Assembly: GCF_964204645.1 (NCBI RefSeq)
Contig: NC_134028.1
Span: 13,443,263 to 13,507,262 of the forward strand
Reading direction: 5' to 3'
From: Tubulanus polymorphus
Taxonomy: Eukaryota; Nemertea; Palaeonemertea; Tubulaniformes; Tubulanidae
Length of the DNA stretch: 64,000 bases
Every line of letters starts with the position of its first letter. Positions within the stretch are counted from its first letter, which is position 1. The position numbers were made by a program, and so were the translations under genes. This document shows, piece after piece, positions 1 to 64,000 of the stretch. Under the pieces are notes generated by a model. The model ran no database searches, was not told where the DNA came from, and was given only the letters and a program-made list of their open reading frames with translations.

Positions 1-245
1 GATTTATATATTACACCGGATAATATAATAACTGTTACTAATCCAATTGTAATATATAATTTATAATTACTTCCAGCATTAGAAGAATCAGGTGGATTAT
101 TATTTGAATCAATATCAGATAATTCATTTATGTCAGTTAATTTCTTTTTCTTAGCTTTTTTTAATTCTGAAGATCTTTTACCTAATTCTCTTGCCCATTT
201 AATTTGTTTCTCGGATCTAGCCTTTTTCTTAACTCCATCACTCAT
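1..245 (-). CDS. Small single-pass membrane protein of Polinton, C-terminus beyond the window
   Basis: The reading frame starts at 245 and runs off the window edge. The N-terminal half is very basic, with many Lys and Arg and a short KKAKKKK run, followed by a Ser/Asn/Asp-rich linker and a hydrophobic segment of about 20 residues. It is homologous to 30921-31289 in Polinton C and more distantly to 12265-12660 in Polinton B. The basic head and single membrane anchor could suit a virion-associated or DNA-contacting membrane protein, but that is a guess and I do not recognise a named family. Its start overlaps the end of the next gene by 8 bases. Confidence 0.6.
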   Translation of the reverse strand, partial: MSDGVKKKARSEKQIKWARELGKRSSELKKAKKKKLTDINELSDIDSNNNPPDSSNAGSNYKLYITIGLVTVIILSGVIYK

Positions 246-846
246 TTATTTTAGTTAATTTTTGTTCTGATTCATTTTCTGTTTCGACGTCTGGTTGTAG
301 TACATCTGTTTCGTTCTTACCTGATTTATATTCCATAGGTTTGATGTTCGAAAATGTTATGACGCCAGTAGAAATTAATGTCATTACCGATCCTAGTTGA
401 AATGAAGCATATCCAACCCATTTTTGTAATTCAGTCATAACTAAGTAGTCATTTTTCAAATCACTATATAATTTATTTTCATCATCAATTGGTATTAACT
501 GGTTACATAACTTAGAATAACATTTGACAATACCATTCGAAATAGAATCATTTATTTTAGCTAATCTTGCCTCTTCATAAATCTTAAAATATTTTATTAC
601 TTTATCTGGTTTCATAGCATCTAATTCTTGAAAAGTTATAATTTTTCCCAAGAAATCCTTAGATTTCCCTCCAGCAATCAATAGTTCAAGATGATGCTTA
701 CAATATAAATAGTATTCATAATCTATATTACAATTAACTTGAATATTATTTTCAATTTTGGCCGGAATATCCTTATTATCGCTAATGCCCAAATCATCTA
801 ATGTCTTTTCAATATCAATACTATTCTTATTAGATTTCTTTGACAT
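238..846 (-). CDS. Conserved Polinton protein, 202 aa, unrecognised, intact
   Basis: This is an open frame of 202 residues. The middle part (about residues 40-160) is conserved in Polinton C (31282-31888) and Polinton B (12664-13197), including a YLYCKHHLELL segment and a Ser/Asp/Leu-rich stretch near DLKNDYLVMTEL. A hydrophobic stretch near residues 140-165 may be membrane-associated. The N-terminus is charged and the C-terminus acidic. It is the only copy of the three without an internal stop or frameshift. It sits between the membrane-protein gene and the HNH endonuclease gene, all on the same strand. I do not recognise the family. Confidence 0.6.
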   Translation of the reverse strand: MSKKSNKNSIDIEKTLDDLGISDNKDIPAKIENNIQVNCNIDYEYYLYCKHHLELLIAGGKSKDFLGKIITFQELDAMKPDKVIKYFKIYEEARLAKINDSISNGIVKCYSKLCNQLIPIDDENKLYSDLKNDYLVMTELQKWVGYASFQLGSVMTLISTGVITFSNIKPMEYKSGKNETDVLQPDVETENESEQKLTKINE

Positions 847-1094
847 TTATATTAGAGAAAAAAAGCAAAAAAAATATTATAAGTATTATAAAATGATACT
901 AGCTTGTTAAAACTAAAGAATTCTCGTATTGACTACTGATACTAGCTATTTGAACTTAAAGAATTTCTATTTGAATCTATTCAAAATATAAAGTATTCTC
1001 TTTTTAAAAAGAAAGTATTAAAAAAACAATAACTAATACTAGCTAGTTGAAGATATGTAATTTTTAATACTTTTTATTTAAATTCTATTATTCT
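847..1094. repeat. AT-rich spacer with repeated CTAGCTAGTTGAA-like motifs
   Basis: No gene is seen. Two or three copies of a motif around ACTAGCTAGTT sit among AT-rich sequence, with runs matching the homologous spacer in Polinton C (31900-32080). A related but longer tandem array occurs in Polinton B at 13225-13500. The motif recurs only between genes, so it may be a shared promoter or replication element, but nothing in the sequence proves this. Confidence 0.45.
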
Positions 1095-1763
1095 TTAACC
1101 ACTCATTAAAGACTCAACATATTGTTCATTATTTGGATTATTGTTCCATTGATCAATAAATTTCTTTGCCTTTGTTAACTGTTCTAAATATAACTGTAAA
1201 TCTAGTTTATTAGATTTAATTATGTTTTCCTTCTTTTCTAAAGGTCTTAAATTCTTCCAATTCCAAATAAGTTTTTTATTGTATTCATCATTCATGTTAA
1301 ATTTAGATATTGGTAACACGTGATCAATATGGTAATAATCCCCATAATTATCTATATTTATTTTATCATCGAATTGATATATTATCCATGATTTTAAGAA
1401 TTCATCTGAGCAACCCAATAAATTAGATAGTGTTTCTGAATGTGTTTCTTTGTTGAATAATTGTGTTAATCTAGTCCTTAAGCATTGTTTCAATCTAAAA
1501 TTAAGATCTGTTTTATATTTTTCTCTCATATATTCTGCCATATAATAATTATAATGTTCTATATTATCTTCTCGGTATTGTTTGGTATATAGTTTAAAAC
1601 AAGTTTTACAGCAATATTGAAAACCATCTTTGCTAATCTTACGCTTACTAAATTCTGTTGAAGCTAATTTATCTAATTCACATTTAGAACACTTCTTGTA
1701 GTATATGTTTATAACGCCAGTGTTATTTGTAATATTGATAATTTGTGGTTGTTCTGGTTCCAT
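1095..1763 (-). CDS. Free-standing HNH homing-type endonuclease, intact
   Basis: The 222-residue frame carries two CxxC pairs (residues 25/28 and 52/55) followed by a KDGFQYCCKTC segment typical of the zinc-binding heads of phage and giant-virus HNH nucleases. The nuclease core is HIDHVLPIS at residues 145-153, followed by Asn171 in NLRPL and Asn180/185 in the ENIIKSN segment, which give the His-Asn-Asn/His metal site. Such enzymes cut DNA and usually act as selfish homing endonucleases. The copy in Polinton C (33040-33615) is decayed, whereas this one is fully open. It lies next to the 202-residue gene on the same strand. The family assignment is firm; the target site is unknown. Confidence 0.8.
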   Translation of the reverse strand: MEPEQPQIINITNNTGVINIYYKKCSKCELDKLASTEFSKRKISKDGFQYCCKTCFKLYTKQYREDNIEHYNYYMAEYMREKYKTDLNFRLKQCLRTRLTQLFNKETHSETLSNLLGCSDEFLKSWIIYQFDDKINIDNYGDYYHIDHVLPISKFNMNDEYNKKLIWNWKNLRPLEKKENIIKSNKLDLQLYLEQLTKAKKFIDQWNNNPNNEQYVESLMSG

Positions 1764-1908
1764 TTATTATACGTATTTTTTTACTAAATTGGTTAATATT
1801 TTAGAATCCTCTTCCATTTCTTCGACCAACGTCATCCTTTTTCATTCCTCGCTGCTTTTGATAAGTTGTTTCGATTCCCTGATATCTAAATAATACCAGT
1901 GGGTAAAA

Positions 1909-2085
1909 GCGCGTATTCGTGCGCGGTTTTGCTTAATGCGCATGCGTTAATCATAATTATATATTCATTCTATAAATTCTGTAAAATAGAAACAACCGAA
2001 CACAGAAAATATCAAAACGTGTTCGCATTAGGCAAACCGCGCATTCATGCGCGCTTTTGCTTAACGCGCATGCGCTAATTATAAT
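1909..2085. repeat. Two direct copies of a GC-rich, GCGCATGCG-containing motif
   Basis: About 49 bases at 1909-1957 recur at 2037-2085 with a few changes. Each contains a GTGCGCGG or ATGCGCGC segment, then TTTTGCTTAA and a GCGCATGCG palindrome, and ends in TAAT-rich sequence. The copies are about 128 bases apart inside the gene-free stretch. Function is unknown. Confidence 0.65.
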
Positions 2086-2102
2086 TGAAACGAATCATTA
2101 TT

Positions 2103-2172
2103 GAAACGACTGAACATAAAAATTCACCAAGTAGATTTACACAATACATATACAAGTATGTTCAGTCGTTTC
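2103..2172. repeat. Hairpin with perfect 16-bp arms
   Basis: GAAACGACTGAACATA at 2103-2118 is the exact reverse complement of 2157-2172, with a 38-base loop. It may be a tiny foldback element or the arm pair of an insertion. Polinton C keeps only GAAACGACTG at about 32200. Confidence 0.7.
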
Positions 2173-2779
2173 TTCCAATACATCATTTGATTTCTATAAA
2201 TACAATTTATAATTACAAACATTTTTTCAATTGCTGGTAAATATTTAATTATATCAACAAATGTTAAACTTAATCATTGGAGTCTTAATGTTTTTGAAAT
2301 TCTTATATAGTTTCTTCGTCGATCTTTTGGTGATTCTATTGGTTTAATATCCATTGCTGTTGATTCCTCAGTCAGAAAGAGTATCTTGAGTTTCTCTATC
2401 ACTTCTTGATGCGTATGGCGTTTTATTAATCTAAAAGATATTAGCGGCAACTCTAGCCATCTAAAAGATATACTAAATACACTTAAATATATCTAAAGGT
2501 TTCATATTTAATAGCCCTAATAACTACAACAAACAGTACTTACATTTAGATTTATAATTGTAAACTATAAACTCCTAATTTCGTTTCGAAAGATAGAATA
2601 TCCTGAGCACAATGTTACGGCGTATGTTCATTTCTTGCCACGTCATCTGGTTCCGGTTCTAGAGTGTTCTCTGCACGTTTGCAATAATGATTCATAAGTC
2701 TCGGCGTCATAGTAACAGCTGTAACAGCTGTGAATTTATAGATTTATTCCATAGCTCTGTACATTGAATGTATATAGGT

Positions 2780-3031
2780 TCAAATAGAATCATGTTCTAG
2801 TAAAAATATCGGATCCTTGATATCAAATTCCTCAACGTATTGTTCATTATTTGGATCATTATTCCATAATTCAATAAATTTCTTTGCCTTTGTTAACTGT
2901 TCTGAATATAACTGTAAATATTCTAGTTTCAATTTATTCTCTAAATGTGTTTTAGTTTTATTGTGTCTTGCTTTTTGGGATTTATCTATATTGATTTTAC
3001 ATGTTGGACAGTAGTACTTATTTGCTTCCAT
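2780..3031 (-). pseudogene. Chimeric fragment: polymerase zinc-finger head joined to HNH tail
   Basis: The first 40 or so residues (with YYCPTCKINIDKSQKARH, a C2H2-type finger) match the N-terminus of the PolB gene of Polinton D at 44111. From about residue 41 the frame switches to the tail of the HNH protein, with the EQLTKAKKFIELWNN segment also found at the end of 1095-1763. This looks like the junction of an internal deletion, possibly through recombination at AT-rich sequence, that removed most of the polymerase. Whether the 83-residue frame is ever translated is unknown. Confidence 0.65.
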
Positions 3032-3111
3032 TTTAATAATAAAATTTTTATTAAAATTGATTTTAAAAGTTCAATGATTTAAATGTTATTCATTTATATG
3101 AATATTTTAAG

Positions 3112-3515
3112 AGTAATAGGGGTAATGGGCTTTCGGGTTAAAGGTTGAATGGTCGAGTTCATTAAAAACAAATATTAAAAGTAATTTAAAACTATAATAT
3201 ATTTTCATAACCGTGTGTATTTCAGTTGAATAATAGAATAATTATTATTATTTGAATATATTTGATTATATGAATTTGTGTATTGTAAATAAATCAATTG
3301 GTCGCGGAGCGGAGCGGTAGCGAAGTGGAGCGACCAATTGATTTAATACAATATGCTTTTTAAATTATTGATATCTTAGTATAAATATTTAGTTATAATA
3401 TAAAATGCACACGGTTATGAAAATATATTATAGTTTTTAATTACTTTTAATGTTTTGTTTTTTAATGAGCTCGACCGTTCGACCTTTGATCTGAAAGCCC
3501 ATTACCCCTATTACT
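3112..3515. repeat. Polinton terminal cassette, itself a large palindrome (404 bp)
   Basis: The block begins AGTAATAGGGGTAATGGGCT and ends with the near-perfect inverted copy AGCCCATTACCCCTATTACT, so one Polinton end carries both an outer and an inner terminus. Its arms meet at a central hairpin, AATCAATTGGTCGC...GCGACCAATTGATT, enclosing a GC-rich loop of repeated GGAGCG. Related cassettes occupy both ends of Polinton C (28761-29109 and 42090-42425). About 35 bases inside the inner terminus (3077-3111) are also shared with 29110-29145, so the true terminal inverted repeat extends beyond the cassette. AG...CT termini are typical of Polintons. Confidence 0.8.
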
Positions 3516-4553
3516 CTGAACAAAGAAGATATCATATCGTATTATATATACATGAATAGATGGAATGATAATGTAGTAGTTTTAAATGTTTCGTAGCTGC
3601 TGTCCACTGACCACAGATCAAAGCTAATTGCCTGATATGAAATATATTTTTGTTATATATTTTATAGAGATGTAGTAGATCAGTGAGAATTCAAACTTAT
3701 GGTTAATTTTGAGTGATCACAACGCTAACCAATAGAGAAAGCTGTAAGGCCTAAGAAAAGATGCATTAAGTATAACATATCTTTCAATATATGATGAAGT
3801 ATTCAACTGGCCATCTGATCACATCAACAATAGTTTGACTTATTGAAAAATACCGGAGTGTTAATAGGAAAACCTTGAATTCGAAACAATTCCACACTCA
3901 ATCGTTTACTTTGAAAACACAATTTGCATTTTGTGGACATGTATTTTTTTCTGCACCAAAAGCATGAAGTATATTATCTTTGCTTGTAAAAATTTGAAAT
4001 TTTGGGGAAGATTTTTGGCCTCGTTAACCTGTGAGCACGTCCTTCATATATTTTCTAAGACCGACCCTTGAAATAATGCTGAGAGTTTCGAGGATAATTT
4101 TGGTAGGATGTAAACTTTGGCTGCTTCGTATCCGTGGAGGGTTGCTAATTATTGATTCTATACACAATAATCATAAGTACCATGAGATTCGATAGAATAT
4201 CGTTTTTCAATCATACGTACACGAATTATCGCGATATAAAGATAAATAATATGTTCATATATTTTTTACGTCTTATACTTTTTACGTCTTATACTTATAT
4301 TTCTTTAGTAGTATAAATAAAGAGGGGATCAGCAGGCCACCTGAGACCATTCCACGATCTAAGGTCAGTTGCCAAAAGTTAGTAAGTTTACCAGTGGATA
4401 GTTAACATTTATAATGACGATTAAATTTTCATTGCTAAAATAACTTTGTACTTGTTGACTCAATTCAAAAAGATTATCTCTAGTGAGAGATCGAACGTTG
4501 TGTCGTAATTTTCTAATGATAAAACATGGTTTGAAATTTGAAATGTGTACATA
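3516..4553. repeat. 1-kb direct repeat, copy 1
   Basis: This matches 10388-11441 at high identity with small indels, from CTGAACAAAGAAGATATC to GTGTACATA. Polinton A abuts its left edge and Polinton B abuts the right edge of copy 2. It is probably an unclassified transposable element or segmental duplication. I see no coding frame in it. Confidence 0.85.
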
Positions 4554-7269
4554 GTTGATATTTTTCAGTGTATTTAGTCATGTATCATATTGGATGATGG
4601 TTAATTTAAACTATCTTTTGAGAAACGGGTCCCAGAGCTGTATCCTTTACTCCTGTAATAGAGGATGCAATCTATTTGCGACAAACAGCTAGTGCAAATA
4701 GCTAGGAAAGGTAACAATAGTGCATTGGGAAACTTAGAGCAAGCGTACATTGGTTGTGCAGGTTTTTCGAAGAGGAGAATTTGTTGGAAAATTAATCATT
4801 ACTGAGATATATCCGTGGCGAGCTTTTCCAGGGATTTAAAAAGTTGAGCTGTACACAAGGAATTTTGTGTAGTCCAATATCCGTGATTACCTCTGGCGTG
4901 GAGAGATACAATCTAAAACCAACCCTAGAGTAAAATATTTTACCACAATTTTTTATGATCAATAAAAATATTGAGTAATAGACATTCAAATAGTATTATC
5001 TAAATTCCACTCCATTTTAAACTCATTCATCTCTACACAAACTCCAACTTGTTGAACAGTCCACATTAGAATTAGGGACTACTATTCTTGCTCATCTACA
5101 CTGGCTACCAATCTAACAAAGGATTAAATTTGAGTGTTTGATGTTATAACAATACCAGACTGAGTTATGGATTCGGTTTCTTCTTTTTAATTGAATATTT
5201 ATATCACATATTGGGCATCATTTTTACCAGTATATATGGAATAACCTATCCATATATCATGTTCAATTTTATATAATCTGACTTTTGAGATGTCATTCAA
5301 TCAATGCATTCACACGCGGCCGTCGCTTTCAATAGCCACCACGGACTGGGTCCTTGTTATTTCTTTGGTGATACCATTGGCGGACGATTCCACACGTTTC
5401 TTGCTCCAGCCCTAGAATGCTCAATATTCGCCATGAACACCGATTTGAGTTTAAATTCAAAATACTCCTAAAACACACCTGTTAACTAGATTACTCTAAA
5501 ACACCTTTATGTGCAAGAATCAGTGAAATTGGCGCTTTATCAGTTGTATTCATCATTCGTACCCACGAATCTCGTATCGTATCCTATGAATGTGGAGACC
5601 CATCCTCGTAAAGTGAATGAATAGGCTCTGTTGCGTTCATAATCATTTGATATGAGGCTACGTGTCATCTTCAATTGAAATCACGTTGTTTTTTTCAAGG
5701 GTGGGCGAGAATATATTCTTATGTTTTTGTTTCTCTGAATGTTGCTATTTAAGAGTTCAATAATTTCAGTCTACCAAACAAAGAATTTTCCGTATGTTTC
5801 GTGACATGTTTTTCCATAACCCTAGGAGAGAATTTTAGGTATTTTTTGCGGATGACCGAAAGCTGCTGTCCCTTTCTAGTAATTTGATGATATCCGTCGA
5901 AATCTAAATTCTAAAAAGGAATCAGGCATATCTTCCTGTTTGACTAAATATGAACTCAACAACAAGTGACACTCCCTTCAAAGGCACCGAAGTAAAATCA
6001 TGTGCCGAGTGGAGATGATATTGTGTCAGAATTTCTTCAAAATCGGAGAAAATTGAATATTTTGAAAATAATCATTTTACATGTATGTTTAAATCCGTTA
6101 TAACTGGAGCAATTTTCATGAAAAAATATCTATGGAATCAGCGAAATGTAATTAAGAAAAATACTATGTTTAAAAAGTTATCAAAGACATTTGAAAAAAG
6201 TTTTCTGAATTCGTCAACTGTTAAACTAGTAACAACCAGATGTGTTCCCATTAAACCACCGACCGCGAGCCGAGTCGATGTGAGATGTGCCCTACACTGA
6301 AAATCTCAAGTGCTATACAACCGGTTTTTTAGGTGCCTCTGAATGTCGGCCGTTAAAAAACTGAACAGTTCCCATTTGGAAAGGGCCTACGTAGTTAGAG
6401 AAAATTCAAGATGTGTATAACGTGTGATACAGGCTCCATATTTCATGTGTGTTTGGAATTTAACCTTGTTTATAACGAAACACGCATGTATTTATGCTAT
6501 TTTAGACTTAAAAAGAGCGCACGAAAGTGTTTCATGAGACCCGCAAATAACGTCAAGTTATTCATGCATTTTTGATTTATATGAATAAATTTCGCTTCGA
6601 AATCTTTAAATTTCTCAGGTGGATTATTCAATAAATTCACAACAGTCCATTATGGTTTAGTTTGATGCCAATCGTTCTTTTAAAGATCTTTCTTTCTCGA
6701 AGAAAGATTTTCTTGAAAACTTTGATTATGGCGAATCTTTTATGTGTCCGATAGTTAAACCTTCCGGTATTATACTAGAACACAAATTTTTTAAGATATT
6801 CATAACATACTGAAGGATATCACAGTTTATACCCGAAGATATGCAGTTGGATAGATATTTTTGTTTCGACTCGCATGCGACAGTAAAAACGGTACTTGAT
6901 ATAATAAGTGAACTTCATCATTGATATTTTCACTAATCTACTTGAATTCCAAAAAAAGAACTGACAATGAAAAAGGGTTACAGCTGTGACTGATATCACT
7001 CCAAATTTCAATTCCTATGAACACTTTTCATATAAAGAAAACTATTAACGAAACAGTTTTTAGAGGCGAAGAATCCGCGTTACCATCGAATTTTCAAAAC
7101 TTGAAGGAATGGTTAATGCCTCGGTGACCACTGGTCTAGTACGCGGTTTTCTGAAATGATATGGCCAAGTCTAAAGAACAACTATTGTATCACATGATTT
7201 CAAATGTTAGGAACCCAATGCGTTTAATGGTTTAATTGATTGGTATCGCGCAGATTGGTTGAAAGACGA
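4554..7269. other. No recognisable gene or repeat
   Basis: The sequence has many stop codons on both strands and only short open frames of 60-70 codons without family features. No splice-consistent exon series, RNA gene or terminal repeat was recognised. It is probably host intergenic sequence or old transposon debris. Confidence 0.4.
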
Positions 7270-8913
7270 GTGTTAGTCACCTTGTGATTTAATTGTTTTT
7301 CATGCATCGATTAATTAATCTTATTATAACTTATTTGTAGGCGCTTCCCGCAAACATTTTCTATTCGTTGAGTTTTCAATCGCAGTACTGTTCAGATGAT
7401 TCGAGTCAAGTAGTAAAAAAGTTTATGTATTAGCATTACTATGCAGTGAAAATAACGCACTGCGGTAAGTGAGGTGATGCGATCCAGATGTGTAACCCAT
7501 TTATGGGTAATAAATTTCCATCATGTCAACGCCATTCAAAAAAAGTAGCAAAACTTTCTGCTGGTTTCTAGAAATAGCAATACGACGACAAGCACTTTCG
7601 AATTCGACCACGATATTTGAGAAGTTTCACTTGGGCAGTGGTGGTCAGTGATGGTCAATTTATGAATTTTAATGGCGAATCCTTTCTAGTTTCACACCAA
7701 ATGCGGTACCGGTATATCGTTCTTTCAAGAAGTTTCAATTGGTCAGTGGTGGTCAGTGATGGTCAATTTATGAATTTTCAATGGCGACTCCTTTCTAGTT
7801 TCACATCAAATGCGGTACCGGTATATCGTTCTTTCAAGAAGTTTCAATTGGTCAGTGGTGGTCAGTGATGGTCAATTTATTAATTTTCAATGGCGAATCC
7901 TTTCTAGTTTGACACCATAACGCGGCATATCGTTTTCATATTCGAGAAGTTTGAATTGGTCATTGGTGGTCAGTGATGGTCAGTGATGAATTTGCAATGA
8001 TGATTCCTTAGTAGTTTGAAAACAAACATTACATGATGAATTTCCGAATTTCGAAGTCAAGTGTTCAGACTCGGGAATATCTCAATTGGTCAGTTACTGA
8101 CCATCATGGTGTCATTATTGTGGTCTATAGCTCAAATGAAACGTGTGGAACCGACGAAGGGGCCCAAAAGCGTTAAGTCATTTCCTGGAGTGACGTGATC
8201 CAAAAATGCCCTAACTGGAAAAGGCAGTCTCTCAATTGGATGAAACCAAATCGGACAGGACAATTAAAATTTGGGAAGGTCACAGGCAGTGGTCTTTCTA
8301 CGAAGCCCACGCGGTGAGTGTATTATTATGAATTAAACCACCATGTACCACGAAGTAATAAGCATCGTTGTAAGCACTTGAAACAGCCATTCACCACTTG
8401 AAACTGTCAGATCAAACATCATACCGCATCCCCGCAAAGAGGGGTGGTTCAGCAAACCGGAGTTTTCATTGGCCTCTCTAGACTACCCCGCCAGTACGGG
8501 TAGCCGAGCAAACCGGAAAACTCATAATGTCACTAACCACCACCGCCCAAGTGAAACTTCTCGAATACCCTGGTCGAATTCGAAAGTGCTTGTCGTCGTA
8601 TTGTTATTTCTACAGCAGTATGTTTTGCTACTGTGAATGGCGTTGACAGGATGGAAATATATTACCCATAAATAGGTTACACATCTGGATCACTGCAACC
8701 TCACTTGCCGCAGTGCGTTATTTTCACTACATAGTAATGCTAATACATAAACCTTTTTACTACTTGACTCGAAGCTTGACTCGAATCATCTGAACAGTAC
8801 TGCGTTTGAAAACTCAACGAATAGAAAATGTTCGCCTACAAATAAGTTATGATGAGATTAAATCTATGGTTAATCGATGCTTAAAAACAATTAAATCACA
8901 AAATGACTAACAC
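7270..8913. mobile_element. Foldback-type element with about 380-bp inverted arms
   Basis: The arms are 7270-7652 and 8530-8913. The left arm begins GTGTTAGTCA and the right arm ends TGACTAACAC. Long stretches match in inverted orientation, for example the region around CGACGACAAGCACTTTCG. The centre holds an approximately 110-bp tandem array and short segments with the GGTCAGTGATGGTCA motif. No transposase is present, so this is a non-autonomous foldback element. Target-site duplications were not clear. Confidence 0.7.
7619..8010. repeat. Tandem repeat, unit about 110 bp, 3.5 copies
   Basis: Units start at about 7619, 7729, 7838 and 7944 with GAAGTTT(C/G)A(A/C)TTGG and contain CAGTGGTGGTCAGTGATGG and a GCGGTACCGGTATATCG segment. 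They lie inside the foldback element, and an open frame across them is an artefact of the repeat. Confidence 0.8.
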
Positions 8914-8921
8914 CCGACTTT

Positions 8922-9043
8922 AGTAAATGGGAATTAGTTGTTTCATACCAAAGGTCGAAAGGTCGAAAAATAAATTCTCGCACACTCGAATTTATTTTTC
9001 GACCGTTCAACCTTTGATACAAAACAACTAATTCCCATATACT
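8922..9043. repeat. Miniature palindrome with Polinton-like termini
   Basis: The 122-bp block starts AGTAAATGGGAATTAGTTGT and its second half is the inverted copy, ending CCCATATACT. Arms of about 45 bp flank a loop of roughly 25 bp. The outer half aligns with the Polinton terminal cassettes through the shared AGTAA start, a GGG-AATT-like step and the CCAAAGGTCGAA(A/C)GGTCGA segment. It appears to be a miniature non-autonomous derivative of a Polinton end. Flanking 6-mers do not match, so a target duplication is not preserved. Confidence 0.6.
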
Positions 9044-9044
9044 T

Positions 9045-9425
9045 CTATATAATCACAAGTCTCATAATTTACAAGCCTCAAACACGTTGAGTATTGCGTA
9101 ATGCATGTTGATTCTAGATGGTTCTAGATGGAGGATGGTTCTAGAAAACTACCAATCACAGTTGAGTATTACTCTATCCAATCACAGTTGAGTATCCCCA
9201 GTCAATCACAGTTAAGTATTACTCTTTCCAATCACAGTTGAGTATTCCAAGCCAATCACAGTTGAGTATTACTCTATCCAATCACAGTTGAGTATTCCAA
9301 GCCAATCACAGTTGAGTATTACTCTATCCAATCACAGTTGAGTATTACTCTATCCAATCACAGTTGAGTATTCCCTTTTACTCTATCCAATCACAAGCCT
9401 CATAATTTACAAGCCTCAACACGCA
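9045..9425. repeat. Tandem CCAATCACAGTTGAGTATT array
   Basis: About nine copies of a 24-27-base unit (CCAATCACAGTTGAGTATT plus ACTCTAT or CCAAG) fill 9152-9390. The array is bracketed by two copies of a CAAGCCTCATAATTTACAAG-like segment near 9052 and 9400. No gene is present. Confidence 0.8.
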
Positions 9426-10387
9426 GCTGGGTTTTCCCCACTGTTGAGCATTATGAGAATGCCGGTTTGCTAGCGTATCTATTTAACACCCGTAATGCTC
9501 GGGTTAGTTTTACTATCAACGGGTGGCGCTGTATGTAAATTTCACATAAATCAACGATTTTCGGCTATTAGCGGTACTTAAGACCACTTGAAAACATCAT
9601 AGTCAATTACGGTAGTAGTGAACATAAAAAGATACAGTACAAAGATACAGTACGGTGTACAGTTAAGGACATGATTCCATAGCACCCATACCAGAGACAT
9701 TTTGTTCAGACAAGGACTATTAGTTAAACACTAATCTTCATTTTCAGCAATTAACGATCTGGTGAATTAATTAGTGATTCGGTCTTTCGGTGGTTCGAGA
9801 TAAAATGCCCACAAAATAAGAACCTAACGAACCAGGGCTGACCACAAATTGCCCAACAGATAAATTTTCGAAACGACACAATCCAATCATGTTTGGTATC
9901 AAATGTGGCGTGGACCATGGTCTTTTAACTTACCAATGCATGACCAGTACTGACCATATAGATAAATTATTTGATTGCAAACAATTAAGTTGTTTGGTGT
10001 CAAATAACTAGATATGATGTGGGCATTAATCTAAAAATTGTTTAACTGACCAATGCTTGACCAGTACAGACCAGTTACCAGTGCTAACCAGAACCCCCAT
10101 AAGTAATTTATATGTTTAGTGAATCCTTCGTTAGTACTACTAGCTCTTACATTTAAATCTGTCGCTTGAAAAAGTCTTGTCCGATTCTTGTTGTAGGTAG
10201 CGAAGTAACTTCGAAATTCCGCTAAAATGCATAAGATTTTTACGTAGGGTTTTGAACGAACAACGTTTCCATTTGTAATTGTAACGTGCGCATTTGAGCC
10301 TGTAACGTGCACATTTCACTCGCGTGAACGTGCGTATCGGCACCAACATGCGAAACTTGTCAAACTTTTACGATCAAGACTTTTAAA
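9426..10387. other. No gene; degenerate repeats around GACCAGTACTGACC
   Basis: Two roughly 110-bp degenerate units at 9925-9960 and 10035-10075 share ACCAATGC(A/T)TGACCAGTAC and resemble the GGTCAGTG motifs of the foldback element nearby. A segment with GCCGGTTTGCTAG near 9460 recalls, in inverted orientation, AGCAAACCGGA near 8510. No coding region is supported. Confidence 0.4.
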
Positions 10388-11441
10388 CTGAACAAAGAAG
10401 ATATCATATCATATTATATAAACATGAATAGATGGAATGATAATGTAGTAGTTTCAAATGTTTCGTAGCTGCTGTCCACTGACCACAGATCAAAGCTAAT
10501 TGCCTGATATGAAATATATTTTTCTTATAGAGATGTAGTAGATCAGTGAGGATTCAAACTTATGGTTAATTTTGAGTGATCACAGCGCTAACCAATAGAG
10601 AAAGCTGTAAGGCCTAAGAAAAGATGCATTAAGTCTAACATATCTTTCAATATAATGATGAAGTATTCAACTGGCCATTACAACAATAGTTTGACTTATC
10701 TTATTGAAAAATACCGGAGTGTTAATGGGAAAACATTGAATTCGAAACAATTCCACACTCAATCGTTTACTTTGAAAACACAATTTGCATTTTGTGGACA
10801 TGTATTTTTTTCTGCACCAAAAGCATGAAGTATATTATCTTTGCTTGTAAAAATTTGAAATTTTGGGGAAGATTTTTGGCCTCGTTAACCTGTGAGCACG
10901 TCCTTCATATATTTTCTAAGTCCGACCCTTGAAATAATGCTGAGAGTTTCGAGGATAATTTTGGTAGGATTTAAACTTAGGCTGCTTCGTATCCGCGGAG
11001 GGTTGCTAATTATTGATTCTATACACAATAATCATAAGTACCATGAGATTCGATAGAATATCGTTTTTCAATCATACGTACACGAATTATCGCGATATAA
11101 AGATAAATAATATGTTCATATACTTTTTACGTCTTATACTGTATATTTCATTAGTAGTATAAATAAAGAGTGGATCAGCAGGCCACCTGAGACCATTCCA
11201 CGATCTAAGGTCAGTTGTCAAAGTTTACCAGCGGATAGTTAACATTTATAATGACAATTAAATTTTCATTGCTAAAATAACTTAGTACTTGTTGACTCAA
11301 AAGCAAAGAATTGAAAATACGATAATACGATACGAAAACTCAGTGTACAAATTCAAAGAGATTATCTCTAGTGAGAGATCGAACGATGTGTCGTAATTTT
11401 CTAATGATAAAACATGGTTTGAAATTTGAAATGTGTACATA
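10388..11441. repeat. 1-kb direct repeat, copy 2
   Basis: This is the second copy of the repeat at 3516-4553. At its left edge CTGAAC continues uninterrupted from TTTTAAA, showing the arrangement without Polinton A. At its right edge GTGTACATA is interrupted by the terminus of Polinton B, where copy 1 continues into GTTGAT. Confidence 0.85.
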
Positions 11442-11790
11442 AGTAATTAGAAGATGGCGTTTTCAGATCAGAGTACTAGAGTACTAGACACCACTCATCA
11501 CAGCTAGGCTCTAGTGAGAACGGACGATTGCTCTGTGACACACATATACAGTGAGTGCGCGTAACAACAACTGCGCGTGGATAGATCGATACAGTGAGTC
11601 TCTACTGAGAACGGTTATTAACGCGTGTGTTATTACTGTAGTACAGTGATTGCGTGTCAACTGTGCCCAGATAAATAGATGCTGTGAGGCTTGGGTGAGA
11701 ACGGTTAATAGCGTGTTTGTTATATACAGGGGGAAGTAATCCCCACTCATCACCACAAGTAATTTGTTTTCCTTATAAATGGGAGATAGA
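11442..11790. repeat. Left terminal repeat of Polinton B, expanded by 93-bp tandem units
   Basis: The outer part matches the right end of the element, then three imperfect units of about 93 bp starting GAGAACGG interrupt the terminal repeat, which resumes with CACTCATCACCACAAGTAATTT at about 11742. The right end (25775-25854) lacks these units, so they expanded after the two ends diverged. Confidence 0.65.
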
Positions 11791-11891
11791 AAAACATTCT
11801 TAGCAACAATAAATAACAGAATTAAACCAGCAAAAAACAATTTGAAATAAAAAAGTTAGTTGATGTTACAAAAGAAATTGAACATAAAATA

Positions 11892-12104
11892 TTGAAATTA
11901 GAAAAGATAAAAACTAAATATGGAGAGAAAGTATCAGCGAATTTAAGCTACTGTAATGTTAGTACATCGCGAGAATTTAAAGTATTTTTACCTGATAAAT
12001 GGGTTTCATTGAGTACAGAGGAATTAAAAGATTTAGAAGGATTTAAAATAATCTATCATGGAAAAAATGAAGATGGCCATCATGATTTAGAAATTGTTGA
12101 TTAA
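11892..12104 (+). pseudogene. Small conserved Polinton protein, N-terminus lost
   Basis: The open frame has no ATG before the conserved region (position 11892 is TTG). The part with KTKYGEKVSANLSYC, EFKVFLPDKW and a final YHGKNEDGHHDLEIVD-like tail matches the intact 117-residue protein at 41403-41756. The pattern, a beta-rich segment after TKYG followed by FLPxRW/F and a YxGKN tail, recalls small single-strand DNA-binding OB-fold proteins, but that is an inference. It is the first gene inside the left terminus and runs opposite to its neighbours. Confidence 0.5.
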
Positions 12105-12201
12105 ATTTAAAAAAAATAAATTAATAAAAATAATGAATATCTGGAATCCGAAATGACTTATCTGGACAATTTAATTGCTCCGCATAGATTGACAAAAGTA
12201 G

Positions 12202-12236
12202 TGAGATGGTGCTGTATGGCACCCACATTGTGATAT
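12202..12236. repeat. Interspersed 35-bp palindrome, copy 1
   Basis: The core GGTGCTGTATGGCACCCACA folds as GGTGC/GCACC. Nearly the same sequence lies inside two unrelated coding frames of Polinton C (30777-30815 and 34357-34395). Here it is intergenic. Confidence 0.65.
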
Positions 12237-12264
12237 TCAATTAATATTCAATTAATTAAAAAAA

Positions 12265-12660
12265 TTATTTTTTTTGCTTTTTTTCTAAAATATTCATCCA
12301 TTTTTTTATTGTCATTTTTGGAATTTCAGAATTATTTTTATTTTTGATAGCAGTTGTTTCAGAATTATTAATATCATGAATTTTATTTGATTTCTTATAC
12401 CAATTACACCCAATCAAAATGAATGCAATTACAAATCCAACTGTAAAATATAAATATTTATCAAATATTCTATTATCAGAAAGAGTAGAAATAACAATAT
12501 TTTCACCATTTTTATTAACATTTTTATTACTTATTTTTTCTTTTACAGCTTTTTTATATTCTTGTGATTTAATTCCTAATTGCCGAGACCATTCAATTTG
12601 TTTCTGTGATCTCGGTTTTTTCTTCACAGTTAAATCCTTCACTTCTTCCACCTCGCTCAT
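12265..12660 (-). CDS. Small basic single-pass membrane protein
   Basis: The open frame of 131 residues has a basic N-terminal third with KKPRSQKQIEWSRQLG, matching the KARSEKQIKWARELG segment of the A and C homologues, a hydrophobic segment at about residues 70-87 (YLYFTVGFVIAFILIG) and a polar Asn/Lys-rich tail. The Polinton family is clear from synteny beside the YCKH-containing gene. Its role is unknown; a virion membrane or DNA-contacting role is possible. Confidence 0.6.
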   Translation of the reverse strand: MSEVEEVKDLTVKKKPRSQKQIEWSRQLGIKSQEYKKAVKEKISNKNVNKNGENIVISTLSDNRIFDKYLYFTVGFVIAFILIGCNWYKKSNKIHDINNSETTAIKNKNNSEIPKMTIKKWMNILEKKQKK

Positions 12661-12663
12661 TTA

Positions 12664-13197
12664 TTATAGAAAAATTTTTACTTTAATATTTGAAAATGTT
12701 ATAACCCCAGTTGATAATAATGTCATAAATCCACCTAAGTGAAATGATAAATATCCAATCCATTTATTTAATTCGGTCATAACTAAATAATCATTTTTTA
12801 AATCGGAATATAATCTATTTTCATCTTCAATTGGTAGTATAAAATTACATAATTTACTATAACCTTTTACTACATTTTCTGATATCGCGTCATTAATTCT
12901 AGCTGTTCTCGAGGCTTCATAAGTCTTAAATAATCTAATAATTTCATCTGATTTCATTGTATCTTATTCATTATAAGTTAAATTTTTACCGACAAAATTT
13001 TTACATTTTCCAGATGCTATTAATATTTCTAATTGATGTTTACAGTAAAGTTAATATTCATAATTATTATTTGTTGTAACATTATTTAAAGCACCATCAT
13101 CTGGAATTAATTTGTTTTCTGTTATTCCTAAATCATCTAAAGTTTTTTCAATTGGAACATCACCTTTTTTAGATTTTATTTTCTTTCCACCTACCAT
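12664..13197 (-). pseudogene. Homologue of the 202-aa Polinton protein, two stop codons
   Basis: The frame starting at 13197 is collinear with 238-846 but contains TAA at 13051-13053 (a Tyr position in the homologue) and at 12964-12966 (a Leu position). The C-terminal 97 codons after the second stop are open and keep the DLKNDYLVMTEL and STGVITFSNIK segments. Function is unrecognised. The N-terminus here is rich in Lys and Gly and differs from copies A and C. Confidence 0.65.
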
Positions 13198-13224
13198 TTA
13201 TATAACAAAAAAATTAGTTGTGAT

Positions 13225-13500
13225 GTTGCAACTAGAATTCAACTAGAACGTAACTAGAATTCAACTAGATTAACAAGCTAGTTGAAATATTGTTGTTTTT
13301 GTTTATATCTTGTTAAATCTAGTTGATTTTTGTTTCAACTACTAACAACTAGAATTCAACTAGAATGTAACTAGAATTAAACTAGATTAACAAGCTAGTT
13401 AAAATATTGTTAAATCTAGTTGATTTTTGTTCCAACTACCAATAACTAGAATTCAACTAGAACGTAACTAGAATTCAACTAGATTAACAAGCTAGTTGAA
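13225..13500. repeat. Tandem CTAGAATTCAACTAGA array between genes of Polinton B
   Basis: Three units of roughly 110 bp share AACTAGAATTCAACTAGAA, then AGATTAACAAGCTAGTTGAA, separated by TTGTT-rich spacers. They resemble the CTAGCTAGTT motifs in spacers of Polintons A and C but are expanded here. Location upstream of one gene and downstream of another leaves a regulatory or replication role open. Confidence 0.75.
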
Positions 13501-13501
13501 T

Positions 13502-14108
13502 TTAAATAAATTCATATTTAAATGGGTGTTGTAATCTAAATAGTAATTTTGATCTTTTAATATTTTTCAACTTATCCATATATTCATTATGTAAATCATG
13601 TGGAATAATATCATTTTCCTCAAGTGCATTTTTCATCGATTTTCTATCTTTATTGTAGAATAAAACTAGAAATCTAATGTTTTCTCTAAAGTCTTTAACA
13701 ATTGAATTATATTTTTGATTTAAAACCCAAGTTGTTATCCCAAAATGTCTACCAGAAAAAGCTAAATAACATAACTCACTCTCTCTAACTTTTGAATCAT
13801 GTAGATTAGCACAATCATCTATAATGAATAATGTATTTGATCCTTTAAATATCTATTGCTATTTTAATACAATTATCTAAATTTTCTTTTACTGTTTTAG
13901 GATCTAATATAATAAATTTATTATTTCTAGTAATATTTCTATCATAAGTTTGATTAAATTCATATGTTGGACAAAATAATACCATATTATCAAAATAGTT
14001 TTTATAAACAGTTTCTAATAAATTTAATATAAAATAAGTTTTTCCACAATTTGTTACACCAGAAATTAACATATTATGAAGCTCAAATATGAATAATTCC
14101 TTATTCAT
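13502..14108 (-). pseudogene. Genome-packaging-type P-loop ATPase, frameshifted
   Basis: From the ATG at 14108 the frame shows Walker A GVTNCGKT at about residues 17-24, and after a small deletion near 13850 a second frame continues with Walker B FIIDD and a conserved GRHFGITTWVLNQKY segment. About 200 residues in total is normal for the FtsK/HerA-like, A32-type packaging ATPase of Polintons. Homologues are 29198-29809 and 63382-63952. The integrase gene ends immediately upstream. Confidence 0.8.
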
Positions 14109-15223
14109 TTATATATTTTTAATTTTACTTGATAATATCCATTCATTGAATTTATCTGGCCATCCAACCCATTTTACTAAAGAATATTTTTTTCTTTTAA
14201 TAGTTTTTGTTTTTAATATTTTTTCAATTTTATATTCTTGTTCTAGATTTTCAGTAGTTAAACTCAATTCTTCTTCGTAAAAGTAGCCATCAACTTCTTC
14301 ACCATCTAAATCTTCTAATTTATAGACATATGGTTTTGTTGTTATTACCTTTTTTATTTTATATATTTCCCTAGTAAAATTTCGATCGTATCCTTTGTCA
14401 AATATCTTTTTATACTTAGAAATTCTAACATTTTGACCAACTTTAGGTTCACCAAAATCATCTCCAAGAAATGCTCCATATAAATAATTCCAAACAATTT
14501 CAGCATTTTCAGGTTTTCTAGCATCAATAGGTTTCATTCCAATAGAAGAATGATAAGAATTATTATATCCTTCTATCAATTTTGGTAAAACATCAATCCA
14601 TTTAAAAGTATTATTTGCTGTAAAATATTTCCACATTCTTGTTCTTAATGTTCTATTAAACAACTGCTGCTTTTTTATCCGATTTTGTTGAAAAATATTT
14701 AATATTATGATTATCTAAGAGTTCATGAACAAGTGAATTATCAAACTCTTTTCCATCATCAAATTGTATTTTTTTCTGGTTTTAGTTTATCATCCGAAAG
14801 AAATTTTCTTAAAACATTTGATGTTTGTACAGCATCTTTTCTATAAAGTGGGAAGCTCCATACATAACGACTAAAAATATCAATTATATTCAATAACCAC
14901 CAATAATCATCATTATCTTTCTTAACATTTTTCATATCAATTAAATCTCCTTGCCACTGTTGATCTACATAACTTACCATAGTTTTACGAGTTTTATATT
15001 TTCTAACAATTTTTTTATGTGTTGTGTATGTTGGTTGTTCTAACATAAATTCATTTATATCTTTATATTTAACTAAATTTTGTGGGATAATCTTATCTAA
15101 TCTATCTTGTTTTACTTGACGCCATATATTTTTAGTAGAAGAATAAGCAACCGAACTCTCAGGGTTGTAATATAAATTTCCTAAATATTGTTCTTTAGTA
15201 TTAGGAGTTTTTTTACCACCCAT
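14109..15223 (-). pseudogene. Polinton integrase (rve, DDE) with C-terminal chromodomain, frameshifted
   Basis: The N-terminal part (14759-15223) has the HHCC-less Polinton integrase head and the first catalytic Asp in WQGDLIDM. The frame breaks at an A-run near 14770 and again near 14665. The C-terminal part (14109-14663) carries KTLRTRMWKYF-type integrase core sequence and ends in a chromodomain, with SLVKWVGWPDKFNEWI as its signature. Such integrases insert the element and make 6-bp duplications; the chromodomain may guide insertion to particular chromatin. The intact-core comparison is 29802-30914. Confidence 0.85.
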
Positions 15224-15253
15224 TTATATATCCTTAATTTTAACTTTATATTT

Positions 15254-16504
15254 CTAATATTGAATACTATCTAATTGTGAATTTACAATATTTAATTGCG
15301 CGTCAGATATAATATAAATATGCATTTTGAAATTTAGGCTTCCTTTTTTCTTTGTCATGAATAATTGTATTCCATCTTTAGTGTTCTGTAGTTTTTTTCC
15401 AGAACCATGTAATGAATTATCCTCTGTTGTTCTAAAATCTAACCATAATGCATATTTATTGCCGGTATAATAATCAATTTGATTAATATTACAATTTTCA
15501 AATGATTTTACTTTTTCATTCATAAAATGTTTTCTAATTTCTGGCCACTGATCTATCAATCTCATTCCTTGACAAAATATTTTATTTGCTATTCCTTCGA
15601 TAGTTATTTCTACTTTTGTTATTTCAGGATTATAATAATTATCAACCTTTATTGCGCCATTAGAATATGTTGCAATGGTAAAAAATATTAATGTACCTTA
15701 ATAGATCTTCTTGGGAAGTTAATATTCTCATTAATTATTTCATCATTTGCATTAATAGTTACAGTTTTAAATTTATCAATATAATCAATCATATAATAAT
15801 AAAAATCCTTGATTGTATTGAGTTTGAATTGTGCTAGCAATATTTTCATTAGTTACTGTGTCATATTCTAAACATATATTCGATAATTTATAACCCATAT
15901 CTTTAACAACGCTAGATAATACAATTTCATTTACATGAGCAAATGTTATCTCAAATATAATATCTTCTTGAATTGCGTATTTATATAAAGGTGCATTATT
16001 ATTTATCAATTCAAAGTCTAATGGAATTTTATATTTGCTTCCATAAATCTTTTTAATCAAATTATCTGTGGCACGAGTTACTATTGCGTCATTAGCTCCT
16101 GATCTTAATTTATTATGGTTTTCCGATTGAATACCCTGAAATATCATATTATTTCTATTTTCTTTAGTTAACCATAAATCTTTATAATGCATAAATAAAT
16201 TATAATCATCTAATGAGAAAAATGTTTCTGGACCAATCTTTATAGTTAATTTTTTAATCAAATATCTCCCAACATTATCAACAACATAATTATTATCATG
16301 ACCAATAACTTTTATATCAGCTGATAAATAAATACTATTTGGAACATAAAAAGTATTTTGTGTTAATCTAGGAATTCTAACATATAAAGTTTCATCGGGA
16401 TTAATATTTGAAGGATTATGAGTAATTATATGATGTGATCTTTCTGCTTTAATAGCATTAGATATTCTAGAAATCTTAGAAGGACTTATATAACTCCCAC
16501 TCAT
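15254..16504 (-). pseudogene. Candidate major capsid protein, frameshifted
   Basis: The N-terminal frame (15785-16504) has VDNVGRYLIKKLTIKIG, then DDYNLFMHYKDLWLT and a GIQSEN...KLRSGAND stretch, a pattern I associate with double jelly-roll capsid proteins of Polintons and adintoviruses. The C-terminal frame (15254-15565) continues it. Breaks lie at a 4-base insertion near 15785 and a one-base loss in a T-run near 15700. Homologue 35102-36349 is about 415 codons, slightly shorter than most Polinton major capsids. The fold call is an inference from motifs and gene position beside the integrase. Confidence 0.6.
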
Positions 16505-16524
16505 TTATTTAACAAAAAAATTAA

Positions 16525-17954
16525 TTATTTATTTTTAATCATATTCACTAACCCAAAAATAATAGCACTTACAACTGTAATTAAAAATAAAATAATATGT
16601 TCAGCAGCAAAGTTAAGAATATTCCCAGCAGATTTCAATATAAAACCAACAATTGATGCAATAACTCCGGGTAAAGCTGCAGCAGATTTTTTAGATAGTT
16701 CCCATAAATATTTTGCTAATTTCTTTAAACCATCTTTAACTTTATCTTGTATAGAATTATCATTCGGGGGTTTATCCGGTTTATTGGGAGTAGGAGTAGA
16801 TTTTAAAGCATTTGATAATGCTAAACCAATTGTTGTAAATAACATAGTTACAGCTGTTAGAATTGAAAGAATTGTTATTCCTTCTAATTTAAATAATAAC
16901 TTTATTCTATCTTTCAATGATATTTCAGAATTTGGTTTTATCAACAAATCTTTAAAAATAACTTTTAATCTATTTATATTATAATCGTATGATTTTAACA
17001 ATAATTTAATTTCTTCTTTTTGTAATTCTATGTTATATTCTAAATCATCAATTTCCTTTTCTAAATATGCATTTCTTTTTTTAAATTCAATTTCTTCAAT
17101 AACTTTATTATCTCTATCTAATTTTAATTGTTCTATTTCTTTATTTTTATCAGTTAATTCTTTTTCTAAAGTTCTAATTTTTAAATCTCTTATACTTTTA
17201 TCATGCGCAATTTTATCAGCTTCATTTCTTATACTAATCATTTCTCTTATTGCTTTATCAGAAAATATATTATTTAAATCTTCTAATTCTTGATCTGTTG
17301 CATCAATTAATCCATTCGGTAAAAGTTTTTCAGTTTGAACTTCACTTGAATTAGGTTTACTAGTTTTGGAATTATCAGCTTCTTTAGTAATTGTTTCTGG
17401 TTCTAAATTTTCATTAATTATCTTAAAAAAATAATCATTTCTTTTTTTAAATTCTCTTATATTAACATCTCTTTCTTCTTGTGTAACATCAGTTATAACA
17501 TCATTAATGATTTTCTTAATTCTATCTGGTTTTAATAAATTAAAAGTTGATTGTGTTATTATTTTATCGAGACTTTTATTAGAAGAAATCTTAAAATAAT
17601 AATCATCTTTCAAATGCCAATAATAATCACCATTTGAATATTTTAAATCTTCTACTAAATAATCCATACCTTTATTTGTTATATTGAAACCAGATTTTCT
17701 TAATATTGGTTTAAAATCACTAGCAATTTCATTATATTTAAATTTTTTTCTATTAATTCTGTTACTTCATTTTCAATACTTATCTTTGAACGTGTTTTAT
17801 CAATAAATTCAGGTGTAGTTAAATTAGAATTACTTCCTGGCTCATTACCGTCATTAAAACTTGTTTCACTAAAATCAGGTTGTTGTTCATCAGTTATGCC
17901 AGGTTCATCAAAATTATCCATTCCAATATCTTCTCCACCTCCTTCTACATCCAT
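16525..17954 (-). pseudogene. Acidic-head, coiled-coil, multi-hydrophobic protein, one frameshift
   Basis: An acidic Gly/Asp/Glu-rich head starts at 17954. A lost base in an A-run near 17735 shifts the frame, after which a segment with YYWHLKDDYYFKI leads to a long coiled coil (about residues 130-240 of the second frame, rich in Glu/Lys/Leu). Two hydrophobic regions follow, one near TILSILTAVTMLFTTIGLA and a longer pair at the C-terminus. Polinton C has the same gene (36370-37801). The layout fits a membrane-anchored virion or scaffold protein, but I do not recognise it. Confidence 0.5.
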
Positions 17955-17970
17955 TTATATATTAAAGAAA

Positions 17971-19345
17971 TTAAAATTTAAAATATAATGTTCCTCCTAT
18001 AACAATTCCTATACAAGTTAAAGCTAATTAAGTATTTTCATGGAATTTATTATCATTATCAGTTTTAATTATATCATGTTGAATATTATCAGTTTTAATA
18101 TTTTCTGTAGTATTTTAATCTTTTATTTTAGAATCATTATTTAATTTAATATTCTTAGTTTTAGTTTCTGTTGATTGAATATGTTTTTTATTTTTTTCAC
18201 CTTCCATTAATTTTGGAGCAGTGATAATCTTTTTATTTATATCATTTAATCCAAATGAATTATTTATTGTTGCAGTTTTAATTAGATTATTGTAACCAAT
18301 TATGTTTCCCATCTTTAGTACTAAATCATTAGAAATAATTAATAGATTAGGTCCTATACAATAATTTAATCTAATATGTGCTTTTGATATCTTACAATGT
18401 TTTCTGGAATCGATCTATTTTTATCATTATGAATGGAATCTTCAAATTAAACTTTGAATTGTTTCTGCGCATCGAATGAAGTGTTATCATTTCCAATTAT
18501 TGGGGATCTTGTTTCAACTTGCGCACCTAAAATACATATCAAATAAGTTCTAATAGATTGATTTATTCTTTGTATACCTGATTTTGTAAAACCTTCATTA
18601 TTTTCTAAAATGAAATAAACCCAACCATTATTGTTTTCTTGTTTTAAATTATCATAAAATGTCGGTAATTTATTGAAATTTAATGTTTCAAAATCCTTAG
18701 TTTCTATTTTACCATAACCTAATTTATTACTATAGATATTATACAAACTATTAGATGGTATGGGAAGTGCACAATATTCTGCAATCTTTTTAGGGCAAGG
18801 AAGTGATCTTATTGTTCCCTTTTTGTTCTAAAATCAGAATTATTTATATCTATATTAAATTCATTACAAATGTTATAAAACTTTGATAAATTAATTTTAT
18901 TATCTAATTCTTTAAAATACCTAGATCCTGGTAAAGCGCACTCTAATTCATTTAATATTATTCTGATTTGAAAGTATGTATGAAATCTAAATAAACTTTG
19001 AATTAATTTATATTTAGAATTATTCAAATGATCATTCCAACTAATTCCACATCCTGTTGTTGCACAATAAACAGCAAAATTTAATTGGTTCTGCCAATAC
19101 TTCATATTAGATTTTAATAACCATTGTTTTTCATCTTTCAATTTTTTAAAATTAATTAAATATACATGAAATATATTTTCCATCTTTGCATTAAAATTAT
19201 TAGTTTCAGTAACATAAATTTCTAAATTAGTTAATGAATCTAAAACTTCATTTCTATATGTAATATCTTTATTAAAATATATTGCTGGAATATTATATTT
19301 AATTGATTTATTATATTGGAAAGCTTTTGGAAAACCATCTACCAT
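17971..19345 (-). pseudogene. Conserved Polinton protein with C-terminal membrane segment, several breaks
   Basis: Pieces 18809-19345, 18447-18746 and 18115-18312 form one gene homologous to 37823-39118. Notable conserved words are FPKAFQYNKSIKYNIP at the start, YCATTGCGISWNDHLN in the middle, and QRINQSIRTYLICILGAQVE before a Lys/Asn-rich tail. In the C copy the tail ends in a hydrophobic segment. The gene sits between the coiled-coil gene and two small membrane-protein genes, in what looks like a virion gene block. The family is not recognised. Confidence 0.5.
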
Positions 19346-19373
19346 TTATTTAATTAAAAAATTAATAATTTAT

Positions 19374-19796
19374 TTATTCTTTTAATAATTTATCTTGTTC
19401 TTCAACTGTGATATGACCATTTAAACTTATTATATAATCTAATGTATTCTTTAATTTATTAATTTCTTTAATATTAGTTTTAATTTTTTCTTGATTACTT
19501 TTTATATTTAATTTTGAACTTATACCAGTTAAAACACTTGAACTTAATCCTAATACACCAATTGATATAGCTAAAGGTGTTAATGGACTGAATATTGCTA
19601 GAAATGTTATTACAGAACTAATTGTAACCGAACCACTGATAATAAGATAATATATAATTTTACTTTTTAAATATTTTTTCTTTTTCATCTTTAAGTCACT
19701 TTCAAATTCTAATATTTGTTTTTCTAAATATATTTTTAATTTAGTTTTATTTATATCATGAGGAATAATATCAATACTATCAACTTTATCTTCCAT
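19374..19796 (-). CDS. 140-aa protein with two central membrane segments, intact
   Basis: The open frame is nearly identical to 39135-39569 in Polinton C. A Lys/Glu-rich N-terminal helix is followed by two hydrophobic segments (about residues 48-98, with LTPLAISIGVLGLSSSVLTG) separated by a short turn, then a Lys-rich helix. This hairpin membrane topology suggests a small envelope or inner-membrane virion protein. The family is unnamed to me. Its near-perfect conservation between two otherwise decaying copies is notable. Confidence 0.65.
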   Translation of the reverse strand: MEDKVDSIDIIPHDINKTKLKIYLEKQILEFESDLKMKKKKYLKSKIIYYLIISGSVTISSVITFLAIFSPLTPLAISIGVLGLSSSVLTGISSKLNIKSNQEKIKTNIKEINKLKNTLDYIISLNGHITVEEQDKLLKE

Positions 19797-19816
19797 TTAT
19801 TTAGAAAAAAAAATTA

Positions 19817-20100
19817 CTAGTTAGTAAATTTATATGCTACAAATATAACAATAACAGTTCCACCTAAAATCCAAATTATTTCATATTTCTGTTGTTCTTT
19901 ACTTGGGGTATAATAATCTGATAATTTAGGTTTGTATAGATGTAATTTTTCTTTCTTGGTTACCGCGTTATATAAACTCATTGCATCATCAACTGATTGA
20001 AAATCTCTATGTGAAATCTTCTGATCATATAATTCCTTGTTAATATAATCCATATAGTTTTGTCGTTTTTCTCTGTATTCTTCTGCTGTTTATTATATTT
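19817..20100 (-). pseudogene. Polinton tail-anchored protein, N-terminus deleted
   Basis: The C-terminal 78 codons match residues 63-140 of the intact 140-residue protein at 39590-40012, including FQSVDDAMSLYNAVT, SDYYTPSKEQQKYE and the final hydrophobic GGTVIVIFVAYKF anchor. A deletion near 20100 fuses what remains of its 5' part to the minor capsid gene fragment. Confidence 0.65.
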
Positions 20101-20279
20101 CTCTTATGCATAGTTTTATCCGATATATTATAACAAGAATTACATAAACTTATATTTACTAATTTTAAATCAACACAATTCTTAAATTCTCTATCTAATT
20201 GAACTAGTAAATTATGTGATTTATAATTTGTAAGTTTTCTAGAATCAACAAATATTCTGTATTCTTTTAGTTCTACCAT
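20100..20279 (-). pseudogene. Minor capsid (penton-like) candidate, only the N-terminus left
   Basis: The frame starting at 20279 matches the beginning of 40631-41385, with YRIFVDSRKLT and LLVQLDREFKNCVDLKLVNI. At about 20105 it runs into sequence of the neighbouring gene, so about 1.3 kb (two small genes and most of this one) has been deleted compared with Polinton C. Confidence 0.6.
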
Positions 20280-20347
20280 TATTTATAACATAAAAAAATT
20301 ACCGCTCATCACTAAAAATTAATTTTAATAAAATTTGTCCTTAATAA

Positions 20348-20683
20348 ATGGATGAGAAGATACCATGCGAAATTTGTGGTGAACTTCTAAGAAAAAGTAA
20401 TATGGCTCGACATATGAAAAAACATGATGAAAATTATAAACCCCCTAAACTAAACTGTCCAAAATGTAATAAATTATTCTCAAGAAATTATGTTAAAAAA
20501 CATTCAGAGAAGTGTAAAATTAATGGTGCAACGGCTAATGTTGATAGTAATGAAAGTAATAGTAATTCTGCTGAAGTTGTACCTGAAATTATTTGGAAAA
20601 GACCTTTCTTATTCTATGATAAGGATAATATAAAAGATCATTTCTGCGAGCCTTGTCGAGTAAAATATAGCCCTGAAATATAG
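20348..20683 (+). CDS. C2H2-type zinc-finger protein (first part of a longer locus?)
   Basis: The 111-residue frame has two fingers: CEICGELLRKSNMARHMKKH at the N-terminus and CPKCNKLFSRNYVKKHSEKC after it, followed by a Ser/Asn-rich linker and a CEPCRVKY half-finger at the end. After the stop, homologous-looking coding continues in other frames into 20776-21664, so both may be one decayed gene. It is on the plus strand, convergent with PolB and absent from Polinton C. Confidence 0.55.
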   Translation: MDEKIPCEICGELLRKSNMARHMKKHDENYKPPKLNCPKCNKLFSRNYVKKHSEKCKINGATANVDSNESNSNSAEVVPEIIWKRPFLFYDKDNIKDHFCEPCRVKYSPEI

Positions 20684-20775
20684 AAGATTGGGAGAATCAT
20701 CAATTTCGTAAAGTACATATAGATAAAATTTCTTATAAATTTGAAACTGAATTCAATGAAAGAAAAATAGTTTAT

Positions 20776-21664
20776 TAGAAAAAATTAAATATGAGAAAAC
20801 GTTAACAGTTGAAAAGTTAGAAAAACAATATAATGAATTAACAAGAAAAACATATTATTGTAAATATTGTAAATTGATTATTACAACAAGTAATTCAAAT
20901 CTACATAATAGAACAATAAAGCATAAAGAAAACGTAAGAAAATACCAAGAGCTTAATGAAGATCTATTACCAATAAATTATAAACGAAAATGCCCACAAT
21001 GTAATTACGCGACCTTAAGACAAGAAGGTACTGTGTTATTTTGTGTTGATTGTGGATGGCAAAGGAATTTATGGGGTGAAGAAAAAACTAGAAATTTTCT
21101 CATAGAACCAAAATTAAATTATCTAGATGAAATTTTTAAAATATTTTCTATAGAAGATCATACACCGGAATATATGCAATGGCTTGAAAAAATGAAAATA
21201 ATAGAAAATAAAAATGGTGAAATAACTAAAAAAGATATTATAAAAACAATTATTCCGTCAACATTTAACACAAAACAAAAGAAAATGTATTTATATTTAT
21301 TATTTAACGATTATTATGATAAAACCTAAATTAACAGAAGAAGATATGGAAAATATAAAAAAAAATATTCAAACAAATATTAATGTATCATTTGGAAAAT
21401 AGAATAACAGATTCAATTAATTATGAATTCTTTTTAAATAAGATTGTAAATTATTTAAACATAGATATTATAATTCCATTTGACGAATTAACAAACAAAA
21501 AGAAACAAAGAGAGCGAGATGAAATGTGGAACATGATAGAACTTTATTTAAATGAGAAAAATGAAATGGAAGAAGAACCTAAACAAATTATACAAGAACA
21601 ATTATATGAAAATGAAGAAGCCAATAGTGATTTCGAGTATGATGATATTGATTTTATGTTTTAA
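20776..21664 (+). pseudogene. VLTF3-like late transcription factor candidate, frameshifted
   Basis: An open stretch through 20874-21329 contains a finger CKYCKLI...H/KH and then a zinc ribbon, CPQCNYATLRQ followed by LFCVDCGWQ. The second piece (21383-21664) has SINYEFFLNKIVNYL and RDEMWNMIELYL. The order zinc ribbon, then a Y-x-F-x-x-K-I helix, then a D-E/x-x-W segment resembles the poxvirus late factor 3 family found in large DNA viruses and some Polinton-like viruses. The resemblance is motif-level only. The 3' end overlaps the 3' end of PolB by a few bases. Confidence 0.4.
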
Positions 21665-24600
21665 TGGCCATAAGGTAATGTTTTTATACCATCATCTAAA
21701 ATATGCCTTTTATCATCAAATGGATTCAAACTAGTTTTTTCAACTTCATTAATGTACATCTCGTGATCTTCTGATCTTAAACAATTCATTTTGTGTTTCA
21801 TTACAATTGATTTATATAAACACTTTATATAATCTTGAAATTCTATATGTTTATCAACCACATGTTTTGTTATTCCTTTTAACTTTTTAGCTTCATGATC
21901 TTTTGTTCTGTAACTATACATTTTACTTCTTATCCCAACAAATTCAATCATTTCATCACCCCCTAATTCATCTTTAAACTTACCAGGAATCTGTTTATTA
22001 TCATTGCTAAATAGTTCATGATCTTTGGGATAATTGTTAAAATCAAAATGATGTTTTGATGTTTTTAAGTCTTTTGTTATGTCATTTGTCTTGATTTTTA
22101 GTATGTAGGCGTCAGTATTTTTGGCTATTAATGGAAATCCACAGTTAAATGTACCATCTTCAGTTGATAAATCATAAACATAATCTGTTGGGTTATATAT
22201 TTCAAATAAATCTTTAACTTCATCTGTTACCTCATTTTCTACATGGCTTAAATTAAAGCAATTTGGTTTAGATTTAATCAATCCAATATTCATATCAAAA
22301 CCTAATGAATTGCATAATATATTCAATCCTGATATAGCAACTTTTCCTTTTTGAGCTAAAGATATTGTTTTGCGATTTTTGAAACTTTTAGTACCATCTG
22401 CTGCGTAGAATCCAATGAAGAACCATTTTCTTAAATTATTTTTTACATTTAATACATAATCTGGAACTATCTTTTCTTTAGTTGAAGTATTACTTTTCAC
22501 TATTGCATGAATATAGAATTCGTCATTATATTTTATAGCAAAATCTTTAGGATTATTCACATGTATTCTATAACATTGCGATGATTTCATAACATCTATG
22601 ATTTTGAATGTTTTATGTGAATAAACTTCTTCACAGAATTTCTTTATTCTTTCTAATAATTTCAAATCTTGATTGCATAAATACCAGCAATATTGAGTGC
22701 GATTAACATAATTATACAAACCTGCTGAACCATCACCCATGAAAAATCCTTTGATAAAATATTCTTTTTCTTCTAATGTTTCGGGTTCTATATTATAAAT
22801 ATTATCAATAATTTCATCAAATGACATATGATTCATTCTTTGGAAAAATCTTTTATGTAATAATTCATCTCCAATTTTTATATCAGTTGGTTTTATTTCA
22901 TCACCATTTCGTTTAATCAAACTATGATCTTCTGTAACGTCTACAAACCTTAATTTAGTTCTAACTCTATAGATTTTCTTATTTGTTTTATGCTTAATAA
23001 TATTCTTTAATTTTTTCCATCCATTTCTTGTCCAAACATCCATTAATCCATTTATTTGTATTAATTCTTTTTCACCATATGAAATATAACATTAATTTTG
23101 TTTTGGAATTATTTCTGAAATTCTTCTTATCAATATTTTATCATTACATTTTAATAATATTGGGGTGTCAGCTGTTACAGAATCAAAATATAATATTTCA
23201 ATATGATTTTCCCCAAAAAGTGGTTGTAAAACCTTAATAATTTTAATACTTCTAAAACAGTTGAACCAATGAATATAGGTTTATTAAATTTCATTGACGT
23301 TCTTTTTAATTTAACTGCTGTTAAATAATCTTCAAATCTTTTATTTCCTAAATGTCTAGGACTTGATTGTAAATGTCTTAATCGTTCAGAATTATTTACT
23401 AATTCAATATTATTTCTATTTCTAATATTTTCACATGTTTTACCATAAAAACTATTATTCATTAATTTGAAGAAATCTTTTTCAAAATCTGTTTTTGATA
23501 TTGTTCTCTGTTGAGTATTGAAATCTATATATTTTTCTAACCACTTCGATTGATTAAATTCAATATATCTATGTACTTTCTTTAATTTCATTCCTTGTTT
23601 TAGATAAAATTTTAACATTTTATAATGAACAATATAATTGTATTTATTATTTTGAGTAAGTATTAATTTTTCTGTAAAAACATGATCTTTCGGTTTTATT
23701 TTCTTCTGGTATTCACTTAAATAACTATCATCTACAGTTAAATGTTCTGGGCAATAAGGTAAGTTTCTTGTTTTAAACTTTATATTTTCAGGATATTCTA
23801 AATCAACTACAAAGAAATAACCAATTGGTGCTTCATCTTTTAAACTCGCAATTGCGCTTTCCCAATTAGTTTTATCATCATTTTCAACGTCTGTTAATAT
23901 AAAATTTTTATATGGTTGAGGTTGCATCATTGCCCAACCATATAAATTATTGGCGTCAATATATAATAATTTATATTCATCATTTGCTTTAAAATACCTA
24001 TCTCCCATAACACCACTAATTCCTCCTCTAATTGATTTTTCAAATAATAAAACCATATCTGGTTCTTTTAATAAATCTAATTCTACATTTGTATATTTTA
24101 AACCACATTGCCAGGTTAAACCAGGACTAGAGTAGCAATAACAAGGATCAACATGAAAATGATTCAAATTAACTTCTCTAAATTTTTCAAATATGTCAGC
24201 CAATATCATAACATCTGATTTTAAATACAAATCAACTAATTCACCATGATTTTTCATCTTAAAATGGTTCCAAATATTTAATGTTCTATTAAACACTTCG
24301 TCTTTCACATACTCCTCTTTCAATTGATCATAAAATGGATCTTTTAATAATTCTGTTACATTAAAATCATTGTGTGTTTTATAAAATGAATAAGGAATTG
24401 CGCCTTTATATCTCAATAATTTAAAATCTTGTTCATTTGGATAATAATATCGAGTTATAACAAAATCATTATCAACTAAACTTTTTGATAAATTATCTAA
24501 TGAACTTGCTAGAAATCTATAAGAATTTAAAAATCTAATGCAACCAAATTGAAATGAAATATAATTTTCAGATGTTTTAGCTAATAGTTTAAAATCATAT

Positions 24601-25770
24601 TTTCTTACATTTACACCATTAATAGCATTATATTCTTCTAATTCTTGATTAATTGCGCCCAATTTCTTTGATAATTGTTTTATAAATAGATGGGTATCAT
24701 AGCCTGATAAATTATGAAATAATATTGGTACGAAATTAACTTTCTTAGCTTGTAAATTACAATCTTCATGAGCAGCTCAACGATATTTTGAATTTAAATG
24801 ATCATGATCTCTAACTTTTTTATCAAATGAATAAAAACGTTTTTCACAATAACAACAATGAGTTGCATAATTAAAATCAATTTCATCTTCTTTTGTCATA
24901 ACTATTCTTTTATTTTTGTTTAATAATTTTGCAAAATCACTTTCTAATTCAATCATTTTGTTACAAAAATCATTAACTACATCTTCACCTCTAAAAGAAA
25001 TATATTGACTTTCATATAATTCAGGATAATTTGATTTTATATAAATTCCATAAGCAGCAGCTCTTTGATGAACTTTTTTAATTGTATTTATAATTGGCGG
25101 GTCTTGTGTTGTGTCTTCATTTAATTCATTTCCTTTATCCATTGATTTTAATAATTGCTTTTTGTTATATATTTCTTTTCTATCTTGATCAGTTAATTCT
25201 TTATTCAACGATTCAAAATCCCCATAAATTACAAATGGAACAATATTCTTAAATTTATTTTTAGTAAATTTCAATTTATAATCTTTTTCTGTTGGCATTA
25301 TTAATTTACAAAAATCTTTATTATCACATAATTCTTTATGTTTTAATAATGTATTCTTAGTCATAAATTTAGATAAACATTTTCTACATAGATAAATTTT
25401 ATGATGATGATCACTTTCTGTTCTAAAGAATAAATCAATTTTTTATCATCAAAATAATCTTTTCCTAAAACATTATTACTCAAATTTTGATGGTGTTTTT
25501 GTGATTCGAGATGTCTATTATAATTCCTTTTTACTATAAATTCATTACAAACTTCACATTTTATTTCATCCACATTCATATTTTCTAATCTTTCTTTTCT
25601 TTCATTGGAATTTTCTGGAGTTTCAAAATCTATTACATTTTTTATATGATTTGCAGTTTTTTCATGTCGTGTTTTATGAGATGTATTGATTTATTTTTTT
25701 TATAATATGTGCAATAATATTGATTTTTATAAACATTATTATTTTCTGGCTGGTGTTCATTCTCCCCCAT
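21661..25770 (-). pseudogene. polB: Protein-primed family B DNA polymerase with intein, broken
   Basis: The gene starts at 25770. It shows a zinc-finger head (CEVCNEFIVKRNYNRHLESQ), an endonuclease VII-like CYCEKRF...RDHDHLN segment, Exo I YGDFESL, Exo III YLKSDVMILADIF, motif A LLYIDANNLYGWAMM, motif B LMNNSFYGKTCEN and motif C split by an intein between YFD and TD. The exonuclease plus polymerase layout is that of Polinton PolB, which replicates the element. Lesions include a head frameshift near 25680, TGA near 24777, a small deletion and frameshift near 23240, and TAA inside the intein. A central N-terminal domain present in Polinton D (44345-45157) is missing. Confidence 0.85.
22117..23181 (-). 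other. Intein with LAGLIDADG homing endonuclease inside PolB motif C
   Basis: Exactly 355 codons interrupt YFD|TD of PolB. Residue 1 is Ser in SVTADTP (block A). Block B is VTEDH at residues 82-86, with Thr and His in the usual spacing. GFFMGDGS (145-152) and GFYAADGT (257-264) are the two LAGLIDADG motifs, each keeping its acidic residue. Block F is VYDLSTEDGTFNCG (335-348), and block G ends in AKN with Asn355 and extein Thr at +1. The penultimate residue is Lys rather than the usual His. One in-frame TAA (codon 30, 23092-23094) breaks it. The site equals the pol-c insertion point known from archaeal and giant-virus polymerases. Confidence 0.9.
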
Positions 25771-25774
25771 TTAT

Positions 25775-25854
25775 TGGGAAAAAAAATTACTTGTGGTGAT
25801 GAGTGGTGTTTCGCCCGCTCCCCGCTGATCTGAAAGCCCACTTTCCCAATTACT
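25775..25854. repeat. Right terminal repeat of Polinton B
   Basis: On the minus strand it begins AGTAATTGGGAAAGTGGGCT and continues through TTCAGATCAGCGGGG and ACCACTCATCACCACAAG to the polymerase start. The CTGAAAGCCCA...ATTACT end is related to the termini of Polintons A and C. Confidence 0.75.
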
Positions 25855-25904
25855 ACTAATCTATAAAATGAAACCTGATTTAACACAACTTATTTCCTGA
25901 ACAG

Positions 25905-26857
25905 TTACTGCACATAGTCATTGTAACGCGATGGTGGTCTCACCACTCTACCCGATCGAGTGGTAGTTAGTTCAGTTTGTGCATCATCCGAAGCCGTAGT
26001 CATTGACTCTGGAACTGACAAGTCATCGATGGTTGCCGGAAAGTGTTCCTCCTGTGTTCTGCTCAACTGACGCCTATTTCTGCGATAATATTGTCCTGAT
26101 TCAGCGACAACATTGTACGAACGCGGTTGTGGTGGAGAGCTAACCACGCGAGCTGGTTTCCATCGCTTATTATCACGAATTCGAACGCCAATCGTTAGAG
26201 GTTGCGCTCGCTCCACGATCGTAGTATCTCTTTTGCCGCCAGCGTTTCTCCTCTATGTTACGACGCGTTGTAGTTGGATCGCTGACTCTCGGACACAACA
26301 TGTTTTCAGTTGCAGGTATGATTGAGTTTAATCTGCGATTCATCAATACCTGACTCGGTCACGATCGATTGGAGTATTTCGGTACCCCAGAAGCGCTAGG
26401 TACGGATCGTTTCCGCTTTCCTTACACTTTGTGAGTATGGTTGAATCCCCATTCTCATGAGAATCGCTTAAACTCCTGTGAGCTGTACTGTGGACCGTTG
26501 TCACTTACAACCTCCTTAGGAATTCCATGTCTCGCGAAGAGAGATTTCATATGTGTAATCACGGTAAGCGATGTTTTATTTGACAGTTTCGCTATTTCTG
26601 GATAACGTGAGAAATAATCCACCACGCGAACGTAATCGCCACCGTCCCATTCAAACAAATCCGACGCGACCACTTCCCATGGTCTTGCCGGAACGACGTG
26701 TGACATCATCGGCTCTTTTACATTCGCGTTTTGATGTTCTAGACATATTTACTGAGACACCATATCTTTGACCTGGGCCGTCATGCCTGGCCAAAATAAC
26801 AGATCGCACGCACGCTTGATGCTCTTTTTCTACGCCAAAATGACCAACGTGTATTCG
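25905..26857 (-). pseudogene. pol: gypsy integrase, broken
   Basis: The core (26455-26709) contains VASDLFEWDGGDYVRVVDYF and SDNGPQYSSQEF with the first two catalytic Asp residues. The C-terminal part (25905-26216) is basic, with RRNRRQLSRTQEE and a final Arg/Pro-rich RPPSRYNDY tail. Intervening sequence has frame breaks. No polypurine tract or LTR was found after the stop before Polinton B begins. Confidence 0.8.
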
Positions 26858-27640
26858 CTAAAGCATTTCTTTGCGTAACGCTTTGGGAGCTAGGATTCGA
26901 TTTCCTTTCAGAATCAGTCCGTCTACTACAGTTAACTCGTTTCGCACACTGTAGTACGTGTTCAATTCCAACGGTAATTTCTCTCGCTTTGTCGCCCAAC
27001 CGGTTGCTATCTCATGTGTTAATTGACACATGGACTGGTCTCTACCCAATTCCGACTTAAGCTCCTGTAGCTTTTCATGTGACATACGTTCGTTCGCTAC
27101 GACCATGTTGACATATTCTTCGACTTCATTGTCCATGTTTCCCGATGTGTCTGGCAGTGGTGCCCGGGATAACATGTCCGCTATTAATAGTAGCTTTCCG
27201 GGTTTATATCGCACTACAAACGAGTATCGCTGAATACGTAATAACATTCTCTGTAGACGCGGGGGTGCTGCTGCTAGAGGCTGTTTTAGTATTGCCTCTA
27301 GAGGCTTATGACCCGTTTCGATGTCAACCGTTTGACCGCAAGTGTATTGGTTGAATCGTTCCAACCCAAACACGATGGCTAACAGTTCTTTCTCAATCTG
27401 CTTATAGTTCATCTCCGCTTTTGTCAACGAACAAGATGCGTATGCAACAGGACGATTTTCCTGTAGCAGAACTGAGCCCGGACGAAACTGAGAAGCATCA
27501 CCACTCACAGTGACCGGTTTCGTCACATCGAAGTACGTCAAGACTGGTCCCGGCTCACGCGTTAACACATCCTTCAGTACTTTGAATGCTTCGATCTGAG
27601 GTTTTTGCCACGCAAATTCCACATCATCGTGTAGTAACTC
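26858..27640 (-). pseudogene. pol: gypsy RNase H domain and linker to integrase
   Basis: The 254-residue frame contains VSGDASQFRPGSVL (an RNase H strand with its acidic residue), YASCSLTKAEMNYKQIEKE with the catalytic Glu, and RYKPGKLLLIADMLSRAP at the end of the domain, followed by a linker of about 110 residues up to the integrase zinc-binding part. A stop near 27640 separates it from the reverse transcriptase. Confidence 0.8.
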
Positions 27641-28310
27641 TCAAATCGGTGCTGTAATTTTCGACATATTTGGCACGAACTTAGCCAAATAGTTAACAGT
27701 GCCCAACAGACGTTGCACTCCCTGCTTATCGGTGGGTGCCGGCATCTCGCTGATTGCCGTGATTTTCGCTTGCTGCGGTCTTACACCGTTAGCGGTAAAC
27801 GTGTGACCAATGTAATCGATCTCTGGAACCGAGAACTCACACTTCGGTAGATTAAGTGTCAGTCCTATTTCTTTACGACGTTGCAATACCGCATGTAACC
27901 GCTGGTCGTGTTGCTGTTGATTTACGCCCCACACGATCATGTCGTCTATGTCCGTTTCGACACCCTCGATATCGTCGAAAAGTTTTGCTATACGCTTTTG
28001 GAACAATTCCTGCGCCGATTTGATCCCGAATGGCATGCGACGAAACGCATATCGCCCGAACGCGCAATTAAAAGTGGTTAGTAGCTGCGAACCTTCATCT
28101 AACGGTATCTGCCAGTATCCCGAGTTCGCGTCGAGTTTTGAGAATACTTTAGCTCCTGACATCCGCGATGCAATTTCCTCGACCGTGGTTAACTGGTAAT
28201 GATCCCGTTTTATTGCGTTGTTGAGGTCTCTGCTGTCTAAACATGCGTAAATCTCCCGATTTTTTAGCTACTATAACAATATTGCTCACCCAATCTGTGG
28301 GTTCCTCGAC
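27641..28310 (-). pseudogene. pol: gypsy reverse transcriptase
   Basis: The open part (27641-28162) has the palm sequence FSKLDANSGYWQIPL, the FGRYAFRRMPFG segment and the catalytic DIDDMIVWG (a variant YxDD box), then the QGVQRLLGTVNYLAKF thumb region. The first 150 bases contain a frameshift between VEEPTDWVSNIV and the LDSRDLN motif. A Mag or K02A2.6-like Ty3/gypsy lineage is likely. Reverse transcription acts on the element's own RNA in cytoplasmic particles. Confidence 0.85.
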
Positions 28311-28760
28311 TTAACGGATTACTCCGTCGCTTTCCATTTTGCCTAATGTCACTTTTAATTTATCTCGTAACGCAATCGGTTCTTTTCTGGGTGGCCTGAT
28401 CACCGGTTCGATCGACTCATCCACTGTGATCTTGTATGGCTCTTCCAAACAACCCAAGCCCGTGAATACCAACTTGTTTTCTTCAACTATGTTGTTTGTA
28501 CTAATGTTCATTACGACGTTTATCAGCTCCAAATCCCGCGACGCACAAAATTCGAGGACTGGAGTCTGATCTGTTTCTACCACATAAAACTTTAAGAACT
28601 TTCCTCCGCATCTAATCACGCACGTACCCGTTACCGGTATGTTATTGCCGCTAGTCAACTTGGTTTTTGCCGCTGTCAGTTTGGGAGCCCGTTTATTGCA
28701 CTGTAGTTGTCTAAAGTTCTTAGCTGGAAGTATGTTTACCTGAGACCCTGTGTCAATATA
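28311..28760 (-). pseudogene. pol: gypsy aspartic protease, split at the catalytic Asp-Thr-Gly
   Basis: The frame entering from 28760 begins IDTGSQVNILPAKNF, the catalytic DTG/S of a retroviral protease, and continues into a CASRDLELINVVMN flap region and the linker PPRKEPIALRDKLK before reverse transcriptase. The residues just upstream (KIRFNI) lie at 42426-42450, so Polinton C inserted immediately before the active-site Asp. A TAA follows the GVIR segment at 28311. Confidence 0.8.
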
Positions 28761-29109
28761 AGTAATAGGGGTAATGGGCTTTCAGGCCAAAGGTCGAACG
28801 GTCGAGCTCATTAAAAAACAAAACATTAAAAGTAATTTAAAACTATAATATATTTTCATAACCGTGTGTATTTCATAACCGTTGGTCGCTCCACTTCGCT
28901 GCCGCTCCGCTCCGCGACCAATTGATTTATTTGCAATACACAAATTCATATAATCAAATATATTCAAATAATAATACTTATTCTATTATTCAACTGAAAT
29001 ACACACGGTTATGAAAATATATTATAGTTTTAAATTACTTTTAATATTTGTTTTTAATGAACTCGACCATTCAACCTTTAACCTGAAAGCCCATTACCCC
29101 TATTACTCT
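28761..29109. repeat. Left terminal palindromic cassette of Polinton C (349 bp)
   Basis: Both outer (AGTAATAGGGG) and inner (CCCCTATTACT, ending 29109) termini are present, as in 3112-3515. Part of one arm beside the GC-rich hairpin has been lost, which shortens it by about 55 bases. The inner flank CTTAAAATATTCATGTAAATG matches the inverse of the flank at 3090-3111. Confidence 0.8.
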
Positions 29110-29197
29110 TAAAATATTCATGTAAATGAATAACATTTAAATTCACAGATTATTCAATATAAAAGTGTAAGCTCTTATAGAATAGATATATAGATAG

Positions 29198-29809
29198 TTA
29201 TTTTATAAATTTATATTCATATGGAAATTGTAGTCTCAGTAATAATTTTGAACCTTTATTATTCTTTAATTTATTCATATATTCATCATGTAATTCAGTT
29301 GGTATAATTTGATTTTCTTCCAATGATTGTTGCATAGATTTTTTATCTTTGTTATAAAATAAAACTAGGAATCTTATATTCTCCCTAAAGTCTTTAACAA
29401 TTGAATTATATTTTTGATTTAAAACCCATGTTGTTATCCCAAAATGTCTCCCAGAGAAAGCTTAATAACATAACTCACTTTCTCTCACTTTTGAATCATG
29501 TAAATTTGCGCAATCATCTATAATGAATAATGTATTTGATCCTTAATAAGTATCAATTGCTATTTTAATACAATTATCTAAATTTTCTTTTACTGTTTTA
29601 GGATTTAATATAATAAACTTTTTTATCTTAACTATATCTCTATTATATGTTTTATTCATTTCATAAGTAGGACAGAATAATATTATATTATCAAAATGAT
29701 TCTTATAAATAGTTTCTAACAAATCTAATATGAAATGTGTTTTACCACAATTGGTTACACCAGTAACTAACATATTATGCGGTTCGAATATGAATAAATC
29801 TTTATTCAT
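29198..29809 (-). pseudogene. Packaging-type ATPase of Polinton C, two stop codons
   Basis: The frame from 29809 has Walker A GVTNCGKT and the segment LFCPTYEMNKTYNRD. TAA replaces a Lys codon at 29540-29545, just before the GSNTLF/Walker B region, and another TAA replaces a Leu codon at about 29463 in ELCY-AFSGRH. No indels are needed to follow the gene to its end at 29198. Its ATG lies inside the last codons of the integrase gene. Confidence 0.8.
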
Positions 29810-30914
29810 TTATTCTTTTAATTTTACTAGATAAAATCCATTCATTGAATTTATCATCATATCCTTTATATTTCACCAAATAATACTTTTTTCCTTTAAG
29901 AGTTTTTGTTTTCAATACTTTTTCTATTTAATATTCTATTTCTTCTGGATTTGGCACAAGTGATAATTCTTGTTCATAGAAATAACCTAATATTTCTTCA
30001 TCTTTTAGATCTTCTAATTTATAAACAAAAGGTTTAGTTAATATTATCTTTTTAATCTTGAATATTTCTTCAGTAAAATTTGGGGTATAACCTTTATAAA
30101 ATGTTTTTCGATATTTAGATATTCTTACGTGTTGTCCTATTTTAAATTTAGGTTCTCCGAAATCATGCGTAACAAACGCACCATATAAATTATTCCAAAC
30201 TATTTCCGAATTATCTTCTTTTCTAGCTTGTATAGGTTTCATATTTATAGAACTATGTTTAGAATTATTATAACCTTTCACTAAATCATCTAATACATCG
30301 ATATATTTATATGTTTCATTAGCAGTAAAATATTTCCACATTCTAGTTTTCAATGTTTTATTAAATCTTTCTATAATAGATGCTTTTTTATCTGAGTGTG
30401 TTGAAAAATAATCTACATCGTTATCAGATAATAGTTTTTTAAAATGTTTGTTATAGAATTCCTTACCTTCATCAAATTGTATCTTATCTGGAATAGCTTC
30501 TTTAAATATATTCTTAAAAGCATTTGTTACTTCTATGCCAGTTTTATTTTTGATTGGAATTGACCATGCGTATCTACTGAATATGTCTATAACATTTAAT
30601 ATCCAGAAATATCCTTTGTTGTATTCTTCTAAGTTCTTCATGTCAATTAAATCTGCTTGCCATTGTTGATCAATATATGAAACCATAACTTTTCTTGTTA
30701 AATAAGTTTTATCCATTTTCTTGTGGATTTGATATGTTGGTTGATTTTGTAACCATGATTTTAATTCACTATATTTTATATCACCATGTGGGTGCCGTAT
30801 GGCACCATTTTCATTATCAGATTTAATTTTACCCCATAATTCTGTAACGTTAGAATATGATACTTCACTTTCTGGGTTATAATATAAATCTCTTAAATAT
30901 TGTTCTTTTTCCAT
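29802..30914 (-). pseudogene. Polinton integrase with chromodomain, one stop before the chromodomain
   Basis: The 328 codons before the stop keep the full DDE core: Asp88 in WQADLIDM, Asp148 in IQFDEGKEF and Glu182 in IERFNKTL. The YNNSKHSSINMKPI segment and an SH3-like region follow. A TAA at 29928-29930 (Lys in Polinton B) then separates a chromodomain with YYLVKYKGYDDKFNEWI. If translated, the enzyme would lack only its chromodomain. The gene ends at 29802, overlapping the ATPase start by 8 bases, and contains the 35-bp palindrome (30777-30815) near codons 34-46. Confidence 0.85.
30777..30815. repeat. Interspersed 35-bp palindrome, copy 2, inside integrase coding sequence
   Basis: The minus strand reads AATGGTGCCATACGGCACCC and encodes NGAIRHPHGDI in frame. 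Polinton B integrase has unrelated residues at this position. See also 12202-12236 and 34357-34395. Confidence 0.7.
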
Positions 30915-30920
30915 CTTATT

Positions 30921-31289
30921 CTAATCCATTAATAATAATTTAGATTTAGTTTCAATAGCTTTATGATTTGACTTATTTTCTGGTATAATAGGTTTATTAT
31001 CATTGGAATCATCTTTATCATCAGATTTGAATTTTGATTTATATATTACACCGGATAATATAATAATTGTGATTAACCCAATTGTAATATATAAGTAATT
31101 ATTTCTTCCACTATTAGAAGAATCAGATGGATTATTACTTGAATCAATATCAGATAAAGTCTGTGATTCATTTATATCAGTTGATTTCTTTTTCTTAGCT
31201 TTTTTTAACTCTGAAGATCTTTTACCTAATTCTCTTGCCCATTTAATTTGTTTTTCAGATCTAGCCTTTTTCTTAACGCTATCACTCAT
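30921..31289 (-). CDS. Small basic single-pass membrane protein, intact
   Basis: This 122-residue frame starts SVKKKARSEKQIKWARELG, has a Ser/Asp/Asn linker, a hydrophobic segment at about residues 70-87 (YLYITIGLITIIILSGVIY) and a polar Lys/Asp-rich tail. It is the complete version of the gene cut at the left window edge. It starts 8 bases inside the end of the next upstream gene. Confidence 0.65.
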   Translation of the reverse strand: MSDSVKKKARSEKQIKWARELGKRSSELKKAKKKKSTDINESQTLSDIDSSNNPSDSSNSGRNNYLYITIGLITIIILSGVIYKSKFKSDDKDDSNDNKPIIPENKSNHKAIETKSKLLLMD

Positions 31290-31888
31290 TTATTTTAGTT
31301 AATTTTTGTTCTGATTCATTTTCTGTTTCGACGTTTGGTTGTAGTACAGCGTCATCTGTTTCGTTCTTACCTGATTTATATTCCATAGGTTTGATGTTCG
31401 AAAATGTTATGACGCCAGTAGAAATTAATGTCATAACCGATCCTAATTGAAATGAAGCATAGCCGACCCACTTTGTAATTCAGTCATAACTAAATAGTCA
31501 TTTTCAAATCACTATATAATTTATTTTCATCATTAATTGTCATTAACCGGTTACATAATTTTGAATAACATTTTATAATACTATCTGAAATAGAATCATT
31601 TATTCGAGCCAATCTAGCTCCTTCATAAATCTTAAAATATTTTATTACTTTATCTGGTTTCATAGCATCTAATTCTTGAAAAGTAATTATTTTCCCGATA
31701 AACTGATTACATTTCCCACCAGCAATTAATAATTCTAGATGGTGTTTACAATATAAATAGTATTCATAATCAATATCACAATTAATATTATTTTCAATTT
31801 TGATTGGAATATCCTTATTATCACTAATGCATAAATCATCTAATGTTTTTTCAATGTTGGTATTATTCTTATTAGATTTCTTTGACAT
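31282..31888 (-). pseudogene. Homologue of the 202-aa Polinton protein, frameshifted
   Basis: The first 130 codons from 31888 follow the intact copy at 238-846 closely, with the same YLYCKHHLELLIAGGK segment. Single-base losses in T-runs near 31503 and 31470 break the C-terminal third. Confidence 0.7.
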
Positions 31889-33039
31889 TTATATTAGAGA
31901 AAAAAGCAAGAAAAATATTATAAATATTCTTCAAATGATACTAGCTAGTTAAAGCTAAAGAATTTCTATTTGAATCTATTCAAAATATAAAGTATTCTCT
32001 TTTGAAAAGAAAGTTTTAAAAATATAATAGAATTCACTAGCTAGTTGAAGTTAGTTTTTTAAATACTTTTTATTTAAATTAGGATTTAGATTATCTCACT
32101 ACTATTGTTTATCTATTAGGAGCAGTAATTATAACTGTCCAGATAAGTCATTTCGGATTCTCGATAAATAAATCCTAAAACTGAAAATAAATTCAAAGAA
32201 ACGACTGGTGGAAATACTATTTCATAAACACACATATATTTTATTCTACAATCATTATCGATTTCCACATTCCAAGCCGCTCAACTCAGGCCCGGTAAGT
32301 TATGCGTGGAATGCAGGAATCAATAAAATACAATACAACATCTGTCACTGTGTGTCATTAACAACAGCTTAATGACGCAATTGAAATTCCGACAAACGTA
32401 ATGCATTGAAAGCCTATACAGTATGGCTAAACTGCTACAGTCTCATGAGTTGAAATATCCATTATTTCTGATTCCACGTCCATATATCTTCACTTTCTTG
32501 ATTCAATGGTCTTCATTTTGTTATCTAAAAGATAAATATCTAGCGTAGAATAAAACTAACTTGAAGTTGTAGTTGTAAAATATTAATTACAGCACTTAAA
32601 CATAGCCATTCGTGGCGCATCTTTGTCCGATAAGTTTTACATGTTTAGCGTTTCCCAACGCCTTAATAACAACAAAAACAGTACTTACATTTATAACTGT
32701 AAAATTGTGTTTATAGAGAGAATATCCTATACGTTCCTATGCTTATGTGCTGCGCGCTTATAACTGCCAGTTATTCACTAGCTAAACACTGTCTGATACA
32801 ACATATGTTCCTTCCTTTGTAATATAATTGATTAATCCTTTTCAACTGCAATAGAACATTCGATCGATATTCAAATGAGATACACCCTATTCAACTGAAT
32901 ATAACGTGCGACAGATGCTTTTGTAAACAACCTAATACAATTACATACAGGCGGTTTGACATAGATCGAGAGTAACCGGTTTTCTAAGCGGTTAACATTC
33001 AACGTATTTTTCATTATGTGTTGAATTCCATCATTCAAC
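31889..33039. other. Gene-free stretch of Polinton C
   Basis: The first 190 bases resemble the CTAGCTAGTT spacer at 847-1094. The rest, beginning near 32100, has more balanced composition and matches parts of 1764-2779 loosely, including AACAGTACTTACATTTATAA near 32680. No open reading frame or RNA gene is supported. Confidence 0.4.
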
Positions 33040-33615
33040 AAATGTCTTTGCTTTATCCAGTTGATCTAAATATAATTTCATATCTAGTTTATTAGATTTA
33101 AAGGTCTTAAATTTTTCCAGCTCCATATTAGCTTCTTATTATAATCATCATTCATGTTAAATTTAGAAATCGGCAACACATGATCAATATGAAAGTATTC
33201 ACCATAATTATCTATATTCATTTTATCATCGAATTGATATATTATCCATGATATGAAAAATTCATCTGAACAGATTAGATAGTGTTTCTGAATGTGTTTC
33301 TTTGTTGAATAATTGTGTTAATCTAGATCTTAAGCATTGTTTCAATCTAAAATTAAGATCTGTTTGATATCTTTCTCTCATATATTCTGCCATATAATAA
33401 TTATAATGTTCTATATTATCTTCTCGATATCGTTTGGTATATAGTTTAAAAGAAGTTTTACAGCAATATTGAAAACCATCTTTGCTAATCTTACGCTTAC
33501 TAAATTCTGTTAAAGCTAATTTATCTAATTCAAATTTAGAACACTTCTTGTAGTATATATTTATGACACCAGTGTTATTTGTAATATTGATAGTTTGTGG
33601 TTGTTCTGGTTCCAT
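33040..33615 (-). pseudogene. HNH endonuclease of Polinton C, decayed
   Basis: The N-terminal 117 codons from 33615 match the intact protein at 1095-1763, but one Cys of the first zinc pair is Phe (CSKFELDK) and one of the second is Ser (CCKTSFK). A frameshift at about 33270 follows. The nuclease core remains recognisable out of frame, although codons around the NLRPLEKKEN region are deleted. The metal site would be damaged. Confidence 0.75.
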
Positions 33616-34160
33616 TTATTATACATTTATTATTTTTTTACTAAATTGATTTTAGAAGTTATTCATTTATATGTTATTCATGAATATATATGAATTATTT
33701 CAATAAAACTTTACTAACACTTTTAATGTTTAAAAATCTAACTCATACAAATATAAATATTGAAATATGTTTAAAATATACCTATGTATTAGATACCCTA
33801 TTAGATACCATATTAGATACCCTAATACCTGATACCCTATTAGATACCTTAATTACTTAAAATCCCCTTTTTAAAAATAAATATTATTTATACAATTTTC
33901 AACCAATTTATTTTTATTTTTTAACTAATATATGAATTAGTTTGAAAATAATAAAGGTTATTTATTATTACTGAGGTTTCAATATAATTTAAGTTATTTT
34001 CAAATAATATGTATTAAATACGTATTAGATATGTATTAAATACGTATTAGATATGTATTAGATACGTATTAGATATGTATTTGATACCTTAATACTTAAA
34101 ACCCCCTTTTTTATTTACTATTATTTTATACAATTTTCAACCTTTATTACTTTTTGAGTG
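33616..34160. repeat. AT-rich spacer with TTAGATAC and ACGTATTAGATATGT repeats
   Basis: Between 33785 and 33850 the phrase TATTAGATACC recurs five or six times. Between 34010 and 34090 GTATTA(G/A)ATACGTATTAGATAT recurs. The end of the window in Polinton E (63965-64000) has the same TATTAGATATGTAT. No gene is present. Confidence 0.65.
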
Positions 34161-35069
34161 TTAGATAATCACTTTCTGAATCACTTTCATCATCACTCTC
34201 CTCCAATTCATCATCACACACTTATTCTTCACCCTTTTTACCGTATCTTCATAAATAATTGGTTTATTGATATACTTATTAGTCATCTCAACTATATCTT
34301 TATTTTCTGATTTAAGTTTCATAGAATCTTTATTATCAATGCGCTTTCCTGTAACTATATCACCATGTGGGTGCCATACAGCACCATTTTCATTATTATC
34401 TTTATTAGTGTTTGCTCCTAATATTTCATTTACAGTGTTTGATTCTAATATTTTATTAGCATCGGTTAAATCTAATTCATCTTTATTAGGTGTTGCTAAT
34501 AATAAATCTTTATATAATTCTTTACCATTTACTTTTTGATTTGAAACAAACTTTGTAACATATCTAAATGGGTGTTCTATAAATTCTTTTAAACCAACAC
34601 GTTTTATAACATTAGTAATATGTGAATTTGTATTCATATGATTATTCCAATTTGATGGAGCGTTTGAAAATTCGCCTTTACAATAATCACAATAATTTCT
34701 ATTTTCACTAACATTTAATATTATTTCATTATTAGATGTAGAAGGTATTACATTATTAGATGTAGAAGGTATTACATTATTAGATGTAGAAGGTATTACA
34801 TTATTAGATGTAGAAGGTATTACATTATTAGATGTAGAAGGTATTACATTATTAGATGTAGAAGGTATTACATTATTATCAATTACATTACTTAAATTAT
34901 CAACAACACCACTTTTATTATTATCGATTTCTATTAGTTTAGTTTTATAAATTTTGAAAATAGGATCAAATATCAAAGCTATATTACAAGGTATTACATA
35001 ATATAAACCATCATTATTTTCATGTGTATCGATGTATGGAATATGTTTATATACTTTACCTCCTTCCAT
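34161..35069 (-). CDS. Zinc-finger protein with coding minisatellite, C-terminus shifted
   Basis: The 302-residue frame begins MEGGKVYKHIPYID, has six tandem copies of VIPSTSNN (about residues 63-114), a C2H2-like finger CDYCKGEFSNAPSNWNNHM ending in NSH (about residues 125-150), and a charged tail. The last 25 residues look out of frame (repeated Met/Arg/Val), so the true C-terminus is probably lost. The GAVWHPHGDI segment near residue 232 is encoded by the interspersed palindrome. The gene is present only in Polinton C, between HNH and the capsid. Function is unknown; nucleic-acid binding is plausible. Confidence 0.5.
   Translation of the reverse strand: MEGGKVYKHIPYIDTHENNDGLYYVIPCNIALIFDPIFKIYKTKLIEIDNNKSGVVDNLSNVIDNNVIPSTSNNVIPSTSNNVIPSTSNNVIPSTSNNVIPSTSNNVIPSTSNNEIILNVSENRNYCDYCKGEFSNAPSNWNNHMNTNSHITNVIKRVGLKEFIEHPFRYVTKFVSNQKVNGKELYKDLLLATPNKDELDLTDANKILESNTVNEILGANTNKDNNENGAVWHPHGDIVTGKRIDNKDSMKLKSENKDIVEMTNKYINKPIIYEDTVKRVKNKCVMMNWRRVMMKVIQKVII
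34357..34395. repeat. Interspersed 35-bp palindrome, copy 3, inside the zinc-finger gene
   Basis: The minus strand reads AATGGTGCTGTATGGCACCC and encodes NGAVWHPHGDI in frame. The peptide is almost the same as at 30777-30815 although the host genes are unrelated. Confidence 0.7.
34731..34880. repeat. 24-bp coding minisatellite, six copies
   Basis: The unit GTAGAAGGTATTACATTATT plus AGAT is repeated almost without change, so each copy adds eight residues in frame. The low divergence implies recent expansion. Confidence 0.85.
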
Positions 35070-35101
35070 TTATTATATAAATTTTTATTAAAGTTAAAAT
35101 T

Positions 35102-36349
35102 TTAATACATAACACTATTCAATTGAGAATTTACAATATTTAATTGCGCGTCAGATATAATATAAATATGCATTTTGAAATTTAGGCTTCCTTTTTTCTT
35201 TGTCATGAATAATTGTATTCCATCTTTAGTGTTCTGTAGTTTTTTTCCAGAACCATGTAATGAATTATCCTCTGTTGTTCTAAAATCTAACCATAATGCA
35301 TATTTATTGCCGGTATAATAATCAATTTGATTAATATTACAATTTTCAAATGATTTTACTTTTTCATTCATAAAATGTTTTCTAATTTCTGGCCACTGAT
35401 CTATCAATCTCATTCCTTGACAAAATATTTTATTTGCTATTCCTTCGATAGTTATTTCTACTTTTGTTATTTCAGGATTATAATAATTATCAACCTTTAT
35501 TGCGCCATTAGAATATGTTGCAATGGTAAAAAATATTAATGTACCTTTAATAGATCTTCTTGGGAAGTTAATATTCTCATTAATAATTTCATCATTTGCA
35601 TTAATAGTTACAGTTTTAAATTTATCAATATAATCATATAATAATGAAAATCCTTGATTGTATTGAGTTTGAATTATACTTGAAATATTTTCATCAGTTA
35701 CTGTGTCATATTCTAAACATATATTCGATAATTTATAACTCATATCTTTATCAACGCTAGATATTACAATTTCATTTACAGGAGCAAATGTTATTTCGAA
35801 TATAACGTCTTCTTAAATTACGTATTTATATAAAGGTGCATTGTTATTTATCAATTCAAAGTCTAATGGAATTTTATATTTGATTCCATATATACTTTTT
35901 ATCAATTTATCTACAGCATTAGTTAATATTGCGCTATTAGCTTCTGATCTTAATTTATTTTGGTTTTCTGATTGGATTCCTTGAAATATCATATTATTTC
36001 TATTTTCTTTAGTTAACCATAAATTTTTATAATGCATAAATAAATTATAATCATCTAATGAGAAAACAGTTTCTGGACCAATCTTTATAGTTAATTTTTT
36101 AATCAAATATCTCCCAACATTATCAACAACATAATTATTATTATTACCGGTTACTTTTATATCGACTGATAAATAAATACTATTTGGAACATAAAAAGTA
36201 TTTTGTGTAAATCGAGGAATTCTAACATATAAAGTTTCATCGGGATTAATATTAGAAGGGTTATGAGTAATTATATGATGTGATCTTTCTGCTTTAATAG
36301 CATTAGATATTCTATGATTTTTCGAAGGATTGATATAACTCCCACTCAT
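35102..36349 (-). pseudogene. Candidate major capsid protein, one stop codon
   Basis: About 415 codons from 36349 are collinear with the Polinton B copy and contain a single TAA at 35813-35815, where B has a Gln codon. Conserved landmarks are VDNVGRYLIKKLTIKIG, DDYNLFMHYKNLWLT and GIQSENQNKLRSEAN. The C-terminal half includes MRLIDQWPEIRKHFMNEK and DYYTGNKYALWLDFRTT. A double jelly-roll capsid is inferred from the pattern and from the gene's place in the virion gene block. The last 300 bases are almost identical to those in Polinton B, far more than the N-terminal half. Confidence 0.6.
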
Positions 36350-36369
36350 TTATTTAACAAAAAAATTAA

Positions 36370-37801
36370 TTATTTATTTTTTATCATGTTTACTAATCCA
36401 AAAATAATAGCACTTACAACTGTAATTAAAAATAAAATAATATGTTCAGCAGCAAAGTTAATAATGTTTCCTGCAGATTTCAATATAAACCAACAATTGA
36501 TGCAATAATTCCTGGTAATGCTGCAGCAGATTTTTTAGATAGTTCCCATAAATATTTTGCTAATTTCTTTAAACCATCCTTAACTTTATCTTGTATAGAA
36601 TTATTATCTGGGGGTTTATCTGGTTTATTTCGAGTAGGAGTAGATTTTAAAGCATTTGATATTGCTAAACCAATTGTTGTAAATAGCATAGTTACAGCTG
36701 TTAGAATTGAAAGAATTGTTATTCCTTCTAATTTAAATAATAACTTTATTCTATCTTTTAATGATTTTTTAGAATCTGGTTTAATCAACAAATCTTTAAA
36801 AACAACTTTTAATCTATTAATATTATAATCATATGATTTTAATAATAATTTAATTTCTTCTTTTTGTAATTCTATGTTATATTCTAAATCATCTTTTTCT
36901 TTTTCTAAATACGCATTTCTTTTTTTAAATTCGATTTCTTCAATAACTTTATTATCTCTATCTAATTTTAAAGTTCTAATTTTTAAATCTCTTATACTTT
37001 TATCATGCGCAATTTTATCAGCTTCATTTCTTATACTAATAATTTCTCTAATTGCTTTATCGGAAAGTATATTATTTAAATCTTCTAATTGTTGATCTGT
37101 TGCATCAAGTAATCCATTTGGTAAAAGTTTTTCAATTGGAACTTTATTTGATTTCAGTTTACTAGCTTTGGAAGTTATATTCTGTTCAGAGTTTCTTTCT
37201 GGTTCTAAATTATTATCGATTGTTTCAAATAATTTATTAATTCTTTGTTTAAATACTCTTTCATTTTTAATAATTTCTTCTTGTGTTACATCTTCTGGTT
37301 CATTACTATTTCTTATTCTTTTAATTCTAGATAGGTCTAACTTAAGCAAAGTTGATTCTGCTAATATTTTTTCTTGTTTTTTATAAGAGATATCAATATA
37401 ATAATCATCTTTCGAACGATAATAATATTCACCATCTAAAAACTTTAATTCTTGTACTAAAAGTCTAGCGCCTCTGTCATTTATATTATATCCAGATTTT
37501 TCAAATATAGGTTTGAAAATTATAAATTTTTAGGTTTTAAATTATAAATATATTCATTATATTCTAAATTTTGTTTTACTAAATCTGGATTTTCATTTTC
37601 AGGAGGTATTCTCGACCTAGTTCTTCTATCAAATTCATCTGTTGATGGGGCTTTAGAACCACTATCTGCTAAATTAGAATTATATGCTGATTCATTACCA
37701 TCATCAATATTAGTTTCTGCATCATTATAATCATCATCAATATATCCTTCATTATTATTTCCCATGCCTTCCATTTCATAATCTTCTCCACCTTCTGCCA
37801 T
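36370..37801 (-). pseudogene. Acidic-head, coiled-coil, membrane protein, two frameshifts
   Basis: The acidic head (37520-37801) has GGEDYEMEGMGNNNEGYID and an RTRSRIPPEN segment. A frameshift near 37515 separates it from the coiled-coil and hydrophobic body (36480-37349), which is broken again by a lost A near 36492 within the C-terminal hydrophobic pair. The gene is otherwise collinear with 16525-17954. Breaks in the two copies are at different bases, so they arose independently. Confidence 0.5.
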
Positions 37802-37822
37802 TTACTTAATAAAAAATTAAAA

Positions 37823-39118
37823 TTAAAAATATAATATTCCTCCGATTACAATTCCTATACAAGTTAAAGCTAATTTAGTATTTTCATGGGATTTATTATC
37901 ATCATTTAGTTTAATTATATCATGTTGAATATTATCAGTTTTAATATTTTCTGATGTATTGTAATCTTTTATTTTAGAATCATTATTTAATTTAATATTA
38001 TTAGTTTTAGTTTCAGTTGATTGAATGTGTTTTTTATTTTTTTCACCTTCCATTAATTTTGGAGCAGTGATAATCTTTTTATTTATATCATTCAATCCAA
38101 ATGAATTATTTATTGTTGCAGTTTTAATTAGATTATTATAACCAATTATATTTCCCATCTTTAATACTAAATCATTAGAAATAATAAATAGATTAGGGCC
38201 TATACAATAATTTAATGTAATATGTGATTTATCTAAATAATTTTGATATCTTACAATGTTTTCTGGAATCGATCTATTTTTATCATTATGAATTAAATCT
38301 TCAAATAATACTTTAAATTGTTTCTGCGCATCGAATGAAGTGTTATCATTTCCAATTATTGGTGATCTTGTTTCAACTTGCGCACCTAGAATACATATCA
38401 AATAACTTCTAATAGATTGATTTATTCTTTGTATACCTGATTTTGTAAAACCTTCACCATTTTCTAAAATGAAATTAACCCAACCATTATTATTATCAAT
38501 TTTATAATTATGATAAGCTCCAATTCTATGAATATAATCAATTCTTTTTATTTCATACTCTTCACCAACACCTTGCAATTTACCATGCGCTCTAAAATCG
38601 GAATTAATATTTATATTAAATTCATTACATATTTTATAAAACTTAGATAGATTAATATTATTATCCAATTCTTTAAAATATTTAGACCCGGGTGAAGGAC
38701 ATTCTAATTAATTTAATATTATTCTGATTTGAAAATATGTGTGAAATCTAAATATTGTGTGAATTAATTTTAAATCAGAATACTTCAAATTTTTATCTAA
38801 GTTATTTAAATGATCATTCCAACTAATTCCACATCCTGTTGTTGCACAATAAACAGCAAAATTTCATTGATTCTGCCAATATTTCATATTAGATTTTACT
38901 TTATATATATGGTATTCATCTCGAGTAAAAGTAACTTCATATGTATTAAATATATTTTCCATTTTAGAAATAAAAAACTGTGATTCAGTAACATAAATTT
39001 CTAAATTAGTTAATGAATTTAAAACTACATTTCTATATGTAATATTTTTCTTAAAATCTATTGTAGGAATATTATATTTAATTGATTTATTATATTGGAA
39101 AGCTTTTGGAAACCCCAT
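37823..39118 (-). pseudogene. Conserved Polinton protein with C-terminal membrane anchor, two breaks
   Basis: A 281-codon frame (37823-38668) holds QRINQSIRSYLICILGAQVE, a Lys/Asn-rich region and a final hydrophobic LALTCIGIVIGGILYF anchor. The head (38864-39118) starts MGFPKAFQYNKSIKYNIP, without two residues found in Polinton B. The middle, including the CATTGCGISWNDHL stretch, has a stop and frameshift between 38668 and 38864. Unrecognised family, same position as in B. Confidence 0.5.
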
Positions 39119-39134
39119 TTATATAATTAAAAAA

Positions 39135-39569
39135 TTAATAATTAACTAATTCTTTTAATAATTTATCTTGTTCTTCAACTGTTATATGACCATTTAAACT
39201 TATTATATAATCTAGTGTATTCTTCAATTTATTAATTTCTTTTATATTAGTTTTAATTTTTTCTTTATTACTTTTTATATTTAATTTTGAACTTATACCA
39301 GTTAAAACACTTGAACTTAATCCTAATACACCAATTGATATAGCTAAAGGTGTTAATGGACTGAATATTGCTAGAAATGTTATTACAGAACTAATTGTAA
39401 CCGAACCACTTATAATCAAATAATATATAATTTTAGATTTTAAATATTTTTTCTTTTTAACTTTTAAGTCACTTTCAAATTCTAATATTTGTTTTTCTAA
39501 ATATGTTTTTAATTTAGTTTTATTTATATCATGAGGAATAATATCAATATTATCAACTTTATCTTCCAT
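39135..39569 (-). CDS. 144-aa protein with a membrane hairpin, intact
   Basis: This is nearly identical to 19374-19796 except for four extra C-terminal residues. Charged helices flank two adjacent hydrophobic segments (about residues 48-98). Probably a small membrane or virion protein. The codon pattern is strongly AT-biased, as in the whole Polinton. Confidence 0.65.
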   Translation of the reverse strand: MEDKVDNIDIIPHDINKTKLKTYLEKQILEFESDLKVKKKKYLKSKIIYYLIISGSVTISSVITFLAIFSPLTPLAISIGVLGLSSSVLTGISSKLNIKSNKEKIKTNIKEINKLKNTLDYIISLNGHITVEEQDKLLKELVNY

Positions 39570-39589
39570 TTATTTAGCAAAAAAAATTA

Positions 39590-40012
39590 CTAATTAGTAA
39601 ATTTATATGCTACAAATATTACAATAACAGTTCCACCTAAAATCCATATTATTTCATATTTCTGTTGTTCTTTACTCGGGGTATAATGATCTGATATTGT
39701 AGGTTTATGTAGATGTAATTTTTCTTTATTTGTTACCGCGTTATATAAACTCATTGCATCATCAACTGATTGAAAATCTCTATGTGAAATCTTCTGATCA
39801 TTTAATTCTTTATTGATGTAATCCATATAGTTTTGTCGTTTTTCTCTATATTCTTCCGCTGCTTTATTATATTTCTCTAATGCTAAGTTATGTCTTTTTT
39901 GTTCTGTTAATGAACCATTTTTATCAATATGCTTGAATAAATAACCACCACCAGTAAATGCTAAAGCGTTAACAATTGCCGATCCTATAATAGTTATAAT
40001 TGCAGAAGCCAT
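39590..40012 (-). CDS. 140-aa Polinton protein with two membrane ends, intact
   Basis: An N-terminal hydrophobic segment with glycine runs (ITIIGSAIVNALAFTGGGYLF) is followed by a charged helix RHNLALEKYNKAAEEYREKR, then DFQSVDDAMSLYN-like and SDHYTPSKEQQKYE segments and a C-terminal hydrophobic anchor. I recognise the A-L-E-K-x-x-x-A helix plus YTPS segment as recurrent in Polinton/adintovirus gene sets, but no function is established to my knowledge. Complete here and truncated in Polinton B. Confidence 0.65.
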   Translation of the reverse strand: MASAIITIIGSAIVNALAFTGGGYLFKHIDKNGSLTEQKRHNLALEKYNKAAEEYREKRQNYMDYINKELNDQKISHRDFQSVDDAMSLYNAVTNKEKLHLHKPTISDHYTPSKEQQKYEIIWILGGTVIVIFVAYKFTN

Positions 40013-40036
40013 TTATTTAGCAAAATAATTACGCAT

Positions 40037-40258
40037 TTATATGGGAGGAATATATTTTTGTTTTTCCAAATAATCAATAGTTAAATTAGATAAAGTAACT
40101 GCTAACGTTAATTTTAAAATATCATTGATATCAAATCTATCAACATTAACACTTCCCATTTTAAATACTTTTTTTAATACCATTGAATAACCAACAGTTC
40201 CAACTGATAGTAATGCGCCATTATATAATCCAGTTATTATCCACTTATTATCACTCAT
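40037..40258 (-). CDS. 73-aa small hydrophobic protein, intact
   Basis: The frame has two moderately hydrophobic segments (around GLYNGALLSVGTVGYSMVL and LKLTLAVTLSNLTI) with a charged link. Its stop is immediately before the next start. Its order between the minor capsid block and the 140-residue gene suggests a small membrane component of the particle. It is absent from Polinton B through deletion. Confidence 0.55.
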   Translation of the reverse strand: MSDNKWIITGLYNGALLSVGTVGYSMVLKKVFKMGSVNVDRFDINDILKLTLAVTLSNLTIDYLEKQKYIPPI

Positions 40259-40615
40259 TTATTTATCAAAAAAATTACTATCATCAAAATATTTAGTTAT
40301 CTTATTTATGATTAATTCAACATTTATTTCATTACTAGTTTCATTTGTATATATTTCAATTATTATTTTTTTAATATCATCGATGATAAAATCTTCATCT
40401 AATTCATAAAATCTTAAAGATTCTCTAATTAAATTAGTAATCTTTTCTACATTTAAAGTTTCTTTATCTATTGTTGTTTCATACTCAAATGTTGTTTCAT
40501 TAGAAAATGTAATATTTTTGATATGTGTAATTACATCAGTAATGTTAAATTTCATTTCTTTCTCATGTTTAAAATCAAACCCAAAACATATACTCGGCCC
40601 AACAGTTATATTCAT
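40259..40615 (-). CDS. 118-aa acidic protein, intact, unrecognised
   Basis: The frame is acidic, with a central helix-rich part containing KITNLIRESLRFYELDEDF and repeated Ile/Asn/Glu stretches. No membrane segment or zinc motif is present. Its stop abuts the ATG of the following gene. It is deleted from Polinton B. Confidence 0.5.
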   Translation of the reverse strand: MNITVGPSICFGFDFKHEKEMKFNITDVITHIKNITFSNETTFEYETTIDKETLNVEKITNLIRESLRFYELDEDFIIDDIKKIIIEIYTNETSNEINVELIINKITKYFDDSNFFDK

Positions 40616-40630
40616 TTATATAGTGAAAAA

Positions 40631-41385
40631 TTACTCTTTACATCTTATAACTAATTCATATATCACAGGAAAGTTATTCAAATCAATTAAATAACCATTA
40701 TGATTTCTTATTTCTAATTTAAAATTATTGAAATGTGGAATACAAGGTTTGAAATCACATTCTGTTAAATTATAATTTATTTGAGTTCCAAATTGTTTAA
40801 CATTTTTTAACGGTAAAATATTTAGTATACTAGAACTACAAATTGTTTCTTTAGTTGCTTCGAAAGTTTTTGTAGGCTCGATTAAATTGCAATAAATATA
40901 AAAGTGTGTAAAAGGTAATATATTTGGCGTAGTATCAACATTTGAATAAATTCATTTGGATTAACTCCTAGCATTTTAGCTAATGGTTTTCTTACTATGA
41001 ATTTATATTGTTCATTAGTTAACTTTATTCTTATTTTATTAGTACTATTGATTTTATTAAATTTAATGTTAAACCCAACAGATTCACCCACTTTTAACCG
41101 AGCTCTTCTATTAATTTCTTGTGCTAATGTATCTAAATTGTATAATCCTGGTCTTAGAAATAGATGATATTATTTATCCATATTTCTATCATGAATCATA
41201 AACAATCTATGATCAAAACTTTTATCCGATATATTATAAAAAGAATTACATAAACTTATATTAACTAATTTTAAATCTACACAATTCTTAAATTCTCTAT
41301 CTAATTGTACAAGTAAATTATGAGATTTATAACTAGTAAGTTTTCTTGAATCAACAAATATTCTGTATTCCTTTAATTCCGCCAT
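40631..41385 (-). pseudogene. Minor capsid (penton-like, single jelly-roll) candidate, two breaks
   Basis: The gene begins ELKEYRIFVDSRKLT. A TAA lies at 41170-41172, followed in frame by LFLRPGLYNLDTLAQEINRR, which is typical of an assembly-domain helix, and LAKMLGVNPNEF. A frameshift at about 40950 then leads to a final part with FTHFYIYCNLIEPTKTF. The order VDSR head, LRPG-Y-L-x-L helix and YxYCxLIEP strand is the pattern I associate with the Polinton minor capsid protein. The call is motif-based. Confidence 0.55.
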
Positions 41386-41402
41386 TTATTTTACATATTT
41401 TC

Positions 41403-41756
41403 TTATTCGAAATCTATTTCATGGTGCCCCTTTTCATTCTTACCTTTGTATACGAAATAGAAATCTCCAGAACATAATTCTTCTAAGTCTTCACTTGATA
41501 ATCTATGAAATCTATCCGGTAAATATGTTCTGAATTTATACGTATTTCCTTTTAATCCTTCATATTCTAAGTGTATAACTAATCTATCTCCATATTTGTT
41601 AGTAACTCTATCAATATTTGTAATTAGACATTTCTTATAGATTATTAATTCTTTTAACTTCTTAAATTTATAATCTACTGATTTGACATTTGAAATATCT
41701 TTTATTCTATCTAGAAATGATTTGTTGTTCTCACTGTGCGCTTGTTTACTCTCCAT
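41403..41756 (-). CDS. 117-aa small conserved Polinton protein, intact
   Basis: A charged N-terminal third is followed by the conserved body: VTNKYGDRLVIHLEYEG, FRTYLPDRFHRLSSEDLEEL and the C-terminal YKGKNEKGHHEIDFE. Homologues occur in Polinton B (11892-12104) and D (43867-44070). An OB-fold single-strand DNA-binding role beside PolB is possible because of the beta-rich pattern and gene position, but unproven. In D it lies just upstream of PolB, in C just downstream of the PolB remnant. Confidence 0.55.
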   Translation of the reverse strand: MESKQAHSENNKSFLDRIKDISNVKSVDYKFKKLKELIIYKKCLITNIDRVTNKYGDRLVIHLEYEGLKGNTYKFRTYLPDRFHRLSSEDLEELCSGDFYFVYKGKNEKGHHEIDFE

Positions 41757-41785
41757 TTTAATAACATATTTTTATTAAAATTTGA

Positions 41786-42092
41786 TTAACACGTTAGAAT
41801 TCTTTTCATTATCTCGTTCTCTTTTGTTTCTTCTCTTTTAAATTTTAAGTATTCATCTAAATTACAACCATAAGCAACTGTATGAATTCCATCATCTAAA
41901 ATATATCTTTTATCATCCAATGGGTTTAGACTTATCTTTTCAATTTCTTCAATAAATATTTCATGATCTTCAGATCTTAAACATCTCATCTTATGTTTTC
42001 TAACTTCTTCATTGAATATACAATTGATGTAATCTTTGAAATGAATATTCTTTTCTACTACACTTTTGGTTATTCCTTTGATGAAATCTTCA
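41786..42092 (-). pseudogene. polB: PolB C-terminal fragment of Polinton C
   Basis: KGITKSVVEKNIHFKDYINC and NPLDDKRYILDDGIHT match the C-terminal extein of PolB in Polinton B (21670-21880). Upstream polymerase sequence has been replaced at about 42092 by the terminal cassette, so motifs A-C are absent. The reading frame continues a few codons into the cassette. Confidence 0.8.
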
Positions 42093-42425
42093 AAACTATA
42101 ATATATTTTCATAACCGTGTGTATTTCAGTTGAATAATAGAATAATTATTATTATTTGAATATATTTGATTATATGAATTTGTGTATTGTAAATAAATCA
42201 ATTGGTCGCGGAGCGGAGCGGTAGCGAAGTGGAGCGACCAATTGATTTAATACAATATGCTTTTAAAATTTAAATTATTAATATCTTAGAATAAATATTT
42301 AGTTATAATATGAAATACACACGGTTATGAAAATATATTATAGTTTTAAATTACTCTTAATGTTTTGTTTTTTAATGAGCTCGACCGTTCGACCTTTGGC
42401 CTGAAAGCCCATTACCCCTATTACT
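42090..42425. repeat. Right terminal cassette of Polinton C, inner arm truncated
   Basis: The sequence from AACTATAATATATTTTCATA to the final CCCCTATTACT matches 3186-3515, including the GC-rich hairpin at 42203-42247. The inner terminus AGTAATAGG is missing where the polymerase fragment is joined. Confidence 0.8.
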
Positions 42426-42431
42426 AATATT

Positions 42432-43560
42432 GAATCTGATCTTTGTACCATTACAGTACAATGTTACGTAGCACTGTTCATTTGCTACCTCGGTGCTATT
42501 CACTGAACCGACAAAGAGTTCATCTTCCGATGCATTACTATTTTCCTCAGTCTCAACTCTCTGTACTTCCCTTCTGCGACATACTTTACGAAAATGTCCT
42601 ATCCCCTTGCATTTAAGACATTCTTTGCCATATGCTGGACACTGGCGTTTCCCGTGACGTGTCCCGCATTTTCCGCAGTTGAAAATGTCAGATCTCGTTT
42701 GCTGCTTCGCCGACGCCAGCTTATGCGTACCTGAACGCCGCTCTCGTGTCTTCGGTTTTTCCCTTGTTGACTGCTTGAACCTCTGACAATGTTCCGCCTG
42801 CCTCGAAAGAAATATCTTTTACTTGTTTCAATGGCAGTTCATTTGCTCGGCATATTGTGACTGCCTTTCCGAGAGTTAGATCTACTTCTCGCAACAGTCT
42901 CTCTTTTACTCTTTCGTTATCATATCCGCATACTATTCTGTCGCGCACAAGTTCATAGTAAAATGCACCAAAATCACAGTTCTTGGCTATCAAAAGTAGC
43001 TCGGTGACATACTGATCAATCATCCTCCCCCGGCAGGGATTCGAACCTGATGGCATCGAGATTGCCACGGCACGAAACCCTGCCATAATCGACCGTGTGC
43101 GCAGATACATGCGCGGTTCAAATCCCGGGTATTCCCATTTATAGGTCTTCCTGGAAATTTGCCTCAACGATTATACAACGAGCAATCTGATTGGTGCTGC
43201 CAGTTTTCGTTCGGAAAGCTGCGCATGTACCTGCGCGCCCGGTCTACTGATGCAGGGGTTCGTGCCGTGGCTGAGTGTAACGATGCCATCAGGTTCGAGT
43301 CCCTGCAGAAGAAGGATGACTTTCGTCTGATTTCTTCTTGCGAGTGTTGAATTTATACTTCTCCACTGTAACGTTTTTACGTGGTTCGCAATAGTCATCG
43401 AAAGCTTTCAGCACTGCGACTATTCTGTTGCTATCCGCTACCGACAATTGCAACGTATTGTATATGTCCCTACCTTCTTGACCTATGATATACAGGAATG
43501 CTGAACATTTCTCTGCATCTGTCTTGTCTTTCATCACTAGGTCTAGGTATAGTCTCATGG
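42432..43560 (-). pseudogene. gag: gypsy gag with CCHC zinc knuckle, interrupted
   Basis: The start (43289-43558) has KCSAFLYIIGQEGRDIYNT and FDDYCEPRKN, typical gag matrix/capsid sequence. A foldback insertion (43021-43325) interrupts it, after which YVTELLLIAKNCDF, RDRIVCGYDN and the ERLLREVDLTLGKAV helix follow. Past a frame break, CGKCGTRHGKRQC and CLKCKGIGHFRKVC form the nucleocapsid knuckles. A Glu-rich linker leads into the protease. Confidence 0.8.
43021..43325. repeat. Foldback insertion with two inverted tRNA-like (SINE-type) modules
   Basis: At 43025-43085 (minus) and 43250-43310 (plus) lie inverted copies of a module with GTGCCGTGGC, CGATGCCATCAGGTTCGA and a CCCTGC end. GGTTCGA(A/G)TCC matches the internal B box of tRNA-derived promoters and TGGCTGAGTGTAACG recalls an A box. 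The module pair interrupts gag at the segment encoding KKSDES. No complete tRNA cloverleaf is evident. Confidence 0.6.
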
Positions 43561-43724
43561 ACTGCTTCCACTTTTTCCATCTCTCCGAGAGGTTTTCATC
43601 GGAGAAATTTAGTTCACACGGCGGTTTTAAATGTTCCTTTCTACTGACTTTTATAGTCTTCCAAACATCTATTTACCCCGTACCGGCCTTGTCTGGTATT
43701 TACAGGTTCGGTACGCTGCCACCA

Positions 43725-43866
43725 TGTAACATAACGAACAAGTAACACACCATTAACTTGATTCTAGTTTTTTATTTCACTTCTTACTACAGTCTACGTG
43801 GCAGCCATTATCTTACACCACTAGATGGCAGCACTAGCTGGTTATATTCGATCATCTACTGTTACA
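43725..43866 (-). repeat. gypsy 5' LTR, 142 bp
   Basis: On the minus strand the LTR begins TGTAAC and ends GTTACA, perfect 6-bp inverted ends, followed by TGGTGGCAGCG as primer-binding site. It contains CCACTAGATGGCAGC on the plus strand (43818-43832). The Polinton D sequence GTTACTAAC starts at once after the LTR, so GTTAC could be the target site. The partner LTR is not in the window. Confidence 0.75.
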
Positions 43867-44070
43867 GTTACTAACAAATATGGAGATAAATTAGTTATCC
43901 ACTTACAATATGAAGGATTAAAAGGAAATAAATGTAAATTCAGAACATATTTACCAGATAGATTTCATAGATTATCAAGTGAAGATTTAGAAGAATTATG
44001 TTCTGGTGATTTCTATTTCATATATGAGGGTAAGAATGAAAAAGGGCACCATGAAATAGATTTCGAATAA
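43867..44070 (+). pseudogene. Small conserved Polinton protein cut by the gypsy LTR
   Basis: From VTNKYGDKLVIHLQYEG to the C-terminal KNEKGHHEIDFE it matches 41403-41756 at high identity. The first third of the gene is absent because the LTR occupies its place, so the annotated 5' residues are LTR sequence. Confidence 0.8.
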
Positions 44071-47000
44071 AATATGTAAAATCAATTTTAATAAAAAAAT
44101 GGATATTAAAATGGAAGCAAATAAGTACTACTGTTCAACATGTAAAATTGATATAGATAAATCTCAAAAAGCAAGACATAATAAAACTAAAACACATTTA
44201 GAGAATAAATTGAAATTAGAATATAAAGATGATATATTAGAAACTAAATTAGATGGAACATACAAATGTGACACATGTAATCAATCATTCAGTGAAAAAT
44301 GATATTATGAATAACATTTAAAATCTAAAAGTCATATTAGAAATATGAATAATGATATTTTAGGTGAACATTATTTTGATAATAATAATAATAAACCGAA
44401 GACAATTAAAAGAATAAAAGATACTCTAAATAATGAGAAATCATATATGGAAAATGTTAGAAATTATATTAATTCATTAGATAATAAAAAGGAAATAGAA
44501 ATAACCGAAGCATTCAAAAGTGATATTGGTCCAGCAGTTATCGAGTTTAAATTTCATAAAGGAAAAACATTAGAAGAAAATAAAAAACATTTAGAAAATA
44601 TGAAAAATATTATAAAAATAATAAAAGATGTTGAAAACCTTAAAATTAGTATATCTTCTAAAGTTAAATTTATAAAATCTGAAGATAAACCAATATATAA
44701 TATAAATTCTCATTCACAAAATATTATTTCAAAACAACATATAGATGATAAATTAGATAAATGTTATAATGAAGTAAAAACTAAAATAGAAGAGAAAGAT
44801 TTTGAAGGATCTGGTTTAATATTTGATGAAATAATATTAATGACTTTACATGTTTATACCACAAAATATAATAAGTTAACTAAATCAAAACCAATTGATG
44901 AAAATAATTTATCATATTATGAAGATGATAGTATAAATGGATCAAGTTATATCAAACTACCATTTAAAACAAATGCTGTTATAAATGTACAAAATTTTGA
45001 TGATAAATGTTTTCTATGGACAATTATAAGTTGCTTACATCCAACAAAAGATATTACACATACTTTTAGATTAACCAATTATAAACCATTTGACAATAAT
45101 TATAAGATAGATAATTACCTTTATACCTATCAAAATATTATGATTCAAATGATGTAATAGATATATCATATTATGAGAATCATTATATGTGGATTAAACA
45201 AATCGATTTATTTTTTAGAAGAGAAAATAACCACAATAAAATATATCTACGTAGAAAATGTTTACATATATTCAGTAATGAAAGTACATTATTAAATAAT
45301 AAACAATTATGTGAAAATCATGATTATTGTAAAATAGTTTTACCAAATGAAAAGGATAAAATATTAGAATTCAAAAAATATGATTACAAGAATAAAGTAC
45401 CATTTGTTATATATAGAGATTTTGAATCATTAAATAAAGAATTAACTAATCAAGATGGAACAGAAATTTATCATAAAAGAAAGAAATTAAATTCTAATAA
45501 AAATGATATAATTGATTATTCAAAATCCTCTAATAACAAATACTATTAAAAAGATTCATCAATCAGCTGCAGCTTTTGGATTATATATTAAATCTGATTA
45601 TCCAGAACTAATCAAAAGTGAGTATAATTATTACAGAAATGAAAATGTTATCAATCATTTTTGTGACTTATTAATTGAGTATGAAATAAAATTTAGTAAA
45701 CTATTAGATACAAATATAGAAATTATAATGAGAGAAGAAGATAAAGAAGCATTTGAGTTTGCAGATAAATGTTATTATTGTGAAAAGATATTTAATCTAA
45801 AAGACAAAAAAGTAAGAGACCATGATCATTTGAATGGAAAGTTTAGAGGTGCAGCGCATGAGAATTGTAACTTACAAGCTAAGAAAATTAACTTTGTTCC
45901 AGTAATATTTAATAATTTATCAGGATATGACGCACATTTATTTATCAAACAGCTATGTCATAAAATAGAAAGATTAAATTCAAATAGATTAAAAAATAAA
46001 ATACCAACTTATAAATTTAAAATGTTAGCTAAAACATCTGAGAATTATATATCATTCCAATTTGGGTGTCTAAGATTTATAGATTCATATAGATTTTTAG
46101 GTAGTTCATTAGATAACTTATCAAAATCATTAGTTGATGATGAATTAAGAATATTAAAACAACACTATCCAAATAATGATGATTTTCAATTAATGAGATA
46201 TAAAGGCGCAATACCATATTCATTTTATAAATCACATAATGATTTCAACATTACTGAATTATTAAAAGAACAATTCTATGATGAATTAAAAAATGAATAT
46301 GTTAAAGATGAAGTATATAATAGAACATTGAATATTTGGAATCATTTTGGAATGAAAAATCATGGACAATTAGTAGATTTATATTTAAAATCAGATGTAT
46401 TATTATTATCGGATATATTCGAAAGGTTTAGAGATGTAAATTGTAGCATGATAGCAACAGAATAGTCGCAGTGCTAATTGTAAGATGTTATTCATCACCA
46501 GGATTAACTTGGGATTGTGGTTTAAAATTTACAGATATAAAAATGGATTTGTTTACAAATATAGATCAAGTATTATTATTTGAAAAATCTATAAGAGGAG
46601 GAGTTTCAGGTGTATTAGGTGATATATATTTCAATGTAAATGATAATCCTGGATATAAGTTATTATATATAGATGCAAATAATCTATATGGTTGGGCAAT
46701 GATGGAACCACAACCTTATGGATTATTTGAAATAAGTGAAGTTTTACAACATGAAAATAATGATAAATTCGATTGGAAGAAAAGAATCCTAGATATTGCA
46801 GATGATTCAGATACTGGTTACTCCTTTGTTGTAGACTTGGAATATCCTGAACATATCAAATTTAAATCTAGAAATCTAGCATACTGTCCAGAACATAAAA
46901 CTGTGACACATAATGAATTATCAAATTATCAAAAAAGAATTAAACCCGAAAATCATATTCATACAGAAAAGTTAATGCTAACTCAGGAAGATAAATATAA

Positions 47001-47508
47001 TTATGTAGTACATTATAGAATGTTAAAGTTTTATCTAAAACAAGGAATGATCCTTAAAAAAAGTACATAGATATATTTCATTTAGTCAATCTAAATGGTT
47101 AGAAAAATATATAGATTTCAACACCAAATAGAGAACTAAAGCTAAAACTGATTTCGAAAAAGATTTCTTCAAGTTAATGAATAATGCATTCTATGGAAAA
47201 ACTTGTGAAAATATAAGAAATAGAAATGATATTGAGTTAGTCAGTAATGGTAAAAGAATTATACATTTACAAACATATCCTAAATTTATGGGTAACAGAA
47301 TATCTGATGAAAATTTAGCTGCAGTTAAAAGGAGGAGAACTTCTATGAAATTTAATAAACCAATTTATGTTGGAGCTACAGTTTTAGAATTATCAAAGTT
47401 ATTAATGTATGAATTCTATTATAACATATTACAACCTCATTTTGGAGAAAAACATATAGAAATCTTATATTTTGATACTGACAGTTACATATTAAAGATA
47501 ATAAAGTG
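43867..47508 (+). mobile_element. Polinton/Maverick D, fragment with intein-free PolB
   Basis: The fragment begins inside the small conserved gene where the gypsy LTR was inserted and ends just after polymerase motif C, with no terminal cassette. All genes are on the plus strand. Homology to Polinton stops at about 47508. An AGTAAT...ATTACT mini-palindrome 50 bases further (47557-47594) may be the last trace of an end. Confidence 0.8.
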
Positions 47509-47509
47509 A
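44099..47509 (+). pseudogene. polB: Protein-primed family B DNA polymerase, empty homing site, truncated
   Basis: In order: a zinc-finger head (YYCSTCKIDIDKSQKARH), an N-terminal domain (44345-45157) with YIKLPFKTNAVINVQN and CFLWTIISCLHP as in other Polinton polymerases, Exo I IYRDFESL, an endonuclease VII-like CYYCEKIF...RDHDHLNGKFRGAAH, Exo II NLSGYDAHLF, Exo III YLKSDVLLLSDIF, motif A LLYIDANNLYGWAMM, motif B LMNNAFYGKTCEN and motif C YFDTDSY (47469-47489), uninterrupted. The frame is broken at about 44300, 45157, 45530, 46465, 47068 and 47130. The gene stops about 20 bases after motif C, so the C-terminal TPR and thumb are lost. Confidence 0.85.
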
Positions 47510-47556
47510 TTACACCCTATTACAATGATTAGAGAACACAAAAGGCAACGCAGAAG

Positions 47557-47594
47557 AGTAATTATTAGGCCAGCCGTAGGCTGAGCCTATTACT
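47557..47594. repeat. 38-bp palindrome AGTAAT...ATTACT
   Basis: AGTAATTATTAGGC at one end and GCCTATTACT at the other pair imperfectly around a short GCCGTAGGC centre. The termini match Polinton ends (AGTAAT, AG...CT), so it may be a remnant terminus of Polinton D or a very small derivative. Confidence 0.4.
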
Positions 47595-49164
47595 ATACAA
47601 ATGGAGCGAATTTAAATGACATGGTTTCCACACAAAAGGCTCTTTTGCTTGCCAAGTGAGGGCATATTCGAACAAATCACGTATTTAAGCGTAATCCATT
47701 CTCGGAATCGTAGCGAGCAGAATTTTGAAATAGGGTCTCATAAAAATGTTTTCTGCATTTTTCACGAAAGTTAAATCGGGAAAATTTCAATTTTTATCAG
47801 CCAATCAGGAAGTTGTGTCTTCCCTGTGATTGGTTTATCTGAAAATATCAGCAGCTGTTCACGTGAATAATCGCGATTTCATTACTGGCGCTTTTGCGCA
47901 TGACGTCATGTATCAACACGCGACAATACTTCCGCGTTCGCTACGTGTTCGCTGATTGGCCCATTTACTGGGAAATTCCACAGAAGCCTAATGTGGTTTG
48001 TTACAAGCGCTGTGATTGGCCCGACCCGATTCTGGCATGGCTTTAGCTTAGTGGGTTCGAATCCCTTGACGGGTGAAGATGATGGATCCTATCAATATCT
48101 ATTGAAACAAATAAGTTTCCCGGTTGGGCAGCCGCGGATATCTACCGGAAGTGTTCCGGTTCGATATTTCGAGGTTTCTTTGAATTTTGGAGTGATATTG
48201 AAGTCCGGTAAATACCAGCGGTAGATTGTGAAAACCCATTGCATGATATTTGTATTACTTAATCAACGAAAAGCGTCGGGGCCGCGCCAGGAGTTTTCGT
48301 GATTCAAGTAGCGCAATAGCCTACTTCTTCGTGTTCGTCCACCTCAATTTTCACTCCGCCGATCTCTGACACGGCTCTGTCCCCGTCGGCGCTGTGATTG
48401 CACTTTCGTACCACCAAAATTTTTTATTTCTATATCAGGGAGGTTTGGAGAATAAAAAAGTCAAAATTTGGATATCACATAGACCTGATTTCATCGAATA
48501 AGTCGACCATGGTCGTTATGTTTCCGTACTTATTACCACCTAAAACCGTCTGAACAATTTTGTCACAACCAACATTTCGTTTACAGAAATCAGGTGTTCA
48601 CGTGAATCCGCGGTATCGTCTACTGTTTTACTTCCGGGTTTTATTTTAAGATTTAAAATTGTATTTCAAGAACGATTTCAATGAAGCCTTTAGTTGATTT
48701 GGTGTTTGGGAGGAATTTTTATTTGCTCTACAGAAAATTCATCCTTGACAATTGCGCAAGGTTCGCGAAAAAAAGGTTTTACCAAATCGGGTGTATGACC
48801 TTGATATGCTAATTAGCCATGTGCCCGAATTGCAAATTCAATCAAATTTTATTCTGCCAAAAAATGTTAAATACAATTCGCTTTCCGAGAGTTAATGGTA
48901 TGCTGCATGGAACAAAGTTGTTTTGAGATGGGTCTTGAAGCTATTGAGGTCGAGAGATAACCATCTAGATAGTTCGTGAGAGTTCCAAAGTTTTGAAGAC
49001 GCTTCAAGGTAATGTCTTGATATTTGTTTTATACGTGTATCTACCCTAGACACATCTTCAGGCCAAAAACTGGCCCTGTCAGATTCAAGATGGCCGACTG
49101 GCAGCCATTGTTGTTCGCCAAAATCAGCACTTTTCACACATTTTTGAAGTTTTCGAGGGAAATT
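47595..49164. other. No gene; one tRNA-like B box
   Basis: No credible coding region is present. At about 48035-48066, GCTTAGTGGGTTCGAATCCC resembles the T-arm half of a tRNA or SINE, without a complete cloverleaf. The rest is unassigned, with GC-balanced composition unlike the Polinton next to it. Confidence 0.35.
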
Positions 49165-50089
49165 TTGAAGACACTTTTATCAATAACCTTGATCATTCGT
49201 ATATATTTGTATCCCCCGAGGGCCCATCGGCATGAGAAAAATTAAGTCGATCGGACTCAAGATGGCCGTACTGTGACCTTTTTTGTTCCCAAAAATGTCA
49301 ATTTTGGCCTGAATTCTGAGTACTGTAGCTTTCTAATGGTGCGCCATGTTTCATTGCAATTTGTAATGGGTATTCTTTGGAAAGGGATCTTTTATATCCG
49401 AGAGGGTATTTTTGACCAGGCAATTATGACGCACTTGGCAGCCATCTTGGGGTCATCAGTACTCATTCGTAGGTGGAAAAAAAGTTTTTCCACATCATAA
49501 TTGATACTTAAGCATATTTTGCTACTATAATCAATTGGAAAGTTGTAGCTCATGAACATGTTCTATGATCGAGGTGAGTTTCAAGCTCATTGGTTTTTTT
49601 ATGGCCACCAGGGGGCGTTGAACAATACAATAACTTAATATTTCTATATTACATTCGTTCCTGCTGTCTGTGTTAACACACGATTTTACTATGTAAATGA
49701 TATTGAGCAGGGAGTGTATATTGATAAATATAACCCACAGATTACATCATTTATAAAAAGCAAATCTGACAGGCTGGCCATTGTGCCCCTTGGGGCTCTT
49801 GTAGTACATTAATATTGAGACAAGAGGGGGCGCTTATAGTGGAATTTGAAAGATTGAACAGAGGATTTATTCCTTATATCAAGTGGAATATTGTTCCGAG
49901 TTTTTGGACCTAGGATACTAATAGAGAACGATCGCTTAGTAGTACGAGAAAATGGAACACTCAAATCGTTACGGTTCCTTAATACTCTAGCTTGGTTTGA
50001 GAACCTGAAGTTACAAATATAATTAAAAATATAGCTGCAAAGCAGCGATAACGGGTTTTCTGCACAGTCTTAGAATCCTGTTCAACGGT

Positions 50090-50335
50090 GGATTTCAACA
50101 AAGCATTTGATAAGGCTCAACATCGGCATTACTAAAGAGGCTATTAGGAAACAGTATCAATGATAGGTCGTTTAAATGGCTCAGCAGTTATCTCTGAACG
50201 GAAACTTGTAACCGAAATCAACGGAACGCCTCATCTTGGAATGAGACGGTCTAACTAGTGGAGTCACGCAAGGTAGTATCCTAAGTCGTCTTCTGTTTAA
50301 TGTCCTGACAAATGACATACACAGTAATCCAAAAT
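50090..50335 (+). pseudogene. Relic of a non-LTR reverse transcriptase
   Basis: Short in-frame pieces read VDFNKAFDKAQH (the catalytic Asp motif of reverse transcriptase domain 3), WLSSYL, GVTQGSILSRLLFNVL and TNDIHSN, in that order, separated by stops and frameshifts. They are homologous to domains of the LINE at 58192-59796 but not the same subfamily. About 80 codons survive. Confidence 0.7.
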
Positions 50336-50390
50336 AAACCAGACCGAGTAAATTTCCAAAACAACCTTAACACACTGTTCGACCAAAAAC

Positions 50391-50705
50391 TTAATGTTCC
50401 GACAAAACCACGGGCGACAAAACCAAAATTATGAATTGTCGCGGGTGACAAAACCAAAATATTGAATTGTCACGGGCGACAAAACAAAAATAATGAATTG
50501 TCGCGGGCGATAAAACCAAAATAATGAATTGTCGCGGGCGATAAAACCACAATAATGAATTGTCGCGGGCGTTAAAACCACAATATTGAATTGTTGCGGG
50601 CGATAAAACCAAAATAATGAATTGTCGCGGACGACAAAAACAAACTATTGAATTGTTGCGTGCGACAAAACCAAAATAATGAATTGTCGCGGGCGACAAA
50701 ACAAA
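50391..50705. repeat. 31-bp satellite, short outlying block
   Basis: About ten units of the same 31-bp repeat as 51873-57092, with more variants. It is separated from the main array by the 155-bp tandem repeat. Confidence 0.9.
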
Positions 50706-50759
50706 ACTAGGGGTCCAGGGACACCATGCTCACTTGGGCAGTGGTTTCAAATGCTCAAC

Positions 50760-51540
50760 AATCTAACAATTTCAATACATAACGCCCTCTAGTGACCATA
50801 TACAAAAAACCAATGACCTTGAATCATAGAACATGTGACCTCAATCATAGAACATGTGAGCAGCTATGATTTTGTAATTGATTGTGATAACAAAATATGC
50901 CTCGTTACCAATTTAATATGGAAATACTAAATTATTCTACTATTCAACGCCCCCAGGTGACCATATGCAAAACCCAATGACCTTAAAACTCACCACAATC
51001 GTAGTACATGTCATGAAATACAACTTTGCAATTGATCATAGTAACAAAATATGCCTAGGTACCAATCTAATAAGGAAATACTAAGCCATTCTACTATTCA
51101 GCGCCCCCTGGTGACTATATGGAATAACTAATGTCCTTAAAAACTCACCACAATCATAGACGATGTCATGAACTACAACTTTGCAATGGATCATGGTAAT
51201 AAACTATGCCTAGTTACCAATCTAATAAGGAAAAACTAAGCTTTTCTACTATTAATCGCCCCCTGGTGACTATATGGAATAACTAATGTCCTTAAAAACT
51301 CACCACAATCATAGACGATGTCATGAACTACAACTTTGCCATTGATCATGGTAACAAAATATGCCTTGGTACAAATATAATATAGCGATACTAAGTTATT
51401 GTATTATTCAACGCCCCCTGATGGCCACATACAAAAACCAATGACCTTGAAACTCACCAAAATCATAGAACACGTTATGGGCTACAACTTTCCAATTGAA
51501 TATAGTAACACAATTTGCTTAGGTATCAATAATTTGTGGA
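50760..51540. repeat. 155-bp tandem array carrying CTCF-like motifs
   Basis: Units begin near 50783, 50948, 51102, 51257 and 51412 with CGCCCCCTGGTGAC-like sequence, then an AATGACCTTGAAACTCACCA-like segment and TACAACTTTGCAATTGATCA. An inverted single copy lies at 49500-49660. Each unit has one match to the core CTCF consensus on the minus strand. Confidence 0.75.
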
Positions 51541-51872
51541 AAAACTTTTTCCCACCTACGAATGAGTACTGATGACACCAAGATGGCCGCCAATTGCGTC
51601 ATAATTGGCTGATCAAAAATACCTGTCCCAGGTATAAAACATCCCTCTCTAAAGAATATCCATCAGCAATTGCAATGAGAAATGGCAAACCAGTAGGAAG
51701 CTACAGGACCTAGAATTCTGGCCAAAATTGACATTTTAGGGCACTAAAAAGGTCATAGGACGGCCATCTTGAGTCAGATCGACCCAATTTTCTTATGCTG
51801 ATGGGCCTTTGATAGATTCATATATAAACGAAAGATCAAGGTAATTGATCAAAGCGTCTTAAAGCGTCTTTC

Positions 51873-54800
51873 TTCGGGCGACAAAACCAAAATAATGAAT
51901 TGTCGCGGGTGCCCAAAAACAAAATATAAAACCAAAATAATGAATTGTCGCGGGCGTCGAAACCAAAAGAAGAATTGTCGCGGGCGACAAAACCAAAATA
52001 ATGAATTGTCGCTGGAGATAAAACCAAAGTAATGAATTGTCGTGGGCGATAAAACCAAAATATTGAATTGTCGCGGGCGACAAAACCTAACTAATGAATT
52101 GTCGCGGGCGACAATGCCAAAAAAAGACTTGTGGGGGCAACAAAACCAAAATAATGAGTTGTCGCGGGCGACAAAACCAAAATGGTGAATTATCCAGGCG
52201 ACAAAACCAAAATAATGAATTGTCGCGTGCGACAAAACCAAAAAGAAGAATTGTAGCGGGCGACAAAACCAAAATAATGAATTGTCGCTGGAGATAAAAC
52301 CAAAGTAATGAATTGTCGCAGGCGACAAAACCAAAATATTGAATTGTCACGGGCTACAAAACCAAAATATGGAATTGTCGCGGGCGACAAAACCAAACTA
52401 ATGAATTGTAGTGGGCGACAAAACCAAAAAAAGAATTGTCGGGGCGACAAAACCAAAATAATGAATTGTCGCGGGCGATAAAACCAAAAAAATGAATTGT
52501 CGCGGATGACGAAACCAAAATGGTGAATTGTCGCGGGCGACAAAACCAAAATGGTGAATTGTCGCGGGCGACAAAACCAAAATAATGAATTGTCGCGGGC
52601 GACAAAACCAAAAAGAAGAATTGTCGCGGGCGACAAAACCAAAGTAGTGAATTGTCGCGGGCGATAAAACCAAAAAATTGAATTTTCGTGGGCGACAAAA
52701 CCAAAATAATGAATTGTCGCGGGCGACAATACCAAAATAATGAATTGTCGCGGGCGACAAAACCAAAAAAAGAATTGTGGGGGCGACAAAACCAAAATAA
52801 TGAATTGTCGCGGGCGACAAAACCAAAATGGTGAATTGTCCAGGCGACAAAAACAAAATGGTGAATTGTGAAACCAAAATAATGAATTGTCGCGGGCGAT
52901 AATACCAAAATATTGAATTGTCGCGGGCGATTAAACCAAAATAATGAATTGTCGTGGGCGACAAAACCAAAATATTGAATTGTCGCAGGCGACAAAACCA
53001 AAAAAAAAATTGTCGCAGGCGACTAAAACAAAATATAAAACCAAAAAAATTAATTGTCGCGGGCGAAAAAACCAAAACGAAGAATTGTCGCGGGCGACAA
53101 AACCAAAATAATGAATTGTCGCTGGCGATAAAACCAAAATATTGAATTGTCGCAGGCGACAAAACGAAAATATTGAATTGTCGCGGGCGACAAAACCAAA
53201 CTAATAAATTGTCGCGGGCGACAAAACCAAAAAAAGAATTGTCGCGGGCGACAAAACCAAAATAATGAATTGTCGCTGGAGATAAAACCAAAATATAGAA
53301 TTGTCGCAGGCGACAAAACGAAAATATTGAATTGTCGCGGGCGACAAAACCAAACTAATAAATTGTCGCGGGCGACAAAACCAAAAAAAGAATTGTCGGG
53401 GCGACAAAACCAAAATAATGAATTGTCGCGGGCGATAAAACCAAAATAATGAATTGTCGCGGGCGATAAAACCAAAATAATGAATTGTCGCGGGTGACAA
53501 AACCAAAATATTGAATTGTCGCTGGCGATAAAAGCAAAGTAGTGAATTGTCGTGGGGGATAAAACAAAAATATTGAATTTTCGCGGGCGACAAAACCAAA
53601 ATATTGAATTGTCGCAGGCGACAAAACCAAAATAATGAATTGTCGCAAGCGACAAAACCAAACTTATGAATTGTCGCAAGCGACAAAACCAAAAAAAGAA
53701 TTGTGGGGGCGACAAAACCAAAATAATGAATTGTCGCTGGCGATAAAAGCAAAGTAGTGAATTGTCGTGGGGGATAAAACAAAAATATTGAATTTTCGCG
53801 GGCGACAAAACCAAAATATTGAATTGTCGCAGGCGACAAAACCAAAATAATGAATTGTCGCAAGCGACAAAACCAAACTTATGAATTGTCGCAAGCGACA
53901 AAACCAAAAAAAGAATTGTGGGGGCGACAAAACCAAAATAATGAATTGTCGCGGGCGACAAAACCAAAATGGTGAATTGTCCAGGCAACAAAACCAAAAT
54001 GGTGAATTGTCGCGGGCGACAAAACCAAAATAATGAATTGTCGCGGGTGATAAAACCAAAAAGATGAATTGTCTCGGGCAACAAAACCAAAATTATGAAT
54101 TGTCGCGGGCGATAAAACCAAAATAATGAATTATCGCCGGCGCTAAAACCAAAATATTGAATTGTCGCGGGCGATTAAACCAAAATAATGAATTGTCGCG
54201 GGCGACAAAACCAAAATATTGAATAGTCGCGGGCGACAAAACCAAAAAAAATATTGTCGCGGGCGACTAAAACCAAATATAAAATCAAAATAATGAATTG
54301 TCGCGGGCTACAAAACCAAAAAGAAGAATTGTGGCGGGCGACAAAACCAAAATAATGAATTGTCGCTGGAGATAAAACCAAAGTAATGAATTGTCGTGGG
54401 CGATTAAACCAAAATATTGAATTGTCGCGGGCGCAAAACCAAAATAATGAATTGTCGCGGGCGACAATACCAAAATAATGAATTGTCGCGGGCGACAAAA
54501 CCAAAAAAAGAATTGTGGGGGCGACAAAACCAAAATAATGAATTGTCGCGGGCGACAAAACCAAAATGGTGAATTGTCCAGGCGACAAATACAAAATGGT
54601 GAATTGTCGCGGGCGACAAAACCAAAATAATGAATTGTCGCGGGCGATAATACCAAAATATTGAATTGTCGCGGGCGATTAAACCAAAATATTGAATTGT
54701 CGCAGGCGACAAAACCAAAAAGAAGAATTGTGGCGGGCGACAAAACCAAAATAATGAATTGTCGCTGGAGATAAAACCAAAGTAATGAATTGTCGTGGGC

Positions 54801-57092
54801 GATTAAACCAAAATATTGAATTGTCGCGGGCGACAAAACCAAAAAGAAGAATTGTCTCGGGCAACAAAACCAAAATTATGAATTGTCGCGGGCGATAAAA
54901 CCAAAATAATGAATTATCGCCGGCGCTAAAACCAAAATATTGAATTGTCGCGGGCGATTAAACCAAAATAATGAATTGTTGCGGGCGACAAAACCAAAAT
55001 ATTGAATAGTCGCGGGCGACAAAACCAAAAAAAATATTGTCGCGGGCGACTAAAACAAAATATAAAACCAAAATAATGAATTGTCGCGGGCTACAAAACC
55101 ACAAAGAAGAATTGTGGCGGGCGACAAAACCAAAATAATGAATTGTCGCTGGAGATAAAACCAAAGTAATGAATTGTCGTGGGCGATTAAACCAAAATAT
55201 TGAATTGTCGCGGGCGACAAAACCAAAATAATGAATTGTCGCGGGCGACAATACCAAAATAATGAATTGTCGCGGGCGACAAAACCAAAAAAAGAATTGT
55301 GGGGGCGACAAAACCAAAATAATGAATTGTCGCGGGCGACAAAACCAAAATGGTGAATTGTCCAGGCGACAAATACAAAATGGTGAATTGTCGCGGGCGA
55401 CAAAACCAAAATAATGAATTGTCGCGAACGATAATACCAAAATATTGAATTGTCGCGGGCGATTAAACCAAAATAATGAATTGTCGCGGGCGACAAAACC
55501 AAAATATTGAATTGTCGCAGGTGACAAAACCAAAAAAAAAATTGTCGCAGGCGACTAAAACAAAATATAAAACCAAAAAATTAATTGTCGCGGGCGAAAA
55601 AACCAAAACGAAGAATTGTCGCGGGCAACAAAACCAAAATAATAAATTGTCGCTGGAGATAAAACCAAAATATTGAATTGTCGCAGGCGACAAAACCAAA
55701 AAGAAGAATTGTGGCGGGCGACAAAACCAAAATAATGAATTGTCGCTGGAGATAAAACCAAAGTAATGAATTGTCGTGGGCGATTAAACCAAAATATTGA
55801 ATTGTCGCGGGCGACAAAACCAAAAAGAAGAATTGTCGCGGGCGACAAAACCAAAGTAGTGAATTGTCGCGGGCGATAAAACCAAAATATTGAATTTTCG
55901 CGGGCGACAAAACCAAAATAATGAATTGTCGCGGGCGACAATACCAAAATAATGAATTGTCGCGGGCGACAAAACCAAAAAAAGAATTGTGGGGGCGACA
56001 AAACCAAAATAATGAATTGTCGCTGGAGATAAAACCAAAGTAATGAATTGTCGTGGGCGATTAAACCAAAATATTGAATTGTCGCGGGCGACAAAACCAA
56101 AAAGAATTGTCGCGGGCGACAAAACCAAAGTAGTGAATTGTCGCGGGCGATAAAACCAAAATATTGAATTTTCGCGGGCGACAAAACCAAAATAATGAAT
56201 TGTCGCGGGCGACAATACCAAAATAATGAATTGTCGCGGGCGACAAAACCAAAAAAAGAATTGTGGGGGCGACAAAACCAAAATAATGAATTGTCGCGGG
56301 CGACAAAACCAAAATGGTGAATTGTCCAGGCGACAAAAACAAAATGGTGAATTGTCGCGGGCGACAAAACCATAATAATGAATTGTCGCGGGCGATAATA
56401 CCAAAATATTGAATTGTCGCGGGCGATAATACCAAAATATTGAATTGTCGCGGGCGATTAAACCAAAATATTGAATTGTCGCAGGCGACAAAACCAAAAA
56501 AAAAATTGTCGCAGGCGACTAAAACAAAATATAAAACCAAAAAAATTAATTGTCGCGGGCGAAAAAACCAAAACGAAGAATTGTCGCGGGCGACAAAACC
56601 AAAATAATGAATTGTCGCTGGAGATAAAACCAAAATATTGAATTGTCGCAGGCGACAAAACGAAAATATTGAATTGTCGCGGGCGATAAAACCAAACTAA
56701 TAAATTGTCGCCGGCGACAAAACCAAAAAAAGAATTGTCGCGGGCGACAAAACCAAAATAATGAATTGTCGCTGGAGATAAAACCAAAATATTGAATTGT
56801 CGCAGGCGACAAAACGAAAATATTGAATTGTCGCGGGCGACAAAACCAAACTAATAAATTGTCGCGGGCGACAAAACCAAAAAAAGAATTGTCGGGGCGA
56901 CAAAACCAAAATAATGAATTGTCGCGGGCGATAAAACCAAAATAATGAATTGTCGCGGGCGATAAAACCAAAATAATGAATTGTCGCGGGTGACAAAACC
57001 AAAATGGTGAATTGTCGCGGGCGACAAAACCAAAATAATGAATTGTCGCTGGCGATAAAACCAAAATAATGAATTGTCGCGGGCGACAAAAT
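51873..57092. repeat. 31-bp satellite, about 165 copies over 5.2 kb
   Basis: The consensus unit AATGAATTGTCGCGGGCGAC plus AAAACCAAAAT is repeated with many variants and longer-period patterns (blocks of about 10-20 units recur almost unchanged, for example around 54175-54960 and 54950-55470). TTGTCGCGGGCGACAA in each unit is a 7-bp inverted repeat around GG. Because 31 is not divisible by 3, long open frames arise in several phases, and these are not genes. Confidence 0.95.
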
Positions 57093-58127
57093 CAAAATCA
57101 TCGTTTTCTCGCGTTATTTTAGTTTTATCGTTTCGTCGTAATGTCGCCCTCATTTGCATATTCGTGTTTTTTTATCTTATCAGCCACCATACTAAAGCCT
57201 TAAGGTCGCGTAAAACTCGATAAACACTTCAAGCGACACAGCGAACGATCTCCTTTTCCCTGCAGCGAACGCTTACTCCGAATGTCAAGTGTGAGTCCAG
57301 CATACGGATAGGAGTGTGTTATATACTTGTATTTAGTAAATACCTTGTGCATTTGACAATGATCGGTATGTACTGTAGGAAATATAGAGTATTGATAAAT
57401 GGTTGAAGCCCGCGGCCGAATAAAGTAATATATTCTTTTATTTTGATACCTCGTCGACATGACAGCTTTTCTCCGCCATATCTCTTCGGCCTGTTTAGTT
57501 TAGGCCTACGATTCCCCGGTACACTAAAGATTTATCTTAGTAAATACACGGTTAATTCGGTAAAGAAAAATAGGTATTGTTAAACTAACTCCTTGAAACC
57601 CGCAGCCAAATCACTGGTAGTAATAAATTAATTTGTACTCGATTTGATTCTCATGATGAGGAGAAACTCGCAGCTGATCCCCGGAACGACGATGTAGTAA
57701 CACACGTCGATTCGTCGATGTTTACGGCTCGACAGTGCTTTTAAAATCTAAAGTAGTAAATTTCCAGTGTATCGGTAATATGATTTGATGAGGAAAATGG
57801 GCTATTGTTAAAATCACTGCTTGAAGACCGCGACTGAATGTGAAGTCTGCGGCAATAAATTAGTTCATTTATACTTGAATTGATAATCGAAGTGACAGTT
57901 GGCCTGCGGGTTGATTTCGGGATGACGACTCGAAAAACATGTCGCCCCATTGAATGGGGCTAAATTTTCGATGTTTACAGCCCGACAGCGCTTTTGTAAC
58001 GATGATTCGTGAAAAAACACGCGGGCTATTTGTAGATCTCAGTGAGCTGAACGATATTATATGGATTGTATATGAAACAGCGGTAAGGTAACAAAGCCTA
58101 TGTTCTTTTGTTAAAAAAAGTGTGGAA
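57093..58127. repeat. Degenerate tandem region, units about 200 bp, no gene
   Basis: Three imperfect units between about 57390 and 57990 share TTGAA(G/A)(C/A)CCGC, AATAAATTA, TCGTCGACATGAC-like and CGATGTTTAC(G/A)GC(T/C)CGACAG(T/C)GCTTTT segments. The left part, just after the satellite, is unassigned. No coding frame is supported. Confidence 0.5.
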
Positions 58128-58163
58128 GAAAATAATAATAATAATAATCACGCGGATATCAAT

Positions 58164-58193
58164 AGGGTTTTCTGTGAAATAACAGAAAACCCT
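58164..58193 (-). other. 3' hairpin of the LINE
   Basis: On the minus strand AGGGTTTTCTGT, a TTATTT-like loop and ACAGAAAACCCT form a perfect 12-bp stem. It overlaps the stop codon by two bases and precedes the ATT-repeat tail. Such stems are recognised by reverse transcriptase in some LINE families; that function here is inferred. Confidence 0.65.
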
Positions 58194-59796
58194 AATTATT
58201 TGGTAAATGATTATTAACGAGTTTATACATAAAGATAGCTATCTGTAATTTGTTCATATCAATTAAATTAAATATTTTACCTTTTTTAAGTAAAGGGGCA
58301 GTGTGAGCAAGATACGGAGCATTAAAAATAAGACGAACTGTCCGCTTAAGCAAAGTACTTAGATGATGTAGCCGTATAGAATAGTTGGCACCCCATACAA
58401 TATTAGCATATTGCATGTAAGGTAAAAGTAGAGAATTGAAAATGGTAGGGAGAATATAAGCTGGTAAGGATTTACGTACTTTATATAAGATGCCAATAGC
58501 ATGCGATACTTTGTTGGACGTCATTTTAATATGGGGAGCCCAAGTAAGATTGTCATCCTCTATAACACCAAGAAACTTGGATTCTTGACACCTTACAATG
58601 GTGACATTATCAATTTTGATACGAAAATCATGAGGAACACGGATATTGCCGAAAATTACATAATTAGTTTTACTTATATTAAGAGATAACTTGTTAGCTC
58701 TAAACCACATGACTAGGTTTTTCAATTCGGAATTAATGATGGCATTTAATCTAAGTGGCTCCTTATCACCAAAAAAGATAGTTGTGTCGTCTGCAAATAG
58801 AATAAAGTTGAGTAGATGAGATGTACGGATAATGTCATTAATGTAAAGTATGAACAGTAGCGGACCAAGAATAGAACCTTGAGGCACACCGCAATTTATT
58901 GGAAGTGTTATTGAAGAACACCTTTCACAAGAGACAAACTGATATCGATTAGATAGATAATTACTAAACCAGGCCAACGCAATCCCGCGTATACCGTATC
59001 GTAGCAGCTTATCTAAAAGTATGGAGTGGTCAATAGTGTCAAAGGCCTTTGACAAATCTATGAAAATACTCACTGTTAGATGACCGTCTTCTGTAAGTTT
59101 CGAAATGCGATCAGCGAAATCGAGTAATGCCATTTCTGTGGAACGGTTCTTACGAAAGCCATATTCGTTTGGACAAAGAATTCTATTTTTATCAATATGC
59201 GAGATAAGACGGCAATGGGTTAGGCGTTCAAGAATTTCAGAGAAACATGGCAGAACAGAAATTGGTCGGTAATTAGTAATATTATCAGTAGCTCCGGACT
59301 TAAATAAAGGCGTAACCCTGGCTATCTTAAGCGCATCTGGAACTATACCTGTAATATAAGACCTAATAAATATATGCAGTAGTGGAGACAGGATTTCATT
59401 AATTGAGCATTTAATAATTGTAGGTTTTATATCATCAGGGCCAGCTCCTTTGTTAGCATCTACAGAGTTTACAATAGCAAAAATGTCTTCTTGAATAATC
59501 GGCCTGAAAAATAAACTATCGGGACTATCGGTTGGTAGATACTGAGTTGGTAAGACATCAGCCCTGGGAATGTTTGATGCAAGCCTTCTCTCAATATCAA
59601 TAAAAAAGAAATTAAATTTATCAGCAATTTCTTGTGAGCTTAATTTTCGCCCATTGTCAGTCTTGAACTCAGGAAGTATGAGGTTTTGCTTAGCAGTACC
59701 AATGACACTTCTTAGGACATCCCATGTTTTTTTCAAATTATGTTTCACATTAAATAAGGATTCCGCATAATAACGCTTTTCAGCAACTCTAAGCAA
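58192..59796 (-). CDS. LINE reverse transcriptase
   Basis: The 534-residue frame contains NYRPISVLPCFSEILER, FRKNRSTEMALLDFADRI, IFIDLSKAFDTIDHSILLDK (catalytic Asp), GVPQGSILGPLLFILYINDI and FILFADDTTIFF (the catalytic F-A-D-D box), then a thumb region with LSLNISKTNYVIFG. It primes reverse transcription of its own RNA at a nicked chromosomal target. The frame is uninterrupted, but upstream coding (LRSIRTKSKYYRKYKRTKR in the other frame) is separated from the endonuclease by a 10-bp duplication at 59907-59926. Confidence 0.9.
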   Translation of the reverse strand: MLRVAEKRYYAESLFNVKHNLKKTWDVLRSVIGTAKQNLILPEFKTDNGRKLSSQEIADKFNFFFIDIERRLASNIPRADVLPTQYLPTDSPDSLFFRPIIQEDIFAIVNSVDANKGAGPDDIKPTIIKCSINEILSPLLHIFIRSYITGIVPDALKIARVTPLFKSGATDNITNYRPISVLPCFSEILERLTHCRLISHIDKNRILCPNEYGFRKNRSTEMALLDFADRISKLTEDGHLTVSIFIDLSKAFDTIDHSILLDKLLRYGIRGIALAWFSNYLSNRYQFVSCERCSSITLPINCGVPQGSILGPLLFILYINDIIRTSHLLNFILFADDTTIFFGDKEPLRLNAIINSELKNLVMWFRANKLSLNISKTNYVIFGNIRVPHDFRIKIDNVTIVRCQESKFLGVIEDDNLTWAPHIKMTSNKVSHAIGILYKVRKSLPAYILPTIFNSLLLPYMQYANIVWGANYSIRLHHLSTLLKRTVRLIFNAPYLAHTAPLLKKGKIFNLIDMNKLQIAIFMYKLVNNHLPNN

Positions 59797-59881
59797 TCTG
59801 TGTAACTTATTACGGTATACCCTATATTGTTCGAAATGACAGGGTCGCTTTGTTCTTTTATATTTTCGGTAGTATTTACTC

Positions 59882-60598
59882 TTAGTTCTGATAGACCGAA
59901 GAAGACGTGTTAGCCAATGTTAGCCATGGCTTGCGGGTATTTCGTTTGATAGTTTTAGCACAAACCGGAAATACTTGGTCATATAATAATTTATATTTAT
60001 TTAAAAATAGGTTGTACGATTTATCCGGATTGGCCTCATTATAAACTTCCGTCCAGTCTACACGACTTAGCAGATTATTAAAATTATCTATTGAGTGCTC
60101 ATTAAATGACCTATAACGTATACTATGCGCAGTATTGACTTTAAAATATTGGTTATGGATCGTAAAGGTAGAAAAGTGGTCCGAGATATCTGTCCTTAGA
60201 ATTCCGAGGTTAGACAGCCGTTCAGCGTTAATATTCGTGTACATATGATCAATACAGGTAGCAGAGTGTTCCGTGATCCGTGTCGGTTTAGTTATTAAGG
60301 GCTGAAGCGATAAAGATACCATGTTATGCAAAAAGTCTTCAGTATGATGGTCCGTGTTGTGTTTAAGTAAATCAATATTAAAATCACCCATAATAAATGC
60401 ATTGTCTCTCGGCAATTTTTCTAAAGAGACACTTAACCCAGTAACGAAATCTTCAATAGAATGACCGCTTTGCCTGTAGGGAACACCTACAAAAATGCGT
60501 TCGTTTTTAGATAGGAAAAGCTCGCATATAAGTAATTCAAATGTGTCACTCTCAATTGACAGGTCGTCGCGGAATTTAAAATTAATCCGATCATCCAC
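59882..60598 (-). pseudogene. LINE apurinic-type endonuclease, 5'-truncated and frameshifted
   Basis: The C-terminal two thirds of an APE endonuclease are present: FVGVPYRQSG, MGDFNIDLLKHN (catalytic D-x-N), ATCIDHMYTN and the terminal SDHFSTF with the catalytic His. The N-terminal strand with the catalytic Glu is missing at the truncated 5' end. TGGCTAACAT/TGGCTAACAC in tandem at 59907-59926 shifts the frame before the reverse transcriptase. Confidence 0.85.
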
Positions 60599-60605
60599 AT
60601 AAAGC

Positions 60606-61918
60606 GGTTCCTGAACTTCGCTGAAAAAGCTGAAACACTGAAAAGCTGAACCGCTGAAATAAAAACGTTGAAATTTCAGGGAATTTCCTAAAAAAGCCGA
60701 AATTTCAGGGAATTCCCGAAAAACGCTGAAATCGTGCTAGGTACCGACAATACACGTTTTGAAATGTTTTCCGGGCCGGTGTCCGCTGACGAGTCCTGAA
60801 CGAGTTTTATGCTCTAGCTTCGGTTACAGAGACATGCCTTAAGGTCGTCGTCATGATCGACTTGATCGATTGCGGATTGCGTGGATTGTTAGATGTGTTT
60901 TTTGCCATAGTTTTATGTGCATATACCGGTACGATCTAACAATGAAGTTATCACTTCATTTGAATAAATTCTTAATTACAGTAATATTAATTCACAATAT
61001 TTTTTCTTATGTTTGGTGATTTCTTGCAACTTATCATTGCCAAGTCTCATACAAGTAGTAGCTGAATGAAAGTACAGTTAGGCTGAACCTGATAACCCAA
61101 ATTAAGTGCTAGCATGGAACTAAAGATTATTTGATTCTATTTTCGGTGTCATTGAAATTCGTTAATAAAGGTTCAACCGTCATAGTATACTGTACTTAGC
61201 ATTGCTACGATTGGGTGCCATATTTCTACAATTTCTACAAGGAGGAAGGAGTCTTTAAGTGTCTTTGTTCCCTGGTAGGGTACGGGGTAAAACCTGGTTT
61301 ACTTTCTCTTTCGACTTGCCGGAGACTACTATCTGCAATGTATTGCATGCTTTGATTTGTCTGGCCTATAGGAGTCGAACGATATTTTCCCATACACAGG
61401 CTTGGCTTTAGTGTAGATGAAGGCTAGGCACTGCACATTGTGGATTGACTGGAACTCTTAACTCACAAAATTAAACTAGTCAACAAGAAAGATCCAATAA
61501 TTGGACGTTCGTCTAACTATATTATTTAACAGCTTGAAATAATACATAACACATTCTGCAAGAGTACACAAAGGAAATCAGTTCTTACATTATATCAGAA
61601 TCAATAGTTCGCTTAACTCTGGCTAGAATTCTGGTTCCATTGCTTCATATTCTAATGAAATCCACTAGCATACCTTAGAATATCGCTTAGCTTAAGACTA
61701 AAAATTTGGTACCAGGAAACAGGGAAGAAAAGTGGGTGTACTGTACATCCGGAATTTACTTATTTCTCTCTGGTTGAATCAAGTTATTATTGAAATAGCA
61801 TTCGAATAGCCATTTTATTTTTAAAAATTGTGTCGTTCAGCTATCCTGCTGCAAATTTCGCAGTTGAAGTTTACTGGTGCCAGTTGATTTCTCAGGATCT
61901 CAAAAAATTTGCACATTC
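60606..61918. other. No gene; GCTGAAA-rich repeat at the left edge
   Basis: Between 60612 and 60740 GCTGAAA, GAAATTTCAGGGAATT and related words recur as a degenerate tandem repeat. The rest has no recognisable coding or structural feature. Confidence 0.4.
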
Positions 61919-61921
61919 TAA

Positions 61922-62279
61922 AGCCTAGCGCACATCGACACTGCGATTGGAGACAACTAGTTGCAAGGCAGTTTTCGGCGCATGAGAGGAACTGGCTGGA
62001 TACGATCAGTTGCTTGAATGTGTCGATGTGAGCGAGCTTACGATTGGTAAGCGTCGATCTATCTCCAGTTCCAGCCAGTTGCCCATGTTCTACTTTTGAG
62101 CAACTGGTTGTACACAATCGCAGTCATATCCGTCGATGTGCGCGCTCTGGATCTCGACGATCGACATGCGCCATGCAGTTGCTGCAACTGACCGGTTGTA
62201 ACTAGATTTCGATGTGCGCGGGGTAATCGTTCGGTACCAACTAGTTGTCTCCAATCGCAGTGTCGATGTGCGCTAGGCT
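61922..62279. mobile_element. PIF/Harbinger-type MITE, 358 bp
   Basis: Perfect terminal inverted repeats of 42 bp begin AGCCTAGCGCACATCGACAC and are flanked by TAA (61919-61921 and 62280-62282). A 3-bp TWA duplication is the hallmark of PIF/Harbinger elements. The interior repeats GTCGATGTG and CAACTGG(T/C)TG in both orientations and has no coding capacity. Confidence 0.75.
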
Positions 62280-62282
62280 TAA

Positions 62283-63317
62283 GCCTGAATCTAAAAATAG
62301 AAAAAGGTGCATTTTAGTAGGATATAAAAGAATAGTGGCTTATACACCCTGGACTATATAGCCTATGGGTTGGGCCTATTTTGAAAGCACTGAGGTCCGA
62401 GGGAACAGCACTTAGTAAATAAACACTGAAATTAAACTTACAAAACACCCAGTACTTGAGATGATGTACTTGACAAGAAGTGTCTCCAGCTAAGCAAATC
62501 AACTTTGTCTATGACTCCTCCTTTTATAGATTCAGTAGTAGTCTAAAAATAAGAATCGGTACATTTTTCTAACAGTTGGTATGTCATTTCTTCAGAAAAA
62601 AACTAATTATTATCACGCCACAGCAAATAAATTATTCACAGTTGTTGAATGGTTTGCCCGATTTAGATTAATTGGTTGACGCTAATCAGTATGACCCATA
62701 CGTAGGGGCCTACTGCATGCCATTGGCGTCAATTCCATTCCATTCAATTCCACAGTGAATTAAAAAGAAATTAAGTTAGATCCCCTTTGTCCAAAAGCTG
62801 CATCATTTATAAAACTAGCTGTCAAATTTAATTTACCTCCTTCAGAGAATACCATGACATAGTCCGTCGCCCATCAACGTGTTGACAAAAGAAAAGTTGC
62901 TCCATGTTTTATACACGAACGTTCAAATAAGATATTTTGCGTCTTGCAGGGAATATTGAGCATAGTGTTTAAGTTGGCTTGCACGGTTTGTGAATGGGTT
63001 TTCCTCATTATGCTGCCTGTATGCATTAAAAATCCGGATTTCAAGCGAATTAATTTGTCCAACAAGTGGCGCAATTTAGGTAATGTTGAAATCATCCACA
63101 AAAACAAAATGGCGGCATATCGACCAAATATAAGTGATCTGTGCAGGATCCCATTTAACACAATTACTAAATTGCCGCACCAAATTAGAAAATGTTCCCG
63201 ATTAAAGTGTATATGCATATAACAATTCCTTAAAAACAAGCTCAGTTTCCTTAACTTATTTTGTGCCTCCAAAATAGAAAGAATTAGAGACTACATGATA
63301 AGATAAAAACATAACAT
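62283..63317. other. No recognisable gene
   Basis: Open frames on opposite strands at 62874-63272 overlap each other and neither shows a family motif. No repeat structure is evident. The AT-rich Polinton E sequence begins abruptly at about 63318. Confidence 0.35.
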
Positions 63318-63388
63318 AAATATAAAGGGTATGATGATAAATTTAATGAATGGATTTTATCTAGTAAAATAAAAAGAATAAATGAATA
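63318..63388 (+). pseudogene. Integrase C-terminus (chromodomain end), truncated
   Basis: The sequence encodes KYKGYDDKFNEWILSSKIK and the stop at 63386-63388, which lies inside the ATPase start as in Polinton C. All upstream integrase sequence is missing. Confidence 0.75.
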
Positions 63389-63952
63389 AAGATTTATTTA
63401 TATTTGAACCACATAATATGTTAGTTACTGGAGTAACCAACTGTGGTAAAACACATTTTATATTAGATTTATTAGAAACTGTTTATAAGAATCATTTTGA
63501 TAATATAATATTATTCTGTCCTACTTATGAAATGAATAAAACATATAATAGGGATTTAGTTAAGATAAAAAAGTTTATTATATTAGATCCTAAAACAGTA
63601 AAAGAAAATTTAGATAATTGTATTAAAATAGCAATCGATATTTATAAAGGATCTAATACATTATTCATTATAGATGATTGTGCTAATTTACATGATTTAA
63701 AAGTTAGAGAAAGTGAGTTATGCTATTTAGCTTCCTCTGGGAGACATTTTGGAATAACAACTTGGGTTTTAAATCAAAAATATTATTCGATTGTTTAAGA
63801 TAAACTAATTAGAATTTTAGTTTTATTCTATGCAACAATCTCTGGAAGAAAATAAAATTTTACCTGCTTAATTACATGAGGAATATATGAATAAATTAAA
63901 AAGTAATAAAGGTTCCAAATTATTACTGAGGCTTCAATTTACATATGAATAA
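63382..63952 (+). pseudogene. Packaging-type ATPase of Polinton E, 3' part broken
   Basis: The 138 codons from 63382 are almost identical to Polinton C in the first 85 residues and keep Walker A GVTNCGKT (17-24), Walker B FIIDD (about residue 105) and GRHFGITTWVLNQKY. A TAA follows NQKYYSIV at 63796-63798 and a frameshift near 63830 breaks the last 40 codons. It is the best-preserved ATPase core in the window. Confidence 0.8.
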
Positions 63953-64000
63953 AAATTTATAAAATTAGATATTTTAAGTATTTATGTATTAGATATGTAT

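What the first reader, a model, noticed from the sequence alone, without database searches (positions are those of the whole stretch)
22117..23181. Intein with LAGLIDADG endonuclease in an animal Polinton DNA polymerase
A 355-codon in-frame insertion splits PolB motif C at YFD|TD. It carries intein blocks A (SVTADTP), B (VTEDH), F (VYDLSTEDG) and G (AKN then Thr) and two LAGLIDADG motifs (GFFMGDGS, GFYAADGT) with their acidic residues. This is the pol-c site used by inteins in archaeal and giant-virus polymerases. Inteins are, to my knowledge, essentially unreported as residents of animal chromosomes, so a Polinton would be a route for carrying one into a metazoan genome. The Lys before the terminal Asn (normally His) is unusual. 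One TAA at codon 30 shows that this copy is dead.
Basis: partly seen in the sequence, partly recalled or inferred. Interest (0 to 1): 0.93.

Follow-up and report, generated by a model that had tools for sequence, protein, structure and literature searches.

The report
Intein family in animal Polinton polymerases
A self-excising protein element (an intein), of a kind usually said to be absent from animal genomes, sits in the DNA-copying enzyme of a virus-like element that is present in more than a hundred copies across one animal's chromosomes, and many copies are undamaged.

Summary
Window 22117-23181 (-) is a 355-codon pol-c intein with a LAGLIDADG endonuclease, inserted exactly at YFD|TD of a Polinton DNA polymerase. 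The window lies in a 268-Mb genome that carries Wnt genes, one on the window's own contig, so the host is an animal. At least 123 copies, all 87% identical or more, lie on C1-C12 and four small contigs. Of 64 copies studied, 37 are undamaged; the TAA is private to the window copy. Catalytic residues are kept (Ser1 and Asn355 33 of 33, +1 Thr 37 of 37); dN/dS among undamaged copies is 0.22. Empty polymerase genes coexist, five of them nested among occupied copies, and copies are mosaics. Polinton inteins form one clade, apart from the other family-B polymerase inteins. Splicing and homing are inferred, not shown. Three papers state that inteins are absent from metazoans, but a preprint already suggests intein invasion of Polinton polymerases.

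The parts
22117..23181 (-). Intein, 355 codons: two splicing half-domains with a LAGLIDADG endonuclease between them
   Evidence: exact junctions
23161..23181 (-). Block A, SVTADTP (Ser1 nucleophile)
   Evidence: Ser1 in 33 of 33 undamaged 355-codon copies
23092..23094 (-). TAA at intein codon 30, present in this copy only (1 of 64)
22729..22749 (-). LAGLIDADG motif 1, GFFMGDG
   Evidence: Asp in 32 of 33 undamaged copies
22393..22413 (-). LAGLIDADG motif 2, GFYAADG
   Evidence: Asp in 32 of 33 undamaged copies
22153..22179 (-). Block F, VYDLSTEDG
   Evidence: conserved in relatives
22117..22125 (-). Block G end, Ala-Lys-Asn (+1 residue Thr)
   Evidence: Asn 33 of 33 and +1 Thr 37 of 37
23182..25690 (-). 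N-terminal part of the Polinton DNA polymerase, in several frames in this copy (breaks near 23.23, 24.78 and 25.4 kb)
   Evidence: PF03175 1.2e-18 on 23175-24776; tblastn of P0011; frames
21661..22116 (-). C-terminal part of the polymerase, from TDA of motif C to the stop
   Evidence: 81% to P0011
11442..25854 (.). Polinton element A, about 14.4 kb; inverted repeats 11738-11786 / 25763-25811 (49 nt, 88%) and a weaker outer pair 11442-11471 / 25825-25854 (30 nt, 77%); no clear 6-bp target duplication seen
   Evidence: sequence
14109..15223 (-). Polinton integrase in two frames: rve core (2.4e-5) and chromodomain (3.5e-5), both below Pfam's cut-offs
13502..13852 (-). Packaging ATPase fragment (Pox_A32, 4.2e-5)
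47132..47509 (+). Second Polinton polymerase (element B) with the same site empty: YFD/TDS uninterrupted between 47476 and 47477

Best explanation
An endogenous pol-c intein family of an animal, carried by Polintons. In undamaged copies the polymerase is translated as one precursor of about 1,688 residues. The intein folds into a Hint domain, uses Ser1, Asn355 and the following Thr to cut itself out, and restores motif C (YFD-TDS), without which the polymerase should be inactive. The LAGLIDADG domain is expected to cut intein-less polymerase genes of sister Polintons at the same motif, so that break repair copies the intein in (homing). Shown: presence, exact site, copy number, animal host, undamaged copies, purifying selection, coexisting empty sites, mosaic copies. 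Inferred: splicing, cleavage, homing, and a shared origin with polymerase inteins of large DNA viruses.
For: Profiles and motifs. Model of the relative P0010 (pLDDT 88.6, pTM 0.89): best matches in the viral library are DNA polymerases of a phycodnavirus (rank 1), Pandoravirus (3) and Megavirus (4); rank 2 has no name. Own genome: 123 matches scored of 606 candidates, all 87% or more; 91 of 123 without a stop over codons 31-355, 11 of 123 in open frames of 1,686-1,690 residues (my count of its rows). N junction exact 62 of 62 testable, 37 of 64 undamaged. Catalytic residues kept. dN/dS 0.22 (splicing parts 0.21 and 0.14, endonuclease 0.26); variants seen in 4 or more copies have N/S 0.58 (42/72) against a neutral 2.89, singletons 2.3. 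Empty sites: 150 of 150 scored (of 1,636 candidates); 39 of the 40 empty loci fetched have 0 bases between the flanks, the other has no C-flank match. Animal host: 39 of 39 wnt exon matches over the cut-off.
Against: No splicing or cleavage was observed. Five of five own copies tested score under Pfam's gathering cut-off for Intein_splicing (25.0-30.8 vs 35.8 bits). The penultimate residue is not His in any of the 33 undamaged 355-codon copies. The endonuclease is the least constrained part. Synonymous divergence of intein (0.206) and N-flank (0.208) is equal, C-flank 0.150 (37, 42 and 44 copies, not the same set), so there is no sign of a recent homing sweep, and windows across the N junction are the best linked (rho 0.53). 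General recombination explains the mosaics without homing. Presence of the intein needs only 3 changes on the N-flank tree once the non-homologous row L007 is removed, and well-supported branches force only 1.
Confidence: 0.87

Rival explanations
1. Splicing-competent but no longer mobile: the intein is inherited with one Polinton subfamily, the endonuclease is decaying, and the occupied/empty mixture comes from the subfamily's history and from recombination between elements.
For: Equal synonymous divergence of intein and N-flank; most neighbouring windows are unlinked, not only at the intein borders; the endonuclease has the highest dN/dS (0.26); four of nine close empties lie at the base of the subfamily, so one gain and two losses suffice.
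Against: Both catalytic Asp kept, each in 32 of 33 undamaged copies; endonuclease dN/dS still well under 1; pairs such as L050/L054 with intein 2.0% and N-flank 10.2% apart; five empties nested inside a 68-row clade (99/99) that holds all 63 occupied rows; precise losses are needed.
Confidence: 0.45
2. Contamination: a giant-virus, symbiont or protist contig placed in the assembly.
For: The named structural matches are viral, in a library that holds only viral proteins; P0003 is filed under a bacterial MAG.
Against: The window lies at 13.4 Mb of a 27.4-Mb contig that also carries Wnt exons; copies lie on every one of C1-C12. Pattern-based scans of IMG/VR and of GTDB species genomes gave no relative, which is weak evidence since the patterns were narrow.
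Confidence: 0.02
3. The insert is a spliced intron or a retained domain, not an intein.
For: Splicing was not seen; only sequence was studied.
Against: In frame; coding constraint in all three parts, strongest on the C-terminal splicing part; intein residues kept; splits the polymerase's catalytic motif C; matches intein profiles and polymerase-intein structures.
Confidence: 0.03
4. The whole family is a fossil: no copy has spliced or moved for a long time.
For: 27 of 64 copies carry a stop or frameshift in the intein.
Against: Two copies have identical inteins and flanks 0.4% and 0% apart (L003/L040; both on C12 and about 35 kb apart, so a segmental duplication is possible); 11 of 123 full-length open frames; undamaged inteins go with open flanks (25 of 37 against 10 of 27).
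Confidence: 0.08

Closest known systems
Inteins at the same motif in family-B polymerases (PF00136 hosts), including those of large DNA viruses (phycodnavirus, Pandoravirus, Megavirus)
   Same: Same motif (YxD|TD) where seen, same block order, LAGLIDADG endonuclease; mostly 26-43% identity over two thirds or more of the intein (queries: window piece, P0003, P0001); named viruses among the top structural matches
   Different: Host polymerase here is of the PF03175 type; Polinton inteins form their own clade, 100/99 (few of those rows have names and none is a named virus); these sit in animal chromosomes
Archaeal polymerase inteins (PI-PkoII, PDB 2cw7; Nitrososphaera MAG P0098)
   Same: Splicing-block and endonuclease similarity
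   Different: More distant; P0098 lies across a well-supported branch (97/87) from the Polinton clade
Homing-endonuclease insertions in polinton pPolB (Jeong 2023, cited in PMC11071308; original not held)
   Same: Endonuclease domains inside a Polinton polymerase, read there as likely intein invasions
   Different: I could not check whether those carry splicing domains, their site, or copy numbers
Hedgehog C-terminal (Hint) domain of animals
   Same: Similar fold and chemistry (passages of PMC5784728, and PMC6805012)
   Different: Not inside a host protein and no ligation of flanks (recalled); no Hedgehog family in the Pfam hits of the insert

Membership tests
Intein | In-frame insertion at a conserved site, exactly bounded, with uninterrupted relatives | tested here: met
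   62 of 62 testable of 64; 39 of 40 empty loci with 0 bases between flanks, 1 without a C-flank match
Intein | Hint splicing domain with nucleophile at 1, block B Thr/His, C-terminal Asn and Ser/Thr/Cys at +1 | tested here: met
   own copies are below Pfam's gathering score for Intein_splicing (5 of 5), three complete relatives above it. Among 13 relatives with the C junction, +1 is Thr in 11, Ser in 1, Ala in 1 (P0006)
Intein | Protein splicing activity | not testable with these tools
   needs expression
pol-c intein allele | Insertion in polymerase motif C between D and TD | tested here: met
   (N-flank ends YFD in 62 of 64); 21 of 26 relatives examined hold an N junction, after D in 20 and A in 1 (P0016), but the pattern used asked for D or A
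LAGLIDADG homing endonuclease | Two motifs with acidic residues | tested here: met
   LAGLIDADG_3 over its cut-off in 5 of 5 own copies
LAGLIDADG homing endonuclease | Cleavage of the empty allele and copying in | tested here: inconclusive
   patchy presence and mosaic copies fit, but general recombination does too
Polinton/Maverick | Terminal inverted repeats, rve integrase, pPolB, packaging ATPase | tested here: met
   (integrase core and chromodomain matches are below Pfam's cut-offs; the copy is decayed)
Polinton/Maverick | Double jelly-roll capsid protein | tested here: inconclusive
   no profile hit for 15785-16504
Animal-resident element | Integrated in chromosomes that hold animal-only genes | tested here: met
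   that Wnt is confined to animals is recalled

The most novel reading that the evidence does not exclude
Animal chromosomes harbour a living intein: a splicing-competent, selectively maintained pol-c intein that homes between the many Polintons of one nucleus, descended from exchange with large DNA viruses. The rule that metazoan genomes lack inteins would then be wrong, and Polintons the route in.
Probability: 0.45. Interest if true: 0.88.

Novelty: new variant of a known kind. Interest (0 to 1): 0.8.

Why it matters
Passages of three papers state that inteins are absent from metazoan genomes (PMC5784728; PMC8529194; PMC6805012), the last that why this is so 'is a puzzle yet to be explained'; the first two use the absence to argue for intein inhibitors as antimicrobials. 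A chromosomal, multi-copy, selectively constrained intein in an animal makes the puzzle testable: inteins can persist in an animal nucleus if carried by an element that replicates and recombines on its own. The genome also offers an occupied/empty system with more than a hundred copies of each in one nucleus.

Tried and rejected
Rejected readings: contamination, intron, retained domain, chance (see rivals). The Lys-Asn end as a sign of decay was rejected.

Led nowhere: pattern-based scans of IMG/VR and of GTDB species genomes found no relative. No tRNA or Rfam family in the window. PHROGs gave nothing for four pieces. Foldseek against the PDB never ran. A search of the own genome with PF14890 did not complete, so inteins at other sites were not looked for. 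Jeong 2023 and the adintovirus paper are not held. No 6-bp target duplication was recognised at the ends of element A. A clean homing test failed: distances between copies in neighbouring windows are almost uncorrelated (rho -0.21 to 0.53 between windows or halves, against 0.41 to 0.88 between odd and even columns of one stretch), so incongruence between intein and flank cannot be put down to homing.

A result that shrank on checking: on the first N-flank tree the intein label needed 5 changes, at least 3 forced. One row, L007, has a non-homologous N-flank and sat on a very long branch. Without it 3 changes are needed, well-supported branches force only 1, bootstrap trees give 2-4 and 0% give 1; L103 and L107 moved from among occupied copies to the base.

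Limits of counts: own-genome counts are lower bounds (123 of 606, and 150 of 1,272 or 1,636 candidates scored; the two lists of 150 overlap). The 64 copies are 60 of the 123 rows, every second one, plus L001 (the window copy), L003, L005 and L007. L007, L095, L051, L060 and L088 (damaged flanks) were left out. The intein tree used 67 of the 115 sequences then at hand (114 proteins and the window piece), those covering most of the intein; the later hits are not in it; P0018 was left unlabelled there and falls in the Polinton clade. The polymerase tree left out 5 of 20 intein-less relatives (P0034, P0038, P0042, P0050, P0071) in which my pattern did not find motif C. The 25 with and 20 without come from searches that favoured the intein and are not an occupancy rate. 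The split of the intein into splicing and endonuclease parts is mine (codons 1-115, 116-285, 286-355).

Full report
WHAT WAS CLAIMED AND WHAT IS THERE. It is there. The frame reads SVTADTP... to ...LIAKN with one TAA at codon 30. The piece behind the stop matches Pfam Intein_splicing (6.1e-7, below the gathering score) and LAGLIDADG_3 (8.3e-7, above it), and the flank matches DNA_pol_B_2 (1.2e-18). By sequence the nearest solved structure is the archaeal intein PI-PkoII. The flanks, read apart, are ...HIEILYFD and TDAYILKIK...; a relative without the insert, P0011, reads ...HIEIMYFDTDSYILK. The insert therefore splits polymerase motif C between D and TD. A second Polinton polymerase in the same window, on the other strand, has the same site empty, YFDTDSYILK, at 47476/47477.

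THE CARRIER. Element A spans about 11442-25854, with inverted repeats, rve and chromodomain matches of an integrase (both weak), a Pox_A32-like ATPase and the polymerase at its right end. It is decayed: the polymerase lies in several frames. No capsid profile hit was obtained.

THE HOST IS AN ANIMAL. The window is bases 13443263-13507262 of contig C4 of a 267.8-Mb genome in 77 contigs. C1 to C12 are 11.5 to 32.1 Mb long and add up to 261.7 Mb (lengths), so they are the twelve largest. A search for wnt (PF00110) gave 39 exon-sized matches, 39 of 39 over the cut-off, on C1, C3, C4, C5, C7 and C9; 0 of 14 control genomes ring, but the tool does not say which these are. That Wnt genes are confined to animals is general knowledge, not a result of a call. 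The species is not known to me.

IT IS A FAMILY, NOT A RELIC. The own-genome search scored 123 of 606 candidates; all 123 are 87-100% identical and lie on each of C1-C12 and on C18, C19, C28 and C57; 91 of 123 have no stop over the searched part (codons 31-355), and 11 of 123 lie in open frames of 1,686-1,690 residues (my count of its rows). One empty frame of the same subfamily measures 1,333 residues, and 1,333 + 355 = 1,688; the other close empties lie in shorter frames. I fetched 60 of the 123, every second row, and used four more. Of these 64 copies, 62 of 62 testable N junctions are exact, 47 have the same 1,065-nt length, 37 are undamaged, 20 have an in-frame stop and 7 a frameshift; codon-30 TAA is in the window copy only. 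Of 33 undamaged 355-codon copies, Ser1, block B Thr and His, and Asn355 are kept in 33 and each LAGLIDADG Asp in 32; +1 is Thr in 37 of 37 undamaged copies. The residue before the last Asn is Lys 25, Phe 5, Val 3.

SELECTION. Among the 37 undamaged copies (666 pairs) dN is 0.045 and dS 0.206, ratio 0.22; N-terminal splicing part 0.21, endonuclease 0.26, C-terminal splicing part 0.14. Open polymerase flanks give 0.06 (N, 42 copies) and 0.12 (C, 44 copies). Variants found in four or more copies have 42 replacement to 72 silent changes (0.58), singletons 99 to 43 (2.3), against 2.89 expected without selection. Choosing stop-free copies removes nonsense changes but does not by itself remove replacements. 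So the intein was constrained while elements were replicating, and appears to decay nearly neutrally once a copy is stranded.

OCCUPIED AND EMPTY SITES COEXIST. With a 130-residue piece of P0011 that crosses the site, 150 of 150 scored matches (1,636 candidates) are continuous, that is empty. With a piece of element B 150 of 150 (1,272 candidates) are continuous too, though that piece reaches only about ten residues past the site; of the 30 such loci fetched, 29 have 0 bases between the flanks and 1 has no C-flank match. Nine close empties (L099-L107) also have 0 bases between flanks. On the N-flank tree without L007 (103 rows) these nine and the 63 occupied rows form one clade (100/100); four empties lie at its base and five inside a 68-row clade (99/99) that holds all 63 occupied rows. 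Three changes are needed, well-supported branches force one. A first tree with L007 had given 5 and 3; L007's N-flank is not homologous, so I rely on the second. Copies are mosaics: distances in neighbouring 270-nt windows hardly correlate although odd and even columns of one stretch do. Some pairs have similar inteins with distant N-flanks (L050/L054, 2.0% and 10.2%) and others the reverse (L048/L074, 9.3% against 1.4% and 2.0%). Homing and gene conversion would leave this, but general recombination between elements would too, and dS of intein and N-flank is equal, so homing stays an inference.

RELATIVES. Three protein searches gave 220 proteins. By comparison with P0011, 25 are Polinton-type polymerases with this intein and 20 without; the other 175 match the intein profile without a Polinton-type flank, most of them with PF00136 polymerase domains, some mere fragments. 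On a tree of 67 inteins the Polinton ones are one clade (14 rows with P0018, 100/99); the rest are mostly inteins of unnamed PF00136 polymerases, and a group with a Nitrososphaera MAG lies beyond a further well-supported branch. On the polymerase tree of 30 rows, intein presence is patchy (5 changes, at least 4 forced) and the window copy's nearest relative is the empty P0011 (100/98). Across Polinton lineages the identities of intein and N-flank rise together (rho 0.87, 183 pairs), so on the long scale the intein has largely travelled with its host gene. P0003 is named after a bacterial symbiont of Ctena orbiculata, a bivalve; I read it as probable clam DNA, not shown. A model of P0010, a relative that is almost exactly the intein, has pLDDT 88.6, and its best named matches among viral structures are DNA polymerases of a phycodnavirus, Pandoravirus and Megavirus.

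LITERATURE. I searched for intein with Polinton, Maverick, adintovirus, metazoa, animal genomes, endogenous viral element and pPolB, and for homing endonuclease, LAGLIDADG and nematode with Polinton. [quoted passage not shown] PMC8529194, absent in metazoans; also passages of PMC5718144, PMC10120064 and PMC3671162 and a section of PMC12220804, none of which describes an intein in an animal Polinton. One section of PMC11071308 says polinton pPolBs contain inserted homing endonuclease domains, 'suggesting' intein invasions, citing Jeong 2023, which is not held. So the idea is in print; an intein family in animal chromosomes with site, copies, residues and selection was not found by these searches.

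VERDICT. A genuine pol-c intein of a Polinton polymerase, resident in an animal's chromosomes in at least 123 copies, many undamaged and under constraint. Splicing is very likely, active homing somewhat under even. It is a new variant of a known kind: a known type of element in a kind of host from which it was thought to be missing.

Noticed in passing
G000, 59 copies: Polinton copies in this genome are fine-scale mosaics: pairwise distances in neighbouring 270-nt windows are nearly uncorrelated, which suggests frequent recombination between elements.
   Followed up: partly
P0003: A protein filed in nr under Candidatus Thiodiazotropha (ex Ctena orbiculata) is an intein-bearing Polinton polymerase fragment, probably from the clam host and not from the bacterium.
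   Followed up: partly
P0016, residues 98-101: The closest intein relative (JGI metagenome) is preceded by YQA in place of YxD in motif C; the first catalytic Asp may be missing or the contig may be flawed.
   Followed up: no
window 45512-46465 and P0119: Polinton polymerases carry an Endonuclease_7-like stretch ahead of the polymerase domain.
   Followed up: no
window 41786-43672: Element B appears broken up: a polymerase C-terminal piece on the other strand (41786-42145) next to Gypsy-like frames (42372-43672, by eye).
   Followed up: no
window 50391-57171: A long run of near-repeats is open in several frames at once on one strand; its ORFs look like a minisatellite, not genes.
   Followed up: no
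G000:C1:13270326-13296041: Several Wnt genes lie close together, like the Wnt clusters of other animals (recalled).
   Followed up: no
G000: The listed Polinton matches crowd into one broad block of most large contigs (for example C1 12.8-22.4 of 32.1 Mb, C12 7.5-11.2 of 11.5 Mb); only the best-scoring copies are listed.
   Followed up: no
P0002: This intein-bearing polymerase cluster stands for 121 member sequences at 90% identity, which hints at another large family elsewhere.
   Followed up: no
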